From assembly GCA_003194525.1 (NCBI GenBank), contig NBIV01000092.1:185779-249778 (forward strand): a DNA stretch of 64,000 bases. Direction: 5' to 3'. A program made the translations under genes and the position numbers. Source of the DNA: Gracilariopsis chorda. Lineage: Eukaryota > Rhodophyta > Florideophyceae > Gracilariales > Gracilariaceae. The notes under the pieces were generated by a model. That model made no database searches. It saw only the letters and a program-made list of their open reading frames with translations, and had not been told where the DNA came from. Shown here one piece after another: positions 1 through 64,000 of this stretch (the stretch's first letter is position 1; every line of letters begins with the position of its first letter).

Positions 1-198
1 CCAAGACCAAGACTCTACCGGGAATCCGGGGATTTTTACTCCGTATCCACGGGCGACGCAACACACCGAGGTGCGCAGATTCCGCGTCAGCGGTGTCTTT
101 CCTCGAGAGGACTTTCACCGGGGAGCGAGGCGAGGAAGCCTCGGGCGCCAACAGCCTCGTTCTTGAGGACGCCTCTCCCAAAGGGGAGACTGCCTCAG
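1..198 (-). CDS. pol: Start of protease/pol reading frame of E0 (partial)
   Basis: Downstream of the gag stop, the -1 frame continues into the sequence that in E2 (62,173 downward) leads to an aspartic protease. The window ends before the active-site motif, so only the N-terminal linker is present here. The pol frame is -1 relative to gag and the gag stop falls at 199-201. Expression could be by -1 frameshifting or by re-initiation; the sequence does not decide. Confidence 0.6.
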
Positions 199-2373
199 TT
201 AGTTTTCCGCCTTCGGCGGTGGGTTGGTTTCCTCGACAACGAGTGCTTCATCCCGTTGACGGGGGTTTCTATCCGCATAAGCGGGGGTTGCAACGGATGG
301 TTGCGTGATCTCCCGAATCGGGGTGTATGAAGCTTGCCGCGCACGCGGGGTCTGTGGTAGGGCATGGGAAAAGTCCGTTTTAGCACGGAGGTAGGAAGCC
401 GTCGGGACGGAACGTTTCTCCTCTGGAGTGAGGGCCTCATAATTTGCCACCACCTTGGCCATATCCTTCAGTGAACAAATACACTGAGGTGAGGTATGGC
501 CATGGGCATAGCACAGGTGGCAAATGAGAGCCAATACCACGACACGCGGATTATTATTCCGAGTATCGGAGAAGCGAACCGCAGGGCGGGTGTCAGTCCA
601 TCCAGGCCGTTGATAAAGGGATTGACCGTTTGAAAACGGGAGTCGTTGGGGTTGAACCCGACGGTTACCACTGTACAAAACGGGGTCTTCCGTTCCCGTA
701 TCACGGGTCATCTGCGTCGTTGACGGCAAATCACTGGTGGGTATCGACACACCATCCCCCTGCACTAAATGCACGGTATCAAATCCCTGTCCAGGGTTCC
801 CATCCGCGGTGAGCGGGAGAGAGGAAGCTTCGCTTTCCAGCAACAATGCCTGGGCCGATTTAGACCGATTGTTCGGAGTTCTTGCACGAAGTGCATCCCC
901 TTCCGCTCGAGCGTGTTGGACCAGCTCGAGGTAGGTGATCCTCCGCTTGTCCTCCCGATAACGGGTAACTAAACTCCGGATTGCCGGGTCAAGACCATCG
1001 ATGAACATGATACTGCGCTCCCCAGCGGGGTATACGTTACCACATCTGTGGAAAGCCTTGTTAAGGCGCACCGAGTAATTGGTCTCGGTCTCTCCAGCAC
1101 GCTGGCGTGTATCTCGCAAAGCGAGGATAGCCTGCTGAATAGCGGTGTTGGTGGCGTAGGAGCGCAGTAGATACTGCACAGCCTCCGGCCAGCAAGTAAC
1201 TCCTCCCTCGGAGCCGCGAGAAGATCCTCTGACAGAGGTGTATTGGTCCTCCGCCACTCCCCGTAAGAAATACGGTAAAGCCAAATAGGCTTGTCCCTCA
1301 TTCATACCGAGGATATCGGCCTCCGCTACAAAGCGGGATAGGAAATCCAGTACTAGGACTGGGTCTTCTCCAGTAAAATACTGGTTGCGGAGCGAGAGCT
1401 GCATTCGCTTAATGCATTCTCGCACCTTTCCCGTACCACGGGGCGTACGTCCAAGTGACGAATCTTCGAGCCGGTAGTACCGGTATGATAAAAGCTTCCG
1501 GTAATCCGGGTTTGTCGGTTTCAATTCCCGGAGACCGGGGTGTCTTCTCCCCTTCTGGCGGGTTCGGACCACACCTTCAGTGGCCGATGACCGCTTCCAG
1601 CGGGAGGAGTAGCCTCGCTTCTCGTCCTCCGAGTCGGAGTCCGAGGAGCTCGAGCTAACCGAATGGTTTCGGGATGAGTCCGATGATGTCGAAGAATCGG
1701 AGTCCGAATATTTTCGGTGGTGTTTCCGTCGATGACGGCGTTTCTTCTTCCCAGCAAGCTGGTCGTTGTGCGATGCCTCGTTTACCGGATCACCCGGGGA
1801 TGGTTTGTCCATGAGTACGAACTGCTCTAGCGTCTCCAGGCGGGGACCAATCCGATCAAATCGGGCTTCAACTCCTTCGATGAAGGTGGCGGGTTGTCCC
1901 AAACTCTCCAACACGGAGTTGACGTCAGACCGTAAAATACGGAGTTCCTCGGTGACCTCCTTTACGGGGGTTGCCGAGACCACCTCTTGGAGGGATTTTA
2001 GTTCCCCTACAAGGGTGTCATGGGCGGTCCACAGAGCGTGGACCTGGGATTCCAGGGAAGTCCCCTGGGGGGTGTTATCGCCCGTTCCACGGGGGCTTGA
2101 AGCCGCGACAGCGGGAGCAGGCCGGGGTGCCTGGGGCACTGCGGCAACAGCCGGAGTCGATGCTGTATTCCCCTGCGGGGGTGATAACGAGGGCAAAAGG
2201 AGGTTCCGGGGTTTCCGGTCGGGGGTATCATTCCGCGATGAAGCGGCGCCAGCACGGCTGGAACTTGTCCGTATAGGGATACGGGGTACGAAACGAACTT
2301 CGGAAGTGTCCACGTTGTCGCGGGAGCGACTACGCGTAACCACTGGCTCCGCGTCGGAGGGATTTCTCGACAT
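199..2373 (-). CDS. gag: Gag polyprotein of E0, intact
   Basis: A 724-residue open frame without breaks. It would form the virus-like particle and bind the element RNA. The N-terminal ~240 residues are Ser/Pro/Arg-rich, with a short basic run (KKKRRHRRKHHRK, about residues 210-225) followed by an Asp/Ser-rich acidic stretch. The middle carries the helical retrotransposon capsid region (around residues 320-470). Near the C-terminus is a perfect CCHC zinc knuckle, CHLCYAHGHTSPQC (C-x2-C-x4-H-x4-C), for nucleic-acid binding. The start at 2373 lies about 80 nt past the primer site and is conserved as MSRxPSxAEPV in the diverged E3. It is the only unbroken gag in the window: the E2 copy is frameshifted and the E3 copy decayed. 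Confidence 0.9.
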   Translation of the reverse strand: MSRNPSDAEPVVTRSRSRDNVDTSEVRFVPRIPIRTSSSRAGAASSRNDTPDRKPRNLLLPSLSPPQGNTASTPAVAAVPQAPRPAPAVAASSPRGTGDNTPQGTSLESQVHALWTAHDTLVGELKSLQEVVSATPVKEVTEELRILRSDVNSVLESLGQPATFIEGVEARFDRIGPRLETLEQFVLMDKPSPGDPVNEASHNDQLAGKKKRRHRRKHHRKYSDSDSSTSSDSSRNHSVSSSSSDSDSEDEKRGYSSRWKRSSATEGVVRTRQKGRRHPGLRELKPTNPDYRKLLSYRYYRLEDSSLGRTPRGTGKVRECIKRMQLSLRNQYFTGEDPVLVLDFLSRFVAEADILGMNEGQAYLALPYFLRGVAEDQYTSVRGSSRGSEGGVTCWPEAVQYLLRSYATNTAIQQAILALRDTRQRAGETETNYSVRLNKAFHRCGNVYPAGERSIMFIDGLDPAIRSLVTRYREDKRRITYLELVQHARAEGDALRARTPNNRSKSAQALLLESEASSLPLTADGNPGQGFDTVHLVQGDGVSIPTSDLPSTTQMTRDTGTEDPVLYSGNRRVQPQRLPFSNGQSLYQRPGWTDTRPAVRFSDTRNNNPRVVVLALICHLCYAHGHTSPQCICSLKDMAKVVANYEALTPEEKRSVPTASYLRAKTDFSHALPQTPRARQASYTPIREITQPSVATPAYADRNPRQRDEALVVEETNPPPKAEN

Positions 2374-2455
2374 GAGAAAATACCGTTACGACGGGCAACG
2401 ATCACGGAACTTCCCGTAAATAAAAACAAACCTCGTAAGAGGGAAAACAAAAACC

Positions 2456-2475
2456 GATTCTAGGTCGGGAGACCA
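2456..2475 (-). promoter_or_regulatory. tRNA primer binding site of E0 (candidate tRNA-Tyr)
   Basis: On the minus strand, 3 nt after the LTR end, the sequence reads TGGTCTCCCGACCTAGAATC. It is complementary to a tRNA 3' end of the form ...CTAGG-TCGGGAG-A-CCA, which fits T-stem, acceptor and discriminator. The unrelated element E5 has TGGTCTCCCAACCTAG at the same place (20,516), which strongly supports the assignment. From memory, yeast tRNA-Tyr ends in GGGAGACCA, so tRNA-Tyr is my best guess for the primer. Confidence 0.7.
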
Positions 2476-2478
2476 CTT

Positions 2479-3282
2479 TGTGGTGCAATGCCCCAAAGGG
2501 GAAAAACACCGAAAGACCTTCGGGATCTTCCTCTCACGAGGTGAACCCAGTTGGGTAGAGCCCTCCCAGAGATGTCACGGCGAAGCCGGTTTGTAAGACC
2601 AGGGACACATGTCGCGACTCGCGCAGGGGGGTGAAGGCGAAGAATCGGTATCCGCGTGAGCGGGGTGTGATCCTCAGTAGAGGTATGTTTCCACGTGAGT
2701 GGGGGTGTGTGAGCGGATGCGCACACGAGGGCCGCGGATAGCGGGAGGTGCTACCCTAAAAAGGAGAAAAAGAAGGGCGAAGTGAGTCGCGAGAGCGACG
2801 GGGACGAACGGCGATGCCGGTAACAATATCCCTATACAGGGCGAAACACCAATGCAATTGGAACAATTATACTCCCAGTGATGGGTCCCTTTAGATGTGC
2901 AAGGGGGTTAGATGTCCCGTGGTTTACGGCGTTTCCCTCCAAGGAGGAGTAGAGTACGCGCGCAAGCGACAACAACTAGAGCCAATTCCCCAGGTTGGGG
3001 TCACTTGTTGGGGAAGGTTTACTGGTGCGACGGCAGTGCGCCGTCGCACTAAGTACTAGCTTCCCAGAAATGGGTGTGAAAATAATAAATAATATTAACT
3101 AAAATACTCCACATTTCGTGGCAACATCCACTACTGTGGCCAACCGCCAATCGACCCAAAACAGTGTCCCACGTGCCCATATCCACCATAGTGGGGCGTA
3201 GTTCATATACACAGTACACAACCGATAATATCGGGAAAGCGTTCAAGTACCCAGAATCCCTGACTGAGGGCGTTGCACTTCA
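2479..3282 (-). repeat. 5' LTR of E0 (804 bp)
   Basis: On the minus strand it begins TGAAGTGCAACGCCC at 3282 and ends GGGGCATTGCACCACA at 2479, so it has TG...CA ends inside imperfect inverted termini. It aligns along its whole length with 8968-9794 and 53,782-54,606. It contains a 10-bp perfect hairpin at 3025-3049 and an AT-rich block (about 3075-3105) that could hold the promoter. The half nearest gag is packed with small hairpins such as CCGC-gtga-GCGG and CCAC-gtga-GTGG. Confidence 0.9.
3025..3049. repeat. 10-bp perfect hairpin in the LTR
   Basis: GTGCGACGGC, a 5-nt loop, then GCCGTCGCAC. The same hairpin is present at 9201-9225 and 54,349-54,373. In the diverged E3 LTR remnant (about 16,872-16,896) the stem is partly decayed. 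It lies just downstream of the AT-rich block, so it could fall near the transcription start or in the R region of the RNA. Confidence 0.8.
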
Positions 3283-5256
3283 CGCGATGCGGGAATTACC
3301 CTCAAGTTGAGGAAATGCGAGTTTTTCACAGATATTGTGAAGTATCTGGGTCACATTATCCGTCCTGGACGGGTAGCGATCGAGAAAGCTCGAGTCAAAT
3401 CCCTCGTTGAGGCGAAAGAACCCCGTAGTCAAACGGAACTGCGCTCCTTTTTGGGGCTGGTCAACGTCTATCGACGGTTTATCCCGAACTTTTCGGATAC
3501 TGCGGCGCCCCTAAACGTGTTGTTGCGAAAGGGGAACCCCCAAAAACTGGGAACATTTACGCCCGAGCAATCAGAAGCTTTTAACTCCTTAAAGGCGGCT
3601 GTCACATCAGCACCAATCCTACATCTCCCAAAACTTGGGTTGCCATACTCCGTAGATACGGACTCGAGCGACTACCAAGTCGGGTGTGCTCTTTTTCAAA
3701 CCACCCCCGAGGGGGAACGACATCCAATTGGTTATTGGTCACGTTCGCTCAATGTTCATGAGCGGAACTACTCCGTATCGGAGAAAGAGTGCCTCGCCGT
3801 CGTATGGGCGATGACCACTCTGCGCCCCTACCTTATGGGAATTCACTTCACCGTGTACACGGATCATTCCTTATTGAGGTGGTTGATGAATATCTCCGAC
3901 CCGTCGGGACGCCTCATGCGCTGGAGAATCCGCCTCGCGGAATATGACTTTCAAGTCATTTATAAAAAGGGCGCGCAGAACACCCAAGCCGACGCTCTGT
4001 TGCGGTTACCCACAAGTGGGGAAGCACTCCCAACGGAGGATGATGAAGTCCCATGTTTCATGGCTATAGACCCGTATGATCCGGAATGTGCCGTTGAGGC
4101 TAGGTTAGAAAACTGGGACGAGGATGCTGATTTTGACGAACTACTCGCATCGCGAGATGAATCTGAGAACCCGTTACCGCGAAACTTTGTACCGGTATCA
4201 CCGGAAGAAATGATCCGAGAACAATTCGGCGACCCATTCTGTACGAGGATTCGTGCCCGTATCAACGGTGGTGAAGATCTCCCTTTCGAGGTAAACGAAA
4301 AAGGCTACCTCGTAAGGAAGGTCGAAGCCCGCCCACAGATTGTGGTACCTCATTCCCTGCAGTCGCGGGTGTTACATCTATCACACTACGCCCCCATTGG
4401 AGGTCACCCAGGTGGGAGGAACCTCTTCCTAACCCTGCGAAGGGATTTCTATTGGCCTGCCATGGCGGTGGATTGCTACGCAACCGTGCGGTTTTGTAGC
4501 GAATGCGCGAAGAATCGCGTCAAACTCCGCAAAAATGCGAAGAAGATGAAACTATTCCCCGCAAGGGCGCCGCTCGAGTTTATCGCGATCGGTATTCTCG
4601 GACCACTACTGACCACGAAACGTGGAAACAAGTTTCTACTAGTCATTACCGACCGCTTTTCTAAGCTGGTACGGACTGTCCCTCTTCGGAGGATAACCGC
4701 TCTCATGGTGGCCCAGGCTCTGGTGACGCACTGGATTTTTGTCTACGGTCCCCCTGTAGAGGTGCTCTCCGATAACGGGAAACAGTTCGTGAGCAAGTTC
4801 TTCTAGGATGTTTGTCGCATCCTGGATGTCAAGAAATTGTTCACGACTAGCTACCACCCCCAATGTAATGGGCAAGTTGAACGGTTTAACCGGACGTTAC
4901 TCGCGGCGCTACGTTCCTACGTCGCTGACCACCCAACGAATTGGGATCTCTACTCTGATGCGGTAACCTACGCGTACAATACGCAGGTACAACGGAATAC
5001 CGGAGTTTCGCCATTCGAGTTGGTTCTATCTAGAACACTCCCGCCTGTGGCGTTGGAACCCCAAGCTACCTTGGACCATTTCCCATCTGTGGGTATCTAC
5101 CAGCAGCAATGGAAGCAATGGCTTTCCAAGCTGGTACCCGCTGCGCGGATGTCGATGGCACGGGCCCAAGCCGCTTACAAGCGGGATTTTGACGCTCGCT
5201 TGCGAGGAAAGACCCCCCCGACTCGGGCAAATAACTACAACTTCATCAGGAAGTAG
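3283..5256 (+). pseudogene. pol: E1 pol: RT C-terminus, RNase H, integrase
   Basis: One frame runs from the RT thumb/connection (YLGHIIRPG..., LGLVNVYRRF) into RNase H (VDTDSSDYQVG, then a Glu in SEKECLAVVWAM and an Asp in YTDHSLL). It continues to an integrase zinc region (HLSHYAPIGGH ... CSEC) and the catalytic core. Two in-frame TAG codons interrupt it at 4804-4806 (Gln in E2) and 5254-5256 (Glu in E2). The first catalytic Asp of integrase, present in E2 as AIDILGPL, is Gly here (GGT at 4591-4593). The second (LSDNGKQF) and the Glu (QVERFNR) remain. This copy cannot make active integrase. Confidence 0.9.
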
Positions 5257-6932
5257 TACTACCACCCGGAACGGGATAAGCGTCACAAACTCTCGCCTGT
5301 GGCGGACGGACCCTTCAAGGTCATCTCTGTTAATGCCGACACTGTCGTTGTAGAGATAGGTGGAGCACACGAGCGGATCTCCCGCGATCGTGTCGTATTT
5401 GCCCCTCCTCCCTCGTCAGAGGTAGTCCTGGATCCAGGCAACCCCGTTTCTACGGACTCTGCAACACCGGAATCATCCGGGAGTACTAGGCCTACGGTAC
5501 TACCACACCCCAGCCGGGGACTCTCAGACCTACCGACCCTGTCGGACTCACCGGCTCAGCCGGGTAATTCGGGCCTCTCAGCGCCCGCCCCACTGGCGCG
5601 TATTTATACCCGCCAGGCGGGGAATGTTATCCCTTATCCCGCCGCTCCGTCTAAGAAGGGGGAGGGAACACTCGTTTTCGAGGAACGATATCGCTGTCGC
5701 AACGGGAAGTTGAAACGCAGCTGCCGCACACCCCTGTCAGGGAAGGATCCCCGTTACGGGAGTACGGCGACGATCGACCTCAATCCCCTGAGCAGGGCGA
5801 TGCCTCGAAGCCGCCGTTGGCGGAAGTCCCCGCGGAAGCGGTTCAATCAGGTCAATCAGACCCGCGCCTTGCGGAGAAGAGGCGCCCAGATACACCAGCG
5901 CTGCTGGGAAATCCCCACACCCCTCTTGGGGAAAAAGGCAGCCAAGCCGCAGTTGAAGCTTTAAGCCCTGGCTCGCACGCACTGGAAACGCCTCCCGTCG
6001 TTGACGGAATCGAAGCCCCCGCTACGGGGAATAATTTGCGCCAACCCCCGCATCGCTGCGGCGAAGAACCGAGGAACTCGGGAATAACGCGCGCCATCGC
6101 ACGCTCGAAACCGGTCGTACCGGACGCTGCTCCTCCTCATGGAGATGGTGCACCTCGCTTAGCGGCAATTCCCCTGAAAAGGGTGTCATCGGCACCTGCC
6201 CGGCACCACCCAAAGGGGAATTTTGACCAAAATACCGGTGTACCGGAGTTAGCCCCAGGCAACCCGTCAGTAGCCGGGGACACCACGGCATCGCCGGAAC
6301 GTATGGTGCAGAGCGCTCGTGCGCCTGGCAGGGAGGCGGTTTGCCACCCAATCACCGTGTCGCACGGGACCTCCCAGGGGATTGTGGAAATGCCGATCCC
6401 ACAGGAACGGTCATCTTCCCGTAAACTCGCGGTTCGTGAGCTCAACCGCGAAGGCGGAGCCCAAGTCCCCCGCCGACTGGCGGTTCGCCCGCAATACCGC
6501 GAAAGCAGAAATGAACCTACCCCAATGGGGAATGACTTGCCCGTGAAAACTGTGGCACCACACACCCTCTTGAGGGATATCTTCCCGCATGAGCAGCGGC
6601 CGCTATCACAGCGCACGGCAACGCCAGAGTTATCGCCGAACACCCTGCTAAGGGACATTATACCGCACAGCGGGCAGCCCCCGCAAGGAAGTACAACCAC
6701 CACCCGGCACGGCCGGCAGGTCTACGAACGAGAGTTCGTAGTAGACCGACTTGTCGGACACACCTGGGACCAGGATGGTATTCTACAATACCGCGTCCGC
6801 TGGTACGGGTACGACCCCAGTGGGGATACGTGGGAGCCAATTGAACACCTCCCACGGTCGCAGGTCCTGCGATACCACCATCAAACGGGAACTGCAGCCC
6901 CAGCCACGCTGGTTAATGCCCAAGTTGGGTAA
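5257..6932 (+). pseudogene. pol: E1 pol C-terminal part: Pro-rich linker and chromodomain
   Basis: After the integrase core come the small C-terminal barrel (SPVADGPFKVI region) and a linker of about 350 residues rich in Pro, Ala, Ser and Arg. Around 5650-5780 E1 has a small indel and a replaced or shortened segment relative to E2, which throws the rest into another frame (open from 5817 to 6932). The end encodes a chromodomain (about 6711-6885) with the aromatic-cage pattern YxxExVVDR...YxVRWxGYxPSxDTWEP. In chromodomain gypsy elements this module reads histone marks and steers integration. A short tail follows the domain before the stop. Confidence 0.85.
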
Positions 6933-7030
6933 CGTTGCCGCGCGAGCGGAGAGCGAAAGGAAAGGATAACAAGACAAGGTCCGTCGAAGACGGGGAACTC
7001 AACCGAGAAGCACCGTTCTAAACGGGAATG

Positions 7031-7036
7031 TTTATT
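7031..7036 (-). promoter_or_regulatory. Polyadenylation signal AATAAA of the antisense gene (E1)
   Basis: AATAAA on the minus strand, 87 nt downstream of the antisense gene stop codon. E2 has it at exactly the same distance (56,536-56,541). It lies in the 191-bp convergent spacer between the chromodomain stop and the antisense gene end. Confidence 0.6.
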
Positions 7037-7123
7037 CAAGGGAGCAGCTACCTCCCCACAATACTACACTACACTAACTGGCATAGCCAGGGAAAGAAGA
7101 ACCAGGAAACTGGACTAGAGGTT

Positions 7124-8911
7124 TCACTCACCCCCATCGTCCGGGTCGTAACCCCCAGCAAGGCGGTAGGCCAACGCGTCCGCCATGGTGGTGACATCCC
7201 CCGATACCTCAGCAGCGCTAAGACCGGCACCCCGGAGGAAACGTGCAATGATTTCGTTTTCATTCGCCGTCACCCCGCTGGGGATAGAAAGTCCGGCACT
7301 TGCCGCTGAAGGGTCAGCAACCGGCTCGGCCGGAGACACCCCCTCTGGGAAAGCTTCCGCGCTAGCGCCGGTCTCCTCTACGTCCATCTCCCCGGGTTCT
7401 TCCGGTTCGTTATCGACCATTGGGTCATCCCCGCCGTATGCGCGGTAGTAGTAGTCAGAATCGACGTACCCCACCGGGTGGTTTTCCGGCACATGCCGGG
7501 GCGTATCGCCAAGCTCGCGCGCCTCCTCGGAGGAAATTTCCCGGAACTCCCAGGGGTCGAAGTAGATAAAATCCCCCGCAAGGGCGGTGTTTCTACCGAG
7601 TACCGGACCACCGGTGTTACCACTGCCGCCATCCAGACGACCGCTTTGCTCCAGCGGGACCTCACTCCAGCTAACGCTGTCGATGTACCCAAGTAATTGG
7701 AGGACCTCTTCATTGTTGGCCTGGCCCTCAAGGGGGATGCGAAGATCCAGGTTTCGGATCGCTGCCCGCACAAGCGGTTGAAGGAACCAGAGACGATACT
7801 GGTCGTACGTCTCGTTGAGGATATAAGCCGCAGTGCGGGCCGCCTACTCCGTAACCACTACGGACCACAACCCCGACCGGGGATCCTGCATGAGCAGCGA
7901 ACCGAGGTACGTAAGTACCGGCGGGAGTTCTATGTAGCACCCCCGGCAGGCTTCATGGAAGCGCTATCACTCGGGGAGTGCTACATACCGACCTAGTCGG
8001 TGAGGCGGCGCAATCCGCTCTATCTCCACGTTCTGATACGGGATAAAATACCCGAATCGGGATCGCCAACGCCGCTCGTAGCGGATGAAGTTTTGGAGAA
8101 AGTTGGACCGGTATTGCCGGGGAAGGTACCTGAACTCCGCCCGAATAGTCGGTCGCTCCCAACAAAGAGCTTCTTGCCGCGCTGCGGGGAAATTCCTCCA
8201 AGCGAGGGTCTCGAGGCGGAACAGGTTCTCGCCGTACCCAATCTCCCCGCGAGTGCGGAAGTAGCTAACGTCGAAGCCAAACTCCGGTGGGACCGGTACA
8301 TCGAATGGAGCCCGGCTCTGCCGTTGGTATGCCATGCGCGTCAACGCGGTGTGCGCCGCAGCGACGGTCTCGCCCGAATTTCTTCGGAGGTGGTGACGCG
8401 GAATTGCAATCCGGTGACGCCAATCCCACGATGTGCTGACTGCTCTGGGCAGATCCCCCGGAAGGGTGTCTGAGCCATCCACATAAGCGGTGACCAATCC
8501 CTCATTGACGACAGCGACCGGGTGGAACCACCGGGCAAGGCGCACGCGCGACGCGTGATTCCGAGTCATCGGGTTGAGCCCCACCAGGGTGTTGTAGGTT
8601 GGCCAGTGGGACACCAGAGTGGTTCCGGAGGACACCACCGAAGGTGGGAGTGCGAAGGGATGGTCGGCTGCAGCAGCCATATTCCCCGGTTGTACCGGAT
8701 GTCGATCGCCCTTAGGCAGGGGAACTGACCGGAAACCGGCGGTGTATCGCCCGAGAAGCCTCGGAGGTTGGCTGTGGTTGTTGATGTTGTTGTCGTCGTT
8801 CATTTCTCCCTTGTCGAGGGTGGCTGTTGTTGTCGTTTGTGCGCTTGGTGACTCTGATGCAGAGGGATTTACCGGAGAACCGGAGACGGAGCATGCGCTT
8901 TTATCACCCAT
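7124..8911 (-). pseudogene. Antisense gene of E1 (595 codons, three Trp-to-stop changes)
   Basis: Unrecognised protein encoded opposite to gag-pol between the chromodomain and the 3' LTR. It matches the intact E2 gene (54,664-56,448) along its full length with no frameshift; one codon is extra (Gly in FRTRGEIGYG). Three stops interrupt it: TGA (7969-7967) and TAG (7966-7964), which replace two adjacent Trp codons, and TAG (7846-7844), also a Trp codon in E2. All are TGG-to-TGA/TAG transitions. The start at 8911 is 56 nt from the LTR. No indels in about 1.8 kb, while gag/pol copies are full of them, suggests it was maintained until recently. Confidence 0.85.
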
Positions 8912-8950
8912 TTTCGTCTGGGAAACCTCCGCGTCCGCGGTCGTTTTCCC

Positions 8951-8967
8951 GTCTTAGGGGGGGGATA
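8951..8967 (+). promoter_or_regulatory. Polypurine tract of E1
   Basis: A run of eight or nine G residues followed by ATA directly abuts the 3' LTR start TGAAG at 8968. This is the expected plus-strand primer position. E2 has the equivalent GCGGGGGGAATA before its 3' LTR, and E4 has AGGAGGGGGA before 18,361. Confidence 0.75.
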
Positions 8968-9156
8968 TGAAGTGCAACGCCCTCAGGGAGGGATTCTTGG
9001 TACTTGATCCTTTTCCCGATATTATCGGTTGTGTAGTATGTATATGAACTACGCCCCACTATGGTGGATGTGGACACGTGGGACACGGTTTTGGGTCGAT
9101 TGGCGGTTGGCCACAGTAGTGGATGTTGCCACGAAATGTGGAGTATTTTAGTTAAT

Positions 9157-9166
9157 ATTATATATT
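9157..9166. promoter_or_regulatory. Possible TATA region of the LTR promoter
   Basis: ATTATATATT inside an otherwise GC-rich LTR, about 190 bp from its 5' end and about 35 bp before the conserved 10-bp hairpin. It is AT-rich on both strands, so it could serve the gag-pol transcript and, read the other way, the antisense gene about 250 bp away. Inference from position and composition only. Confidence 0.3.
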
Positions 9167-9546
9167 ATTTTCACACCCATTTCTGGGAAGCTAGTACTTA
9201 GTGCGACGGCGCACTGCCGTCGCACCAGTAAACCTTCCCCAACAAGGGACCCCAACCTGGGGAATTGGCTCTAGTTGTTGCCGCTTGCGCGCGTACTCTA
9301 CTCCTCCTTGGAGGGAAACGCCGTAAACCACGGGACATCTAACCCCCTTGCACATCTAAAGAAGCCCATCCTTGGGAGTATAATTGTTCCAATCATATTG
9401 GTGTTTCACCCTGTACAGGGAGTCCTGTCCACCGGCATTGCCGTATCTGTTCGTCGCTCTCGGGACCCACTTCGTCCTTCCTTCCTCCTCTTCGCCCTTC
9501 CTTTTTCCCCTTTTTAGGGTAGCACCTCCTGCTATCCGCGGCCCTG

Positions 9547-9794
9547 GTGTGCGCATCCGCTCACACACCCCCACTTACGTGGAAACACACCTCTACTGAG
9601 GAGCACACCCCGCTCACGCGGATACCGATTGTTCGCCTTCACCTCCCTGCGCGAGTCGCGACAGGTGTCCCTGGTCTTACCAACCGGCTTCGCCGTGACA
9701 CCTCCGGGAGGGCTCTACCCAACTGGGTTCACCTCGTGAGAGGAAGATCCCGAACGTCTTTCGGTGTTTTTCCCCTTTGGGGCATTGCACCACA
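9547..9794 (+). other. Short open frame inside the LTR (candidate uORF)
   Basis: A frame starting MCASAHTPP is open in the sense direction through the last ~250 bp of the LTR in all three young copies (here, 2726 to 2460 and 54,029 to 53,745), each ending just past the LTR. In E0 it stops close to the primer site, ahead of gag. If transcription starts in the middle of the LTR it would be a leader uORF. The copies are recent, so conservation alone is weak evidence for coding. Confidence 0.25.
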
Positions 9795-11318
9795 TCTATG
9801 CAGCATTTGCAGTTCATAGTGAACAGAACAAATTTTCGGTTAGAAAGCAAAGACGTTCGGAGGACTTCAGGGGGAGATTTGTTCAAATTCTTTGGAATTC
9901 TTATCCTCATGACTCGCATTGAGTTCTCTAACAGACGGGATCTTTGGATCCTCGAGCCTTTTTCTAAGTTTAATCCTCAGCCAAATATTGGTCTTGCGAT
10001 GTCACGGAACAGATTTGAAATGCTTAGAAGTTCAATATGCTTCAGCAGAAATGGTGTGACTGAAGAGCAGGGAATCGCGCGTTGGTCCTTCGTAACAGAT
10101 TTCGTGAAGGCAATCAATGACCATCGTCGGTCTTTTGTTACGCCATCACATGCCTTATGTGTTGACGAAGGAATGTCACGATGGTACGGATTAGGCGGTA
10201 ATTGGATTGATGTCGGGCTTCCGCACTATACGGCATTAGACAGAAAGCCGGAAAATGGTCTTGAAATGAAGGCCGTATGTTGTGCACGAAGTGGCATAAT
10301 GCTGAACATTGAGCTCAATATGGGTGCAAATATTCCGGAACAAGTTTTTGATTCTGATAACGACCATGGAACGGCAGTCTTACTTCGCTTAGTGCAACCA
10401 TGGTTTGGATCAGAAAGGTTGGTATGTGCGGATTCCTTTTTTGCGTCTGTCAGTACAGCGAAAGCATTACTGGAAAAAGGTTTAAGGTTTACTGGAGTTG
10501 TCAAAAATGCTACTCGTGAATATCCCATGACACATCTCTCCGAAACTACTTTATCAGACAGGAGAGATTTTGTATCTATGCTATCGAAAGGAAGCATTAT
10601 CAATAATGATATAATGGCTGTAATGTGGATGGACAGAGAAAGAAGGTATTTCGTATCAACCTCTGGCACGGTTAATCCTGGCTGTCCTATTATTCGAGAA
10701 AGGTGAAGACGGGAGGGAAATATTTCTAAGAAAGTGGAAATGGAGGTCGCAATTCCCGAAGTGTGTGAAGAGTATTACAAAAACTGTTCAATGGTTGATC
10801 ACCATAACAGATGCAGACAAGATGATCTGAATCTGGAGAAGAAAATTGAAGTGAAAGAGTGGTCATTTCGAGTGAACTGCTCTCTTTTATCGATTTGTAT
10901 TGTGGACGCCTGGAAGTTGTACAAAGCCGCAAATGGAACCCGAAACGTGAAAAAACCGCACCACTTCTACTTCCAATTGGCTGATGAACTAATTGAAAAT
11001 ACATGGGATACCACAGGTCTAATGAGGAGAGATGAGCAAGAATGTGAAAATGATCATGAGAAGCCAATGTTTGCAGGCACTGGCTTGCATTTAATGCAGA
11101 CGAATAGAAGGAGAAAGAACAAGGATGGTAAGATTACAAAAGCTTTATATCAAGGACGATGCAGTTTCTGGAAAGGTAATACAAACTCCAAGTTTTTATG
11201 TTCTGGCTGCTTTATCAGAAAGGAAAAAGAAGTGTTTTTATGTCACACTGGTACTAATAGAGATTGTTTTATGAAACACATTGAAGAGTGTCACGGTATA
11301 ATGAAGTTCAGAAGCTGA
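9795..11318 (+). pseudogene. piggyBac-type DDE transposase, 5' truncated, one in-frame TGA
   Basis: Cut-and-paste transposase of the piggyBac family, truncated at its N-terminus by the E1 LTR. The frame carries the expected order of motifs: the domain start (FIVNRTN), first catalytic Asp in CVDEGMSRWYG, second in CADSFFAS, third in SMVDHHNRC, then a C-terminal Cys/His-rich zinc region (RCSFWKG ... CSGCF ... LCHTG ... C-x3-H). One in-frame TGA (10,704-10,706) falls between the second and third Asp; the same frame then continues to 11,318 with no other break. No terminal inverted repeat or TTAA flank could be assigned. Base composition is AT-richer than the neighbouring gypsy element. Confidence 0.85.
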
Positions 11319-12834
11319 TGAAGATGTCCACAACCTTGTCAACCTTCGTTTTTTATATTAAAAATCTATGTTTGAATGCAAAAGTTTACAATAAGTTCAT
11401 TTTTTCTTTAGCCCCCTACTAATTCAATCCGCGTTATTTAGACTTGCTAGATTATTTAAACTCTATTACGAAACTGCCCCTTTAACAGATGTCACCGTAT
11501 TCTTTCTGCTGTTCAAGTGGGTGTTATAAACGTTCTGAGAGTTTAAAGATATTTAGAATTAGTCGAGCTTCCGAAGGAGTTTTGGAGTTTTATGAAACTC
11601 AGCGATGTTCGAACTCATGTTTTGTTGCTCGCATGTGACCTGACGACCACTGAGCTGCTGTTATGGCTCATTGGTAGTCTTCTACAAGTACTTAAAGTTG
11701 AAAGACCACCCGGTTGGCCATGTTTCAAGTTCAAAATTTGAAATGTGGGGCCATGCGGATCAGATTTCAATTTTTTTTTAATTTTGCGTGCCGTTGCGCT
11801 GACCTCATATGAGGTCAGCGCACGGGTCCGATAGACACTAGTGTTTCAAGGGACGCAGAAAGTTGTTTATCCCGAGCAGAGAATGCGACGCGAGTGACAC
11901 GTTTCGGCTCTTGGCGGTGTGCTGGTACTGGTGCGTGTGGGGTAGCAGTCGAGCGCCGACGCCGAGAGCCGATGAAGGCGGACAACAAGGTCACTCGCAG
12001 AGCTTCTATCACTCACGCCTATGGCAGCTAGAATAAGCGCAAAACTCTATCAAATCAAGAATCCAAGACAAGTATGCCGAACACAGCGCAATAAACGCTC
12101 TAGCAGTAGCCAACATACCCCTCCCTTTCTGGATGAAGTCAAACCTCAAGCTTTACGCAAGCGATCCCAAACTTTCACATTCACGTCTACGGACACCGAA
12201 CATATTGCATCTCTACCAAATCGCAATGCATTCATAACTTCATGTGCAGAAGTGCAGCAATACCAAGACTCTTGAGCCGCAACATCCATACCAGTCACTG
12301 TACATACCTAGAACATCTCACAGCTACTCGCTACAAAAAAACATTCAAAACAACAGCACTACCAATCCTTTGAGTCCGTATTTTCATGCCTCAATCCTAT
12401 CACCTACTCAGAGCTCTGACCTTTTATTTCTTACTTCTGCTGAACAGATTTGTACATAAAGTCGTGCTTCGTGGAAGAAAATATTGAGCCTGACAACCTA
12501 CAAGAGATGTCCAATAATATATGTATATGTCTTTGTGGAGTTTATTTGCTTTCCAAAAACAACAGGGAATGTGTGAGTGTCATGTTGCACGATTTCACGA
12601 CACCAGACGACAACAGCCCCTTTTTACCGTTATTTGCTGGATAGTAGCTTGAAAACATGTTCGTAGCTCGAGAGTACCAGCACTGGCGTGGAATGTCAAT
12701 AGATAGTAGACCGAAAATTGTTAATAGCAACGTGATCACTGCGCTGGCTGGCAAAAATAAATGCACCGCTTCGACTAAGGCAAGGCAGAAATAGATGATG
12801 GTAAAAGCGTACACAAAACATCGGCCTACTAGTA
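11319..12834. other. No gene recognised; AT-rich spacer with one long palindrome
   Basis: Only short frames without recognisable motifs or start context. The first ~480 bp after the transposase are AT-rich and may contain the missing piggyBac right end. The palindrome at 11,795-11,822 is the only clear structure. Confidence 0.5.
11795..11822. repeat. 28-bp perfect palindrome
   Basis: The arm TGCGCTGACCTCAT is followed directly by its exact reverse complement, centred at 11,808/11,809. It follows a poly-T/A stretch. It could be two abutting terminal repeats of a small transposon, or a hairpin end. No partner copy is visible in this window. Confidence 0.85.
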
Positions 12835-13048
12835 GCAGTACTTGCTGGCTTTGCACGGAGAATGTGGCACAGAGTGCGGAATAGTATCCCTCAAGAAGAT
12901 GTCCTCGTGGAACGGTTGCCAAGTACCCCGGAAATCGGGTAGTACTGTTACTTTGCGGAGGTTCTGTGTCCCATGTTGACGGTAGTCCTGTCAAACTGCG
13001 AGCTTGCAGGCATCTTGGCACTTTGGCGGAGTTGTGGGTGTCATTCAC
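12542..13048 (-). other. Chimeric open frame with two hydrophobic segments
   Basis: A 168-codon frame. Its first ~70 codons read, in some frame, through the decayed linker of E3: nucleotides about 12,835-12,905 still align with the region before the chromodomain in E2. The rest, beyond about 12,835, is flanking sequence and predicts two hydrophobic segments, around VGRCFVYAFTIIYFCLALVEA and LPASAVITLLLTIFGLL. It is most likely an accidental frame across an element/flank junction. Not recognised. Confidence 0.25.
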
Positions 13049-14934
13049 TAGTGGGGTTTTCCGAGTCGCACGGTGATTGGTGTGAGGCGCACAATCTCCG
13101 TGCGTTCACGTGACTCCCATGGCATGTGGTTCTGAACTGCCTCCTTGCGTTTCGCCTCCCTTGGCTTGGGCCTTATACTGTCCGGCTGAGCCGTGCCCTG
13201 CTGGGTTGGCACCGGGTATCCGGCGCTTTCTTCCAGTGCTCCAGTGTGTTGCGACAAACTTCCTGATCAGGGGTGGACAGATGGCGCCCTGGAAACCCTG
13301 CTCGGGGACTTTGCCTCTAATTGAGGTGTCATGTCTTCCTCAAGAGGTGCATCATCCGGGACGACTGGTTTAACCATGGTGACGACGCCAGAGTTTCCCA
13401 AGACACTCGGTATACTACCGCGATTGTGCAGAGACTTTGGCACTTCGATCTGCAAATTTCGGACAATATTCCCGTTCTGAACTGTTCTCAATTCCGGGGC
13501 TGTAGAGCCAGGGGGTCGGGTTGCACGAGGTGTATTCTTGCCTTCCTCCCTCAAGAGGGTCTCTTCACTTTCCAGCGTTGCTGGTTTTCCAACCCGTGCG
13601 CTGCCCACTATCAGCGGTGTGGATGGTGCTGAGGAATCCGTTTTGACGGGAAATTTCGTCAGAGACGGTTCTGCGACTACACACTGGTGAGGGGTCTACG
13701 AAAGGATATCGGTATCCTGATTCAGGGAATTTCCTTGGTTCAGGGGTACAGAATGCGATGTCGGACCACTCTCCAGTATCATACGGTGTAACTGCGTCGT
13801 TCCAAAACCTTGTTTGGGGTATTGCGAGACTTCATCCACCTTCCGTGTTTCACGGCTTAAATTCCATAGCGACGGTATTACATTCCCATCGTATGGATAG
13901 GCCCCATCCCCCTCCTTACACGGAGTAAGGGGAATCGCAGTAGGATATCCCGCATGGCCGGTATAAATGCTTGCCGAAGGGGTGGTAGTTTTAGGAGTAC
14001 AAAAAGATCTGTTTGGACCTCAACGATCCGGCCGAGCCGGGGGTTCTGAAAAAGTCAGTAAACTGAGAGGCCATGCGTAGGGTGTGGTAGAGTAGTCGGT
14101 CTATTTATTTCGGGGGTTTCCGACATTACTGATTCCGTAGAGACGGGTTTCCCTGTTTCCAGGAAGACCCCGGACGATGGAGGAGGGCCAGGTACAACAC
14201 GATCGCGGGAAATCTGCTCGTGCGTCTTGCCCATTTCCACTACGACAGTGTCGCGGTCAACGGATATCATTTTCAATCGTCCATTTGCCACAGGCGAAAG
14301 CTTGTGACGCTTCTCCCGTTCCGGTTTATAATATTTCTTACGTATAAAGACGTAGGTATTAGCCCGTATGCAGGGAGCACTATCTCGTAAAAGAGCGTCG
14401 AAATCCCGCCTGTACGCGGCTTGTGCGCGTACCATAGCCTTTCGTGCTGCGCTGACCAGTGTAGTAAGCCATTGTTTCCCATCCTGGCGGTAGTAACCCA
14501 CAGATGGGAAATTGTCCAAGGTAGCTTGAGATGCTAACGCTACGGGCGGGGGTGAATGAGATAGAACCAATTCGAACGGTAATACTCCGGTAGTCCAGTG
14601 AACGTGCGTATTGTATGCAAATGTTAAAACATCTGCATACAAGTCCTAAGTTTTGGGTTTATCAGCAACGTAAGAACGGAGAGAGGTCAAAAAAGTCCGG
14701 TTGAACCGTTCGACGTGTCCATTACACTTGGAATGGTATGTAGTCGTGAAACAATTCTTCATTTCCAGAATGTGACAAACATCCTGGAAGAACTTGGACG
14801 TGAACTGCCATCCATTATCGGAGAGCACCAAGATAGAAGGACTGTAGACAAATATCCAGTGCGTTACCAGAGCCTGGGCCACCGTGAAAGCGGTTATCCT
14901 TGGAAGGGGGAGAGTCCGAACAAGCTTTGAGCCA
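12835..14934 (-). pseudogene. pol: E3 pol remnant: integrase core and linker
   Basis: Reads VAQALVTHWIFVYS, LSDNGWQF (second catalytic Asp) and GHVERFNRTF (catalytic Glu), then the C-terminal barrel (SPVANGRLKMI) and the Pro-rich linker with KPVVPDDAP, which matches KPVVPDAA in E2. The first catalytic Asp and the zinc region lie in the deleted part. A stop near 14,646 and frame changes around 13,610-14,050 break it. Confidence 0.8.
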
Positions 14935-16726
14935 TCACGGCTACGTGCCGGTTAATATCCCGAGCATCGCAGAAACGCACCACGGGGCGGGTGCCATCCC
15001 ATCCAGGCTGTTGAGAACGGGATTGGCCGTTCGTAAACGAAACTCATGGTGGCTGAACGAGATTGTTCCCCAAGTAAAACACAGGGTTGTCTTGCGCCAT
15101 TTCGAGCATGTCCTCCGTCATTGACGGTAAGTCCGTGGTTGGTATAGACACAACCTCTCCTTGTCCTAAATGCACGGTGTCGTATCCCTCTTTGGGGGTT
15201 CTATCCGCGATGAGGAGTCACTCTCCAGCACCAATGCCTTGGCGGGCATAGACCGAGAACTCAGAGTTCTTACCCGAAGTGCTTTCCCTTCCGCTCGAGC
15301 GTGCTGAACAAGCTCAAGGTAGGTGATTCTCGGCTTATCATCGCAATAACGAGTGACAAGACTCTGGATTGCGGGGTCAAGGCCATCGATGAACATGGTA
15401 TAACGTTCTCCTGTGCGGTATATATTCCCAAAACGGTGGAAGGCCTTGATAAGACACACCGATTAATCGGTTTCAGTCTTGCCTGAGCGCTGACGAGTAT
15501 CTTGCAAAGCGAAGATTCCCCCTAATGGTGGTATTAGTGGCATAGGAGCGCAATAAATAATGCACAGCCTCCAGCCAACAGTTTTCTCCTCCCTCTGCGG
15601 CACGAGACGATCCTCTGACAAAGGTGTACTGGTCCTCTGCCACTCTCTGTAAGAAATAAGAAGATGCTAAATAGGCTTGTCCCTCATTCATTCCGAGAAT
15701 GTCAGCTTCCGGTACAGAGCGGGAAAGAAAATCCAACACCATAATTGGGTTTTCCCCAGTAAAATACCAGTTATGCAGTGAGAGCTGCCTACAATTTATG
15801 CACTCTTTCATCTTCCCCGTGCCATGGGGTGTACGTTTTAAATAGGAATCTTGAAACTGGTTGTACCAGTATGACCATAGTCTCCGATACAGTGGGTTCG
15901 TCGGTTCTAACTCCCTGAGCTCAGGGTGTCTTCTTCCCTTGCTGCAGGTCCGAATCACACTTTGGGTGGCGGATGAAGGCTTAGAGCGGGAAGAGTGGCC
16001 TCGTCTCTCGTCCTCCGAATCAAATTCAGACGAACTAGAACCATTTGATCCGTTTTGGGATGAATCTGATGACTTCGTAGAATCAGAATCCGAGTGATCT
16101 CGTTTGTGTTTCTGCTTATAGCGGCGCGTTTTTCTTCCAGTTCACTGGTCGTGGTGTGATGCAGATGGTTCCAGATCATCCGGGGATGGTTTATACATGA
16201 GAAAAAACTGCTCTAACGTCTCCAGACGGGCACGAACTCGATGGAATCGAGAGTTAACTCCTTCTATAAGGGTATTGAGTTGCCCCAAACTTTCTAACAC
16301 AGAGTTGACGTCAGACCTTAAGATACGAAGATCCTCTGCGACCAGCTTTGTGGGAGTGTCCATCACCACCTCACGGATGGTTTGTAATTCCCCCACAAGG
16401 GTGTCGTGGGTGGTCCACAATACGTGAATCTGAGATTCCAGGGAATCCCCGTGGGGGGTGTTCTCGCCCGTCAAACTGGGTTCAGGTGCGGCGGCAGCCA
16501 CGGCCGGAGCCAAAAGAGCACCATCCAAGGCATTCGAAAACGGAGTCGAAGTGGAGTTCCGGAGATCCCGTGGTAGGTTTGAAGTCCTAGAAGAGGCACC
16601 CCCAGCATGGCTGGGTTTAGGCCGAGTCGGGATCCGAGAAACGAATCAAACTTCGGGATTGTCTTCACCAATGCAGGAGCGGCTGCGCGTAGTTACAGGC
16701 TCCGCAGAGGAGGGCTTCCTGGACAT
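14935..16726 (-). pseudogene. gag: E3 gag remnant
   Basis: Starts MSRKPSSAEPV at 16,726, equivalent to the E0 gag start, but several frameshifts and stops follow. Recognisable blocks include the ELxxLRSDVNSVLESLGQ region, the YFTGENPIMVLDFLSR capsid segment and the FIDGLDPAIQSLVTRY segment. It ends before the zinc knuckle: at about 14,935 gag sequence passes straight into integrase sequence, marking the internal deletion. Confidence 0.8.
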
Positions 16727-16834
16727 GAGGGCCAACCGTTAGGACGGGAAAACAACGGAACTTCCGGAAAACAAGCAAAAGGAACAAAACCTCGAAAGAA
16801 TGTTAGGAACAGAGGTGCAGTGGTTGAATTGCCA

Positions 16835-17130
16835 ATACGCAGGTTGTGATCCCTTGTTCGGGGAAGGTTTACTGGTGAGATGGCAACTCGCCGGCGCACT
16901 AAGTACTAACCGCCCCAGAAATGGGTGTAAAAATAATAAGTAGAATTAACTAAACTACTCCCCTTTGGTGGTTCATGCCCACTACTGTGACCAACCGACA
17001 ATGGAATCTTCCGTGTCTGACGTGTAAAGTCCACTATTAGTGGTCGTAGTTTATGCAATGACTATAGTACCGAAACATTCGGGAAATCAACCAAGTACCA
17101 ACAATCCCTCCCTTAGGGCATTGCACTTCA
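16835..17130 (-). repeat. LTR remnant of E3 (first ~296 bp only)
   Basis: Diverged but alignable with 3282 to about 2985 of the E0 LTR, including the ATGGGTGTRAAAATAATAA block and GTACTTAGTGC. The remaining ~500 bp of LTR and the primer site are missing. The leader before gag (about 16,730-16,825) is retained, so a second small deletion removed the LTR end plus primer site. Confidence 0.75.
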
Positions 17131-17135
17131 GGTCA

Positions 17136-18279
17136 AGCTGTTTGACGATGTTCCTTACCATTTGTGGTACAAACCAAAGACTTTATTTGTCGTACGATTT
17201 TCAGAGAAGAAAACCGCTACGCAGGTAACCCACTCTGCGGCAACAAGCGACCAATAACCTGATTTCAGATCACCAATGATTTGGGAACTTATATAAGATA
17301 AACAGGGGGGAGGTTCCAGGAAACTCCCCTTGGGTACCTCAACCTGACGCCGCCATGCTGGTAATGCTGCGAAATGACCACTGGACGTTTGCGGGAGATA
17401 CTGTTCGGTTTCGATATTGGTGTAGGGAATCAAATACCCATGTCTATAACGCGCCTTGCGCTCAAACTGAATCTTCTCGGAGAACGCCGCTTGCATTTCA
17501 GAACGTCGGAGGAACCGAAACTCTGCAGGGATGATGGGCCTCGCTGAACAGACCCTACTGGACTCGATGGTTACTTGCTTTGCGGTTTCAAAGTGTGCCG
17601 TATCGAAATGCGCCAAGTTATCCCCATAAGATACTTCGCCATAGGTGCTATACCTCGAAACGTCGAATTTATATTCAGTGGGAATCAAATGTTGAATTGG
17701 AGTACGCATGAGCCATTTATACGCAAGTCTCTTCAATTCTTCTGGGGCCCTATCCAGGTTCTCTCCACAGCGGAGGTCTATCCCTAGAAGGTTAGGATAC
17801 AAAGCAATGCGCCCCTGCCAATGACCTGAAGTGAACACGTCAAGTATAAGCCCGCCAGGGAGAATGCCGTCGTGTGTGTACTCCTGGGTCACTGGCAGAT
17901 TGAAAACCTTGGAAGGGTGAAACCAAGGAGCGCGGGCATAGATCGAAGGACTCAGTAACGCATCCCGTGCTTCCAGGTATACCATGTGGACCAACCCATG
18001 TTGGTTTTTGACAACCGGAGTACCCTGAGAAGAGCACTACGCACGGATGTATACCGGAACAGTTATCGGAGCGCTACCTTCAGGAAATGGAACCATAGGA
18101 ACCCGGCTCAGTCTGGAGGATGAAGGAGCTATACTACCAAAATGGGAGGTACCCGCTGCGGGGTTGTGTTGGTTCAGATTCTCTGAGTTCATTAACGGAG
18201 ATGAAGAATTGGTCTTGATGTTGTTATTTTTCGTTCGTCGCGTTATGTGTTCAACCGGAAGAAAGTCGGCATCACTCAT
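17136..18279 (-). pseudogene. Antisense gene of E4, truncated, diverged homologue
   Basis: Minus-strand frame beginning MSDADFLPVEH at 18,279, 81 nt from the E4 LTR, and cut at its C-terminal third by the E3 LTR (17,130). It is homologous to the E2 antisense protein at roughly one third identity by eye over about 240 residues. Shared blocks are APWFHP, LPGxL, FDVSxxxT, YGxNL, RPIIxAEFRxLxR, ERxxRxRxGYxIPYxNxExE, ALPxWxR and SGxWSxVxxEW. One in-frame TAG (18,039-18,037) interrupts an otherwise single frame. This conservation between diverged elements is the best evidence that the antisense frame is a real gene. Confidence 0.8.
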
Positions 18280-18350
18280 GAGTAGTTGGATCATTTGTAC
18301 CCGTTTTCTTCTGTGGGTCACTCGCTTTCGTTGCGATGCTTCCTGGTCTA

Positions 18351-19200
18351 AGGAGGGGGATGTGTAGAGAAATGCGTGCACGCATACCATCTAGGCAACG
18401 TGGATCATGTATGATTCAATACCGACATGGGATCGGTTCAACTCAGTTATGAGTGGACCCTCGGAAATATTTAGTGAAACTCGATTTGAATTAATTGGTA
18501 TTTTTGAAACTTTTGTGGGTGATTTCTGTGGTACCTGGAACAGATAAACGTGTGGCAAGCACAAGGATATTGTTTAAGGTTGCCATGATTCACACGTGCC
18601 GTATTATGACGTAGTCAGCAGTGCCGCCAAGTGAAAAAAGATTGTGAACCACAAGTGTGGCACACTACAGTACTAGTATTCTTAGACTATTGTGACCCAA
18701 TAGTACTTAAAGAAGGACGGCCTTGACGTTTCACCCTGATGTAAAGCAAGCTGTATCTCGGCTTTGAGTTTATCGCCTGCGTGGAGTGAAGAACTCGTGC
18801 TGGGGTGCCACCACGTTCGATCTCGCTATACTCACTTGCACAATATCATCAGGAACCGCTGATCTATCTCACCTCGTGGCTTCCCTCCGTTTTCACTGTT
18901 TTTACCGTTCTGGTTACTTTCTATTGTGAGAACAGATAGCCATTCGACTCATTATTAAGTTTTGCCGTCCTGGCGGAACAAGTAACACCCCCACCGCCAG
19001 CTCTCTTTCGGCTTTCCGCACGACCTTCCTGGATGTGCATTTCCTTTTCGTTACTCCTCTCTTTTCTCTTTTTACTTTCTGGATTCTCCGTGCACCGGAA
19101 CAGCGCTCACACGGACCTGTGCACTACGTTGACCAGCTGGTAGCCCAATTATCGGTATCACCTCTGTTGGTATTGTCGGAAGCCACCTCCGTTGCACACT
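18351..19200 (+). repeat. Polypurine tract and diverged LTR of E4 (end approximate)
   Basis: AGGAGGGGGA (18,351-18,360) is followed by TGTGTAGAG, placed relative to the antisense gene just like the LTR start of E1. GTTTCACCCTG (about 18,738) and the pyrimidine-rich block around 19,050-19,080 recur in the same order as in the 8968-9794 LTR. The 3' end is put near TTGCACAC at about 19,200, giving a length close to the 827 bp of the E1 LTR. The boundary is uncertain. Confidence 0.5.
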
Positions 19201-19883
19201 CGAACACCGTGTGGTATGGTGCCAATCTCTTGGGAGGATTTCCTGCATAGGGATATTGCTCCACACTGCAGGTTCTAAGCCGATAGCCAAGCAATGCATT
19301 TTGTCCAACATTGCCTTTCCCTCCGACCATGAAAGGTACGATTCAACCCCATCGGTCATCTCACTGGTTATATCTAACTGTTGATCTTCGTCGGTTTCGT
19401 TAGCGTCCTGAGGAATGTTCTTTTGCTGGCTAGTCTTACTTCTCTGAAGTTGCTTTCCAAATATTCGCGTTAGGCCGGAGAGGTAGATCGTCGTACTCTC
19501 GTCTGCAATGTGCTTCAAATAGGTATCAAAGAGAAGCTCAATGTGAACTCGCGATCCCAATACTCTGCCTAAAACGTTGTTCTGAAGCTGTATCGCTGGA
19601 TACGTTACAGCACAGCGGGCTATATGACGACAGCGAAAGCCTGCCACTGCCTACTCACCACAAGTGCAAGCTCCAAGTAGATCTTGAAGTGGAGACCTGG
19701 AAGATGAATTGGCACAAAGATCCATATAAAACCCATAGATTTTTGTTGGTTGTTGTGTACTGTTAAAAATCTTGGATTCCCATAACCATTGCAACTTGAA
19801 GACCACAACATTTTCCAGAGATTCTTAATATCTAAACCTCCCGTCTGGTCTCCTTCCTCCGGAGACCGATTCGACGTTTGCAT
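19201..19883 (-). pseudogene. Unrecognised degraded coding region
   Basis: Two minus-strand frames (19,883-19,620 and 19,647 down to about 19,205) of about 88 and 145 codons overlap at 19,620-19,647 in different frames. Motifs are too weak for assignment; segments such as HIELLFDTYLKHIADES and KAMLDKMHCLAIGLEP look protein-like. The region is cut on the left by the E4 LTR. It may be an old transposon or host fragment. Confidence 0.3.
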
Positions 19884-19989
19884 CCAGGACTACGTACTGC
19901 TTACTGGGCGCAACACTCAGATACACAAACCTCTACAGACAGTAGGACGAATAGTTTAGGATAAGCTTCTCTAGTATGTCTTTTAATAC

Positions 19990-20513
19990 TGTAGGAGAAT
20001 GACCACCGGGTAGGCGGAGTAGTGAAGTAAGCAGGGGGATGGGCAGGCAGAGTTCAGACCATTGCCGGCCCAAATACTACACGTGGCTAAGCTGGGTGGC
20101 GGTGCGGGGGATATGAGGGACCATTGCAAGTGCCAGGGCATTGTGGCCATAAATGTGATTATGTGGCTAATTTTATTTAAGTGTTTTGGATATTTCCGGA
20201 GTTCAGAGCGCCTCGCTAGCTACATAAGTTAGCTCGAGTGCCGCCGACCTACGAAGAGTAAAGTCAAACACCATCACAGTCTCCTTGACACCATATGCAG
20301 CCAGTAGGACACCAAAGGCCTCCAACCATCGCTACCTTTCTCCCGACCTGTAAGGACTTGAGATAGGGCCCACAAATTGCGCCTCGCTGCACGTTGGTGC
20401 CCGCGTCACTACTACACGGAGAGGTTTGTCACCCCAGTGGCTGGCTCACTGCCGCTACTACCCCCTCGTAGACTACTACCCCAGTTGGCCAAACGACGTA
20501 GTATTCTACTACA
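19990..20513 (+). repeat. 5' LTR of E5 (524 bp)
   Basis: Starts TGTAGGAGAATGACC and ends GTAGTATTCTACTACA. It is the direct repeat of 28,468-28,991 at equal length. Near its end it contains the short inverted repeat GTAGTATTCTACTAC. Confidence 0.9.
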
Positions 20514-20515
20514 AC

Positions 20516-20535
20516 TGGTCTCCCAACCTAGAACC
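20516..20535 (+). promoter_or_regulatory. tRNA primer binding site of E5 (candidate tRNA-Tyr)
   Basis: TGGTCTCCCAACCTAGAACC begins 2 nt after the LTR. It differs from the E0 primer site at two positions only, although the elements are otherwise different. Confidence 0.75.
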
Positions 20536-20640
20536 CTACAAGAACAGCCGTATTTGACCGCAAAGAAAGAGGTTTACGCATAGCACTTCTACCATTGGAC
20601 TATTAGTCGATGCAACTGGCTCAAAAGCAACACCGACCGT

Positions 20641-22821
20641 ATGGATAACCAACAACTCAACCCAAGGAACGAAGACCATCAAGGAACCCCCGGTGCAGCC
20701 GCACCTCTCACAGTCACCGGTACCCTATTTGCAGCCCAAGCGGACAATAATAGTTAACGTAGAAGTACCCGCAGCTGCTCAGGTGGACGAGTCATAGACC
20801 CTGTGGGTAATCTCGAAAGGATAACAAGAGATTCGCCATTTGTCGCTCGCCTACTTGAGAGGGTGGACCAGCCTAAACATCTGCAAGGCCCGAGGAATGA
20901 TGCATACCAGCCTCAGGACTTACCCGCCACCGCACCTAACTTCCGTATGGTGGACGATGTCACCGCTCTGCTATGGCCGCAACTCCGCTCTTGGTGCGAG
21001 AACCAAGTAGAGCAATTCCTCAGGGACCATCAGGATAGAGTATTACGGGAGCGCCTCTCCTCTCTGGCCGACCAACTGGTTCCTCAAGTTGTCCAATCAG
21101 ACGTCCTCGTGGATTTTATTGCCACCACCATCCAAGGGGAGATCACCCGCCAGGCAGGCACATTTCACAGCCCTTGGGCTGTTCTTCATAGTTTACTATT
21201 GGATGTTCACCGGCCATTATACACCCGACCTCAGGGAGCAGCTATAGAAGTAGCCCCTTGCTTAGGTACAGCACAGCAAAGCCTTCAGGAGAGAAACTCC
21301 AGATGCAAAGAGGCTGCGTGGGAGATAAAGCCAATGGACAGCATGGCGTTCAGTACGCCGGCCTCGAGGACGATGAATAGCTCGCCCAAAAGAACCTCAT
21401 ACATATCGAGACCCATACAAAGGACAGACGCAGCCGAAGGCGTAAGTCGAGGACGAACCATCGGAAGAGGCACCATTCGGACTCGAACGATGACCATTCG
21501 GACTCGTTGGACTCTTCCAACACCGATACAGATGAGGGGAATGTTCGGCTACTCAAACAATTGGTCATGACTATTGAGCTTTTTCAGAAGTTCTAAGACG
21601 TGAAAACGTACCGCTGGATAGATCGTTCCACGCCATAAACCTCTTCGGTCCCTAAGACGATTGCCAGGTGGGCGAAAACAATTCAACTGACCGTTCCGGA
21701 CAAGTTTTCTGGGAAGGAACCCATTACAGTCCTTAAGTTCTTGGCCTCCTTCCAGGTGGCTTGTGACCATAATAAAATCCATGAGCGAGCTGCGCTCTAT
21801 TGCTTCCAGTTTTTCTTAAGTGGAAAAGAAAGGAAGCAAGTAGTTGGTTGCCAAGAGCTCCGGCTCGGCCAACCCCATTGACGCCCTAGATCGGGAGCTT
21901 CTGAAGACCTATGTGGAGGTTGTTCATTACCTGTTGGAAACGTATGCGACTGATGACCACGTAATCGATGCCTACCTGGACCTAATTGGCTACCACCAGA
22001 GCTCGAACATGTCCAGAACGGACTACACCGACCAACTTTGGACTAGAGCCCTCAGGTGCGGGAATGTGTTCTCCGAGGGTCGGCTGAACCCACATTTTGT
22101 GGCAGAATTGCTCCTTTCGACACAGATTCATGTCTGAAACCACCACACTGCCCACCCAGAATTCACGCTGCGTCAACTGGTGACGTCTGCCGAAGGATAC
22201 CGCAAGACTTATAGGACCTCCCGTCGAACGGGTGAGGCAGACACCAGGGTTCGTGCAAGACTTCTATCAAGGAAATTGGAGGCCCACATGATGGAGTCTG
22301 CATCGGAGTCAGACTCCGCATCGGAGTCAGACTCCGCCCTGAGACATTCCGACACCGTGAATGCTCTTGCAGTGAGATTCTCTTCAGCTCCGAGAGGAGC
22401 ACCATCGGCCTTTTCGTCAAAAATGACCAACCCATCGACCCCGGCGACACCCCGTTACTCTACGAATATCCCCAGAAGAGAATTCATTATGAAGTCCAAT
22501 CAGGCCGGTTATATTGGCCTTTCCACGGCCCGACCGTTTGACTGCATAAAACAAATGCCTGAACACATCCACAAGGGGATTATGGCACGAAGGGGGGAGA
22601 ACTACCAGGTGTGCCCAGCCGAGGGTTACCTCCGAAGGAACTTTCCTGCAAGAACCACTGGGATGCCAGGGAGCTCCAAGTACGTTACTCCCCTCACCAA
22701 ACCGGTGAAACCACCTCAGGTCAATATGGTTGAAAACCCGAGGGATAACTTCGAATACCTGGACGCAAAAAGCGATACTGCGGTGCCCACGCTGCAGGAT
22801 AATGACGGGAGAGACACTTAA
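20641..22821 (+). pseudogene. gag: E5 gag, degraded
   Basis: A start MDNQQLNPRNED at 20,641 is followed by a stop after 38 codons. Coding then continues in other frames: 20,803-21,570, a stretch near 21,660-21,840 with the capsid pattern DKFSGKEPITVLKFLASFQ, then 21,844-22,137 and 22,180-22,821. A remnant zinc knuckle (CPAEGYLRRNF, about 22,612-22,645) has lost several metal ligands. An 18-bp unit (GCATCGGAGTCAGACTCC) is tandemly duplicated at about 22,308-22,343, itself an inverted repeat around CAG. Confidence 0.75.
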
Positions 22822-22916
22822 AGGCGTGTAGTCCCTCTCAGAACTGCCGCCTCAAACCATCAGACTCTCTGACCACAGGACCCAAGAAACGAAAGAAACC
22901 AGAGGACGAACTGACA

Positions 22917-24125
22917 GTGGTCTCGAGTCTGGTGTATGCTGTGCACCAATGGGAAGACCTGGGGCACGCCGTTTGTGTCCTGCGGAATAATAATTACAAG
23001 GTATATGGAGCTTTGAGACTGCAGGCCAACACCACAAGGACGTTCACGGCCGTGTTGGATACTGGAGCAGGCCCCAATCTGGTATATTCGAGGTTCTCAC
23101 CATTGGGTTGGGAAAGGATGATACAAGACAAAACGTCATCGAAGGTAACGGACGCCTCATGTCGGCCGATAGACATTCACCGAATACTGCCGCTTTATGT
23201 CCAATTGGGTCATTTGAAAGTAAAGACTTGGTTTCTTGTCTGTTCGAACCTGGGGGCAGAAGGAATCCTAGGGACGAGCTTGATTGATAGATATGTAAAA
23301 GTGGTCTATCCTGGCCAAAAGAGTGTTGTTTTCTATCGAGGACCACCATTGGCGATGTTCGGCTTGCGCCCGGAATCCGAGGCTAACCAAGCTAAGGTCA
23401 CGTTTCCCACGAGGACTGCGTCCAACAAGGTCAGATTGGCAAGTGCGACAGTCATACCGACTATGACTCAGGTAGCTGCTGCAGCGGTATTCGAGTCCTC
23501 AGGCCTGGTTTTGTTGCAAGACCATCCCAAGTTGGTAATGAAACACCTATTCCTCATGGCCAATGGAGTAATGGATGTGGTACCCAACCGGCCCTTTGCG
23601 GTTACCATTAGCAACTTCCGTGACAAGTCTACGAGGTTGCCTAAAGGTGCAGCGGTGGGGATATCTATGCCCGGTTCCGTGGCCATTATGGAGATTGACG
23701 CGGAGGGGTTGCATGGAGAGTGTGGTCCCCCGGCCATTTGGACAAACGACGTCACCCTGGGTGAGGACGTTGAACCATATAGGGAACAAGTCATTGATCT
23801 CCTCAAGGGCTTCGCTGGCATCTATAGTGGTAAGCTGGGCAAAATCGATGCCATAAAGCATCGACTTGACCTTAAGGACGGGGCCACGCCCCAAAATCAA
23901 CACTCATATCGAACTGGTCTAAAAGGATGGGAGGTGGTGGCCAAGGAGATTGATAAAATGAAGTTCGCAGGGGTCATTCAGCGTGCACTATCTTCGGAGG
24001 CTGAATGGGGTAGCCCTTTTGTCTTGGTGGCCAAGAAGGACGGCATCGTACGTTTTTGGATTGATTACCGCAAACTAAATCCGTTGACCAAGAGGGACAC
24101 CTATCCTATCCCCCAAATAGACTAA
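22917..24125 (+). pseudogene. pol: E5 protease and N-terminal RT
   Basis: A 402-codon frame with the aspartic protease active site VLDTGAGPNLV (about residues 45-55) and a second conserved turn (EGILGTSLIDRYV). The RT fingers follow (GSPFVLVAKKDG, FWIDYRKLNPLTKRDTYPIPQID). It ends at an in-frame TAA (24,123-24,125) where E2 has Glu in RMDECIDSLGD; RT continues in the same frame after it. Confidence 0.85.
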
Positions 24126-25267
24126 TGCCTAGATTCCCTTGGAGACGTGCAAATCTGCACCTCGCTGGATGCCAATTGTGGTTATTGGCAAGTACCCATG
24201 GATGACAAGGCGAAGTCGCTAACTACATTCAAGACCCACGAGGGCTTATTCCGATTTACACGGATGTCCTTTGGTCTCATGAATGCGCCAGCCACTTTCC
24301 AACACGCCATGGACATCATTCTATCCATAGTCAAATAGAAGTTTTTCTTGGTCTACTTAGATGATGTGATCATCTTCTGCAGGTCCATTAGGGAACATTT
24401 CGCACATGTGAAGGCAGTCCTCAGGTTACTCCAACAGGTGGGCGTAACATTGAATCCGAAGAATTGTTTCTTTTTTCAGCCCTCGGTGGACTACCTTGGC
24501 CATGGGTTTTTCCTGGAAAATTACAAGTAGCCAAAGCTACAACTAAGGCCATACGGGAAGCACGACCCCATACGACCCATACGGAACCGCGTTGCTTCCT
24601 TGGCCTATGCAATGTGTACCGTAGGTTTGTCCCGGGGTTGGCAAAAATCGCAGCACCTCTCAATCAAATGCTGAAAAAAAGGACCCCTTCAGAATTTGAT
24701 GACTTCACGGACCAACAATATTAGTCCTATCAGAAACTCTGAGACCATTTGCTTAATCCGCCATTCTTGGCACTACCCAGGGCCAATAAGCCGTATATCT
24801 TGGATACGGATGCATCCGTGACCAAAGCAGGCTGTGTTCTTCTACAAGAGCAGGAACCCCCTAAGGATTGTCGCCTAATAGGCTACTAGAGTAGGTCCCT
24901 GATCAAGGCCAAAAGCAACTATTGCACAAATGAAAAAGGGTGTCTGGCCATTAAGTGGTCATTGCTCCATCTTTGGCTTTATCTGGAATGAACTCGCTTT
25001 ACCAATAGGACAGATCACCACTCCTTCCGGTGGTTACTAAACAGGACGGACGCATCTTCCGGTCTGGGCCGATGGAGATTGCGCCTGGCCGAATGCGACT
25101 CTGAAGTAACCTATAGGCCAGGGCTGAAACATCAAGCTGCGGATGCCCTGTCACGCATTCTGACCGATGGTACAGACCAAACTCCATTGGACGATGAGAT
25201 TGCCACCATCTGGGATGGGCTGCCGGGCACTGAAGAGGAGGGAGGGGAACTACGGATGCTGAGGTAA
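24126..25267 (+). pseudogene. pol: E5 RT palm and RNase H
   Basis: SLDANCGYWQVP and FGLMNAPATFQ lead to the catalytic YLDD (LVYLDDVIIF, about 24,350-24,375), separated by a TAG (24,336-24,338) at a Trp position. A frame change near 24,480-24,530 leads to LGLCNVYRRF and RNase H (ILDTDAS, later RTDHHSF), with another TAG at a Trp position (24,887-24,889, IGYxSRSL). Catalytic residues are still recognisable but the frame is broken at least five times. Confidence 0.8.
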
Positions 25268-26900
25268 GAATTGCCGAAGAAACGGACGGACACGACGCAG
25301 CGATCTTATGCACCGTGGATCGGGAACATCTACTGCTGGATGTCCATATGGCCCAGTCGGAAAGCGCAGATCTTACACCAATACCCCTCGAGGAATTCTT
25401 TCAGGTCCAGAAAAAGAACCGATATTGCGTCCATGTAGGAGAAAAAGTAGGGACTCCTGGGTCGCTGTTCGATTATGAAAGCCTGGGCATATTATTTCGC
25501 ATGTCACTGTTGGACAGGGCGACAGAGCAGGGGGTTCCTAAGGCCTTACGCGCACGCCTTCTTCACCTCGCTCACTATTCGAAGTTGGCTGGCAATCACG
25601 AAGGGACTAAGATGTATCAGACCCTGGAGAGATAGTTTTACTGGCCTCTGAAGGCCAATGACGTAATGGAAACCGCAAGAACTTTGCAGCATGCGCGAAA
25701 ATCCGAGGGACAAGAGCGTTACACCAAGAGAAACTGATGTTATTCCCAGCGGCCGGGCCATTGGAGTTCAGTGCTTTGGATATATTAGGTCCGTTTCCAA
25801 AGTCGACCCATGGTAACCGATTTATATTGGTGGTTACCTATCGGTTCACTACGTTGAGTCGTGCAATTCCGCTTAAATCAACGACCGCTACAGATGTCGC
25901 CATGGTGTTCTTAGTTCATTGGATTTATCTTTATGAATTACCGCTCTACCTTCTTACGGAAAACTGCTATCACTTTATCTCCAAATTATTTGAGCATAAG
26001 TGCTCGGCCTTAGGTCTGAAACATCTCCTTACTACAGCGTACCACCCTCAGACCAATTGACAAGCCGAAAGTTTCAACAGAATCCTGGCCACGAGGTTGA
26101 TTCACTACGTTTCCGAGCACCAATTGGACTGGGATGAATATGTCCAACCGCTGGTATATGCATATAATATCCACTGCATAAGTCCACCAGAACAACTCCC
26201 TTTGACCTCAACCTCGTACGTGCACCGGCGCCGTACATAGTTGATCTACAGGACTTAGGACTGCCTCAGGACACAACAGGGGAAATGACTCCCGACCAGG
26301 CCAAAGGTTATTGGCGGAAGGGAAGCGAATTGATTCTATCCTGAAGGCCGCGCAGACCTCGTTGGACAATGAGCACGCGCACTATAATGCCAATTTCGAT
26401 CGGTCTGTTTGGTTTACACCGAAAGTGACCGTGGGAGATTACGTCCATATAGACAGACCACTGCAAGAGAAGCACGAGGCCAAGGACATGACAAAAAAAC
26501 TGTTGCCTAACTCCACTGGGCCCTTCAAGGTGCTCACGTCCCTTGGGCACACTGCTACTATCGACTAAGATGGCCTCCAGGACACGGTCACAATTGACCG
26601 TGGCTCCTTGGCGCCACGCCGGCTCTCAAATGATCCATGGGACCTGTGCGCCCGACCTTTATCCCAACCTCCACCCCTACAAAACCACTGGTTGATGCCC
26701 CTAAAGTTTCTAGAAAACCACATGTCTCCGCCACTTCTGGAAGACCTTGCTCAAATGCCTACGGCCCCCTGGACGAAATGGTAGTTCCCGAAGAAGTACC
26801 CAACTCGATGAACGTCCTGCACAGGCTCACGACGCTGCTTATTCAGACGCTCACGGATACAGTCCCCTGGACCAAATGGAGTTGCTAGAGGTTACAGACT
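25268..26900 (+). pseudogene. pol: E5 integrase and linker
   Basis: The zinc region is partly decayed (LHLAHYSKLAGNHEG; its Cys pair is only partly visible, in a shifted frame). The core has the first Asp in ALDILGPF. The second Asp is replaced by Glu (LLTENCYHF), and the catalytic Glu is kept (QAESFNR) just after an in-frame TGA. The C-terminal barrel (STGPFKVLTSLGH) ends near 26,568, and a short linker leads to the chromodomain. Confidence 0.75.
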
Positions 26901-26910
26901 GGCACGATCA

Positions 26911-27061
26911 ACGGGAATATGTAATTGACCACATCGTGTCAGCTGGGCTGAAACACGATGGCGAAGTGCGCTGAAACGTCCGCTGGTGTGGCTATGAACC
27001 CAAGGACAATACTTGGCTTCTGAGGTCAGAAATCCCTGATATTTTTGTGAAACGCTATTGA
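26911..27061 (+). pseudogene. pol: E5 chromodomain
   Basis: EYVIDHIVSAG...VRWCGYEPKDNTWLLRSEIP matches the chromodomain pattern (hydrophobic strand, VRWxGY, DxTW, C-terminal helix). An in-frame TGA at 26,972-26,974 interrupts it. It sits at the very C-terminus of pol, as in other chromodomain gypsy elements. Confidence 0.8.
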
Positions 27062-28467
27062 TAGAAAACAGGCCAGACGGAGCGTGACCTCAAGGAGGCG
27101 GGTATCCCTAGCCACGAACGTGTGCCATCACGTGCTTAATCCGTCCAATCGGACCCCCGCCACTCTCGACGGCGCTCATGGAAACGCCTCTAGCAGCCTG
27201 CCGTTTGCCACGGCGCTGGAGGATCTGCTTCCCGCCTAACTCTTGCTCACTAGTGCCCACCAAGTCTTGTTGCAGCGATGAACGAAATAGGACTTCACAT
27301 TACTCCGAAGTCTCTATTCCAATGAAACTGAAACGCTCGAGAAGGACGCGCGGGCAGCTACCCTATAAGAAAGATGCATCAAAACCCCAGGGGTTGTTCC
27401 GAAACTGACCTACAGTAATCCAGTTTCGAGACAAAGACCCATAGAACACGGCGGTCATGAGGCACAAAAAGACGCCAGAGGGGCCAAAAGTGAACCACAG
27501 TGTTCACTCAGAGATTATGGTCCGTAAGGGAGACCACTGAGACGTCGCAGCAAACAAACGGCATGTCGAGGGAGGCCAGAGGGCGGCATCGCGCGACCGA
27601 ACGGGCACTGGCAGGAAGATGAAGCCAGCGGCTGTACCAGGAGTCTTCTTGAGATTTCTTCTGAGCGCGAGCATAGTTCGGGAGGGCAGCGAACCGACGA
27701 GCGTCCAAGTTTTATTCAGCATATCGCACAAACTCGGTAACCGAGCTGGGCAGATCGGGACTTCTCACGGTCATGGAATTACGAGGCAAGGTGTGGTTGT
27801 ATTTGTCCTTGGAATGGGCATAAGCACTGCTAGGTACTACAGCCATGATGGTCGAATTTACCGTGATGGCCACCCGTGGGACCCTTTGAGTCTGTCATAG
27901 TCCAGCAGGTAACCATGGGAGCCTTTATACGCCTCCAAGGACATGGCGTAGACGCGATTGACGAGCCAGCACAGCGGATGCGGCGCCCAGGGAAGCCAAC
28001 CGTCTCGAACCTAAAAGGCCAAAGAAATACAACCAGGTTTATCAAAGGGTCAAGGATAGTGAATGTACCAAGGCAGTACGCGGGGAGAGGAGAGGCCGAA
28101 AGGACGAGAGAATCTGGAAGGAAGTGTCGGCGACCACCAAAAGGGTCGGGGGAATGCAAGAGCACGGGGCGTGTCCCGAGATGGATGGTCATTAAGGGAG
28201 GAAACGCCGTCCCAGGCGACCAATGGCATGGTAGCGGCCATATGCCGCTTTCCGAAAAGCGCCCAAATGGACGGACGATGGTACCTCTGCCGTAGGGAGC
28301 GCGGGAGGGCTGATGGACCATTTCAACCAAAGGACGGATGACCTACACTGTTAAGGGGACCTGAGGACGATTCCCTCCCTTGGAGGAAGATGACGCTAGC
28401 TGGAGGGAAATGTGAGACCCCAACGTGGGAGGAACCGACGGGACGTCCAATCTTAAGTGTAGAGGTC
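27062..28467 (+). other. E5 3' region between pol and LTR, no recognised gene
   Basis: About 1.4 kb, long for a simple 3' untranslated region. Open frames occur on both strands (27,876-28,295 plus; 28,330-27,830 minus), but neither resembles the antisense protein of E1/E2/E4 or anything I recognise. The position matches that of the antisense gene in the other family, so an eroded extra gene is possible. The purine tract before 28,468 is weak (GTAGAGGTC). Confidence 0.4.
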
Positions 28468-28991
28468 TGTGGGAGAATGACCCTTGCTAGGCGGAGCAAT
28501 GAGGTAACCAAGGAGATGAGCAGGTAGAGGTAAGACCATTGCTGGCTCAAATATTCTACGTGGCTAAGCTGGGTGCTGGTGCAGGGGGTATCAGGGGACA
28601 ATGCAAGTGCCAGGGCATTGTGGCCATAGGTTTGAGTATGTGGCTAATTTTATGTAATTTTTTAGGATAGTTCTGGATGTCAGAGCACCTTGCCAGCTAG
28701 ATAAGTTTGCTCGAGTGCTGCCGACCTCCGAAGAGTAAAGGTAAGCACCACTGCCCTCTTCTTGCCGCCATATGCGGCCGGTATGACGCCAAAGGCCTCC
28801 AAGCCATCGCGACCATTCTCCCGACCTGTAGGGACTTGAGATAGTGCCGGCCCATTGCGCCTCGCTGCCAGTTGTTGCCTACCAGACTAGTAGACCCAGT
28901 GGTTTTTCAACCCAGTGGATGGCTTGCTGCCGCTACTACCCACTGATATACTACAACCTCAGTTGGCGAAAGGATGTAGTATTCTACTACA
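28468..28991 (+). repeat. 3' LTR of E5 (524 bp)
   Basis: Starts TGTGGGAGAATGACC and ends GTAGTATTCTACTACA. It is the direct repeat of 19,990-20,513. Confidence 0.9.
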
Positions 28992-29640
28992 AGTACCAGC
29001 AGCTGACAGATAGCGATTCTACGAGGAGTCCAGCTCTGCGACTTCAAGAATTTGACCCTCGCCAGAAAACTGTCTTCTTTCTTCTTCGTGATTTGTTTGA
29101 CAATACTTCATGGAATGTTCCAAAGTGGAACTCATTTTTGAACAATGTGCCTACGGTAAAATGCGTTCGAGATTTCATTGCAACTATTACCTGGAACAAA
29201 ACCCGAAATAGAACTGATCCATTGCGCTAGAAAACAATGACCATCTCGTGATGTTTTGCGTAGAAGAATTTGAACCACGGAGAACATTCTAGTTGAAAAG
29301 AATAAAAGTACGTTCTCTCAACTTCATTTCGACGAGATATGAAACCATCCCCCGTCTTCGACTGCCTAATTCTAATCCGTTCACTCAACACCTGTTGTTT
29401 CATTTCCTTTCTCCCTATCCTGTGACACCAGTTAGTACAGTTCTTCAAGTGATTCTGGTTGAGATGCCACTGGTCAAGCGATGTGTAGGAAAACGGAAAT
29501 ACCTTTCTCGTTGCGTTAATACAAGCTATGCTCTGATTCATAGCTATCATTGCATGCGAAACGCGTATCGTGGAGCTCAAAGCTTTCAGTATGCACAACA
29601 AGTATTCTTCGTTTGCGCTTCAAATCTAATCTAGCTAAAG
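28992..29640 (+). pseudogene. Unrecognised degraded coding fragments
   Basis: A plus frame from about 28,992 to 29,230 (FDPRQKTVFFLLRDLFDN...) and another from 29,293 to 29,634 (VEMPLVKRCVGKRKYL) look protein-like but are in different frames and match nothing I know. They are the right flank of the E5 insertion. A minus-strand frame over 29,227-29,601 is equally long, so even the coding strand is uncertain. Confidence 0.25.
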
Positions 29641-30190
29641 ATCTCTCCGACAACGCCCTTCGCACCCCTTGAACAAATTAGTAAAATGCACGACTTCATT
29701 TTTGTGGCGCAGTCTGCGCCAGCCACTAAAAGTGTGCTTCAAGTTAACTTTTGTAACCTTTTTGGTGTGACAACTATTTGAACCAATGATAATGAAACGA
29801 TTTGGACAGCCAGAACGTTTGATAGTCAGGTATGTAACGGCTCAAGCTTCAGCCCTACCCCTCGTTCCGGAAGGCAAGATGAAGACGTCACAACTGCAGG
29901 AAAGAGTGGTACCCGAAGCTTTTTACCCTTGAAAACCCCATGAAGAATGTTGGTACAAAGCTTTCGTTGCAGCGGCCATCCACAGTACGAAGTGGTAGCC
30001 CAAAGTTGTTGGAAAGAGCTTTGCAGTCAATACTGATCATGGGTACAAAACTGCACCGAGCATAGTCATCAATCCATTCCATACAGATCCAAGATGCCGA
30101 ATCTAATCTCCCATTCTCCATACTAGAAACGAAAACCATGTTCTCACTATTTTCATCGCCAATACGTAGCAGCTACTTATACGATGGCAT
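29641..30190. other. No gene recognised
   Basis: AT-rich spacer; the only frame of note (30,139-29,888, minus, 83 codons) has no recognisable motif. Confidence 0.4.
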
Positions 30191-30826
30191 TTACTGTTCA
30201 CGCTTAGGTGTTTTGGCGTCTTTAACGTACGAAAGTTTATTTAGCAGAGACTTTCGATCCATTAAGGCGCTGTAATTTCGTTCCATCAGCCGCATAATAT
30301 CGCCGAATGGAATATGGAGCTCGTGTTTTAGTTCTGAAGCTTCATTTTGGAGATCTGGCAGTAGGTGCTTCCTCACTGATGCGAGATCAGGACCACAGTT
30401 ATGCATCATAGCTTTCATGTAGTATGAGTACAACTTAACATTGCTTTCATATTCCCCCTTGCTCGACATTGCATTTCTAGTCCTTATAACACACTCAAAT
30501 CGGGAGGATAAGCCTATGCCCCAAATGACTGCCATTTGAATCACAGAAGTATGCTTCGTAGTATCTTTGATACCACAGACAGCAGTTAGATGCTTGTGAA
30601 AGGTTGATGTACGAGTGAAAAGATTGTACCCGAAGCAAGACGCAATGTGGTGTACTTGTTCCATAACGTATGGCTCCGAGGTGTTCTTCTCTGCTTCTGG
30701 TATAAAAGATAGTAAAGATTCTACAAACAGCGCCCCTTCTTTCTCTGCGGCGTCTGCTACAGTAGCCAGATTCTCTGAATTCTCTCCCAATGATTCTTTC
30801 AAAGATGTATACTGACAATACTGCAA
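30191..30826 (-). CDS. Uncharacterised 211-residue open frame
   Basis: An uninterrupted minus-strand frame, the longest in this AT-rich region. Mostly helical, charged protein with a short Cys/His-containing stretch (HHIASCFGYNLF ... FHKHLTAVCGI, about residues 60-90). No family recognised. It is downstream of, and on the same strand as, the Ulp-like region and may belong to the same old element. Confidence 0.35.
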   Translation of the reverse strand: MQYCQYTSLKESLGENSENLATVADAAEKEGALFVESLLSFIPEAEKNTSEPYVMEQVHHIASCFGYNLFTRTSTFHKHLTAVCGIKDTTKHTSVIQMAVIWGIGLSSRFECVIRTRNAMSSKGEYESNVKLYSYYMKAMMHNCGPDLASVRKHLLPDLQNEASELKHELHIPFGDIMRLMERNYSALMDRKSLLNKLSYVKDAKTPKREQ

Positions 30827-31995
30827 ACAGTCTTCCGCTCAGTTATTGCCAAAGAAATGATTTGGGAGAACAGAATCGTATTCCTAGAAACTATCTATGG
30901 CAAGGATTTTGTCCTGTACCAAACTGTGGTCTGATACTTCGTTCTAGGCGGAGACATCTTCGTATCTGTCCTTGCTGTTATTTTTATTACCTTCGGCCAC
31001 CGTGAGCTCAATATCTGGTCTTCTCTCTACACACCCCTTGCATGCGCTTCAGTAGTTTGGCTGTCATACTCGATGCATTCTACATCTTTGAAACAATTCT
31101 CCGCAGAGTTTAGGCCCATTGCACAGTGAGGTTCATACCCACGTTGTAGCATTTCTTCTCAACCGATACGAGGCACATGGTGGGGGAGACGTATTACTTC
31201 CTGACTTGCATTATTTTGGAGTAATGTAGCTGTTACGACCCCAAGAGCAGAACTGTACCTAACCCCCATTGACGTCCTCGGTACCAAGCCACATTTCCGA
31301 TCATAAAACGGACTCAGCGGGTCTTGAAACACTTCCGACCACCAGCTGCATCCAAGAAAGCCTTGTACGTCCCCCATTCTCTGTTTTTATTACAAATTGA
31401 TCTGATAAAAGCATCATTTCGTTTGATTGAATTGGTATGAGAAGCTGCCAAAGGTTCAGGAATATGAAGGGATGTTCTCGAGAGTGACCAAAGCATGGTA
31501 TACCTTTGCAACTTCGCAAGGATTGCTGCACAACAGAAATCGGGAAGTTTTTAATGCACACAACGAAAACGCGGATTGATGGGGTGATGGTCTCGTACGA
31601 ACATCCGTGATAACCTCTAAAATCTTTGCAATCCAAACGTCTGCCCTGCTCTACACATTTAAAACATAAAGTATGGGAGATCATTTACTTCCCGTTTCTT
31701 ACTCGCTTCATTCGGGACCTCCGAAATGGATGCCATATTCCGTCCACTCCCCCTGCTTTCTTCCTGTATCGTTCGCATTACTTCTCTCAGTACTGTTAGC
31801 TTATCTTTTCCATAAATATTGCAGCATCTCTCTGATGAGACTAGAAATAAAAGATTCGGAGTCATCAAATCTGATTCGGTTTCGTTGGTAGTAGCGCAGT
31901 ACGCATTCGTCGTACTCCTATCCATACTACATTCCCTTCTTTCTCCGAACTACCTCTTATTACCCTCCGCATGACTCGATCCTATCTACGTCAGC
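30827..31995 (-). pseudogene. Degraded coding region on the same strand
   Basis: Minus-strand frames at 31,925-31,659, 31,684-31,301 and 31,377-31,159 overlap in different frames and read like one broken gene. A Cys-rich segment (CFKCVEQGRRLDC ... HGC, about 31,600-31,670) could be a zinc-binding module. No family is recognised. Confidence 0.3.
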
Positions 31996-32571
31996 CTATC
32001 CATCTTCAATTGGAAAGCCATTCCCAAAGGATGAGAACGCTGTTGGAAATAGGTCGCAAATTGTTTCAATTCCTTTGACACAATCGGATTCTTTTTCAAG
32101 CCCTCCATCAGTTGTAGTATCCATTGCATCATTCTCCTGCCCGTCTACATTGCACTTCCTTTTACGTTCTTTGAGCAGTTCTATCCTGCTATTCTGCTGA
32201 AAAGCAGAACCATTTCCTTCCCCAATTTCTTCAGAGCCACTCTCTTCTGTGGCACATACTATATTCACAACACTCACTTTGGCTGTGCTCCATCCGAAAA
32301 GATCTGTTAACGAATTGTAGTAACCTGAGGCAAACATCTTTTCGAGCAGGATCCTGGATGTTTCAGCGAACTCACGGAACCCTGCGAGGGCGTATGAATA
32401 ACAGCTGTTACCATCAGCCTGCCTTTGGAACTTCAACTTATCCAGAAGATAGTTATCCGTTGATATATGCCATCGTATTGAAGATCGCGGGAAAGCGCTG
32501 TCAAACTCCGCTTTGAAGACGTTAAGGATATCAGTAGAACAATTCCACCTCAAATTATCTCCAAAACACAC
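31996..32571 (-). pseudogene. Ulp1/C48-like cysteine protease domain fragment
   Basis: A 191-codon minus frame whose N-terminal part fits the C-terminal half of a Ulp1-like (SUMO/adenain clan) protease. It has an Asp in VCFGDNL, a Gln ahead of the nucleophile (KFQRQADG) and Cys in DGNSCYSYAL; the usual Gly after that Cys is Tyr here. The catalytic His would lie upstream, where the frame is broken (about 32,580-32,760). The C-terminal half is acidic and low-complexity. Ulp-like proteases often ride in DNA transposons such as MULE- and KDZ-type elements, which is the likely origin. Confidence 0.4.
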
Positions 32572-33747
32572 TGTTCGAAGCTCTTACTTTCTCAAGGCAC
32601 TTATATTGTAGTTTCATACGATAGGTTCCTAATGCTCACGGCTGACGTTCTGAAGACATAAGGTAGTTGTAACTTCTGATTCTTCTACATAAAGCTTCTT
32701 TCCAAATGATTCCAGGAACACATCGAGATGCTCTATCCTGTAATAAGTGGAAGACCTTTTAGAACAAAACTACATTGCCAACCCCACTAGAAACGCACCA
32801 GTCAGACAACTACGGAGAACAACCCCTTTCCTCTGTTCGAGATTGGATATTCCGGCACTTATGGGTACATTACATAAGTACTTTCGGGGAGTGCAATTCT
32901 TGATGAAAAAATTGGAGACTGTTTGGTTTTGGTCTTTAATGAGCAATCGCGATACGTGATTGCGCAACTCGGATTAACCCAAAATATTGAATCTGTCGAT
33001 CACTTTTCCAGAACATGCTTGTAATTCCATGAAGAACTGTTCTACTTCTTGGTGTTAAACAATAGTAGGTTCATTATAGCTTGACTCCCTTTTTGGTGAT
33101 AGGGTTTTGATCATTCCTTGCTCTAGGCTCGTACAATGCTTATCTGACTTGTAGATCCTACCGGTATTTCAGTTTGTCTTTAAATTTCATCGACGCCAAA
33201 ATGAAAGAACATTTAGCTTGCGCTTGCCATTTTGCGTTCCTGATATTTCAATGACCAAGCTTTCAGATGCTCTGAACGAATTTGAACAGAACGAGAAAGT
33301 GACGATCTTTACAGACAGCAGCATGTCAAACAATTGTATGTGTTTCCGTCGAAAGAGGATGAATCTAACATCTTCAGGATGTCGGATAAATACGTGACGT
33401 TTTTGCCCTTCTAAAGCAGAGTGGAGTGAAGCATCGAGGTTGCTTGATGCGATGTGCGCGGTTGAAGTGGTTTGCAGTAGAAACGAGAAAATGCGCTTTC
33501 TTTGGACTTTGAGGTGATTGGTTGGGAAAATGAAAAGAGTGACCTGACACGTCGTCGTTGGGTACTGGTGGCATACACAAGATATGAACGTGACCCCCGG
33601 CCTGTGACCGGTTCGATGTATATGCTCATATATAACTTCAGAAGACTGTCCTCTCCAGTGGTCAACTCTCTGTGCCATTCTGTGCTCTGCACTGTGATTG
33701 GGTATGTCTTTACTCAAAGTACACCATGTATAATCAGCCCATGCCAA
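32572..33747 (-). other. Broken upstream region; no gene recognised
   Basis: Minus-strand segment RIEHLDVFLESFGKKLYVEES (about 32,745-32,685) looks like protease upstream sequence with stops. A 186-codon frame at 33,747-33,187 has no recognisable motif and is matched by an antisense frame of similar quality. Confidence 0.3.
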
Positions 33748-35659
33748 CTTACATGGGCTTCACATTTGTCGTAGCCCCCCTGGAATCACAAGGCTAAACC
33801 GCTTTGCGCTGGGTATCGTTGGGGTGGGAGACCACTGCAAGGTACTAGCGAGTCCCGCGCAGTGCACATGCGGTTCCGCCCGTCGAGGTGTGCTAACCTT
33901 CCAAAAAGGCTATAAAACACTATAAAGTTACGTCGGATGGGGAAACCAAATGGAGATGCGATTGTTCTATTAGCTAGATTAAGCCATGGAATAGACAATT
34001 AGCATTCTACTCATAGAAAGCAAATACCGTTGCCTTGGAACTAGGGGCACGTCTTGTAGGCTCACACACATGCACACACACACCTTACAACATCGCAGTC
34101 TGCGACCAAAATGAACAAGTGATTTGCTACGGCCATTGCGTGGAGGTTGCTCAACGCACAGCTAAGCATTGCAGCTGGTTATTGATTTCTAACGTGGCAT
34201 ATCTTTCTTCCCCTGAAACACTGAAACTGCCTCAGGCTCCGACTAAATCTTCAAGATATCGTACGTTATCATTCTTGGGCCCCAGCACCGCATATGAGAA
34301 AGTCAGGAACGCCAAAACGTCACTTTGCACTACTTTTGCCCATTTTTTGCCTATCACGGTATATGAAATCATCAAATTATTTTTAGTTATACAACCAGGC
34401 AAACAAAGCAAATGAAGAATTTGCAATGAAATTGAGCTACGACTCTCATAATTCGGGTGCAAAATAAACATCCTCTCTATTTTACTTTACCAAGAAAAAA
34501 GGCTCAACCAATTCCGCAAAAATCGGAAAGGCCATGTGAAAATTACATAAATAACTTAACTATTCAGCAGACTGCAATTATTGGCCATTGAAAGTCTTTG
34601 ACCTACCTTCACTAGTATCGGGAGAAGTGCAGGGTCTGGTTTCTAAACCTCAATACATTGGATGCACAGCAAAAATATATTTTTTCAGATGCCCGAAAAT
34701 TTCGGCAACTAATTCTCAGATCTTCGGCTTTGGCCACGCCGCTTTCCAAACGCAATTCCTAAAACAGCTACCCTTACATAGGTGAGCATAATACACCACT
34801 CAAAGCCCTCGATCCCTCCATGCACTCCAATATGTACCCTTCCCTTGCCCCAGCATGCTGATTTAGACCCCTTTACCATTGCAGCCATGCTCAACCATCT
34901 TGGTAGGGTTCGATTGTCCTTGAACCGTTACTGCATGCATCATCATTCCGTTTAGCGGTACTCTATCTGCTTTGCCTACGGCCGTGTTATATGGCCTTCT
35001 TCCCTGCTCTCTTTACTTCTTCATTCAAACTTGTTGTCATCAACAGCTCCTGCTTTGATAGAAGCGTACCCAGATACCTCGTCTTCTCCGTTTCTCACGT
35101 TCGGAAATCCCGTTGCAAAAAAACCCATCTTCTATCCCACCAACCTTTTGCACTCTCAACGTCTTTCTATCGCTCAATCATCAGCTCCACATCTCCAGAA
35201 GAGCATCACAGATTCAGTTACTAAGCCCGAGCTCCAACGTAGAATCTTCCGCCTGCATCAAATATCACACATTACTCGAACAGTAAACTTCAGATATATT
35301 AGCAAGACCTCGAAACACCTCTCTCAATAAACCAAGAAGGCAATCAGAACAAGGCTAACAATGACCTGCAGGAGCATAAAATGTTTATGTGTTCCACTTG
35401 TAAGGCCGATTTCTCGCTCACGCCTCAAACAATTGCAGAGTACTCACTACAGACTGGTATGGTATTCAGTAAAAGGCACTTTCTTTCGTAACACGATTCG
35501 ACTCCATAACCACCTAGACCCAACCAGTCCAACCCTGTGGCTAATTCCATGTTCTCACTAACACCAATGTTAATAAACCCTACACAAACTCCGAAACTAA
35601 TCCAGACAATGAATCTCCTGGTGATGATTCACTACCCCAAGGCAAGAATTAAAAGGGTC
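33748..35659. other. No gene recognised
   Basis: AT-rich, with short frames on both strands and a small CA-rich run at about 34,062-34,083. I see no transposon motif, tRNA or long repeat. Confidence 0.4.
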
Positions 35660-36860
35660 TCATATCTCCCTTACATAGATTTATTCACGTACAAGGGGGT
35701 ACATGTTGATTGAAAGGAGGCCGTGCGCCAATGAACACCCACGCACGCCCCCGTAAGCGCGTGCAAAATGTCTCTTGGCGCAACGTCTCCATTCCATTCA
35801 CCAAATTTACCTGCAGCAGCACCAAAGCTCATTGGCTGCTGCTGCATGTTTACTGTCGTTGTTGCTCACTTTCTGGCACTACAGCACCGCTACCTATCCT
35901 ACTGCACAGTGGTTTGTACTGCATTCATTTGGGCAGTGCCAGCCAACTACAATCGACTGTACTCTACATACAACAATGCAATGCCAGACACTCAGCAACG
36001 CGCAGGCGCTCAATTTCAACTTTATTTCATATTCATTCTAGGTGCCGAGGCCCTTATTGGTTTGCAGGCCGTGTGCAAGTGATAGTCAGCAGAAACACTC
36101 TGTAGATCTCTTAAAGTCACCCTCATTCAGCGACTCGTAGCGCCGCCCGTGGCCGAAGGCCTCTCTTACTTGTTTCTTAATTACAATGATTTACTGAAGT
36201 ATGAAAGGGTAGTTCTTGCTTGAACAGAGCTGTTTTGAAACAACTATGCCTGCACTCCCCCATTCAGCGCAGGTAAAAACCTCTTGTGTCGCAATGCCTC
36301 CGTTCCATTCAAGAAACGCAGCAGCAGCACCAGCCAAGCCTCAAAGTCCACTGGCTACTGCTGTATGTTGACTGCCGCAGCGGGTCAGTGGCTGGCACTG
36401 CAGCACTCCCACCCCCTACGCTGCGCAGTGGCTGGCACTGCTGTCATTTTGGCAGTGCCAGCCAATTAAATGCCACTGTGCTCTACACAGAATACTGCAG
36501 TGCCGGCCAATAACCAACGCCCGCACGCTCAATTACAACTCCATTCCATAGTCACTATCAGCGTCGTGGCCGTCATGGGTTTGCAGGCCATTTGCGAGCG
36601 ATAGCAAACAAAAACGGTCTACAGATTCCTAAAAATTACCGTCGTTCAGCAGCGTGCAGCGCCGCCCACCGCTGAAGGCCGCTTCTACTGGTCTCTCCCT
36701 TATATAGACTTACCAGCGTATGAGGGGGTACATGTTGAATGAACAAAAGCATTACGCCAATAACCACCCCGGCATATCATTTTACGCGCGTACAAAAACC
36801 TCTCTTGACCAAACGCCTTCCTCCCATTCACCAAAATCACCAGCAGAAGCAGCAGCAAAG
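35660..36860 (+). repeat. Tandem repeat, unit about 515 bp, 2.3 copies
   Basis: Three diverged direct copies: about 35,670-36,180, about 36,185-36,695 and a partial third from about 36,700. Markers recur at spacings of about 510 and 519 bp: AGGGGGTACATGTTGA (35,694; decayed near 36,204; 36,723), the CATTCACCAAA/CATTCAAGAAA block with CAGCAGCAGCACCA, CAGTGCCAGCCAA, GGTTTGCAGGCC, and a GCGCCGCCC...GAAGGCC block. No long frame is conserved between copies, so it is probably non-coding. Confidence 0.75.
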
Positions 36861-37471
36861 GTCAAAGCATATTGATGTTAGATTTAGTTACTATTTTACC
36901 TTTGTTTCAGTACAATTGACTCTATCATCACTATTGACGTGTGTACTTTTCCTATTTTTATTGTACTCGATCTCCTGAAGAGATCTGTTAGATAGTTGAC
37001 ATGTATACCTGACCACAAAGCCCAGTTGACATCTTTTGTGACATATTGCCAATATTACACGCCAACATACTTATGTCAGAAAACCCCCGATCGACCACTT
37101 GGCCAAATTTTGCTCCGAAATACTCATTGCCTACTCCTTACAACGATGGCAAACACCCTTCATGGCACAGTAATGATCAAATGGTCATAGAAGGTTCCCG
37201 AGAGATCCGTGCCAAGTCATCATGAGCACTTTGGGGTAATGTCAGATTATCAATACCCTGTATGTTGCTTATCCTTGCCAAGTTATAGAAGAAGTCATCT
37301 GCTGGGGAATTCGCCAAGTCATCAAAACAGGTAGACCTGGAATTGAACCCAGTTAACCACCCACATATGGAGGCCAACGAGAATACCAAGCATATTGCTC
37401 TTAAACACAGACAAGTTCTCATTGAATAGTGGAACTGATAGAACTGGGCTTGACTCTCTATATAAACCCCG
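36861..37471. other. No gene recognised
   Basis: Contains a sequence resembling a pol III B box on the minus strand (GGGTTCAATTCC, about 37,335-37,350), but no complete tRNA fold could be drawn around it. Confidence 0.35.
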
Positions 37472-38430
37472 ATGGATGCTCTGAAGTTCAACTCGGATCA
37501 TCATCCACTTTCAACAATTCTCAAACATTGCATCTCTTTTCCTAACGTTGGTAGCGTTCGCAAGAAAGCATTGCGCTTGCCTGAACCTGGTGACCATCCA
37601 GCCTTGGTGCATTTTGCTACACAAAATCTTCCAAGTTTGAATGAGCCACAGAGATCCAGATCATAGTGACTGTCATTTTTGACCAATTGTGTGTTTCCAG
37701 TGAGCTCAATACTCCGACTCAGTTTACCGCTGCCTTCGCCGTCGGTGTAGCACAACACTGACATATCCTTCGAACCACCGTCAACACTGCCGCCACTACC
37801 ACCAGTGTACCTCGCCGACCCCGGAACCCATGTAGCTGTCCGCAACCTCTCCTTAGAACCCTGGTCGCGGTCACCCAAACCGTTCGATAACCCCGTTTCG
37901 CGTGAACCCTGGACACATCGGAGTAAACCACCTTCTCCACAGCCAGCAGACCAGACTCCAGAAGCTCCACAAGAAAGTCAACAAGCATCCGTTGTGGATA
38001 AAGCTCCAAGAGTCCGCACGGGCTGGGAACCTGCTCGTCAAGCTTGTGACTCAGCCAATCAGAACCGCTTACGTGTCCTGCCGACCAGTGACGCGGCAAA
38101 CATCAAAGTTCACCGTGTGTCAAACTATCGCATCCGGCGCCAGAAGAAGGGTAGACTTCAATGTCTCGTTCGTACACCTAGGTTTGACGACTGCAATGTA
38201 CGCCTCAACAGCCGCACAAAACTCGAAGAACACCGTCACGTTACCAAACACAAGAACAAAGTGTTCTCGAAAACGTCCCCGCCTGGCTGTTATATTTGCA
38301 GAATACAGTCTTTCAACAATTGAAAGCATTACCAAGACCCCAGGAAAAGTAAAAAGTATCGATTGGCTAAGGAAAAAGAACAAATATGTCAACAGAGATA
38401 CGTCAATGGCCGTTTCTAGAAGATAAACAG
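37472..38430 (+). pseudogene. Unrecognised plus-strand coding fragments
   Basis: Frames 37,472-37,666, 37,805-38,323 and 37,902-38,426 overlap in different frames. The second includes a Pro/Gln-rich part and a Cys/His stretch (FDDCNVRLNS...EEHRHVTKH) reminiscent of a C2H2 finger that lacks one Cys. It lies upstream of the E6 gag and could be part of a leader or another element. No family assigned. Confidence 0.25.
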
Positions 38431-38631
38431 AATCTGGTGAAAAACTAAAAATCGGTCGTTCTACCCCTCAAGCTACCGTTTTTGGCTGCGTTCGATCTAC
38501 CGCTGCACCAAGATTCCCAAGCTCTGTCAAGGGAGAATTGGCGGTATAGGTCTGACTATCTTCTCAGTCTCTGGAACCCTTGTAACCTCGACTGAAAGAA
38601 CTTTACTTTAGCCACTCCAATACCCGTCCAG

Positions 38632-38702
38632 GTGATAAAAGTGAAGAAATTCGAACCCGAGACCTCGGACTGCCGATTTGCGGCCTGAAACCCCCTGATC
38701 AC
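38632..38702 (-). repeat. tRNA-like 71-nt sequence (tRNA-derived or SINE head)
   Basis: On the minus strand the ends GTGAT and ATCAC pair. A T-loop-like GGTTCGAAT (B box) and a GCAAAT anticodon-loop-like segment are at tRNA-like spacing. The T stem does not pair well, so it is not a functional tRNA by inspection. Confidence 0.25.
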
Positions 38703-38824
38703 ATCGTACGTTTTTATTCTGGCAAGGTTTCGAAAACCTCTGCATTATAACTACCAAGATCCAAATTTTTGGCCCAATAATTCAATCTATTGGCAAGTTT
38801 TTCCTGTTTCACTTTATTCCAAGC

Positions 38825-39520
38825 CATGTCGCACACTCCAGGAAGTGCTGCGCCCTCTCCACAGTTCTGCGTAAATCAGATGTTTCAAAATCTCGGACGT
38901 GGGCCGGAAATACACTTAGAAGGGTGCACAGACTAGAAAGAGAAGCTGAACAGAGGATCATATCACTCGAGTCTGCTCTAAACCTTCGTCTTAGCTCTAG
39001 AGGCAAATCTTCGTCCACTCCAAAGATCAATAAGCCTATTTTGTTTACTGGAAAGCAGAATATTGATAGCTGCATCACTAACGTCCAAAACGATCTTGAA
39101 GGAACGTCAAGCGAGAAGGCGCTTCCTATAGCACTCAGTTATACTGGTGGAGCTGCTCACGAGTGGTACGTTGCCCAAGTGAAGACTAAAACAGACTTAA
39201 CCACGCTACACGAGCTATTTGGTGTTCTGGAGAATCTCTTCAGAGTATTGAACTAAGAAAAACTTGCTCCCCATGGACTGAGCCTGTGGAAACAGATGAG
39301 AGACGTCCAGCAGTACAATGAAGACTTCTTGAAGACCATACTAAACATTCCTAATATCAGTATGGAAGAACAGGTAAACCGATACTCAGAAGGTCTGAAG
39401 AGCTTCATTTGGAAAGAAATTTGTACCAAAGAATACAAATCTGTTACGAACGCCATGAAGTATGCGGAAAGAGTTGAATCAGCGTATATAAAAGGGGGCT
39501 CCAGTAGGGTTGCCAGATAA
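38825..39520 (+). pseudogene. gag: E6 gag
   Basis: A start MSHTPGSAAPS at 38,825 is followed by a stop near 38,936. The main frame 38,924-39,256 shows a coiled N-terminus and the capsid pattern KPILFTGKQN...LSYTGGAAHEWY. After a stop, 39,296-39,520 continues it (QQYNEDFL...VNRYSEGLKSFIW...AMKYAERVE), which is the classic end of the Retrotrans_gag domain. Confidence 0.75.
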
Positions 39521-39925
39521 ACAGGCGCCTCTAGGGAGACAAACGGACCCATACCGATAGAAATTGGAAACATAAAGTAAGAGAAGCATAACCAGGACAC
39601 CAGAGAACCCTGCCGCAAGCGTGGACTTTATTTCCGCTGCAGAGGACCATTCTATAGAGCAAATGATCCCTGTTGCCCAGAAAACTCCCAGAGGAACTAA
39701 CCGACATGTCCTCAGTTCCGATCGAAACCACCGAACTCATAAAGACAACCAAGATCTCTACGACAAATATTAATGTCGAAAAACGCACGCAACACCCTAA
39801 TGCGAGTACCAAACTAGATCAAAAGAAATGCAGACTTTGACATCAAGGCTCACGTCACTCTTTGAAACCCCATCCCCAGGACGGTTACTTGCCCAATTAC
39901 GCTTAAACCGAAAACTTGTAAATCG
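39521..39925 (+). pseudogene. E6 gag-pol junction, eroded
   Basis: The expected zinc knuckle and protease start are not preserved in any single frame. A Cys/Arg-rich piece near 39,605-39,650 may be the knuckle remnant. Confidence 0.35.
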
Positions 39926-41460
39926 TTGTTTGATAACAGATCCGAAATCAGCTACCTTTCTAAATCTTTCATTAAATGTGTGGCAATTCCAATAGTCAAG
40001 ACGAACTACAAATCAGAAGTGGAGATTGGATCAACTACCTTCCTAGAGAAGACCGACGAAGATAGTGTCACATTAGAAATGGGACATCTCAAAGAGAAAA
40101 GAAGGATCGCCATATGTCCACTGTACGGATACGAAGCAATTCTCGAAAAGAACTGGGTTCACCAGTATAACTCTTACGTCAACCATCGAACAAACGTCAT
40201 ATCATTCCCCGTGGAAAATGAACAAGCTGTCATTCATGCTACATGGAAAGGCAAGAACAATATGAAAACAATCAACGCTATCAAGAAATGTATCCAGAGG
40301 AAGTTACCAGTATCTGCCGTTCGTGTACGACCACGAAATAAACCAGAAGAAACAAAAGTACAAGACCCCAACCTACAGTCGTTGTTAAGCGATTACAAAG
40401 AGGTGTTCCCCCATAAACTCTCAAGTGAACTACCGCCGAAACGAGAGCACCACTCTAACATCGACCTGCTACTCGATTCTATATCACTAAAGAAAGGAGT
40501 ATATCGAATGTCGGATAAAGAGCTTACAGAACTACGTAACCAACTCTACGAACTACTTCAAACAGGTTTCATCCAACTGAGCTCAAATTCTTGGGGTGCA
40601 CCCGTATTTTTCGTCACCAAGAAAGATGGGTCATTTAGGCTATGCATGGACAACCGAGACCTGAACTAACTAATGGTGAACAACAGCTATTTTATACCCA
40701 GGCTTGATGACATATTCGGTCTTTTAAGTGCAGCTAGAATATTCTGGAAAGCAGATCTCCGTTCAGTTTCTCATCAAATAAGGCTTTCCGAACAGTCGGT
40801 TCCTAGAACAGCCTTTCGTACCAGATACGCTCACTCTTTGCGTTCTTTGTACTTCCATTCGGATTTTCTAATGCGCCAGATGCGTTCGTGAGCCTGATGA
40901 ATGGCGTATTACGAGAGTACTTAGATGCTTTCGTCCTATTATATCTACATGACATTCATAATTACAGTACAAACGAAGAGGAACACTTGAAGCATATCAG
41001 ATGTTTACTTGACAAACTGCGCGACCACAAACTTTATGGGAAGCTTTCAAAATGGGAGTTTATGAAAAAGGGAGTGGAGTACCGATACATTATGAGTGCA
41101 GAAGGTATATCCGTCGAGGCGCAGAAAGTTGATGCAATCCTGAATTCGATGGCACCGAAAACCAAAACCGACGTCCAGGCATTTCTCGGGTTAGTAAATT
41201 ACTACCAAAGATTTATAAAGAACTGTTCCGCAATATCAAAACCTTTGACCAAACTATCCGCAAAATCCATGTTTCATTGGAATAAAGAACAAATTGACAG
41301 TTTTGAGTCTCTGAAGAAAGCTATAACGAGAACCCCAGTACTCAGACACATTGATTCAAAACTACCCATTATCATGACTACCGACGCTTCTCAATACGCC
41401 ATTGGAGCTGTCATAGAACTGGTCGAAAATAATGCTAAACGAACTGTAGCATGTTCGTGA
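39926..41460 (+). pseudogene. pol: E6 protease end and reverse transcriptase
   Basis: 39,926-40,669 carries a retropepsin-like segment (FDNRSEISYLSKSFI, with AILEKNWV) and RT fingers (GAPVFFVTKKDGSFRLCMDNRDLN). After a stop, 40,673-40,891 continues (PRLDDIFGLLSAARIFWKADL). A frameshift leads to 40,888-41,460 with SLMNGVLREYLD, the catalytic site and VQAFLGLVNYYQRF. The catalytic YxDD is YLHD (LLYLHDIHNYS), so an essential Asp is lost. Confidence 0.8.
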
Positions 41461-42480
41461 AGAAAATTGAACGCAGGAGAACAACATTATGCCGCCCATG
41501 AGAGAGAACTCGTGGGAGTCATAGACATGCTAAGAGTATGGAAAGTGTACCTCTATGGCCAAACGTTCACAGTATGTACAGACCACTACCCTTCGAAGTG
41601 TCTTGAATGCTAACCGAACCTTCTCCAAGACAGGTACGGTGGCTGGAAAAACTCGTTGAATTTGACTTTTCTTTTCAACCGATCAAAGAGAAATACAACG
41701 TTGTCGCAGATGCGCTTTCAAGATACCCAAAACATGCTGAAAAGCCTGAAGTGATGAACCGGTCATTACTTCAGGAAACAGTTTTCAGAGCTTTCAAAGT
41801 CAATGGGATATTTCATCTTTGTGAAGTATCCAACAAACACACGCGCGCATTCATCAACGCATATCTATACGACAAAGAGTTCACAAACTTATATACATGT
41901 GTCCACAAGGCCCACTAAACAAACGAAACCGATTTTAGTATAAATAAAGACTACTCTGCGTACCGAAAGGCCAGTTACGATTGAAGATACTACACGACAA
42001 CCAATACCAAGCTGTCTCTGGACACCTAGCGTTCGAAAGACATACGAAAAGATTCGGATGCTATATCACTCACTGTAAATCATTACCCCAAACGATTAAT
42101 GAATACGTTGACTCATGTCTGAAATGTCAAGAAACGAAATCATGACCCATCAAGTCACTGGGTCAGCTAAAACCATTACCTCTGCCAAGAAGGAATTGGG
42201 CACAAATTGCAATGGACTTCATCACACCGCTTCTTAAAAAGAAAAATGGGAATAGTGCATTGTCCGTAGTAGTAGACTGCCTATCCAAGTTGACCAGAAT
42301 TATTCCAATTGCATCGGATTTCACTGCCGTGCACACTGCAAAACCATATTTCAAACACATATACAGCCATGAAAATCAGATCTGTAAACTTTCCTCGCCC
42401 TTCAGAAAATTTCCTTGCTTCGAGCTGGTTCTCTACGTTTCGAATCACGAGCAAAAACTTAGTTCATTGTAGTACACTTG
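41461..42480 (+). pseudogene. pol: E6 RNase H and partial integrase
   Basis: RNase H begins before 41,460 (IIMTTDASQYAIGAV) and continues after a stop (GEQHYAAHERELVG, TVCTDHY), ending at VVADALSRYPK. Integrase zinc region: SGHLAFERHTKRFG ... CLKCQE. Core start: IAMDFITPLLKKK. The last alignable piece (FLASSWFSTF...LVHCST) is in another frame, and the catalytic Glu region is missing. Confidence 0.75.
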
Positions 42481-43102
42481 TACTACTATTCAATCCTATT
42501 AACATTGCATACACCTTGGTAAAAGACATAACTCAATGAATATGTAAGGATCCCTCTTTTAATCATAGACGTCAAAAGATTAGTCGTAAGATTACCTTCA
42601 CATACTTTGTGTACCCAAATTCTAGCCATCTCGCACTCCAAGCAGCCATGTAGCACACAATATACGCCATTAACTCGACGCGGTAAGTTTGCATCGATCA
42701 TTTGATGTTTAGCTACATCTCAATGGCGTCCGTTGTTGACAGAACATTGCTCATGACTACCGTGGCGACCGAAGTTGTAGTAAAGTGGCTCTAATGCACC
42801 TTACGAGTACCATTCTAACCAAATCTCAAATACAAACGATGGTTTGCATTGTCCGTCTACTTTGCACGCACTCCACCAACAATCACTCTACAATGAAGTA
42901 TGTATCGCTTTCATTGAACGTTTGCCTCAAATTTACTAACAACTTTTATTCTCCTAACCAGTAAAAACCGGTACTCTCTGCTTCTTGAATCGAATACTAT
43001 GGTACATCCTCTCTTACAAATTATTACCGATCTTATCGAAGATTACTCGGAGGATCTGCATACCAAGGTTTCAAATGCAATAGTGCGTTATTTTGGGTGA
43101 AC
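42481..43102. other. No gene recognised
   Basis: AT-rich spacer. A small inverted repeat GTAGTAC-actt-GTACTAC lies at about 42,469-42,486, at the point where E6 homology stops. Confidence 0.4.
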
Positions 43103-43942
43103 GCACTACCATTTGAGGTAGAATAGGCAGCATATGAATCTATCGAGAAAGCACTATCCTTCTCTTATCCATGGTTTCCAGACTATCCACTTACAACTTT
43201 GAAGATTTTGGCAATTGTGCTGAACTATCACAATCACATGAACACTAACATTATGAAACACATTAGACGTGTTACAGCTGATCGAACATCACACAGAATA
43301 ACGATTTTTGTGCACTCAATATACGTCGAAAATGGAAGAATTATTCCTAACGTGCTGCTTGATGTCGATGAGAATATGAGCTCCACTGTTTACATCGATT
43401 CTTTTCTGGTATTCTACAACAAGATGACCTATAACATATTTGCGGAACTATTCGTTTCTTTACTTGAGGAATACATCAAGCTGGGTAACATCTCTTGCGT
43501 CAATGGCAACTCTTTCGTTTGCAATGACTTCATACAAATGTTGTGCTCGAGACATGACATTGCCAGGTACTGTTAGCAGGAGACATCAACATCTGTGCCT
43601 CATTCGCTTCTGAAAAATCTATCTATTACTACTGCAAGAGTATTTAATGGACTGGTGCCTACTCTTTTGCGAAAACTCTATCTTTACGGCGTTTGGAACC
43701 TTTCTATAAGTTTTCCACATACGTGGGGTCGCTTCTACTGCATGGAGCATACTAATCCACATTCGGTGCATTTAATGGATCTCTTTTCCTCGGTATTCAT
43801 TCATAGTACTATGCTAACAACCTTCCGGGCTTCTACAGATTGCTGGTACGTCGAGCAAAGAAATGAAATGAAGTGCAAGGAAGGGCGGCCAATCCACTTA
43901 TACCTTTTGTTTCATTTGACAGGTTCACTTTTCTTTCAGTGA
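43103..43942 (+). pseudogene. Unrecognised coding region, one frame with two stops
   Basis: A single plus frame from ALPFEVE (about 43,103) to 43,942 is interrupted only by TAG near 43,121 and TAG at 43,574-43,576. Segments such as FSYPWFPDYPLTTLKILAIVLNY... and NIFAELFVSLLEEY read like a folded protein. No family recognised. A single frame over 840 bp in AT-rich DNA argues for past coding. Confidence 0.35.
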
Positions 43943-45385
43943 GAGCGCTACCGGAAACTTTGATTGCACTGGCTATGGTTTGAACGGGTTGGTAAACTTG
44001 GTTTTCATGTTTAAGATCATGTTCCTTTTGCACCGAGGTTTGATTTACGATCGATACAAAGACCATAACTGCTCTGGGAGAGAACAAAGTGACCTTCTTC
44101 GTATTCTGATCTTTGTTATCAGTATAAACTTGAACAGATTTTGCTCCATCTCAAGGGATAGAATCACAGCTATCTCTTCATTGTAATGGCCAGATAGCTC
44201 GTTCGGGAATTTGTTATGCACTTCAGTCGCGAGCTTCATGTTTCGATAAGCTCTTCGAGGTGACTATACTCTCGTAGTATTCATCGTCACTATATGAATA
44301 TTCTGCAGTATTATGGTCCTTCTCAACTCTTGAGGCTTTCATGTATCCTTTTGCAATCGCTTGGACGTCTATAGAAACAAACAGAACCGAAAACACGAAG
44401 ATACACAAGCTCTGAATTGCATTTTTGTTTCTGTTTCTTTCGATTCCTCTTTGCGCTCCATGTGTGATTTTTTATTCTGCTACGAGCGAGCAGTAGAGAC
44501 CTTAACTGATTCTCGATATATAAATTGAACAATTTTCTAGAACGTCGTTGAAGCTCTGGAAACACATCACTCTGTTTTATGACGAAGAGTTAATATAAGG
44601 CATTACAAAGTCCTCAAACAATATCAAGCATCATTTACAAGTAGGAAATACCATTCGTAATCTCTTGAAGCTACCGGTTATGGGAAGTCGAAACCTTTGT
44701 AATAACAATAAAAGGCGAAATCAGATGTAAGGGCAATCAAGTCTTCTAGTCCCGTCTCATCACTAAGGACACCAACAGTACGAAACCCATTGCTCCCATG
44801 TAGCCCTCGCGGGAGGTTTTGTCCGAAGCATTATCAGAATCCTTCCGTCGCTGCGTCGCATTTGCCCCTTGGTGCTTTTAATGCAGTTCGTTCTTCTTTC
44901 GGGCTCTTGCCTCTTCCTTACCTTTTTCGGTTTTGGACTTGATTTGCTTTTTCGGGGCCATGGCGGTAGATTTCTGGGAGGAGTGAGAAAAAGCGGTTGA
45001 GTATGGGGCTCTGAAAACAAGAAGAGATTGCTTATGAGGGAAAAGCTGAGCGCGGCTGAGAAAACTTCGAACGAGCTCCTTTTATGCTGTAGGGGGGGAG
45101 GAATGAGACCGACGCCAAAGCTTTTCCAGGAAGCGAGCAACACGACCTTGGAACCCCAAACACGTACCTTTTGTGCTGACTGGGGTTTTCAATATCCAGC
45201 GCAACATCAAAGCATTTCTAAAGCCATAGAAGTAGAAACGAGGTCACCTTGTCCATGGTCAAGCTCATCTAAGTCCATGTCCTCTTCCGCATCATCCACT
45301 ACCTCACATGAGATGTTTTCATCATCAAGAAATCTAGACTAGACCTGCCCATTAGACCTTCCGGCTATCGCCTCACGTTCCCCCC
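43943..45385. other. No gene recognised
   Basis: Short frames only. A Lys-rich minus frame starting MAPKKQIKSKTEKGKEE at about 44,961 ends after 27 codons and then continues past a single TAA to a short hydrophobic segment (GAMGFVLLVSLV); too little to call. Confidence 0.35.
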
Positions 45386-45406
45386 ACTTATACTAAAGCG
45401 GAAGTT

Positions 45407-45430
45407 TGTCTGTCTGTCTGTCTGTGTGTC
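45407..45430 (+). repeat. TGTC microsatellite
   Basis: About five TGTC units followed by TGTGTG, close to the proposed Helitron 5' end. Confidence 0.85.
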
Positions 45431-45631
45431 AGCTAACGCCCACTCATTGGCTGAAAAATCGCCAAGGAGGCTGCCAAGTGGAAACGTGGCGTTTTATGCG
45501 CTCCAAGAGGCATCTTGCACCGCATAATTCGACACGTTTCCGCCAGGCGCCTTTTGCACGCCACAGTAGCCTACCCGTTTGACTAAAGTAGCCCACCCGT
45601 TACACTACAGTAACCGAGCCGTTGCAGTGCA

Positions 45632-45677
45632 GTGCACATGACCGTTTTAATTACTATTTTTCAACGGTCATGTGCAC
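45632..45677. repeat. 15-bp perfect inverted repeat in the Helitron leader
   Basis: GTGCACATGACCGTT (45,632-45,646), a 16-nt AT-rich loop, and its exact reverse complement (45,663-45,677), about 560 bp before the RepHel frame. Could be a transcription or replication control element or a hairpin in the leader RNA. Confidence 0.85.
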
Positions 45678-46238
45678 CAATCGCATTGCACGCTATACAA
45701 AAGCGTGCAGAGCACTCGCCCACTGAGCGCTCGCGTTCTACTTCGCTGTGGTTAACCTACAGTGTGGGTTCTAGCACTCTGGGCGAGTCAGGACGTCTGA
45801 AAAGGTACGCTGGTGGTACCGGCGGGATCTGTTAAGTTTAACTTTCTCACCAAACAACGCGTTCGTCATCCAGATTTAATTGGTTCGGCAACTATTTCTG
45901 GGTGGCGTTCACGTGAGGTACGATAGCTCCCCACAAAACGTGCTTTGCGTGGAAGGAGTAACCCTTGAAGAGTCTAGAAAGGGGACAACAGAGTACGAGT
46001 CGAGCAACAGCGGCTCTGTCTGGATCTAAGGAACTGTTAAAAGGAAACGGTCTTCGGACTAAAGTACGTCCAGCACAGAGTTGCCTAGCGATTTTGAGAT
46101 TGTAAATCTCGCAGTTCTGGCAGACTCTCCAGGCAAGGCCCCCTGTTTACTCTGTACAGGTCAGTTCCCAATCTAGGCGGTTTCTTTGTGGTCAAGATAT
46201 TCTATCTTCGCTGCAACGATCCAAAACTTCGGTGCTAG

Positions 46239-49200
46239 GTGCATAAAAGGGTTTGGCAGCCCGTAGCACAATTGTTCTCGACCATATCTTTTTTTTTCTT
46301 TTTTTTTTCCTTTTCTTTTTTTGCTTTGCCGGTCTTTGGACAGTTTTTCTTTTTTGTGGTGTGCGTGAGATATTTTACCATCCCTCCAACTCAGCCCAGT
46401 GCCTCAGGAGATCCCACACGTGAGCAGAACCGTCAACGTACTGCTGCAAGACGTCGAGCAGAGTCCAGTGAGCAACAGGCAGAGAGGAGACGTCGTAATA
46501 GAGAGCTAGCAGCCATACGGAGGGCAAATGAAGCTGAGGAACAGCGTGAAGCACGAAGAACAGCTGATAAAGAACGTGCGAAAAGAAGAAGGGCTAGAGC
46601 TTCCGCTGCGCACGCTGATGACGTTCGTGAGGCCGACCGTACAGCCACTGCTTCCGCACGAGCTTCAGAGACGCCAGATATTCTCGCAAATCGTCAGGAA
46701 AATGATCGTGATGCCCGGCGTGATGCGAGGTCACAGAATGATCCTTTGACTCAACAATCTCGCCGTTACTCTGACAGAACATCTAGACAGGCATCACGAG
46801 AGCTCGAGAGCACAGCCGATCGAAAACGGCGTCTTGAAGCTCAGCACGAGAGCCGAAATGTCGCCCGTCGATTGTTTGACTCGGATAATGTCGATGAGAG
46901 TGGGTACATTGACCTTGGTATCATGAATGTCGAGTGCCGCTTCTGCAATGCATTGCACTTCAGAGAGGAGAGAGTGGTGAACAGCTTTCGCCGGAACCCG
47001 CTTTTCTCGCAGTGCTGCGCAAAAGGACATCTCAGCTTCCCTGCGCTTCTGGAGCCTCCGCCTCTTCTTCGCCAACTGCTGACTGCGACTGGGCCCCGAG
47101 AGAACCACTTTCGTGCTGAGATCCCTGCCTACAACACAGTTATGTCTATGGCTTCCGTCAAGGCAAACTGGGTGAGCCGTGGTTTAGGAGACTCTACCTT
47201 CAATCCTACTATTACTATGCAGGGACAGATCTATCACTACATGGGTCCGCTCATTCCTGCTCAGGGTGTCCAGCCCGCATTTCTGTCTGTGTACATCCAT
47301 GACACCGACTATGACGCGCAGTCTGCGTGGCGAGCGGGGTTGCTGCCCCGCCTCCAACCAGAACTGCTGTCTCAGTTGGCTGCCATGCTGCACACGGGCA
47401 ATCCATTCGTGCAGACATTCTGCAGCCTGCGCGAGTGGGCTATCACCGATACGCCAGCAAATACGTATCAGACGGTCATCCATGCTGATAGACGGCCCCG
47501 CGGCGAGCATGTTCGTCGCTACAACGGGCCCGAGGCGTCGCAAGTAGCCGCCATCATTCCAGGGAATGAGGACGGCGAGATTGGGACGCGCGATATTGTT
47601 GTGCGTAGGCGTGGAGAGCTGACTGTAAATGGTGATGAGGTGCTGGACACTATCCCCGTCAGTCACAGATCGTACGATCCCTTGAGCTACGTTCTTTTGT
47701 TTCCATGTGGCCAGGACGGATGGCACCCTGAGATGAGGTATTGCCCACCAAACGCCTCGCGAGAGAAGAAGGTGACTGCGCTGATGTATTATTCGTGGCA
47801 GCTTTTCGAGAGACCGACCGAGTTCAGTACGATTCTACGGGGCAAACGGCTCTTCCAGCAGTACATGGTTGACCAGTTCTGCAAGGTTGAGTCGGAGCGT
47901 TTGTCTTACTTGCGACACAACCAGGACAGACTTTGAGCTGCGGACTATACATCCCTGTGGGAGAGCCTGGGTGACTCTCTGCTGGGCGTGGATGAGGCCA
48001 ATGCTGTTCGCGCTGGACGACTGTTCGTGTTGCCCTCCACATTTGTAGGAGGTGACCGATACATGAGACAGCAAATGCACGACATCATCGCCGTATCCAA
48101 CAACATTGGGCACCCCGATATCTTTCTCACGATGACGTGCAATCCGAACTTGCCTGAGATCACCAGGGCGCTGTTCAATGGTCAGCGCGCTCCCAATCGA
48201 CCCTATCTTTGTGCTCGAGTGTTTCGTCTCAAGATGAAAGCCTTAATGTCGTTTGTCATTGACGAACAGTTCTTTGGAGCCGTTCTTGCTCACGTGCGGG
48301 TAATCGAGTTCCAAAAGTGAGGCCTACCGCACGCCCACATTATGTTCTTCCTCAACGAAGATGCAAACCAGCAGCTCCGAGACCCTGCTCACATTGACGA
48401 GCTCATCTCAGCTGAGATTCCTCCTTCCTCCGATGCCACCATACAGGAATTGGTGCTCAAGCACATGATTCACACTCCGTGCGGTGCAGGCAACCGGTCA
48501 GCGCTGTGCATGCGCGAGCTGACCTGCTTGAAGCACTTTCCGAAGCCGTTTCGCTCCGAAACTCCACGGCTTGAGAATGAGTACTACATCAGCTACCGAA
48601 GACGCGCTCCTTCCGAGGGCGGGGTGTCTGTGGAACGAAGCTGCAGGGTCGGCCGTCGGCCGTCGACAGCGCCTAGTGACGTTGGACAATTTGTGGGTGG
48701 TTTCACATTGCCCAGAGCTTCTCCGCCGGTTTTCATGCCACGTCAACGTTGAGCTATGCGTATCGCGACTTGGCGGTATCAAGTACCTCTTCAAGTATGT
48801 GTTCAAGGGTTCCAACAGAGTCACCATGGAGATTGTAGATGAGAACGGACGCCATGACGAGATGCAGAACTTCCAGGACGCAGGGTATGTGTCGGCCTCC
48901 GAAGCAGTGTGGCGGATGCTTGCGTTCGATATTGTCGATCGCAATCCACCCGTCGTGCGGCTTGAAGTACACTTGAAAGATCACCATACGGTGTTCTTCC
49001 AGGACGGTGACGAGCACTCTGCTGCTAACAGAGAGCGGGCAGGAACCAAGCTGACTGAGTGGTTTGTGGCCAACCAAAAGTACCCCGGCGCACAGCATAT
49101 CCCTTATGCCCAGTTCCCGAGGTACTTTACTTGGAACAAATCAAACAAATGCTGGAAGCCGCGTGCATGTCTCCGACGTCGTTCAGTTTCTCGAAGCCAG

Positions 49201-51279
49201 CACACCTCCTCCTCAGCCGCCGCTGCAGCAGCCGATCTATACGACTTCACTGGCAGCGGTGCGCATGTAGTTGGGCGCATTTACACTGCCAGTCCACGAG
49301 AGGGAGAGCGGTACTACCTCCGCTTACTCTTGACCCACACAGCGGGTGCTACTTCCTTTCAGCATCTCCGCACCGTGGATGGTCAGCAGTTTGGTAGCTT
49401 CAGGGAGGCCTGCCTCAAAAAGGGCCTTCTCGCCGACGACAGCGAGTGGAGACGGGCACTACGCGAGTCCTTTCGCTCCTCATTTGTTCCGCTCTCTCAT
49501 TTCTTTGCCACCGTATTGCTTTACTGCGAGCCGTTGGACCCCCGTTCTCTGTGGGAGCAGCATCTATCGATGTTCCTGCAGGATATACGCGCTCGACATC
49601 GCGGCATGATGCACGCACTGGCCGACGACGAAAGAGCCAGCTCTTACGTTCTATTAGAAGTGCAAAAGGCATTGCAAGAAATGGGTGGCCCACTGGCGTC
49701 TCTGTAATCGTACGGTCTTCCGACACCCATGCAGGACCTACCGGAATTGCGTGCTCCAACTCGGTCTCCACAGCAAATCCATTCGGAGCTGAACGACACT
49801 GTGCACGCTGCCCTCGCTCTCTTCAATGAGCGTCAGCGTCTGGCGTTCAATACCGTCGTGGGGGCCATCCTTCCTGGCGTGTCCGCGGAGAACTTGCAGG
49901 GTCTTGGTGGTCCTTCTACGCCAACGTAGCCAACCACTCGCGTTTTATTTTTGGATGCTCCGGGTGGAACCGGCAAGACCTTCCTCTCCAAGGCGATTCA
50001 GGCCACGTTACGCCTTCGTGGCAAGTCCGTCCTTACGGTAGCCACGTCTGCTGTAGCAGCCATACTGCTTGAGGGCGGTCGGACGGCCCACTCCGTGTTC
50101 AGGATTCCCATCCCAGCCACCGCTGAGAGCACGTGCAACATCCCGGTCAACTCGCACCTGGCCACTCGGATGAAGAACGTCGACCTCATTATCTGGGACG
50201 AGATCGTAATGTGTCACCGCTTCTGCGTCGAAGCCGTAGACCGCACTCTCCGTGACATAACGCGCTCGCAGCTCTCCTTTGAAGGCAAGTTCGTATTGCT
50301 TTCTGGCGACTTTCGGCAGATCCTTCCCGTTGTTCCTGGCGGCTCTCGATCAGTGATCGTCAAGGCATGCATCAAACGCTCAAGTCTCTTTTCTCACTTT
50401 CGCACCTTGAGATTGACTGCGAACATGCGCCTTTCTGCGCTCCGTCGAGACCCCACAGCCACACAGGAGGCACTGCAGTTTCCAAACACACTCTTGCTGA
50501 TTGGAGAGGGCAGACTGCCAGGCACTGTCCCGCCAAAGCACCCCTTCACCCTGCCAGAGCCCGTACAATGTGTGGAGTCGTTCTGCACCATGGTCCGTAT
50601 GGTCTTTCATGGTATCGCTCAAAGGTACATAGATGCGGATTGGCTAACGTCAACGGTGATTATAACCGCACGAAACTATCGCCTACCAGAGCTCAACGAC
50701 TATATAGACCACATGATTCCTGGAGCATATCGCACGTACCTCAGTGCGGACAAGGTGAGCGACGACGACGGTGCCGCGCTGCAGTACCCTGTCGAGATGC
50801 TCAACACTCTGACTGCCGGGTCGGCGCTGCCGGACCACCGCCTCAAACTCAAAAAGGGCTTTGTGGTCATGCTCCTTCGCAACTTGGATCCCTCAAACAG
50901 CCACGTCAATGATGCCATCTATACCGTAGAAGACATGCAAAGCAACGTAGTGTTCCTTCCACTCGCTTCTGGAGTAAATCGTGGCAACGCACTATGCCTG
51001 CCGCGCATGCCCTGTGGACCTGGCGACGACAACTTTCCGGTTCCCAACTTCACTCGCACCCAGTTCCCAGTACGTGTCTGTTTTGCCATCACTACCAATA
51101 AGGCACAGGGTCAGTCGTATAGTGGACGCATCGGACTGGATTTGCGTGATGGCTGTTTCACGCGTGGCCAGCTGTACGTCGCCTTTTCTCGGACCACCAA
51201 CCCGTCCAATATCGTGGCCTGTCTCTCTGCCGGTACCACCTCTACCAATGATGTAGTGTACCCCGAAGTTCTTTCGTAG
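46239..51279 (+). pseudogene. Helitron RepHel (HUH Rep plus Pif1-type helicase)
   Basis: N-terminus: a pyrimidine-run region of doubtful coding value, then a long Arg/Glu-rich coiled coil, then a zinc region (CRFCNALHF...CCAKGHL). The Rep domain has the HUH motif GLPHAHIMFF (about 48,321-48,350) and both tyrosines in KYLFKYVFKG (48,784 and 48,796). Helicase motifs are all present: Walker A GGTGKT (about 49,964-49,981), DLIIWDE, LLSGDFRQILPVV, TNKAQGQSY and LYVAFSR. Disabling changes: TGA at 47,934 and 48,318, a frameshift near 48,600, TAA at about 49,705 and TAG at 49,927. At about 1,680 codons it is in the normal size range. Confidence 0.9.
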
Positions 51280-51435
51280 ACGAACTTGATAGCTTTAAGT
51301 AAACCTCTTCTTTTTTCTTTCATTTTTTCTTTTCTTCTCCCTTCTCACTCCCCAAAAAACACTTGCATTCTACAAACAAACTACCCAAAACACGCTACCA
51401 AAATACTCCTTTCACTCTAATGCTTCTTTCACTCC

Positions 51436-53748
51436 TCAACGCGTGCGAAGCACGCAATGGAGCCACTTGTCTGTACTAAAACGCAGATTTGTATATGTTT
51501 CTCTACTCAACGTTCTCACTGTCCTGTTATGGGATGCAAGGAGTAATTGATTGTTCGCACAAAACACCAGTTGCGATACCTTTTCCTCATGGAAACGGTT
51601 TTGAACGGAGGTTCTTATGCGAGAATGAAGGCTGAAACTCCGCTCTACACTGGAAGAAGACCGACTAGAGCACAAGATTCTGGGAGCGAATTCTCTCAGT
51701 AAGCGAGAGCCGTCGTACTCCGTCCAGAAAAACACCTGTGACCTGCTATACATCATGAACGAGTGCCTACAAATAGGATCATGTGTTGTTGAACGCTAAG
51801 ACAACCTCTGCACAAATAAACTCATCGCCTAAGCGCTGTACTGCCGTATCCTCACCACCATCGCTGGACAACTTCTCACTCTCTGGAAAACATTCTGAAC
51901 GCACAAAAGACAAAATATATTGAATGACATGCGGCCGGGACTCAATCAGGTTCTCTTTAAGGCTTCTGATGTCAAGCAAGTACGCGACAGGATGCAATGG
52001 CGTCACGAGTGGTACTTTTCTGCCTTCGCCATTTAGCCGCTCTTCAAAAATTGGGATGACGTCGTCCTTTCATTCTGAATTTTGGATAGGCGTAAAGGGC
52101 AGCTGCTTTAGTTTCTCGAAGAGCTGCATAGTAGAGGGATACACTTCGGAAAGTAAGGATGACTCATCGTCAAATATTCGCAAGTACTGTCGGACAAGAC
52201 GCAGTATATGATATATGTCAAGGAGCCTTTCATAGAGAGATTCGTTGGGCACCGTTTGTTTGAATACTTCCCTACTTTCTCGGTTATGACAACCATAAAG
52301 ACTTGTGGTAAAATCCGAACAGTCAACGAGATTGAGGAGAACCGGTTTGCTTCTCAAAAACGAAGCAAACATGCTCTATGATGACGCAAATCGGGTCGCA
52401 GCCATCCGGCAGGAAAGAATTGCTGGTGGCTGGACTCACCTGTATCTGTCTAGCTGAAAAGCAGACCGGCCAGAATTAGGGAAGTTGTATTCTGTCGTCA
52501 GCTCCTTGAAATTCGAATACAGTTTCGGATGGTTCGTAAGGTCCGCAATCACTGCGGTCACCATTGAAAGAACCTCTTTGATCCATAACAGCTGCCCAAT
52601 ATCTTGCATTACCCAATTCGCCGTGTGTGGCTGTTCCTGCACGGAAAGCATATGAAGGTGTCTTTCTAAAAGAATTTCCTTGGCTTTGATGCAGGAAAAA
52701 TTGTTGTCACTTACAGTAGCACATATTGGCATCATCTTTTCGAATTCCAACATAGATTCTTCGCAAAGTCTTGCATAGAGTCCGGCGTCAACCCTCCTTG
52801 ATCCGGTGTACATTGACCTTAAGAAGAAGATCTTACGTACCTTCTGACTACCGGTCGGGGACAGCAAAATATTGACCACTGATACTCCTTTTCTGTCCAG
52901 CAAGCCATCAAATATCAATGTACCAAAGGTATCTTCCAGGGAGCTCGAAATAAATTCTTTCACACGAGTGTGCATAGATTCATAGTATCTTTTCACATTT
53001 TTTCTCCCCATTCGCTCTGGTGTAGGAAGTTGTAGACCCATTGATTGGTTTGCGAGTTTGATGGGCTCATAGAACTCATCGAAGCCTTCAATTCTTCTCA
53101 GTAATGAACATGGCAGCATGTATTTCACCCTAAACTTTGTCAGTAGCTCATCGAACTTCGTTCGATGCTCGTACGAATCAATACTTGGATTTTCTTTTGC
53201 AACGGTACCCCGCACGAGAGAGGTTTGCTGGCAAGGCTGGATTCAGCATTGGATCGTTGAGAAATACGATATGATACGTTTGATAAATTATCAGGACCAT
53301 CCCGGAGAGTATAGGTGCGCTTCACGTTTTTCAAAAACATGAAAACGGGCACTATCTTCGGGCTTCTACCAAGATTACTTCCGAAAAGCATTTTCATGCA
53401 CTCAAGTCCAGGGAGAAACCACATTAGCGTATTTCGCTTCTTTCTCTCCGCAATCAACAAGTGTTTTGACGTTGTCCATATTGATAATAAAGGGGTTTGG
53501 ATCGGTATTTTCGAGGTTACCTTCATCCAAGCTCCCAGATCAGAAAGCCCAAACGAAGGCAATGAGGTGATATCCAACGTGTTAGCGGATGACATCTTCT
53601 TTCTGCAGTGATAGAAGATTTTTACCGGTGTGAGATCGGTTGACAATGTGGTACGATTCAGTGACATTTGTAATCCATCTTTTGCTGATGTACGATGGTA
53701 CACATTTGCCACATGTCACGTCAATAATATCCTCGTCATATTCCTCAT
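51436..53748 (-). pseudogene. hAT-type transposase (BED finger, DUF659-like core, hATC)
   Basis: Minus strand, broken into several frames. N-terminus: zinc finger CGKC...HIVNRSH (about 53,716-53,626). Core frame 53,215-52,436: IFDGLLDRKG gives the first catalytic Asp, ATVSDNNFSCIKA the second, then the helical segment NHPKLYSNFKEL. Frames 52,372-52,070 and 52,006-51,779 (HPVAYLLD) continue. The last frame, 51,756-51,436, has the dimerisation motif SSVERSFSLHSRIRT...NNQLL. In all four parts the order is that of hAT transposases. The upstream start is not found; the E2 LTR lies 34 bp before the first codons. Confidence 0.8.
51441..51455 (+). terminator. Helitron 3' terminal hairpin
   Basis: GCGTGC, loop GAA, GCACGC. 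Helitron 3' ends carry such a hairpin shortly before CTRR. It lies within the last codons of the oppositely oriented hAT frame, so the Helitron end and hAT end overlap or abut here. Confidence 0.55.
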
Positions 53749-53781
53749 TTGAGGATTAAATGATGAGCTATATTGCAGAGG

Positions 53782-54606
53782 TGTGGTGCAATGCCCCAAA
53801 GGGGAAAAACACCGAAAGACGTTCGGGATCTTCCTCTCACAAGGTGAACCAAGTTGGGTAGAGCCCTCCCAGAGGTGTCACGGCGGAGCCGGTTTGTAAG
53901 ACCAGGGACACCTGTCGCGACTCGCGCAGGGAGGTGAAGGCGAAGAATCGGTATCCGCGTGAGCGGGGTGTGGTCCTCACTAGAGGTATGTTTCCACGTA
54001 AGTGGGGGTGTGTGAGCGGATGCGCACACGAGGGCCGCGGATATCGGGAGGTGCTACCCTAAAAAGGGGAAAAAGGAAGGGCGAAGAGGAGAAAAAGAGG
54101 GCGAAGTGAGTCGCGAGAGCGACGGGGACGAACGTCGATGCCGGTAACAATATCCCTATACAGGGCGAAACACCAATGCAATTGGAACAATTATACTCCC
54201 AGTGATGGGTCCCTTTAGATGTGCAAGGGGGTTAGATGTCCCGTGGTTTACGGCGTTTCCCTCCAAGGAGGAGTAGAGTACGCGCGCAAGCGGCAACAAC
54301 TAGAGCCAATTCCCCAGGTTGGGGTCCCTTGTTGGGGAAGGTTTACTGGTGCGACGGCAGTGCGCCGTCGCACTAAGTACTAGCTTACCAGAAATGGGTG
54401 TGAAAATAATAAATAATATTAACTAAAATAGTCCACATTTCGTGGCAACATGCACTACTGTGGCCAACCGCCAATTGACCCAAAACCGTGTCCCACGTGT
54501 CCATATCCACCATAGTGGGGCGTAGTTCATATACACACTACACAACCGATAATATCGGGAAAGCGTTCAAGTACCTAGAATCCCTCCCTGAGGGCGTTGC
54601 ACTTCA
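53782..54606 (-). repeat. 3' LTR of E2 (825 bp)
   Basis: Minus-strand start TGAAGTGCAACGCCC at 54,606 and end GGGGCATTGCACCACA at 53,782. Matches 2479-3282 and 8968-9794. Several differences from the E0 LTR fall in hairpin loops (for example CGGC-gaa/gga-GCCG, CCTC-agta/acta-GAGG, CCAC-gtga/gtaa-GTGG). The conserved 10-bp hairpin is at 54,349-54,373. Confidence 0.9.
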
Positions 54607-54625
54607 TATTCCCCCCGCTAAGACG
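54607..54625 (-). promoter_or_regulatory. Polypurine tract of E2
   Basis: On the minus strand GCGGGGGGAATA directly precedes the LTR start TGAAG at 54,606, as in E1. Confidence 0.7.
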
Positions 54626-54663
54626 GGAAAACGAGCGCGGACGCGGAGGGTTCCCAGACGAAA

Positions 54664-56448
54664 ATGGGTGATAGAAGTGCGTACGCTGTCTCCGGTTCTC
54701 CGGTAAATCCCTCTGCATCAGAGTCATCGAGCGCACAAACAACAACAACAGCCACCCTCCAAAAGGGAAAAATGAACGACGACAACAACATCAACAACCA
54801 CAGCCAACCTCCGAGGCTTCTCGGGCGAAACACCACCGGTTTCCGGTCAGTTCCCCTGCCTCAGTGCGATCGAAATCCGGTACAACCGGGGAATATGGCT
54901 GCTGCAGCCGACCATCCCTTCGCACTACCACCTTCGGTGGTGTTCTCCGGAACCACTCCGGTGTCCAACTGGCCAACCTACAACACCCTGGTGGGGCTCA
55001 ACCCGATGAATCGGAATCACGCGTCGCGCCTGCGCCTTGCCCCGTGGTTTCACCCGGTCGCTGTCCTCAATGAGGGATTGGTCACCGCTTATGCGGATGG
55101 CTCAGACACCCTTCCGGGGGATCTGCCCAGAGCAGTCACCACATCGTGGGATTGGCGTCACCGGATTGCGATTCCGCGTCACCACCTCCGAAGAAATTCG
55201 GGCGAGACCGTCGCTGCGGCGCACACCGCGTTGACGCGCATGGCGTATCAACGGCAGAGCCGGGCTCCATTCGATGTACCGGTCCCACCGGAGTTTGGCT
55301 TCGACGTTAGCTACTTCCGCACTCGGGAGATTGGGTACGGCGAGAACCTGTTCCGCCTCGAGACCCTCGCTTGGAGGAATTTCCCCGCAGCGCGGCAAGA
55401 AGCCCTTTGCTGGGAGCGACCGATTATTCGGGCGGAGTTCAGGTACCTTCCCCGGCAATACCGGTCCAACTTTCTCCAAAACTTCATCCGCTACGAGCGG
55501 CGTTGGCGATCCCGATACGGGTATTTTATCCCGTATCAGAACGTGGAGATAGAGCGGATTGCGCCGCCTCACCGACTAGGTCGGTATGTAGCACTCCCCG
55601 AGTGGTGGCGCTTCCATGAAGCCTGCCGGGGGTGCTACATAGAACTCCCGCCGTTACTTACGTACCTCGGTTCGCTGCTCATGCAGGATCCCCGGTCGGG
55701 GTTGTGGTCCGTAGTGGTTACGGAGTGGGCGGCCCGCAGTGCGGCTTATATCCTCAACGAGGCGTATGACCAGTATCCTCTCTGGTTCCTTCAACCGCGT
55801 GTGCGGGCAGCGATCCGAAACCTGGATCTTCGCATCCCCCTTGGGGTCCAGGCCAACAATGAAGAGGTCCTCCAATTACTTGGGTACATCGACAGCGTTA
55901 GCTGGAGTGAGGTCCCGCTGGAGCAAAGCGGTCGTCTGGATGGCGGCAGCGGTAACACCACTGGTCCGAGACTCGGTAGAAACACCGCCGTAGCGGGGGA
56001 TTTTATCTACTTCGACCCCTGGGAGTTTCGGGAAATTTCCTCCGAGGAGGCGCGCGAGCTTCGCGATACGCCCCGGCATGTGCCGGAAGACCACCCGGTG
56101 GGGTACGTCGATTCTGACGACTACTACCGCGCATACGGCGGGGATGACCCAATGGTCGATAACGAACCGGAAGAACCCGGGGAGATGGACGTAGAGGAGA
56201 CTGGCGCTAGCACGGAGGCTTTCCCAGAGGGGGTGTCTTCGGCCGAGCCGGCTGCTGAGCCTTCGGCGGCAAGTGCCGGACTTTCTATCCCCAGCGGGGT
56301 GACGGCGAATGAAAACGAAATCATCGCACGTTTCCTCCGGGGTGCCGGTCTTAGCGCTGCCGAGGTATCGGGGGATGTCATCACCATGGCGGACGCATTG
56401 GCCTACCGCCTTGCTGGGGGTTACGCCCTGGACGATGGGGGTGAGTGA
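54664..56448 (+). CDS. Antisense gene of the E2 retrotransposon, intact 594-residue protein of unknown function
   Basis: Opposite strand to gag-pol, starting 58 nt past the LTR (AAAATGGG, good start context) and ending 190 bp before the pol stop. No family recognised. Residues 1-50 are Ser/Thr/Asn/Gln-rich. A central region (about 120-360) has conserved blocks APWFHP (126), FDVS, YGENL, RPIIRAEFRYLPR (252), GYFIPYQNVEIE (286) and SGLWSVVVTEW (345), many Trp/Tyr/Arg. The tail (about 430-594) is acidic and Pro/Ala/Ser-rich. No signal peptide, membrane segment or catalytic motif is evident. The E1 copy has only Trp-to-stop changes, and E4 has a diverged homologue. AATAAA follows at 87 nt. Likely transcribed from the LTR in antisense. 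A regulatory, nucleic-acid-binding or particle role is guesswork. Confidence 0.85.
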   Translation: MGDRSAYAVSGSPVNPSASESSSAQTTTTATLQKGKMNDDNNINNHSQPPRLLGRNTTGFRSVPLPQCDRNPVQPGNMAAAADHPFALPPSVVFSGTTPVSNWPTYNTLVGLNPMNRNHASRLRLAPWFHPVAVLNEGLVTAYADGSDTLPGDLPRAVTTSWDWRHRIAIPRHHLRRNSGETVAAAHTALTRMAYQRQSRAPFDVPVPPEFGFDVSYFRTREIGYGENLFRLETLAWRNFPAARQEALCWERPIIRAEFRYLPRQYRSNFLQNFIRYERRWRSRYGYFIPYQNVEIERIAPPHRLGRYVALPEWWRFHEACRGCYIELPPLLTYLGSLLMQDPRSGLWSVVVTEWAARSAAYILNEAYDQYPLWFLQPRVRAAIRNLDLRIPLGVQANNEEVLQLLGYIDSVSWSEVPLEQSGRLDGGSGNTTGPRLGRNTAVAGDFIYFDPWEFREISSEEARELRDTPRHVPEDHPVGYVDSDDYYRAYGGDDPMVDNEPEEPGEMDVEETGASTEAFPEGVSSAEPAAEPSAASAGLSIPSGVTANENEIIARFLRGAGLSAAEVSGDVITMADALAYRLAGGYALDDGGE

Positions 56449-56535
56449 AACCTCTAGTCCAGTTTCCTGGTTCTTCTTTCCCTGGCTATGCCAGTTAGTG
56501 TAGTGTAGTATTGTGGGGAGTTAGCTGCTCCCTTG

Positions 56536-56541
56536 AATAAA
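56536..56541 (+). promoter_or_regulatory. Polyadenylation signal AATAAA of the antisense gene (E2)
   Basis: Canonical AATAAA 87 nt after the antisense stop, in the convergent spacer before the chromodomain stop; same spacing as in E1. Confidence 0.65.
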
Positions 56542-56639
56542 CATTCCCGTTTAGAACGGTGCTTCTCGGTTGAGTTCCCCGTCTTCGACGGACCTTGTCT
56601 TGTTATCCTTTCCTTTCGCTCTCCGCTCGCGCGGCAACG

Positions 56640-59600
56640 TTACCCAACTTGGGCATTAACCAGCGTGGCTGGGGCTGCAGTTCCCGTTTGACGGTGGTAT
56701 CGCAGGACTTGCGACCGTGGGAGGTGTTCAATTGGCTCCCACGTATCCCCACTGGGGTCGTACCCGTACCAGCGGACGCAGTATTGTAGAATACCATCCT
56801 GGTCCCAGGTGTGTCCGAAAAGTCGGTCTACTACGAACTCTCGTTCGTAGACCTGCCGGCCGTGCCGGGTGGTGGTTGTACTTCCTTGCGGGGGCTGCCC
56901 GCTGTGCGGTATAATGTCCCTTAGCAGGGTGTTCGGCGATAACTCCGGCGTTGCCGTGCGCTGTGATAGCGGCCGCTGCTCATGCGGGAAGATATCCCTC
57001 AAGAGGGTGTGTGGTGCCACGGTTTTCACCGGCAAGTCATTCCCCATTGGGGTAGGTTCATTTCCGCTTTCGCGGTATTGCGGGCGAACCGCCAGTCGGC
57101 GGGGGACTTGGGCTCCGCCTTCGCGGTTGAGCTCACGAACCGCGAGTTAGCCTGAAGATGACCGCTCCTGCGGGATCGGCATTTCCACAATCCCCTGGGG
57201 GGTCCCGTGCGACACGGTGATTGGGTGGGAAACCGCCTTCCTGCCAGGCGCACGAGCGCTCTGCACCATACGTTCCGGCGATGCCGTGGTGTCCCCGGCT
57301 ACTGACGGGTTGCCTGGGGCTAACTCCGGTACACCGGTATTTTGGTCAAAATTCCCCTTTGGGGGGTACCGGGCAGGTGCCGATGACACCCTTTTCAGGG
57401 GAATTGCCGCTAAGCGCGGTGCACCATCTCCATGAGGAGAAGCAGCGTCCGGTACGACCGGTTTCGAGCGTGCGATGGCGCGCGTTTTTCCCGAGTTCCT
57501 CGGTTCTTCGCCGCAGCGATGCGGGGGTTGGCGCAAATTATTCCCCGTAGCGGGGGCTTCGATTCCGTCAACTATGGGAGGCGTTTCCGGTGCTTGCGAG
57601 CAAGGGCTTAAAGCTTCAACTGCGGCTTGGCTGCCTTTTTCCCCAAGAGGGGTATGGGTATTTCCCTGTGAGGCCGGCGTATCTGGGCGCCCCTTCTCCG
57701 CAAGGCGCGGGTCTGATCGACCTGATTGAACCGCTTCCGCGGGGACTTCCGCCAACGGCGGCTTCGAGGCATCGGGCGATTGCCTTTCCGCTGCTGCGGT
57801 ATTGGAGTGAGGCTTCTCGTTTTCCCGTGACAAACGGTGTATTTGCCGCTTTTGCGGGGCCTGCGCGTCTGGTTCCTGTTGCACAGCACTGCCCGGGAAC
57901 GGGGGATTAGTGTCGCGTGACATACTCCGTGCTCCACGGTCAGTGTTCCGTATGTTACGGTGTGTCTCCCCTTGCGACGGTGATATCGTTCCTCGAAAAC
58001 GAGTGTTCTCCTCCCCCTCCTTAGACGGAGCGGCGGGATAAGGGATAACATTCCCCGCCTGGCGGGTATAGATGCGCGCCAGTGGGGCAGACGTGGTAGG
58101 GGCGGGCGCTGAGGGGCCCGAATTACCCGGCTGAGCCGGTGAGTCCGACAGAGTCGGTAGGTCTGAGAGTCCCCGGCTGGGGTGTGGTAGTACCGTAGGT
58201 CTAGTACTCCCGGATTGTTCCGGTGTAGTGGAGTCCGTAGAAACGGGGTTGCCTGGATCCAGGACTACCTCTGACGAGGGAGGAGGGGCAAGGACAACAC
58301 GATCACGGGAAATCCGTTCGTGCGTGTCCCCCATCTCTACCACGACAGTGTCGGTGTTAACAGAGATCACCTTGAAGGGTCCATCCGCCACAGGCGAGAG
58401 TTTGTGACGCTTCTCCCGTTCCGGGTTGTAGTACTCCTTCCTGATGAAGACGTAGTTATTTTCCCGAATCGGGGGGGTCTTTTCTCGCAAGCGAGCGTCA
58501 AAATCCCGCTTGTAAGCGGCTTGGGCCCGTGCCATAGACTTCCGCGCAGCGGGGAGCAGCTTGGAAAGCCATTGCTTCCATTGCTGCCGGTAGACACCCA
58601 CAGATGGGAAATTGTTCAAGGTAGCATGGGGTTCCAGCGCCACAGGCGGGGGTGTTCTAGATAGAACCAACTCGAATGGCGAAACTCCGGTAGTCCGGTG
58701 TACCTGCGTATTGTACGCGTAGGTTACCGCATCAGCGTAGAGATCCCAATTCGTTGGGTGGTCAGCGACGTAGGAACGTAACCCCGAGAGTAACGTCCGG
58801 TTAAACCGTTCAACTTGCCCATTACACTGGGGGTGGTAGGTAGTCGTGAACAAGTTCTTGAAATCCAGGATGCGACAAACATCCTGGAAGAACTTGCTCA
58901 CGAACTGCTTCCCGTGGTCAGAGAGCACCTCTACAGGGGGACCGTAGACAAAAATCCAGTGTGTCACTAGAGCCTGGGCCACCGTGAGAGCGGTTATCCT
59001 CCGAAGAGGGACAGTCCGTACCAGCTTAGAAAAGCGGTCGGTAATGACAAGTAGAAACTTGTTTCCACGTTTCGCGGTGAGTAATGGTCCGAGAATATCG
59101 ATCGCGATAAACTCGAGCGGCGCCCTTGCGGGGAATAGTTTCATCTTCTTCGCATTTTTGCGGAGTTTGACGCGATTCTTCGCGCATTCGCTACAAAACC
59201 GCACAGTTGCGTAGCAATCCACCGCCATTGCGGGCCAATAGAAATCCCTTCGCAGGGTTAGGTAGAGTTTCCTCCCACCTGGGTGACCTCCAATGGGGGC
59301 GTAGTGTGATAGATGTAACACCCGCGATTGCAGGGAATGTGGTACCACAATCTGTGGGCGGGCTTCGACCTTTCTTACGAGGTAGCCTTTGTCGTTTACC
59401 CCGAAAGGGAGATCTTCACCACCGTTGGTACGGGCACCAATTCTCGTACAGAATGGGTCGCCGAATTGTTCTCGGATCATTTCTTCCGGTGATACCGGTA
59501 CAAAGTTTCCCGGTAACGGGTTCTCAGATTTATCTCGCGATGCGAGTAGTTCGTCAAAATCAGCATCCTCGTCCCAGGTTGCTGGCCTAGCCTCGACGGC

Positions 59601-59747
59601 ATGTTCTGGATCATCCGGGTCTATAGCCATGAAGCATGGGACTTCATCATCCTCCGTTGGGAGTGCTTCCCCACTTGTGGGTAACCGCGATAAAGCGTCG
59701 GCCTGGGTGTTCTGCGCACCCTTTTTTATAAATGACTTGAAAGTCAT
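56640..59747 (-). pseudogene. pol: E2 pol: integrase, linker and chromodomain
   Basis: One frame from 59,747 to 56,640 with a single TAA at 57,149-57,147, inside the linker. Domains in order: end of RNase H (QADALSRLP), integrase zinc region (HLSHYAPIGGH...CSEC), core with Asp in AIDILGPL, Asp in LSDHGKQF and Glu in QVERFNR, C-terminal barrel (ADGPFKVISV), a Pro/Ala/Ser/Arg-rich linker of about 350 residues, and a chromodomain at 56,690-56,860 (VYEREFVVDR...VRWYGYDPSGDTWEP). All three integrase catalytic residues are intact, unlike E1. Confidence 0.9.
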
Positions 59748-60285
59748 ATTCCGCGAGGCGGATTCTCCAGCGCATGAGGCGTCCCGACGGGTCGGAGATA
59801 TTCATCAACCACCTCAATAAGGAATGATCCGTGTACACGGTGAAGTGAATTCCCATAAGGTAGGGGCGCAGAGTGGTCATCGCCCATACGACGGCGAGGC
59901 ACTCTTTCTCCGATGCGGAGTAGTTCCGCTCATGAACATTGAGCGAACGTGACCAATAACCAATTGGATGTCGTTCCCCCTCGGGGGTGGTTTGAAAAAG
60001 AGCACACCCGACTTGGTAGTCGCTCGAGTCCGTATCTACGGAGTATGGCAACCCAAGTTTTGGGAGATGTAGGATTGGTGCTGATGTGACAGCCTCCTTT
60101 AAGGAGTTAAAAGCTTCTGATTGCTTGGGCGTAAATGTTCCCAGTTTTGGGGGGTTCCCCTTTCGCAACAACGCGTTCAGGGGCGCTGCAGTATCCGAAA
60201 AGTTCGGGATAAAACCGTCGATAGACGTTGACCAGCCCCAGAAAGGAGCGCAGTTCCGTTTGAGTACGGGGTTCTTTCGCCTCAA
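59647..60285 (-). pseudogene. pol: E2 RNase H
   Basis: Frame with FIPNFSDTAAPLN, VDTDSSDYQVG (Asp), SEKECLAVVWAM (Glu) and YTDHSLLRWL (Asp). Frameshifted at both ends relative to RT (near 60,235) and to integrase (near 59,725, where a one-base change converts GAQNTQADAL to another frame). Confidence 0.85.
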
Positions 60286-61277
60286 CGAGGGATTTGACTC
60301 GAGCTTTCTCGATCGCTAACCGTCCAGGACGGATAATGTGACCCAGATACTTCACAGTATCTGTGAAAAAACTCGCATTTCCTCAACTTGAGGGTAATTC
60401 CCGCATCGCGGAGTACGGTCAGCACGTCTCGGACGTGAGTGAGATGGTCCTCCAACGAGTTGGAGAAGATGATAATATCATCAAGGTAGACCAGACAACT
60501 CCGCCACTTAAAGCGGTTGAGTAGAATATCTACTGCACGCTGAAAGGTGGCGGGGGCGTTGGTTAACCCAAATGGCATCCGCTTGAAGCGGTACGTTCCT
60601 GCATGGCAGGTGAATGCGGTTTTGTCGCGATCCTCCTGTCTGACAGGTACTTGCCAATATCCCCAATTGGCATCAAGGGCCGTGAACACGGTGGCGTCTC
60701 CAAGGGAGTCAATACACTCGTCCATACGAGGGATGGGGTACGTGTCCCTAACAGTCACGGCATTGAGCCGGCGGTAGTCGACACAGAACCTCCAGGTTCC
60801 GTCGGCCTTTAAAGCCAGTACAACTGGGGATGCCCAGGGCGATTGAGCGGGCTCAATCACACCTGCGCGGAGCATCTTGTCCACTTGGGACTGCTCCTCT
60901 TCCCGAGCTTTCGGACCTGCCTTGTAAGGGGGTTGTGCAACCGGTCGCGCACCGGGGATTAAATCGATCCGGTGTTCCGTTGCATCAATCTCGCCAAGCG
61001 AGCCATCCCACATTGTGGTGAATTCCCGTAACATAGTACGGAGTTTGTCCCGGTGCGACTCTGGCACGTGGCTGAAGTCCAGCGCTTCAAGTGCTTTTTC
61101 CGGATCAATCCGGTCGTTGCTCGATAGGAGCATTGTCCTGTGGAACAGGTGTGGTTCGCAATTCCGAGTTACTCGGTATGTTCGACGCTGAAGTAGCGGT
61201 TTCCTCCCCCTCCTTAGACTTGACGTCTTCGGACGGCGGGGCGAACTCCTCAGAAGAGGTGGTAACTCCGAGTACAT
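60282..61277 (-). pseudogene. pol: E2 reverse transcriptase
   Basis: Complete fingers and palm: LKADGTWRFCVDYRRLN, TALDANWGYWQVP, FGLTNAPATFQ and catalytic LVYLDDIIIF. Near 60,370 an extra T in a T run (six instead of five in E1) shifts the frame after KCEFF. Such homopolymer changes could also be consensus errors in the assembly. Confidence 0.9.
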
Positions 61278-61333
61278 CGGCGGCTGTCATCTTTGTTGGC
61301 AGCATTCCCATAGGATGGGGGTTACACTCCCAA

Positions 61334-62173
61334 TTACTCGGTGTTTGACCAGATACTGGGGGTGTTTGCCAAGGTTGGCAACCAATATCCGGAAAGGAAC
61401 ACCGGGGAAATGGAGACAATTTCATTAGCCAGCGCCAGCTGGGATTTCTCGTACAACGAGGCGAGGGGTTGTATAACCCGAAGAACGTGTTGACGCGAAT
61501 TTACCTTCACCCAGACTTGGGACTCAGCCGATATAGAAACCGAGGCAGCGAAACGGAGCTTGGTTGACTCGCGGGACGCGGGCGGTGGTTCCTGCGCAGC
61601 AGGGAGCGGAACTTGTTTCCGAGAGGACCGCTTTAGCGGGCGGCGAACAATCGGAACCGACGATCCGTCGTCAAGTTCTACACGCCTGAGGGGGGGCCTG
61701 ATTGCGTCGACAAATCTGTCGCAGTAATCACATCCCAGTATGACTGGTGCTGCCAATGAACGGCAAACGATGAAGTCCAACTTCATCACAGAGGTACCAA
61801 GTCTCACGACGAGGTCCACTGTGCCCACCGTTTGTAACGGATTGTTGTTCGCATCCGAAATGTCGGGGACCGCGTCAGAGCGGATACGCGACCGCACAAG
61901 CGGGGGTAACAATGATTCCACAACAAAGTTGGGGCCTGCACCTGTATCCAGGACGGTGAGAAACCTCACCATAAACTGGGGATCAAGGCCAAGGTCGGCA
62001 TAGACCTTATAATTGCGTTTGGCCAAGACCAAGACTCTACCGGGAATCCGGGGATTTTTACTCCGTATCCAGGGGCGACGCAACACACCGAGGTGCGCAG
62101 AGTCCACGTCAGCGGTGTCTTTCCTCGAGAGGACTTTCACCGGGGAGCGAGGCGAGGAAGCCTCGGGCGCCAA
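61334..62173 (-). CDS. pol: E2 aspartic protease region
   Basis: A 279-codon frame with the retropepsin active site FLTVLDTGAGPNFV (about residues 71-84) and the later hydrophobic-Gly turn PVILGCDYCDRFV. The Arg/Ser/Pro-rich stretch before it is the gag-pol linker. It is in the -1 frame relative to gag. It ends at a frameshift before RT (about 61,330-61,430). The protease itself looks unbroken. Confidence 0.8.
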   Translation of the reverse strand: MAPEASSPRSPVKVLSRKDTADVDSAHLGVLRRPWIRSKNPRIPGRVLVLAKRNYKVYADLGLDPQFMVRFLTVLDTGAGPNFVVESLLPPLVRSRIRSDAVPDISDANNNPLQTVGTVDLVVRLGTSVMKLDFIVCRSLAAPVILGCDYCDRFVDAIRPPLRRVELDDGSSVPIVRRPLKRSSRKQVPLPAAQEPPPASRESTKLRFAASVSISAESQVWVKVNSRQHVLRVIQPLASLYEKSQLALANEIVSISPVFLSGYWLPTLANTPSIWSNTE

Positions 62174-62221
62174 CTGCCTCGTTCTTGAGGGACGCCTCTC
62201 CCAAAGGGAGGACTCCCTCAG

Positions 62222-64000
62222 TTAGTTTTCCACCTTCGGCGGTGGGTTGGTTTCCTCGACAACGAGTGCTTTCATCCCGTTGACGGGGGTTTCTATCCGC
62301 ATAAGCGGGGGTTGCAACGGATGGTTGCGTAATTCTCCCGAATCGGGGTGTATGAAGCTTGCCGCGCACGCGGGGTCTGTGGTAGGGCGTGGGAAAAGTC
62401 CGCTTTTAGCACGGAGGTAGGAAGCCGTCGGGACGGAAAGTTTTCTCCTCTGGAGTGAGGGCCTCATAATTTGCCACCACCTTGGCCATATCCTTCAGTG
62501 AACAAATACACTGAGGAGAGGTATGGCCATGGGCATAGCACAGGTGGCAAATGAGAGCCAGCACCGCGACACGCGGATTATTATTCCGGGTATCGGAGAG
62601 AAGCGAACCGCAGGGCGGGTGTCAGTCCATCCAGGCCGTTGATAACGGGATTGACCGTTTGAAAACGGGAGTCGTTGGGGTTGAACCCGACTGTTACCAC
62701 TGTATAGAACGGGATCTTCTGTTCCCGTATCATGGGTCATCTCCGTCGTTGACGGTAACTCACTGGTGGTATCGACCACACCATCCCCCTGCGCTAAATG
62801 CACGGTATCAAATCCCTGTCCAGGGTTCCCATCCGCAGTGAGCGGAGAGAGGAAGCTTCGCTTTCCAGCAACAACGCCTCGGCGGATTTAGACCGATTGT
62901 TCGGAGTTCTTGCACGAAGTGCATCCCCTTCCGCTCGAGCGTGTTGGACCAGCTCGAGGTAGGTGATCCTCCGCCTATCCTCCCGATAACGGGTAACTAA
63001 ACTCCGGATTGCTGGGTCAAGACCATCGATGAACATGGGTACTGCGCTCCCCCAGCGGGGTATACGTTACCACATCTGTGGAAAGCCTTGTTAAGGCGCA
63101 CCGAGTAATCGGTCTCGGGTCTCTCCAGCACGCTGGCGTGTATCTCGCAAAGCGAGGATAGCCTGCTGAATAGCGGTGTTTGTGGCATAGGAGCGCAGTA
63201 GATACTGCACAGCCTCTGGCCAGCAAGTAACTTCTCCCTCGGAGGCACGAGAAGATCCTCTGACAGAGTTGTATTGGTCCTCCGCCATTCCCCGTAAGAA
63301 ATAAGGTAAAGCCAAATAGGCTTGTCTCTCATTCATACCGAGGATATCAGCCTCCGCTACAAAGCGGGATAGGAAATCCAGTACTAGGACTGGGTCCTCT
63401 CCAGTAAAATACTGGTTGCGGAGCGAGAGCTGCATTCGCTTAATGCATTCTCGCACCTTTCCCGTACCACGGGGCGTACGTCCAAGTGACGAATCTTCAA
63501 GCCGGTAGTACCGGTATGATTAAAAGCTTCCGGTAATCTGGGTTTGTCGGTTTCAATTCCCGGAGACCGGGGTGTCTTCTCCTATTCTGGCGGGTTCGGA
63601 CCACACCTTCAGTGGCCGATGACCGCTTCGAGCGGGAGGAGTAGCCTCGCTTCTCGTCCTCCGAGTCGGAGTCCGAGGAGCTCGAGCTAACCGAATGGGT
63701 TTCGGATGAGTCCGACGATGTCGAAGAATCGGAGTCCGAATATTTTCGGTTGGTGTTTCCGTCGGATGACGGCGTTTCTTCTTCCCAGCAAGCTGGTCGT
63801 TGTGCGATGCCTCGTTTACCGGATCATCCGGGGATGGTTTGTCCATGAGGACGAACTGCTCCAGCGTCTCCAGGCGGGCACCAATCCGATCAAAATCGGG
63901 CTTCAACTCCTTCGATGAAGGTGGCGGGTTGTCCCAAACTCTCCAACACGGAGTTGACGTCAGACCGTAAAATACGGAGTTCCTCGGCGACCTCCTTTAC
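62222..64000 (-). pseudogene. gag: E2 gag, frameshifted and cut by window edge
   Basis: Nearly identical to E0 gag from about residue 133 onward, but split by several indels into frames at 63,906-63,553, 63,456-63,091, 63,332-62,997, 63,036-62,794, 62,803-62,495 and 62,467-62,222. Most indels are one base in G/C, A or T runs. The zinc-knuckle region (about 62,520-62,560) is still present in nucleotide sequence. Confidence 0.85.

Follow-up and report, generated by a model that had tools for sequence, protein, structure and literature searches.

A conserved antisense gene between the chromodomain and the 3′ LTR of a red-algal Ty3/gypsy element

Does a long reading frame that runs against gag-pol in an LTR retrotransposon encode a protein, and what could such a protein do for the element? 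A locus of the red alga Gracilariopsis chorda raises this question. We analyzed the terminal 64,000 nucleotides of contig C92 (the window) and searched the whole 91.3 Mb assembly (1,081 contigs). According to the original prediction, a Ty3/gypsy chromodomain element carries, opposite to gag-pol, a frame of roughly 595 codons that is flanked by the chromodomain and the 3′ LTR and is intact in one element of the window, E2. This description is accurate. The frame starts with an ATG at 54664, its stop codon ends at 56448 (+ strand), and it encodes 594 amino acids (aa).

E2 itself lies on the minus strand. Its gag region (62023–64000) has 96% identity with positions 1–1965 of the window. The pol region carries RNase H and reverse transcriptase (59647–61277; Pfam RT_RNaseH and RVT_1, in different frames in this copy) and the zinc-binding and core domains of integrase (57147–59747; Integrase_H2C2 and rve), so that reverse transcriptase, RNase H and integrase stand in the Ty3/gypsy order according to Pfam. 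A chromodomain is found at the C-terminus of pol (approximately 56712–56837; PF00385, 39.1 bits with a cut-off of 25.1, E 7e-10). The 3′ LTR occupies 53774–54606; its edges were read from the sequence, with TG...CA on the element strand and ATAT outside. A polypurine tract, recognized by eye, is at 54607–54620 (both features on the minus strand). The 5′ LTR is absent because the contig stops at the window end. Pol and the antisense frame are convergent and do not overlap. In a gag frame elsewhere in the window (199–2373, minus strand, 724 aa), a CCHC zinc knuckle can be seen by eye, with no significant Pfam match.

The pol of E2 has one in-frame stop ahead of the chromodomain, at the end of the integrase frame. 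A related copy on contig C28 has no stop at that place; its pol contains a single in-frame stop elsewhere. A conserved readthrough stop ahead of the chromodomain was therefore rejected, because the stops of the two copies differ in position. The LTRs of the C28 copy are 808 bp long and 99.75% identical to each other, and its antisense frame spans 609 codons from stop to stop.

The antisense frame is present in many copies. A 30-mer from it has 310 sites in the genome at up to three mismatches, and the reversed control has none. When the protein of the window was used as the query, 57 of 74 scored places had no stop in the matched part (these 74 being the best-scoring part of 1,885 first-look candidates). 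We refer to the subfamily of the window's protein as A. Selection was assessed on 61 A copies, namely the window and 60 copies from the top of the protein-score list. The frame is fully open in 47 of them, including the window, and one of the 47 lacks the ATG.

We binned the base variants of the 61 copies by the number of copies carrying each variant. The variants confined to one copy comprise 329 nonsynonymous (N) and 153 synonymous (S) changes (omega 0.83), with 15 stops where 15.9 are expected. They are near-neutral and represent decay after insertion. For variants shared by two, three or four copies, the counts are N 60 and S 44 and omega is 0.53, with 3 stops against 3.4 expected. For those carried by at least five copies (N 24, S 36), omega falls to 0.26 and there are no stops against 2.0 expected; the 60 copies were picked by their protein similarity to the window, which can lower N in this shared class too, and the near-neutrality of the singleton variants suggests that this bias is small. 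A deficit of N this large in the shared class has a binomial probability of 2e-7, and the class differs from the singletons with a Fisher p of 4e-5. The adjoining LTR, read as pseudo-codons, served as a control and gave omega values of 1.04, 1.12 and 1.13 over the three classes. The corresponding values for the pol tail (60 copies) are 1.10, 0.86 and 0.57, and the antisense omega in the shared class is below that of the pol tail (Fisher p 0.04). Third positions of the antisense frame are the most variable, with 37 of the 60 shared alleles.

Could these observations be explained by a frame that is open by chance, or by conservation imposed by a sense frame or by an RNA structure of the opposite strand? 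The candidate for such a constraint is the sense frame that shares wobble positions with the antisense frame. Its omega for shared alleles is 0.36, and its aa identity between subfamily A and a second subfamily, B, is 34%, with 38% for the antisense frame. However, in A, B and a third subfamily, C, this sense frame is interrupted by 19 to 27 stops (20 in E2). Every frame except the antisense one has at least 8 stops in A, B and C, and the five remaining frames over the antisense stretch of E2 hold 8 to 22. Additionally, it is the third positions of the antisense frame that vary most, and pol ends before this frame. Constraint from an overlapping protein is refuted, as stops interrupt every sense frame of the region, and we regard chance, overlap and RNA structure together as extremely improbable. 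The claim that this is a real antisense gene is thus borne out by the number of open copies, by the coding-type substitution pattern and by the stops in the other frames. We conclude with high confidence that the antisense frame is a real gene that is under purifying selection while the element replicates.

Two further elements of the window had been said to keep the gene. In E1, which lies on the plus strand, it was expected to be broken by point stops only, and this is what we found. The antisense gene of E1 (7124–8911, minus strand) aligns end to end with the E2 protein at 92% identity (8911–7127), with its frame interrupted by stops at codons 315, 316 and 356. The 3′ LTR of E1 is at 8968–9802 (+ strand). 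At the other side of this element, a minus-strand LTR (2479–3282) adjoins the truncated E1 exactly at 3283.

For E4, also on the plus strand, the gene had been described as a diverged homologue with about one third aa identity and no frameshift. The homology stands: the E4 remnant (17136–18279, minus strand) has 37.6% identity with the E2 protein over query residues 126–374 (249 residues). The absence of a frameshift does not. There is a small frame jump near 17206–17218 that recurs with several queries, there are two in-frame stops, and the C-terminal part is missing. The gene is therefore both truncated and decayed; it stops at approximately 17130, next to an oppositely oriented piece of LTR. 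Its scores against subfamilies B and C are higher than its score against A. The element's own 3′ LTR probably begins at 18361, where the sequence resembles an LTR start and is preceded by a polypurine-like stretch (18352); this is the expected side of the antisense gene.

Of the nine places read among those scored with the relative P0005 (see below), eight (L071–L076, L078 and L079) make up subfamily B, being 98.5–100% identical to L071, and one (L077), with 62% identity to B, represents subfamily C. The antisense genes of B and C give a dN/dS of 0.17 at 64% identity, so that the ratio is well below 1 in this comparison as well as in the shared changes within A. Between A and B, pN is 0.44 and pS 0.73, with dS near saturation and a nominal ratio of 0.26; between A and C, synonymous sites are saturated. 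The aa identity between A and B is 42% for the antisense protein (aligned core), 33–37% for gag and 64–66% for pol. In its speed of divergence the antisense gene is close to gag, and it therefore behaves as one of the element's own genes. The order of gag, pol, reverse frame and 3′ LTR side is common to the C28 copy (A) and a copy on contig C69 (B), where the 3′ LTR edge alone was read.

Further subfamilies, approximately 38–64% alike, also carry the frame. Database searches, in each of three of which 8,000 candidates were scored, returned 15 relatives of the antisense protein. The named ones comprise two from G. chorda, one from Gracilaria domingensis and one from Agarophyton chilense. Homologues, which the original prediction expected in other copies, are thus abundant within the genome, across copies as well as subfamilies, and are found in further Gracilariaceae. 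We also used relatives as queries against the genome. P0005 gave 62 stop-free matched parts among 75 scored places (the best-scoring part of a longer candidate list; nine of the 75 were read). P0003 revealed a further group of six places at 93–100% identity, four of which are stop-free in the listed main part, and P0011 matched more distant places, the best of them at 48%. P0011 and P0012 have an extra charged C-terminal tail that is absent from the window's protein.

Two G. chorda gene models named hypothetical protein belong to the antisense family. One of them, BWQ96_03215 (P0003), is encoded at C30:292265-293737, where residues 1–491 match at 100% and residues 492–617 are not among the matches listed; the other is BWQ96_10156 (P0009). 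Such models, together with the fact that no relation of the antisense protein to gag or pol was found, would suit a captured passenger gene of host or viral origin whose benefit, e.g., antiviral, is unrelated to retrotransposition. This is quite unlikely, as the gene occupies one and the same place of the element in the copies with flanks read, namely E1, E2, the C28 copy and the B copy.

What kind of protein is encoded? We aligned 16 members, namely the window's protein (P0001), L071 and 14 of the 15 relatives (P0006 was left out). An N-terminus in which S, T, P and G are abundant is followed by a conserved core at approximately residues 140–470, by an acidic stretch (481–540) and by a conserved end segment. 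The blocks of the core are located around R-P-I-L-R-A-E-F-R-Y-L, in the V-P-Y-Q-N region, and at E-V-P-R-G-C and E-W-A-A-R-V-A-A, and the core contains conserved Arg and Trp. A Pfam scan of the 16 members gave nothing above chance, a PHROGs search with four members gave chance-level matches only, and profile searches against PDB sequences reached E 0.8 or worse only. Among viral contigs there were six pattern matches and no relatives of the antisense protein. Gag and the antisense protein share no BLAST similarity, and a profile comparison with two gag sequences gave a probability of 0.1%. A relation to gag or pol was rejected, as none was found. The protein had not been recognized as a member of any family when the frame was predicted, and these searches agree with that: it is apparently a new protein family in a red-algal chromovirus.

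A structural role, either as a second coat protein or nucleoprotein of the particle or as a reversed envelope-like protein, would fit the length of about 600 aa, the conserved core and the gag-like evolutionary rate. However, the protein has no similarity to gag by either method. A transmembrane-like stretch is usually called at a hydropathy of 1.6 or above. The 19-residue maximum was 0.91–1.45 in nine of the ten antisense proteins scanned, i.e., these nine have no such stretch, and 1.86 in P0011. Moreover, env-like genes of plant elements are described as being in sense orientation (PMC7264820), whereas the red-algal frame is antisense and nine of ten of its proteins have low hydropathy maxima. 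We consider a structural role unlikely.

The closest known counterparts are in plants. The group of plant Ty3/gypsy antisense frames called aORF-3R (Grande gene23, RIRE2, Retand ORF4, PvRetro13) is described as lying between pol and the 3′ LTR (PMC7264820; PMC11963269), and their function is given as unknown in the former source. The original prediction had named Grande and RIRE2 as analogues, and the place in the element is indeed the same; what is alike is a long reverse frame from pol to the 3′ LTR, which is kept in most copies of the plant elements and may be so in the red-algal family. For Grande, a nuclear location of the protein and antisense transcription are also described (PMC7264820). 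The Retand lineage is presented as a non-chromovirus one whose antisense ORFs have TRP28 (PF04195) (PMC11963269). In contrast, the red-algal element has a chromodomain, and PF04195 had no matches at E≤1 across the whole genome and none in the 16 family members. Thus no kinship to plant TRP28 proteins was found by comparing this profile with the sequences. The red-algal gene resembles the plant antisense frames in position and conservation; it differs in host group, in the lineage of the element and, to judge by the profiles, in protein family.

Boty of Botrytis cinerea is also described as having such an ORF, in antisense between its pol and 3′ LTR (PMC7264820). This is likewise an LTR element outside plants; it is fungal, and the likeness concerns position. 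HBZ of HTLV-1 is a reverse gene expressed from the 3′ LTR (PMC10186651, PMC3185765). The red-algal gene is reverse as well, and to judge by its position it may be expressed from the 3′ LTR; HBZ, unlike it, is a bZIP protein, and the red-algal antisense protein has no bZIP match in Pfam. Chromoviruses as such are reported to have representatives in red algae (PMC3605345). The element described here shares with them reverse transcriptase, RNase H, integrase, chromodomain and LTRs, and differs in its antisense gene, which the opening of that abstract does not name. The word “antisense” is absent from the main text of PMC6317226. Judging by the titles and the beginnings of the abstracts, no antisense gene in red-algal LTR elements was found among the literature matches listed, a set that lay mostly outside the subscription literature.

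The surroundings of the frame bear on its expression. The LTR edge and the antisense ATG are 57, 48 and 81 nt apart in A, the B copy and E4, respectively; in the latter two, the edge was read from a polypurine-like stretch. With so short a gap, an antisense promoter would have to sit largely in the 3′ LTR. None of the 61 A copies has a TATA hexamer in the 260 nt that precede the ATG. A CACGTG box (54494–54499 in the window) is located approximately 170 nt upstream of the ATG in 58 of the 61 A copies. The B copy and E4 have it at other distances, 246 and 319 nt upstream, respectively; the box could serve either strand. On the other side, the hexamer AATAAA is found at 56536–56541 (+ strand), 87 nt past the antisense stop. 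Of the 61 A copies, 59 have it no more than 300 nt past the stop, 58 of them at nearly one distance; in copies that differ by about 2.5%, such conservation is weak evidence. It is also seen by eye after the stop in the C copy and is absent in the B copy.

Taking these data together, we propose that the antisense frame is an accessory gene of the red-algal chromovirus lineage that is driven by the LTR and encodes a nuclear trans-acting protein, and we assign to this explanation as a whole a probability of about one half. Transcription would start at a promoter inside the 3′ LTR, run inward and end at the AATAAA past the frame. The protein may act in trans on the nuclear phase of the element, i.e., on LTR transcription, on the fate of the RNA, or on the pre-integration complex or chromatin. 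The nuclear role is put forward tentatively, by analogy with what has been proposed for the plant Grande/Retand antisense proteins and described for retroviral HBZ; the lack of a transmembrane-like stretch in nine of ten proteins and the conserved Arg and Trp of the core speak for it. Among the points against this explanation are that a role on nucleic acids has no domain match to support it, that no TATA hexamer precedes the ATG and that the B copy has no AATAAA. Another comes from a lineage of elements that has lost the core of the gene.

In this lineage (D), exemplified by L080 (C68:56800-62300), a deletion of approximately 1.25 kb fuses the antisense residues up to about 150 with the last 25 or so, in frame. 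The joint is a short shared G-rich word. The junction was found at at least 27 places, with 13 further listed places matching the A side only; a search with the junction pattern gave 19 sites. Seven D copies were read. The frame runs uninterrupted from ATG to stop in L082 and L086, and in L083 it is open beyond a frame change near the start. The others are damaged: an internal stop interrupts L081, the frame changes within L084 and L085, and the ATG of L080 is gone. On contig C68, four integrase sites on one strand are 9320–9352 bp apart (55373–83382), in a row to which L080 belongs, and three D junction places stand in a row approximately 9.3 kb apart, which suggests a tandem array of D elements. 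Three integrase sites with a spacing of approximately 9.9 kb are also found at C70:249484-269314.

Lineage D is reflected in the site counts. An integrase 30-mer has 478 sites in the genome versus 310 for the antisense 30-mer, and this gap is partly due to the deleted lineage. Among 100 exact integrase sites listed, at least 30 are followed within 6 kb by an exact match of the antisense 30-mer, and for 16 of these the distance is 3938–3943 bp. Conversely, 31 of 61 antisense sites have no exact integrase site, counting exact matches among those listed.

Since lineage D exists without the core of the gene, the full antisense gene is not needed in cis. Three possibilities follow: the gene acts in trans, the element can do without it, or losing it is an escape. 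The last possibility corresponds to a self-limiting factor, i.e., an antisense protein that curbs retrotransposition of its own family and thereby controls copy number, with D having escaped by deletion of the core. The in-frame joining of the two ends with loss of the core, the at least 27 junction places and the row of three on C68 speak for it. Yet D looks far rarer than A (at least 27 places versus 310 sites), and a pure self-inhibitor should be lost often, whereas the gene is kept in several subfamilies. We therefore regard self-limitation as improbable. The accessory trans-acting gene that we prefer must itself accommodate a lineage that dispenses with the full gene in cis. A more specific version of it, in which red-algal chromoviruses evolved a 3′ LTR-driven antisense gene independently of Retand and HTLV, encoding a trans-acting regulator of a new fold, is rather doubtful.

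PMC7264820 reports antisense genes in this position from flowering plants and a fungus, with no known role. The red-algal family comprises hundreds of copies, many of them open and at least one very young, as well as several subfamilies and a lineage without the core. Such diversity of copies opens the role of antisense genes to direct comparative and expression tests, and one genome provides a natural comparison, with intact subfamilies beside a core-deleted lineage. At least one “hypothetical protein” annotated in G. chorda is a member of this transposon gene family, and other such proteins of Gracilariaceae probably are as well. If the more specific version holds, antisense regulator genes would be a recurrent, convergent invention of LTR elements.
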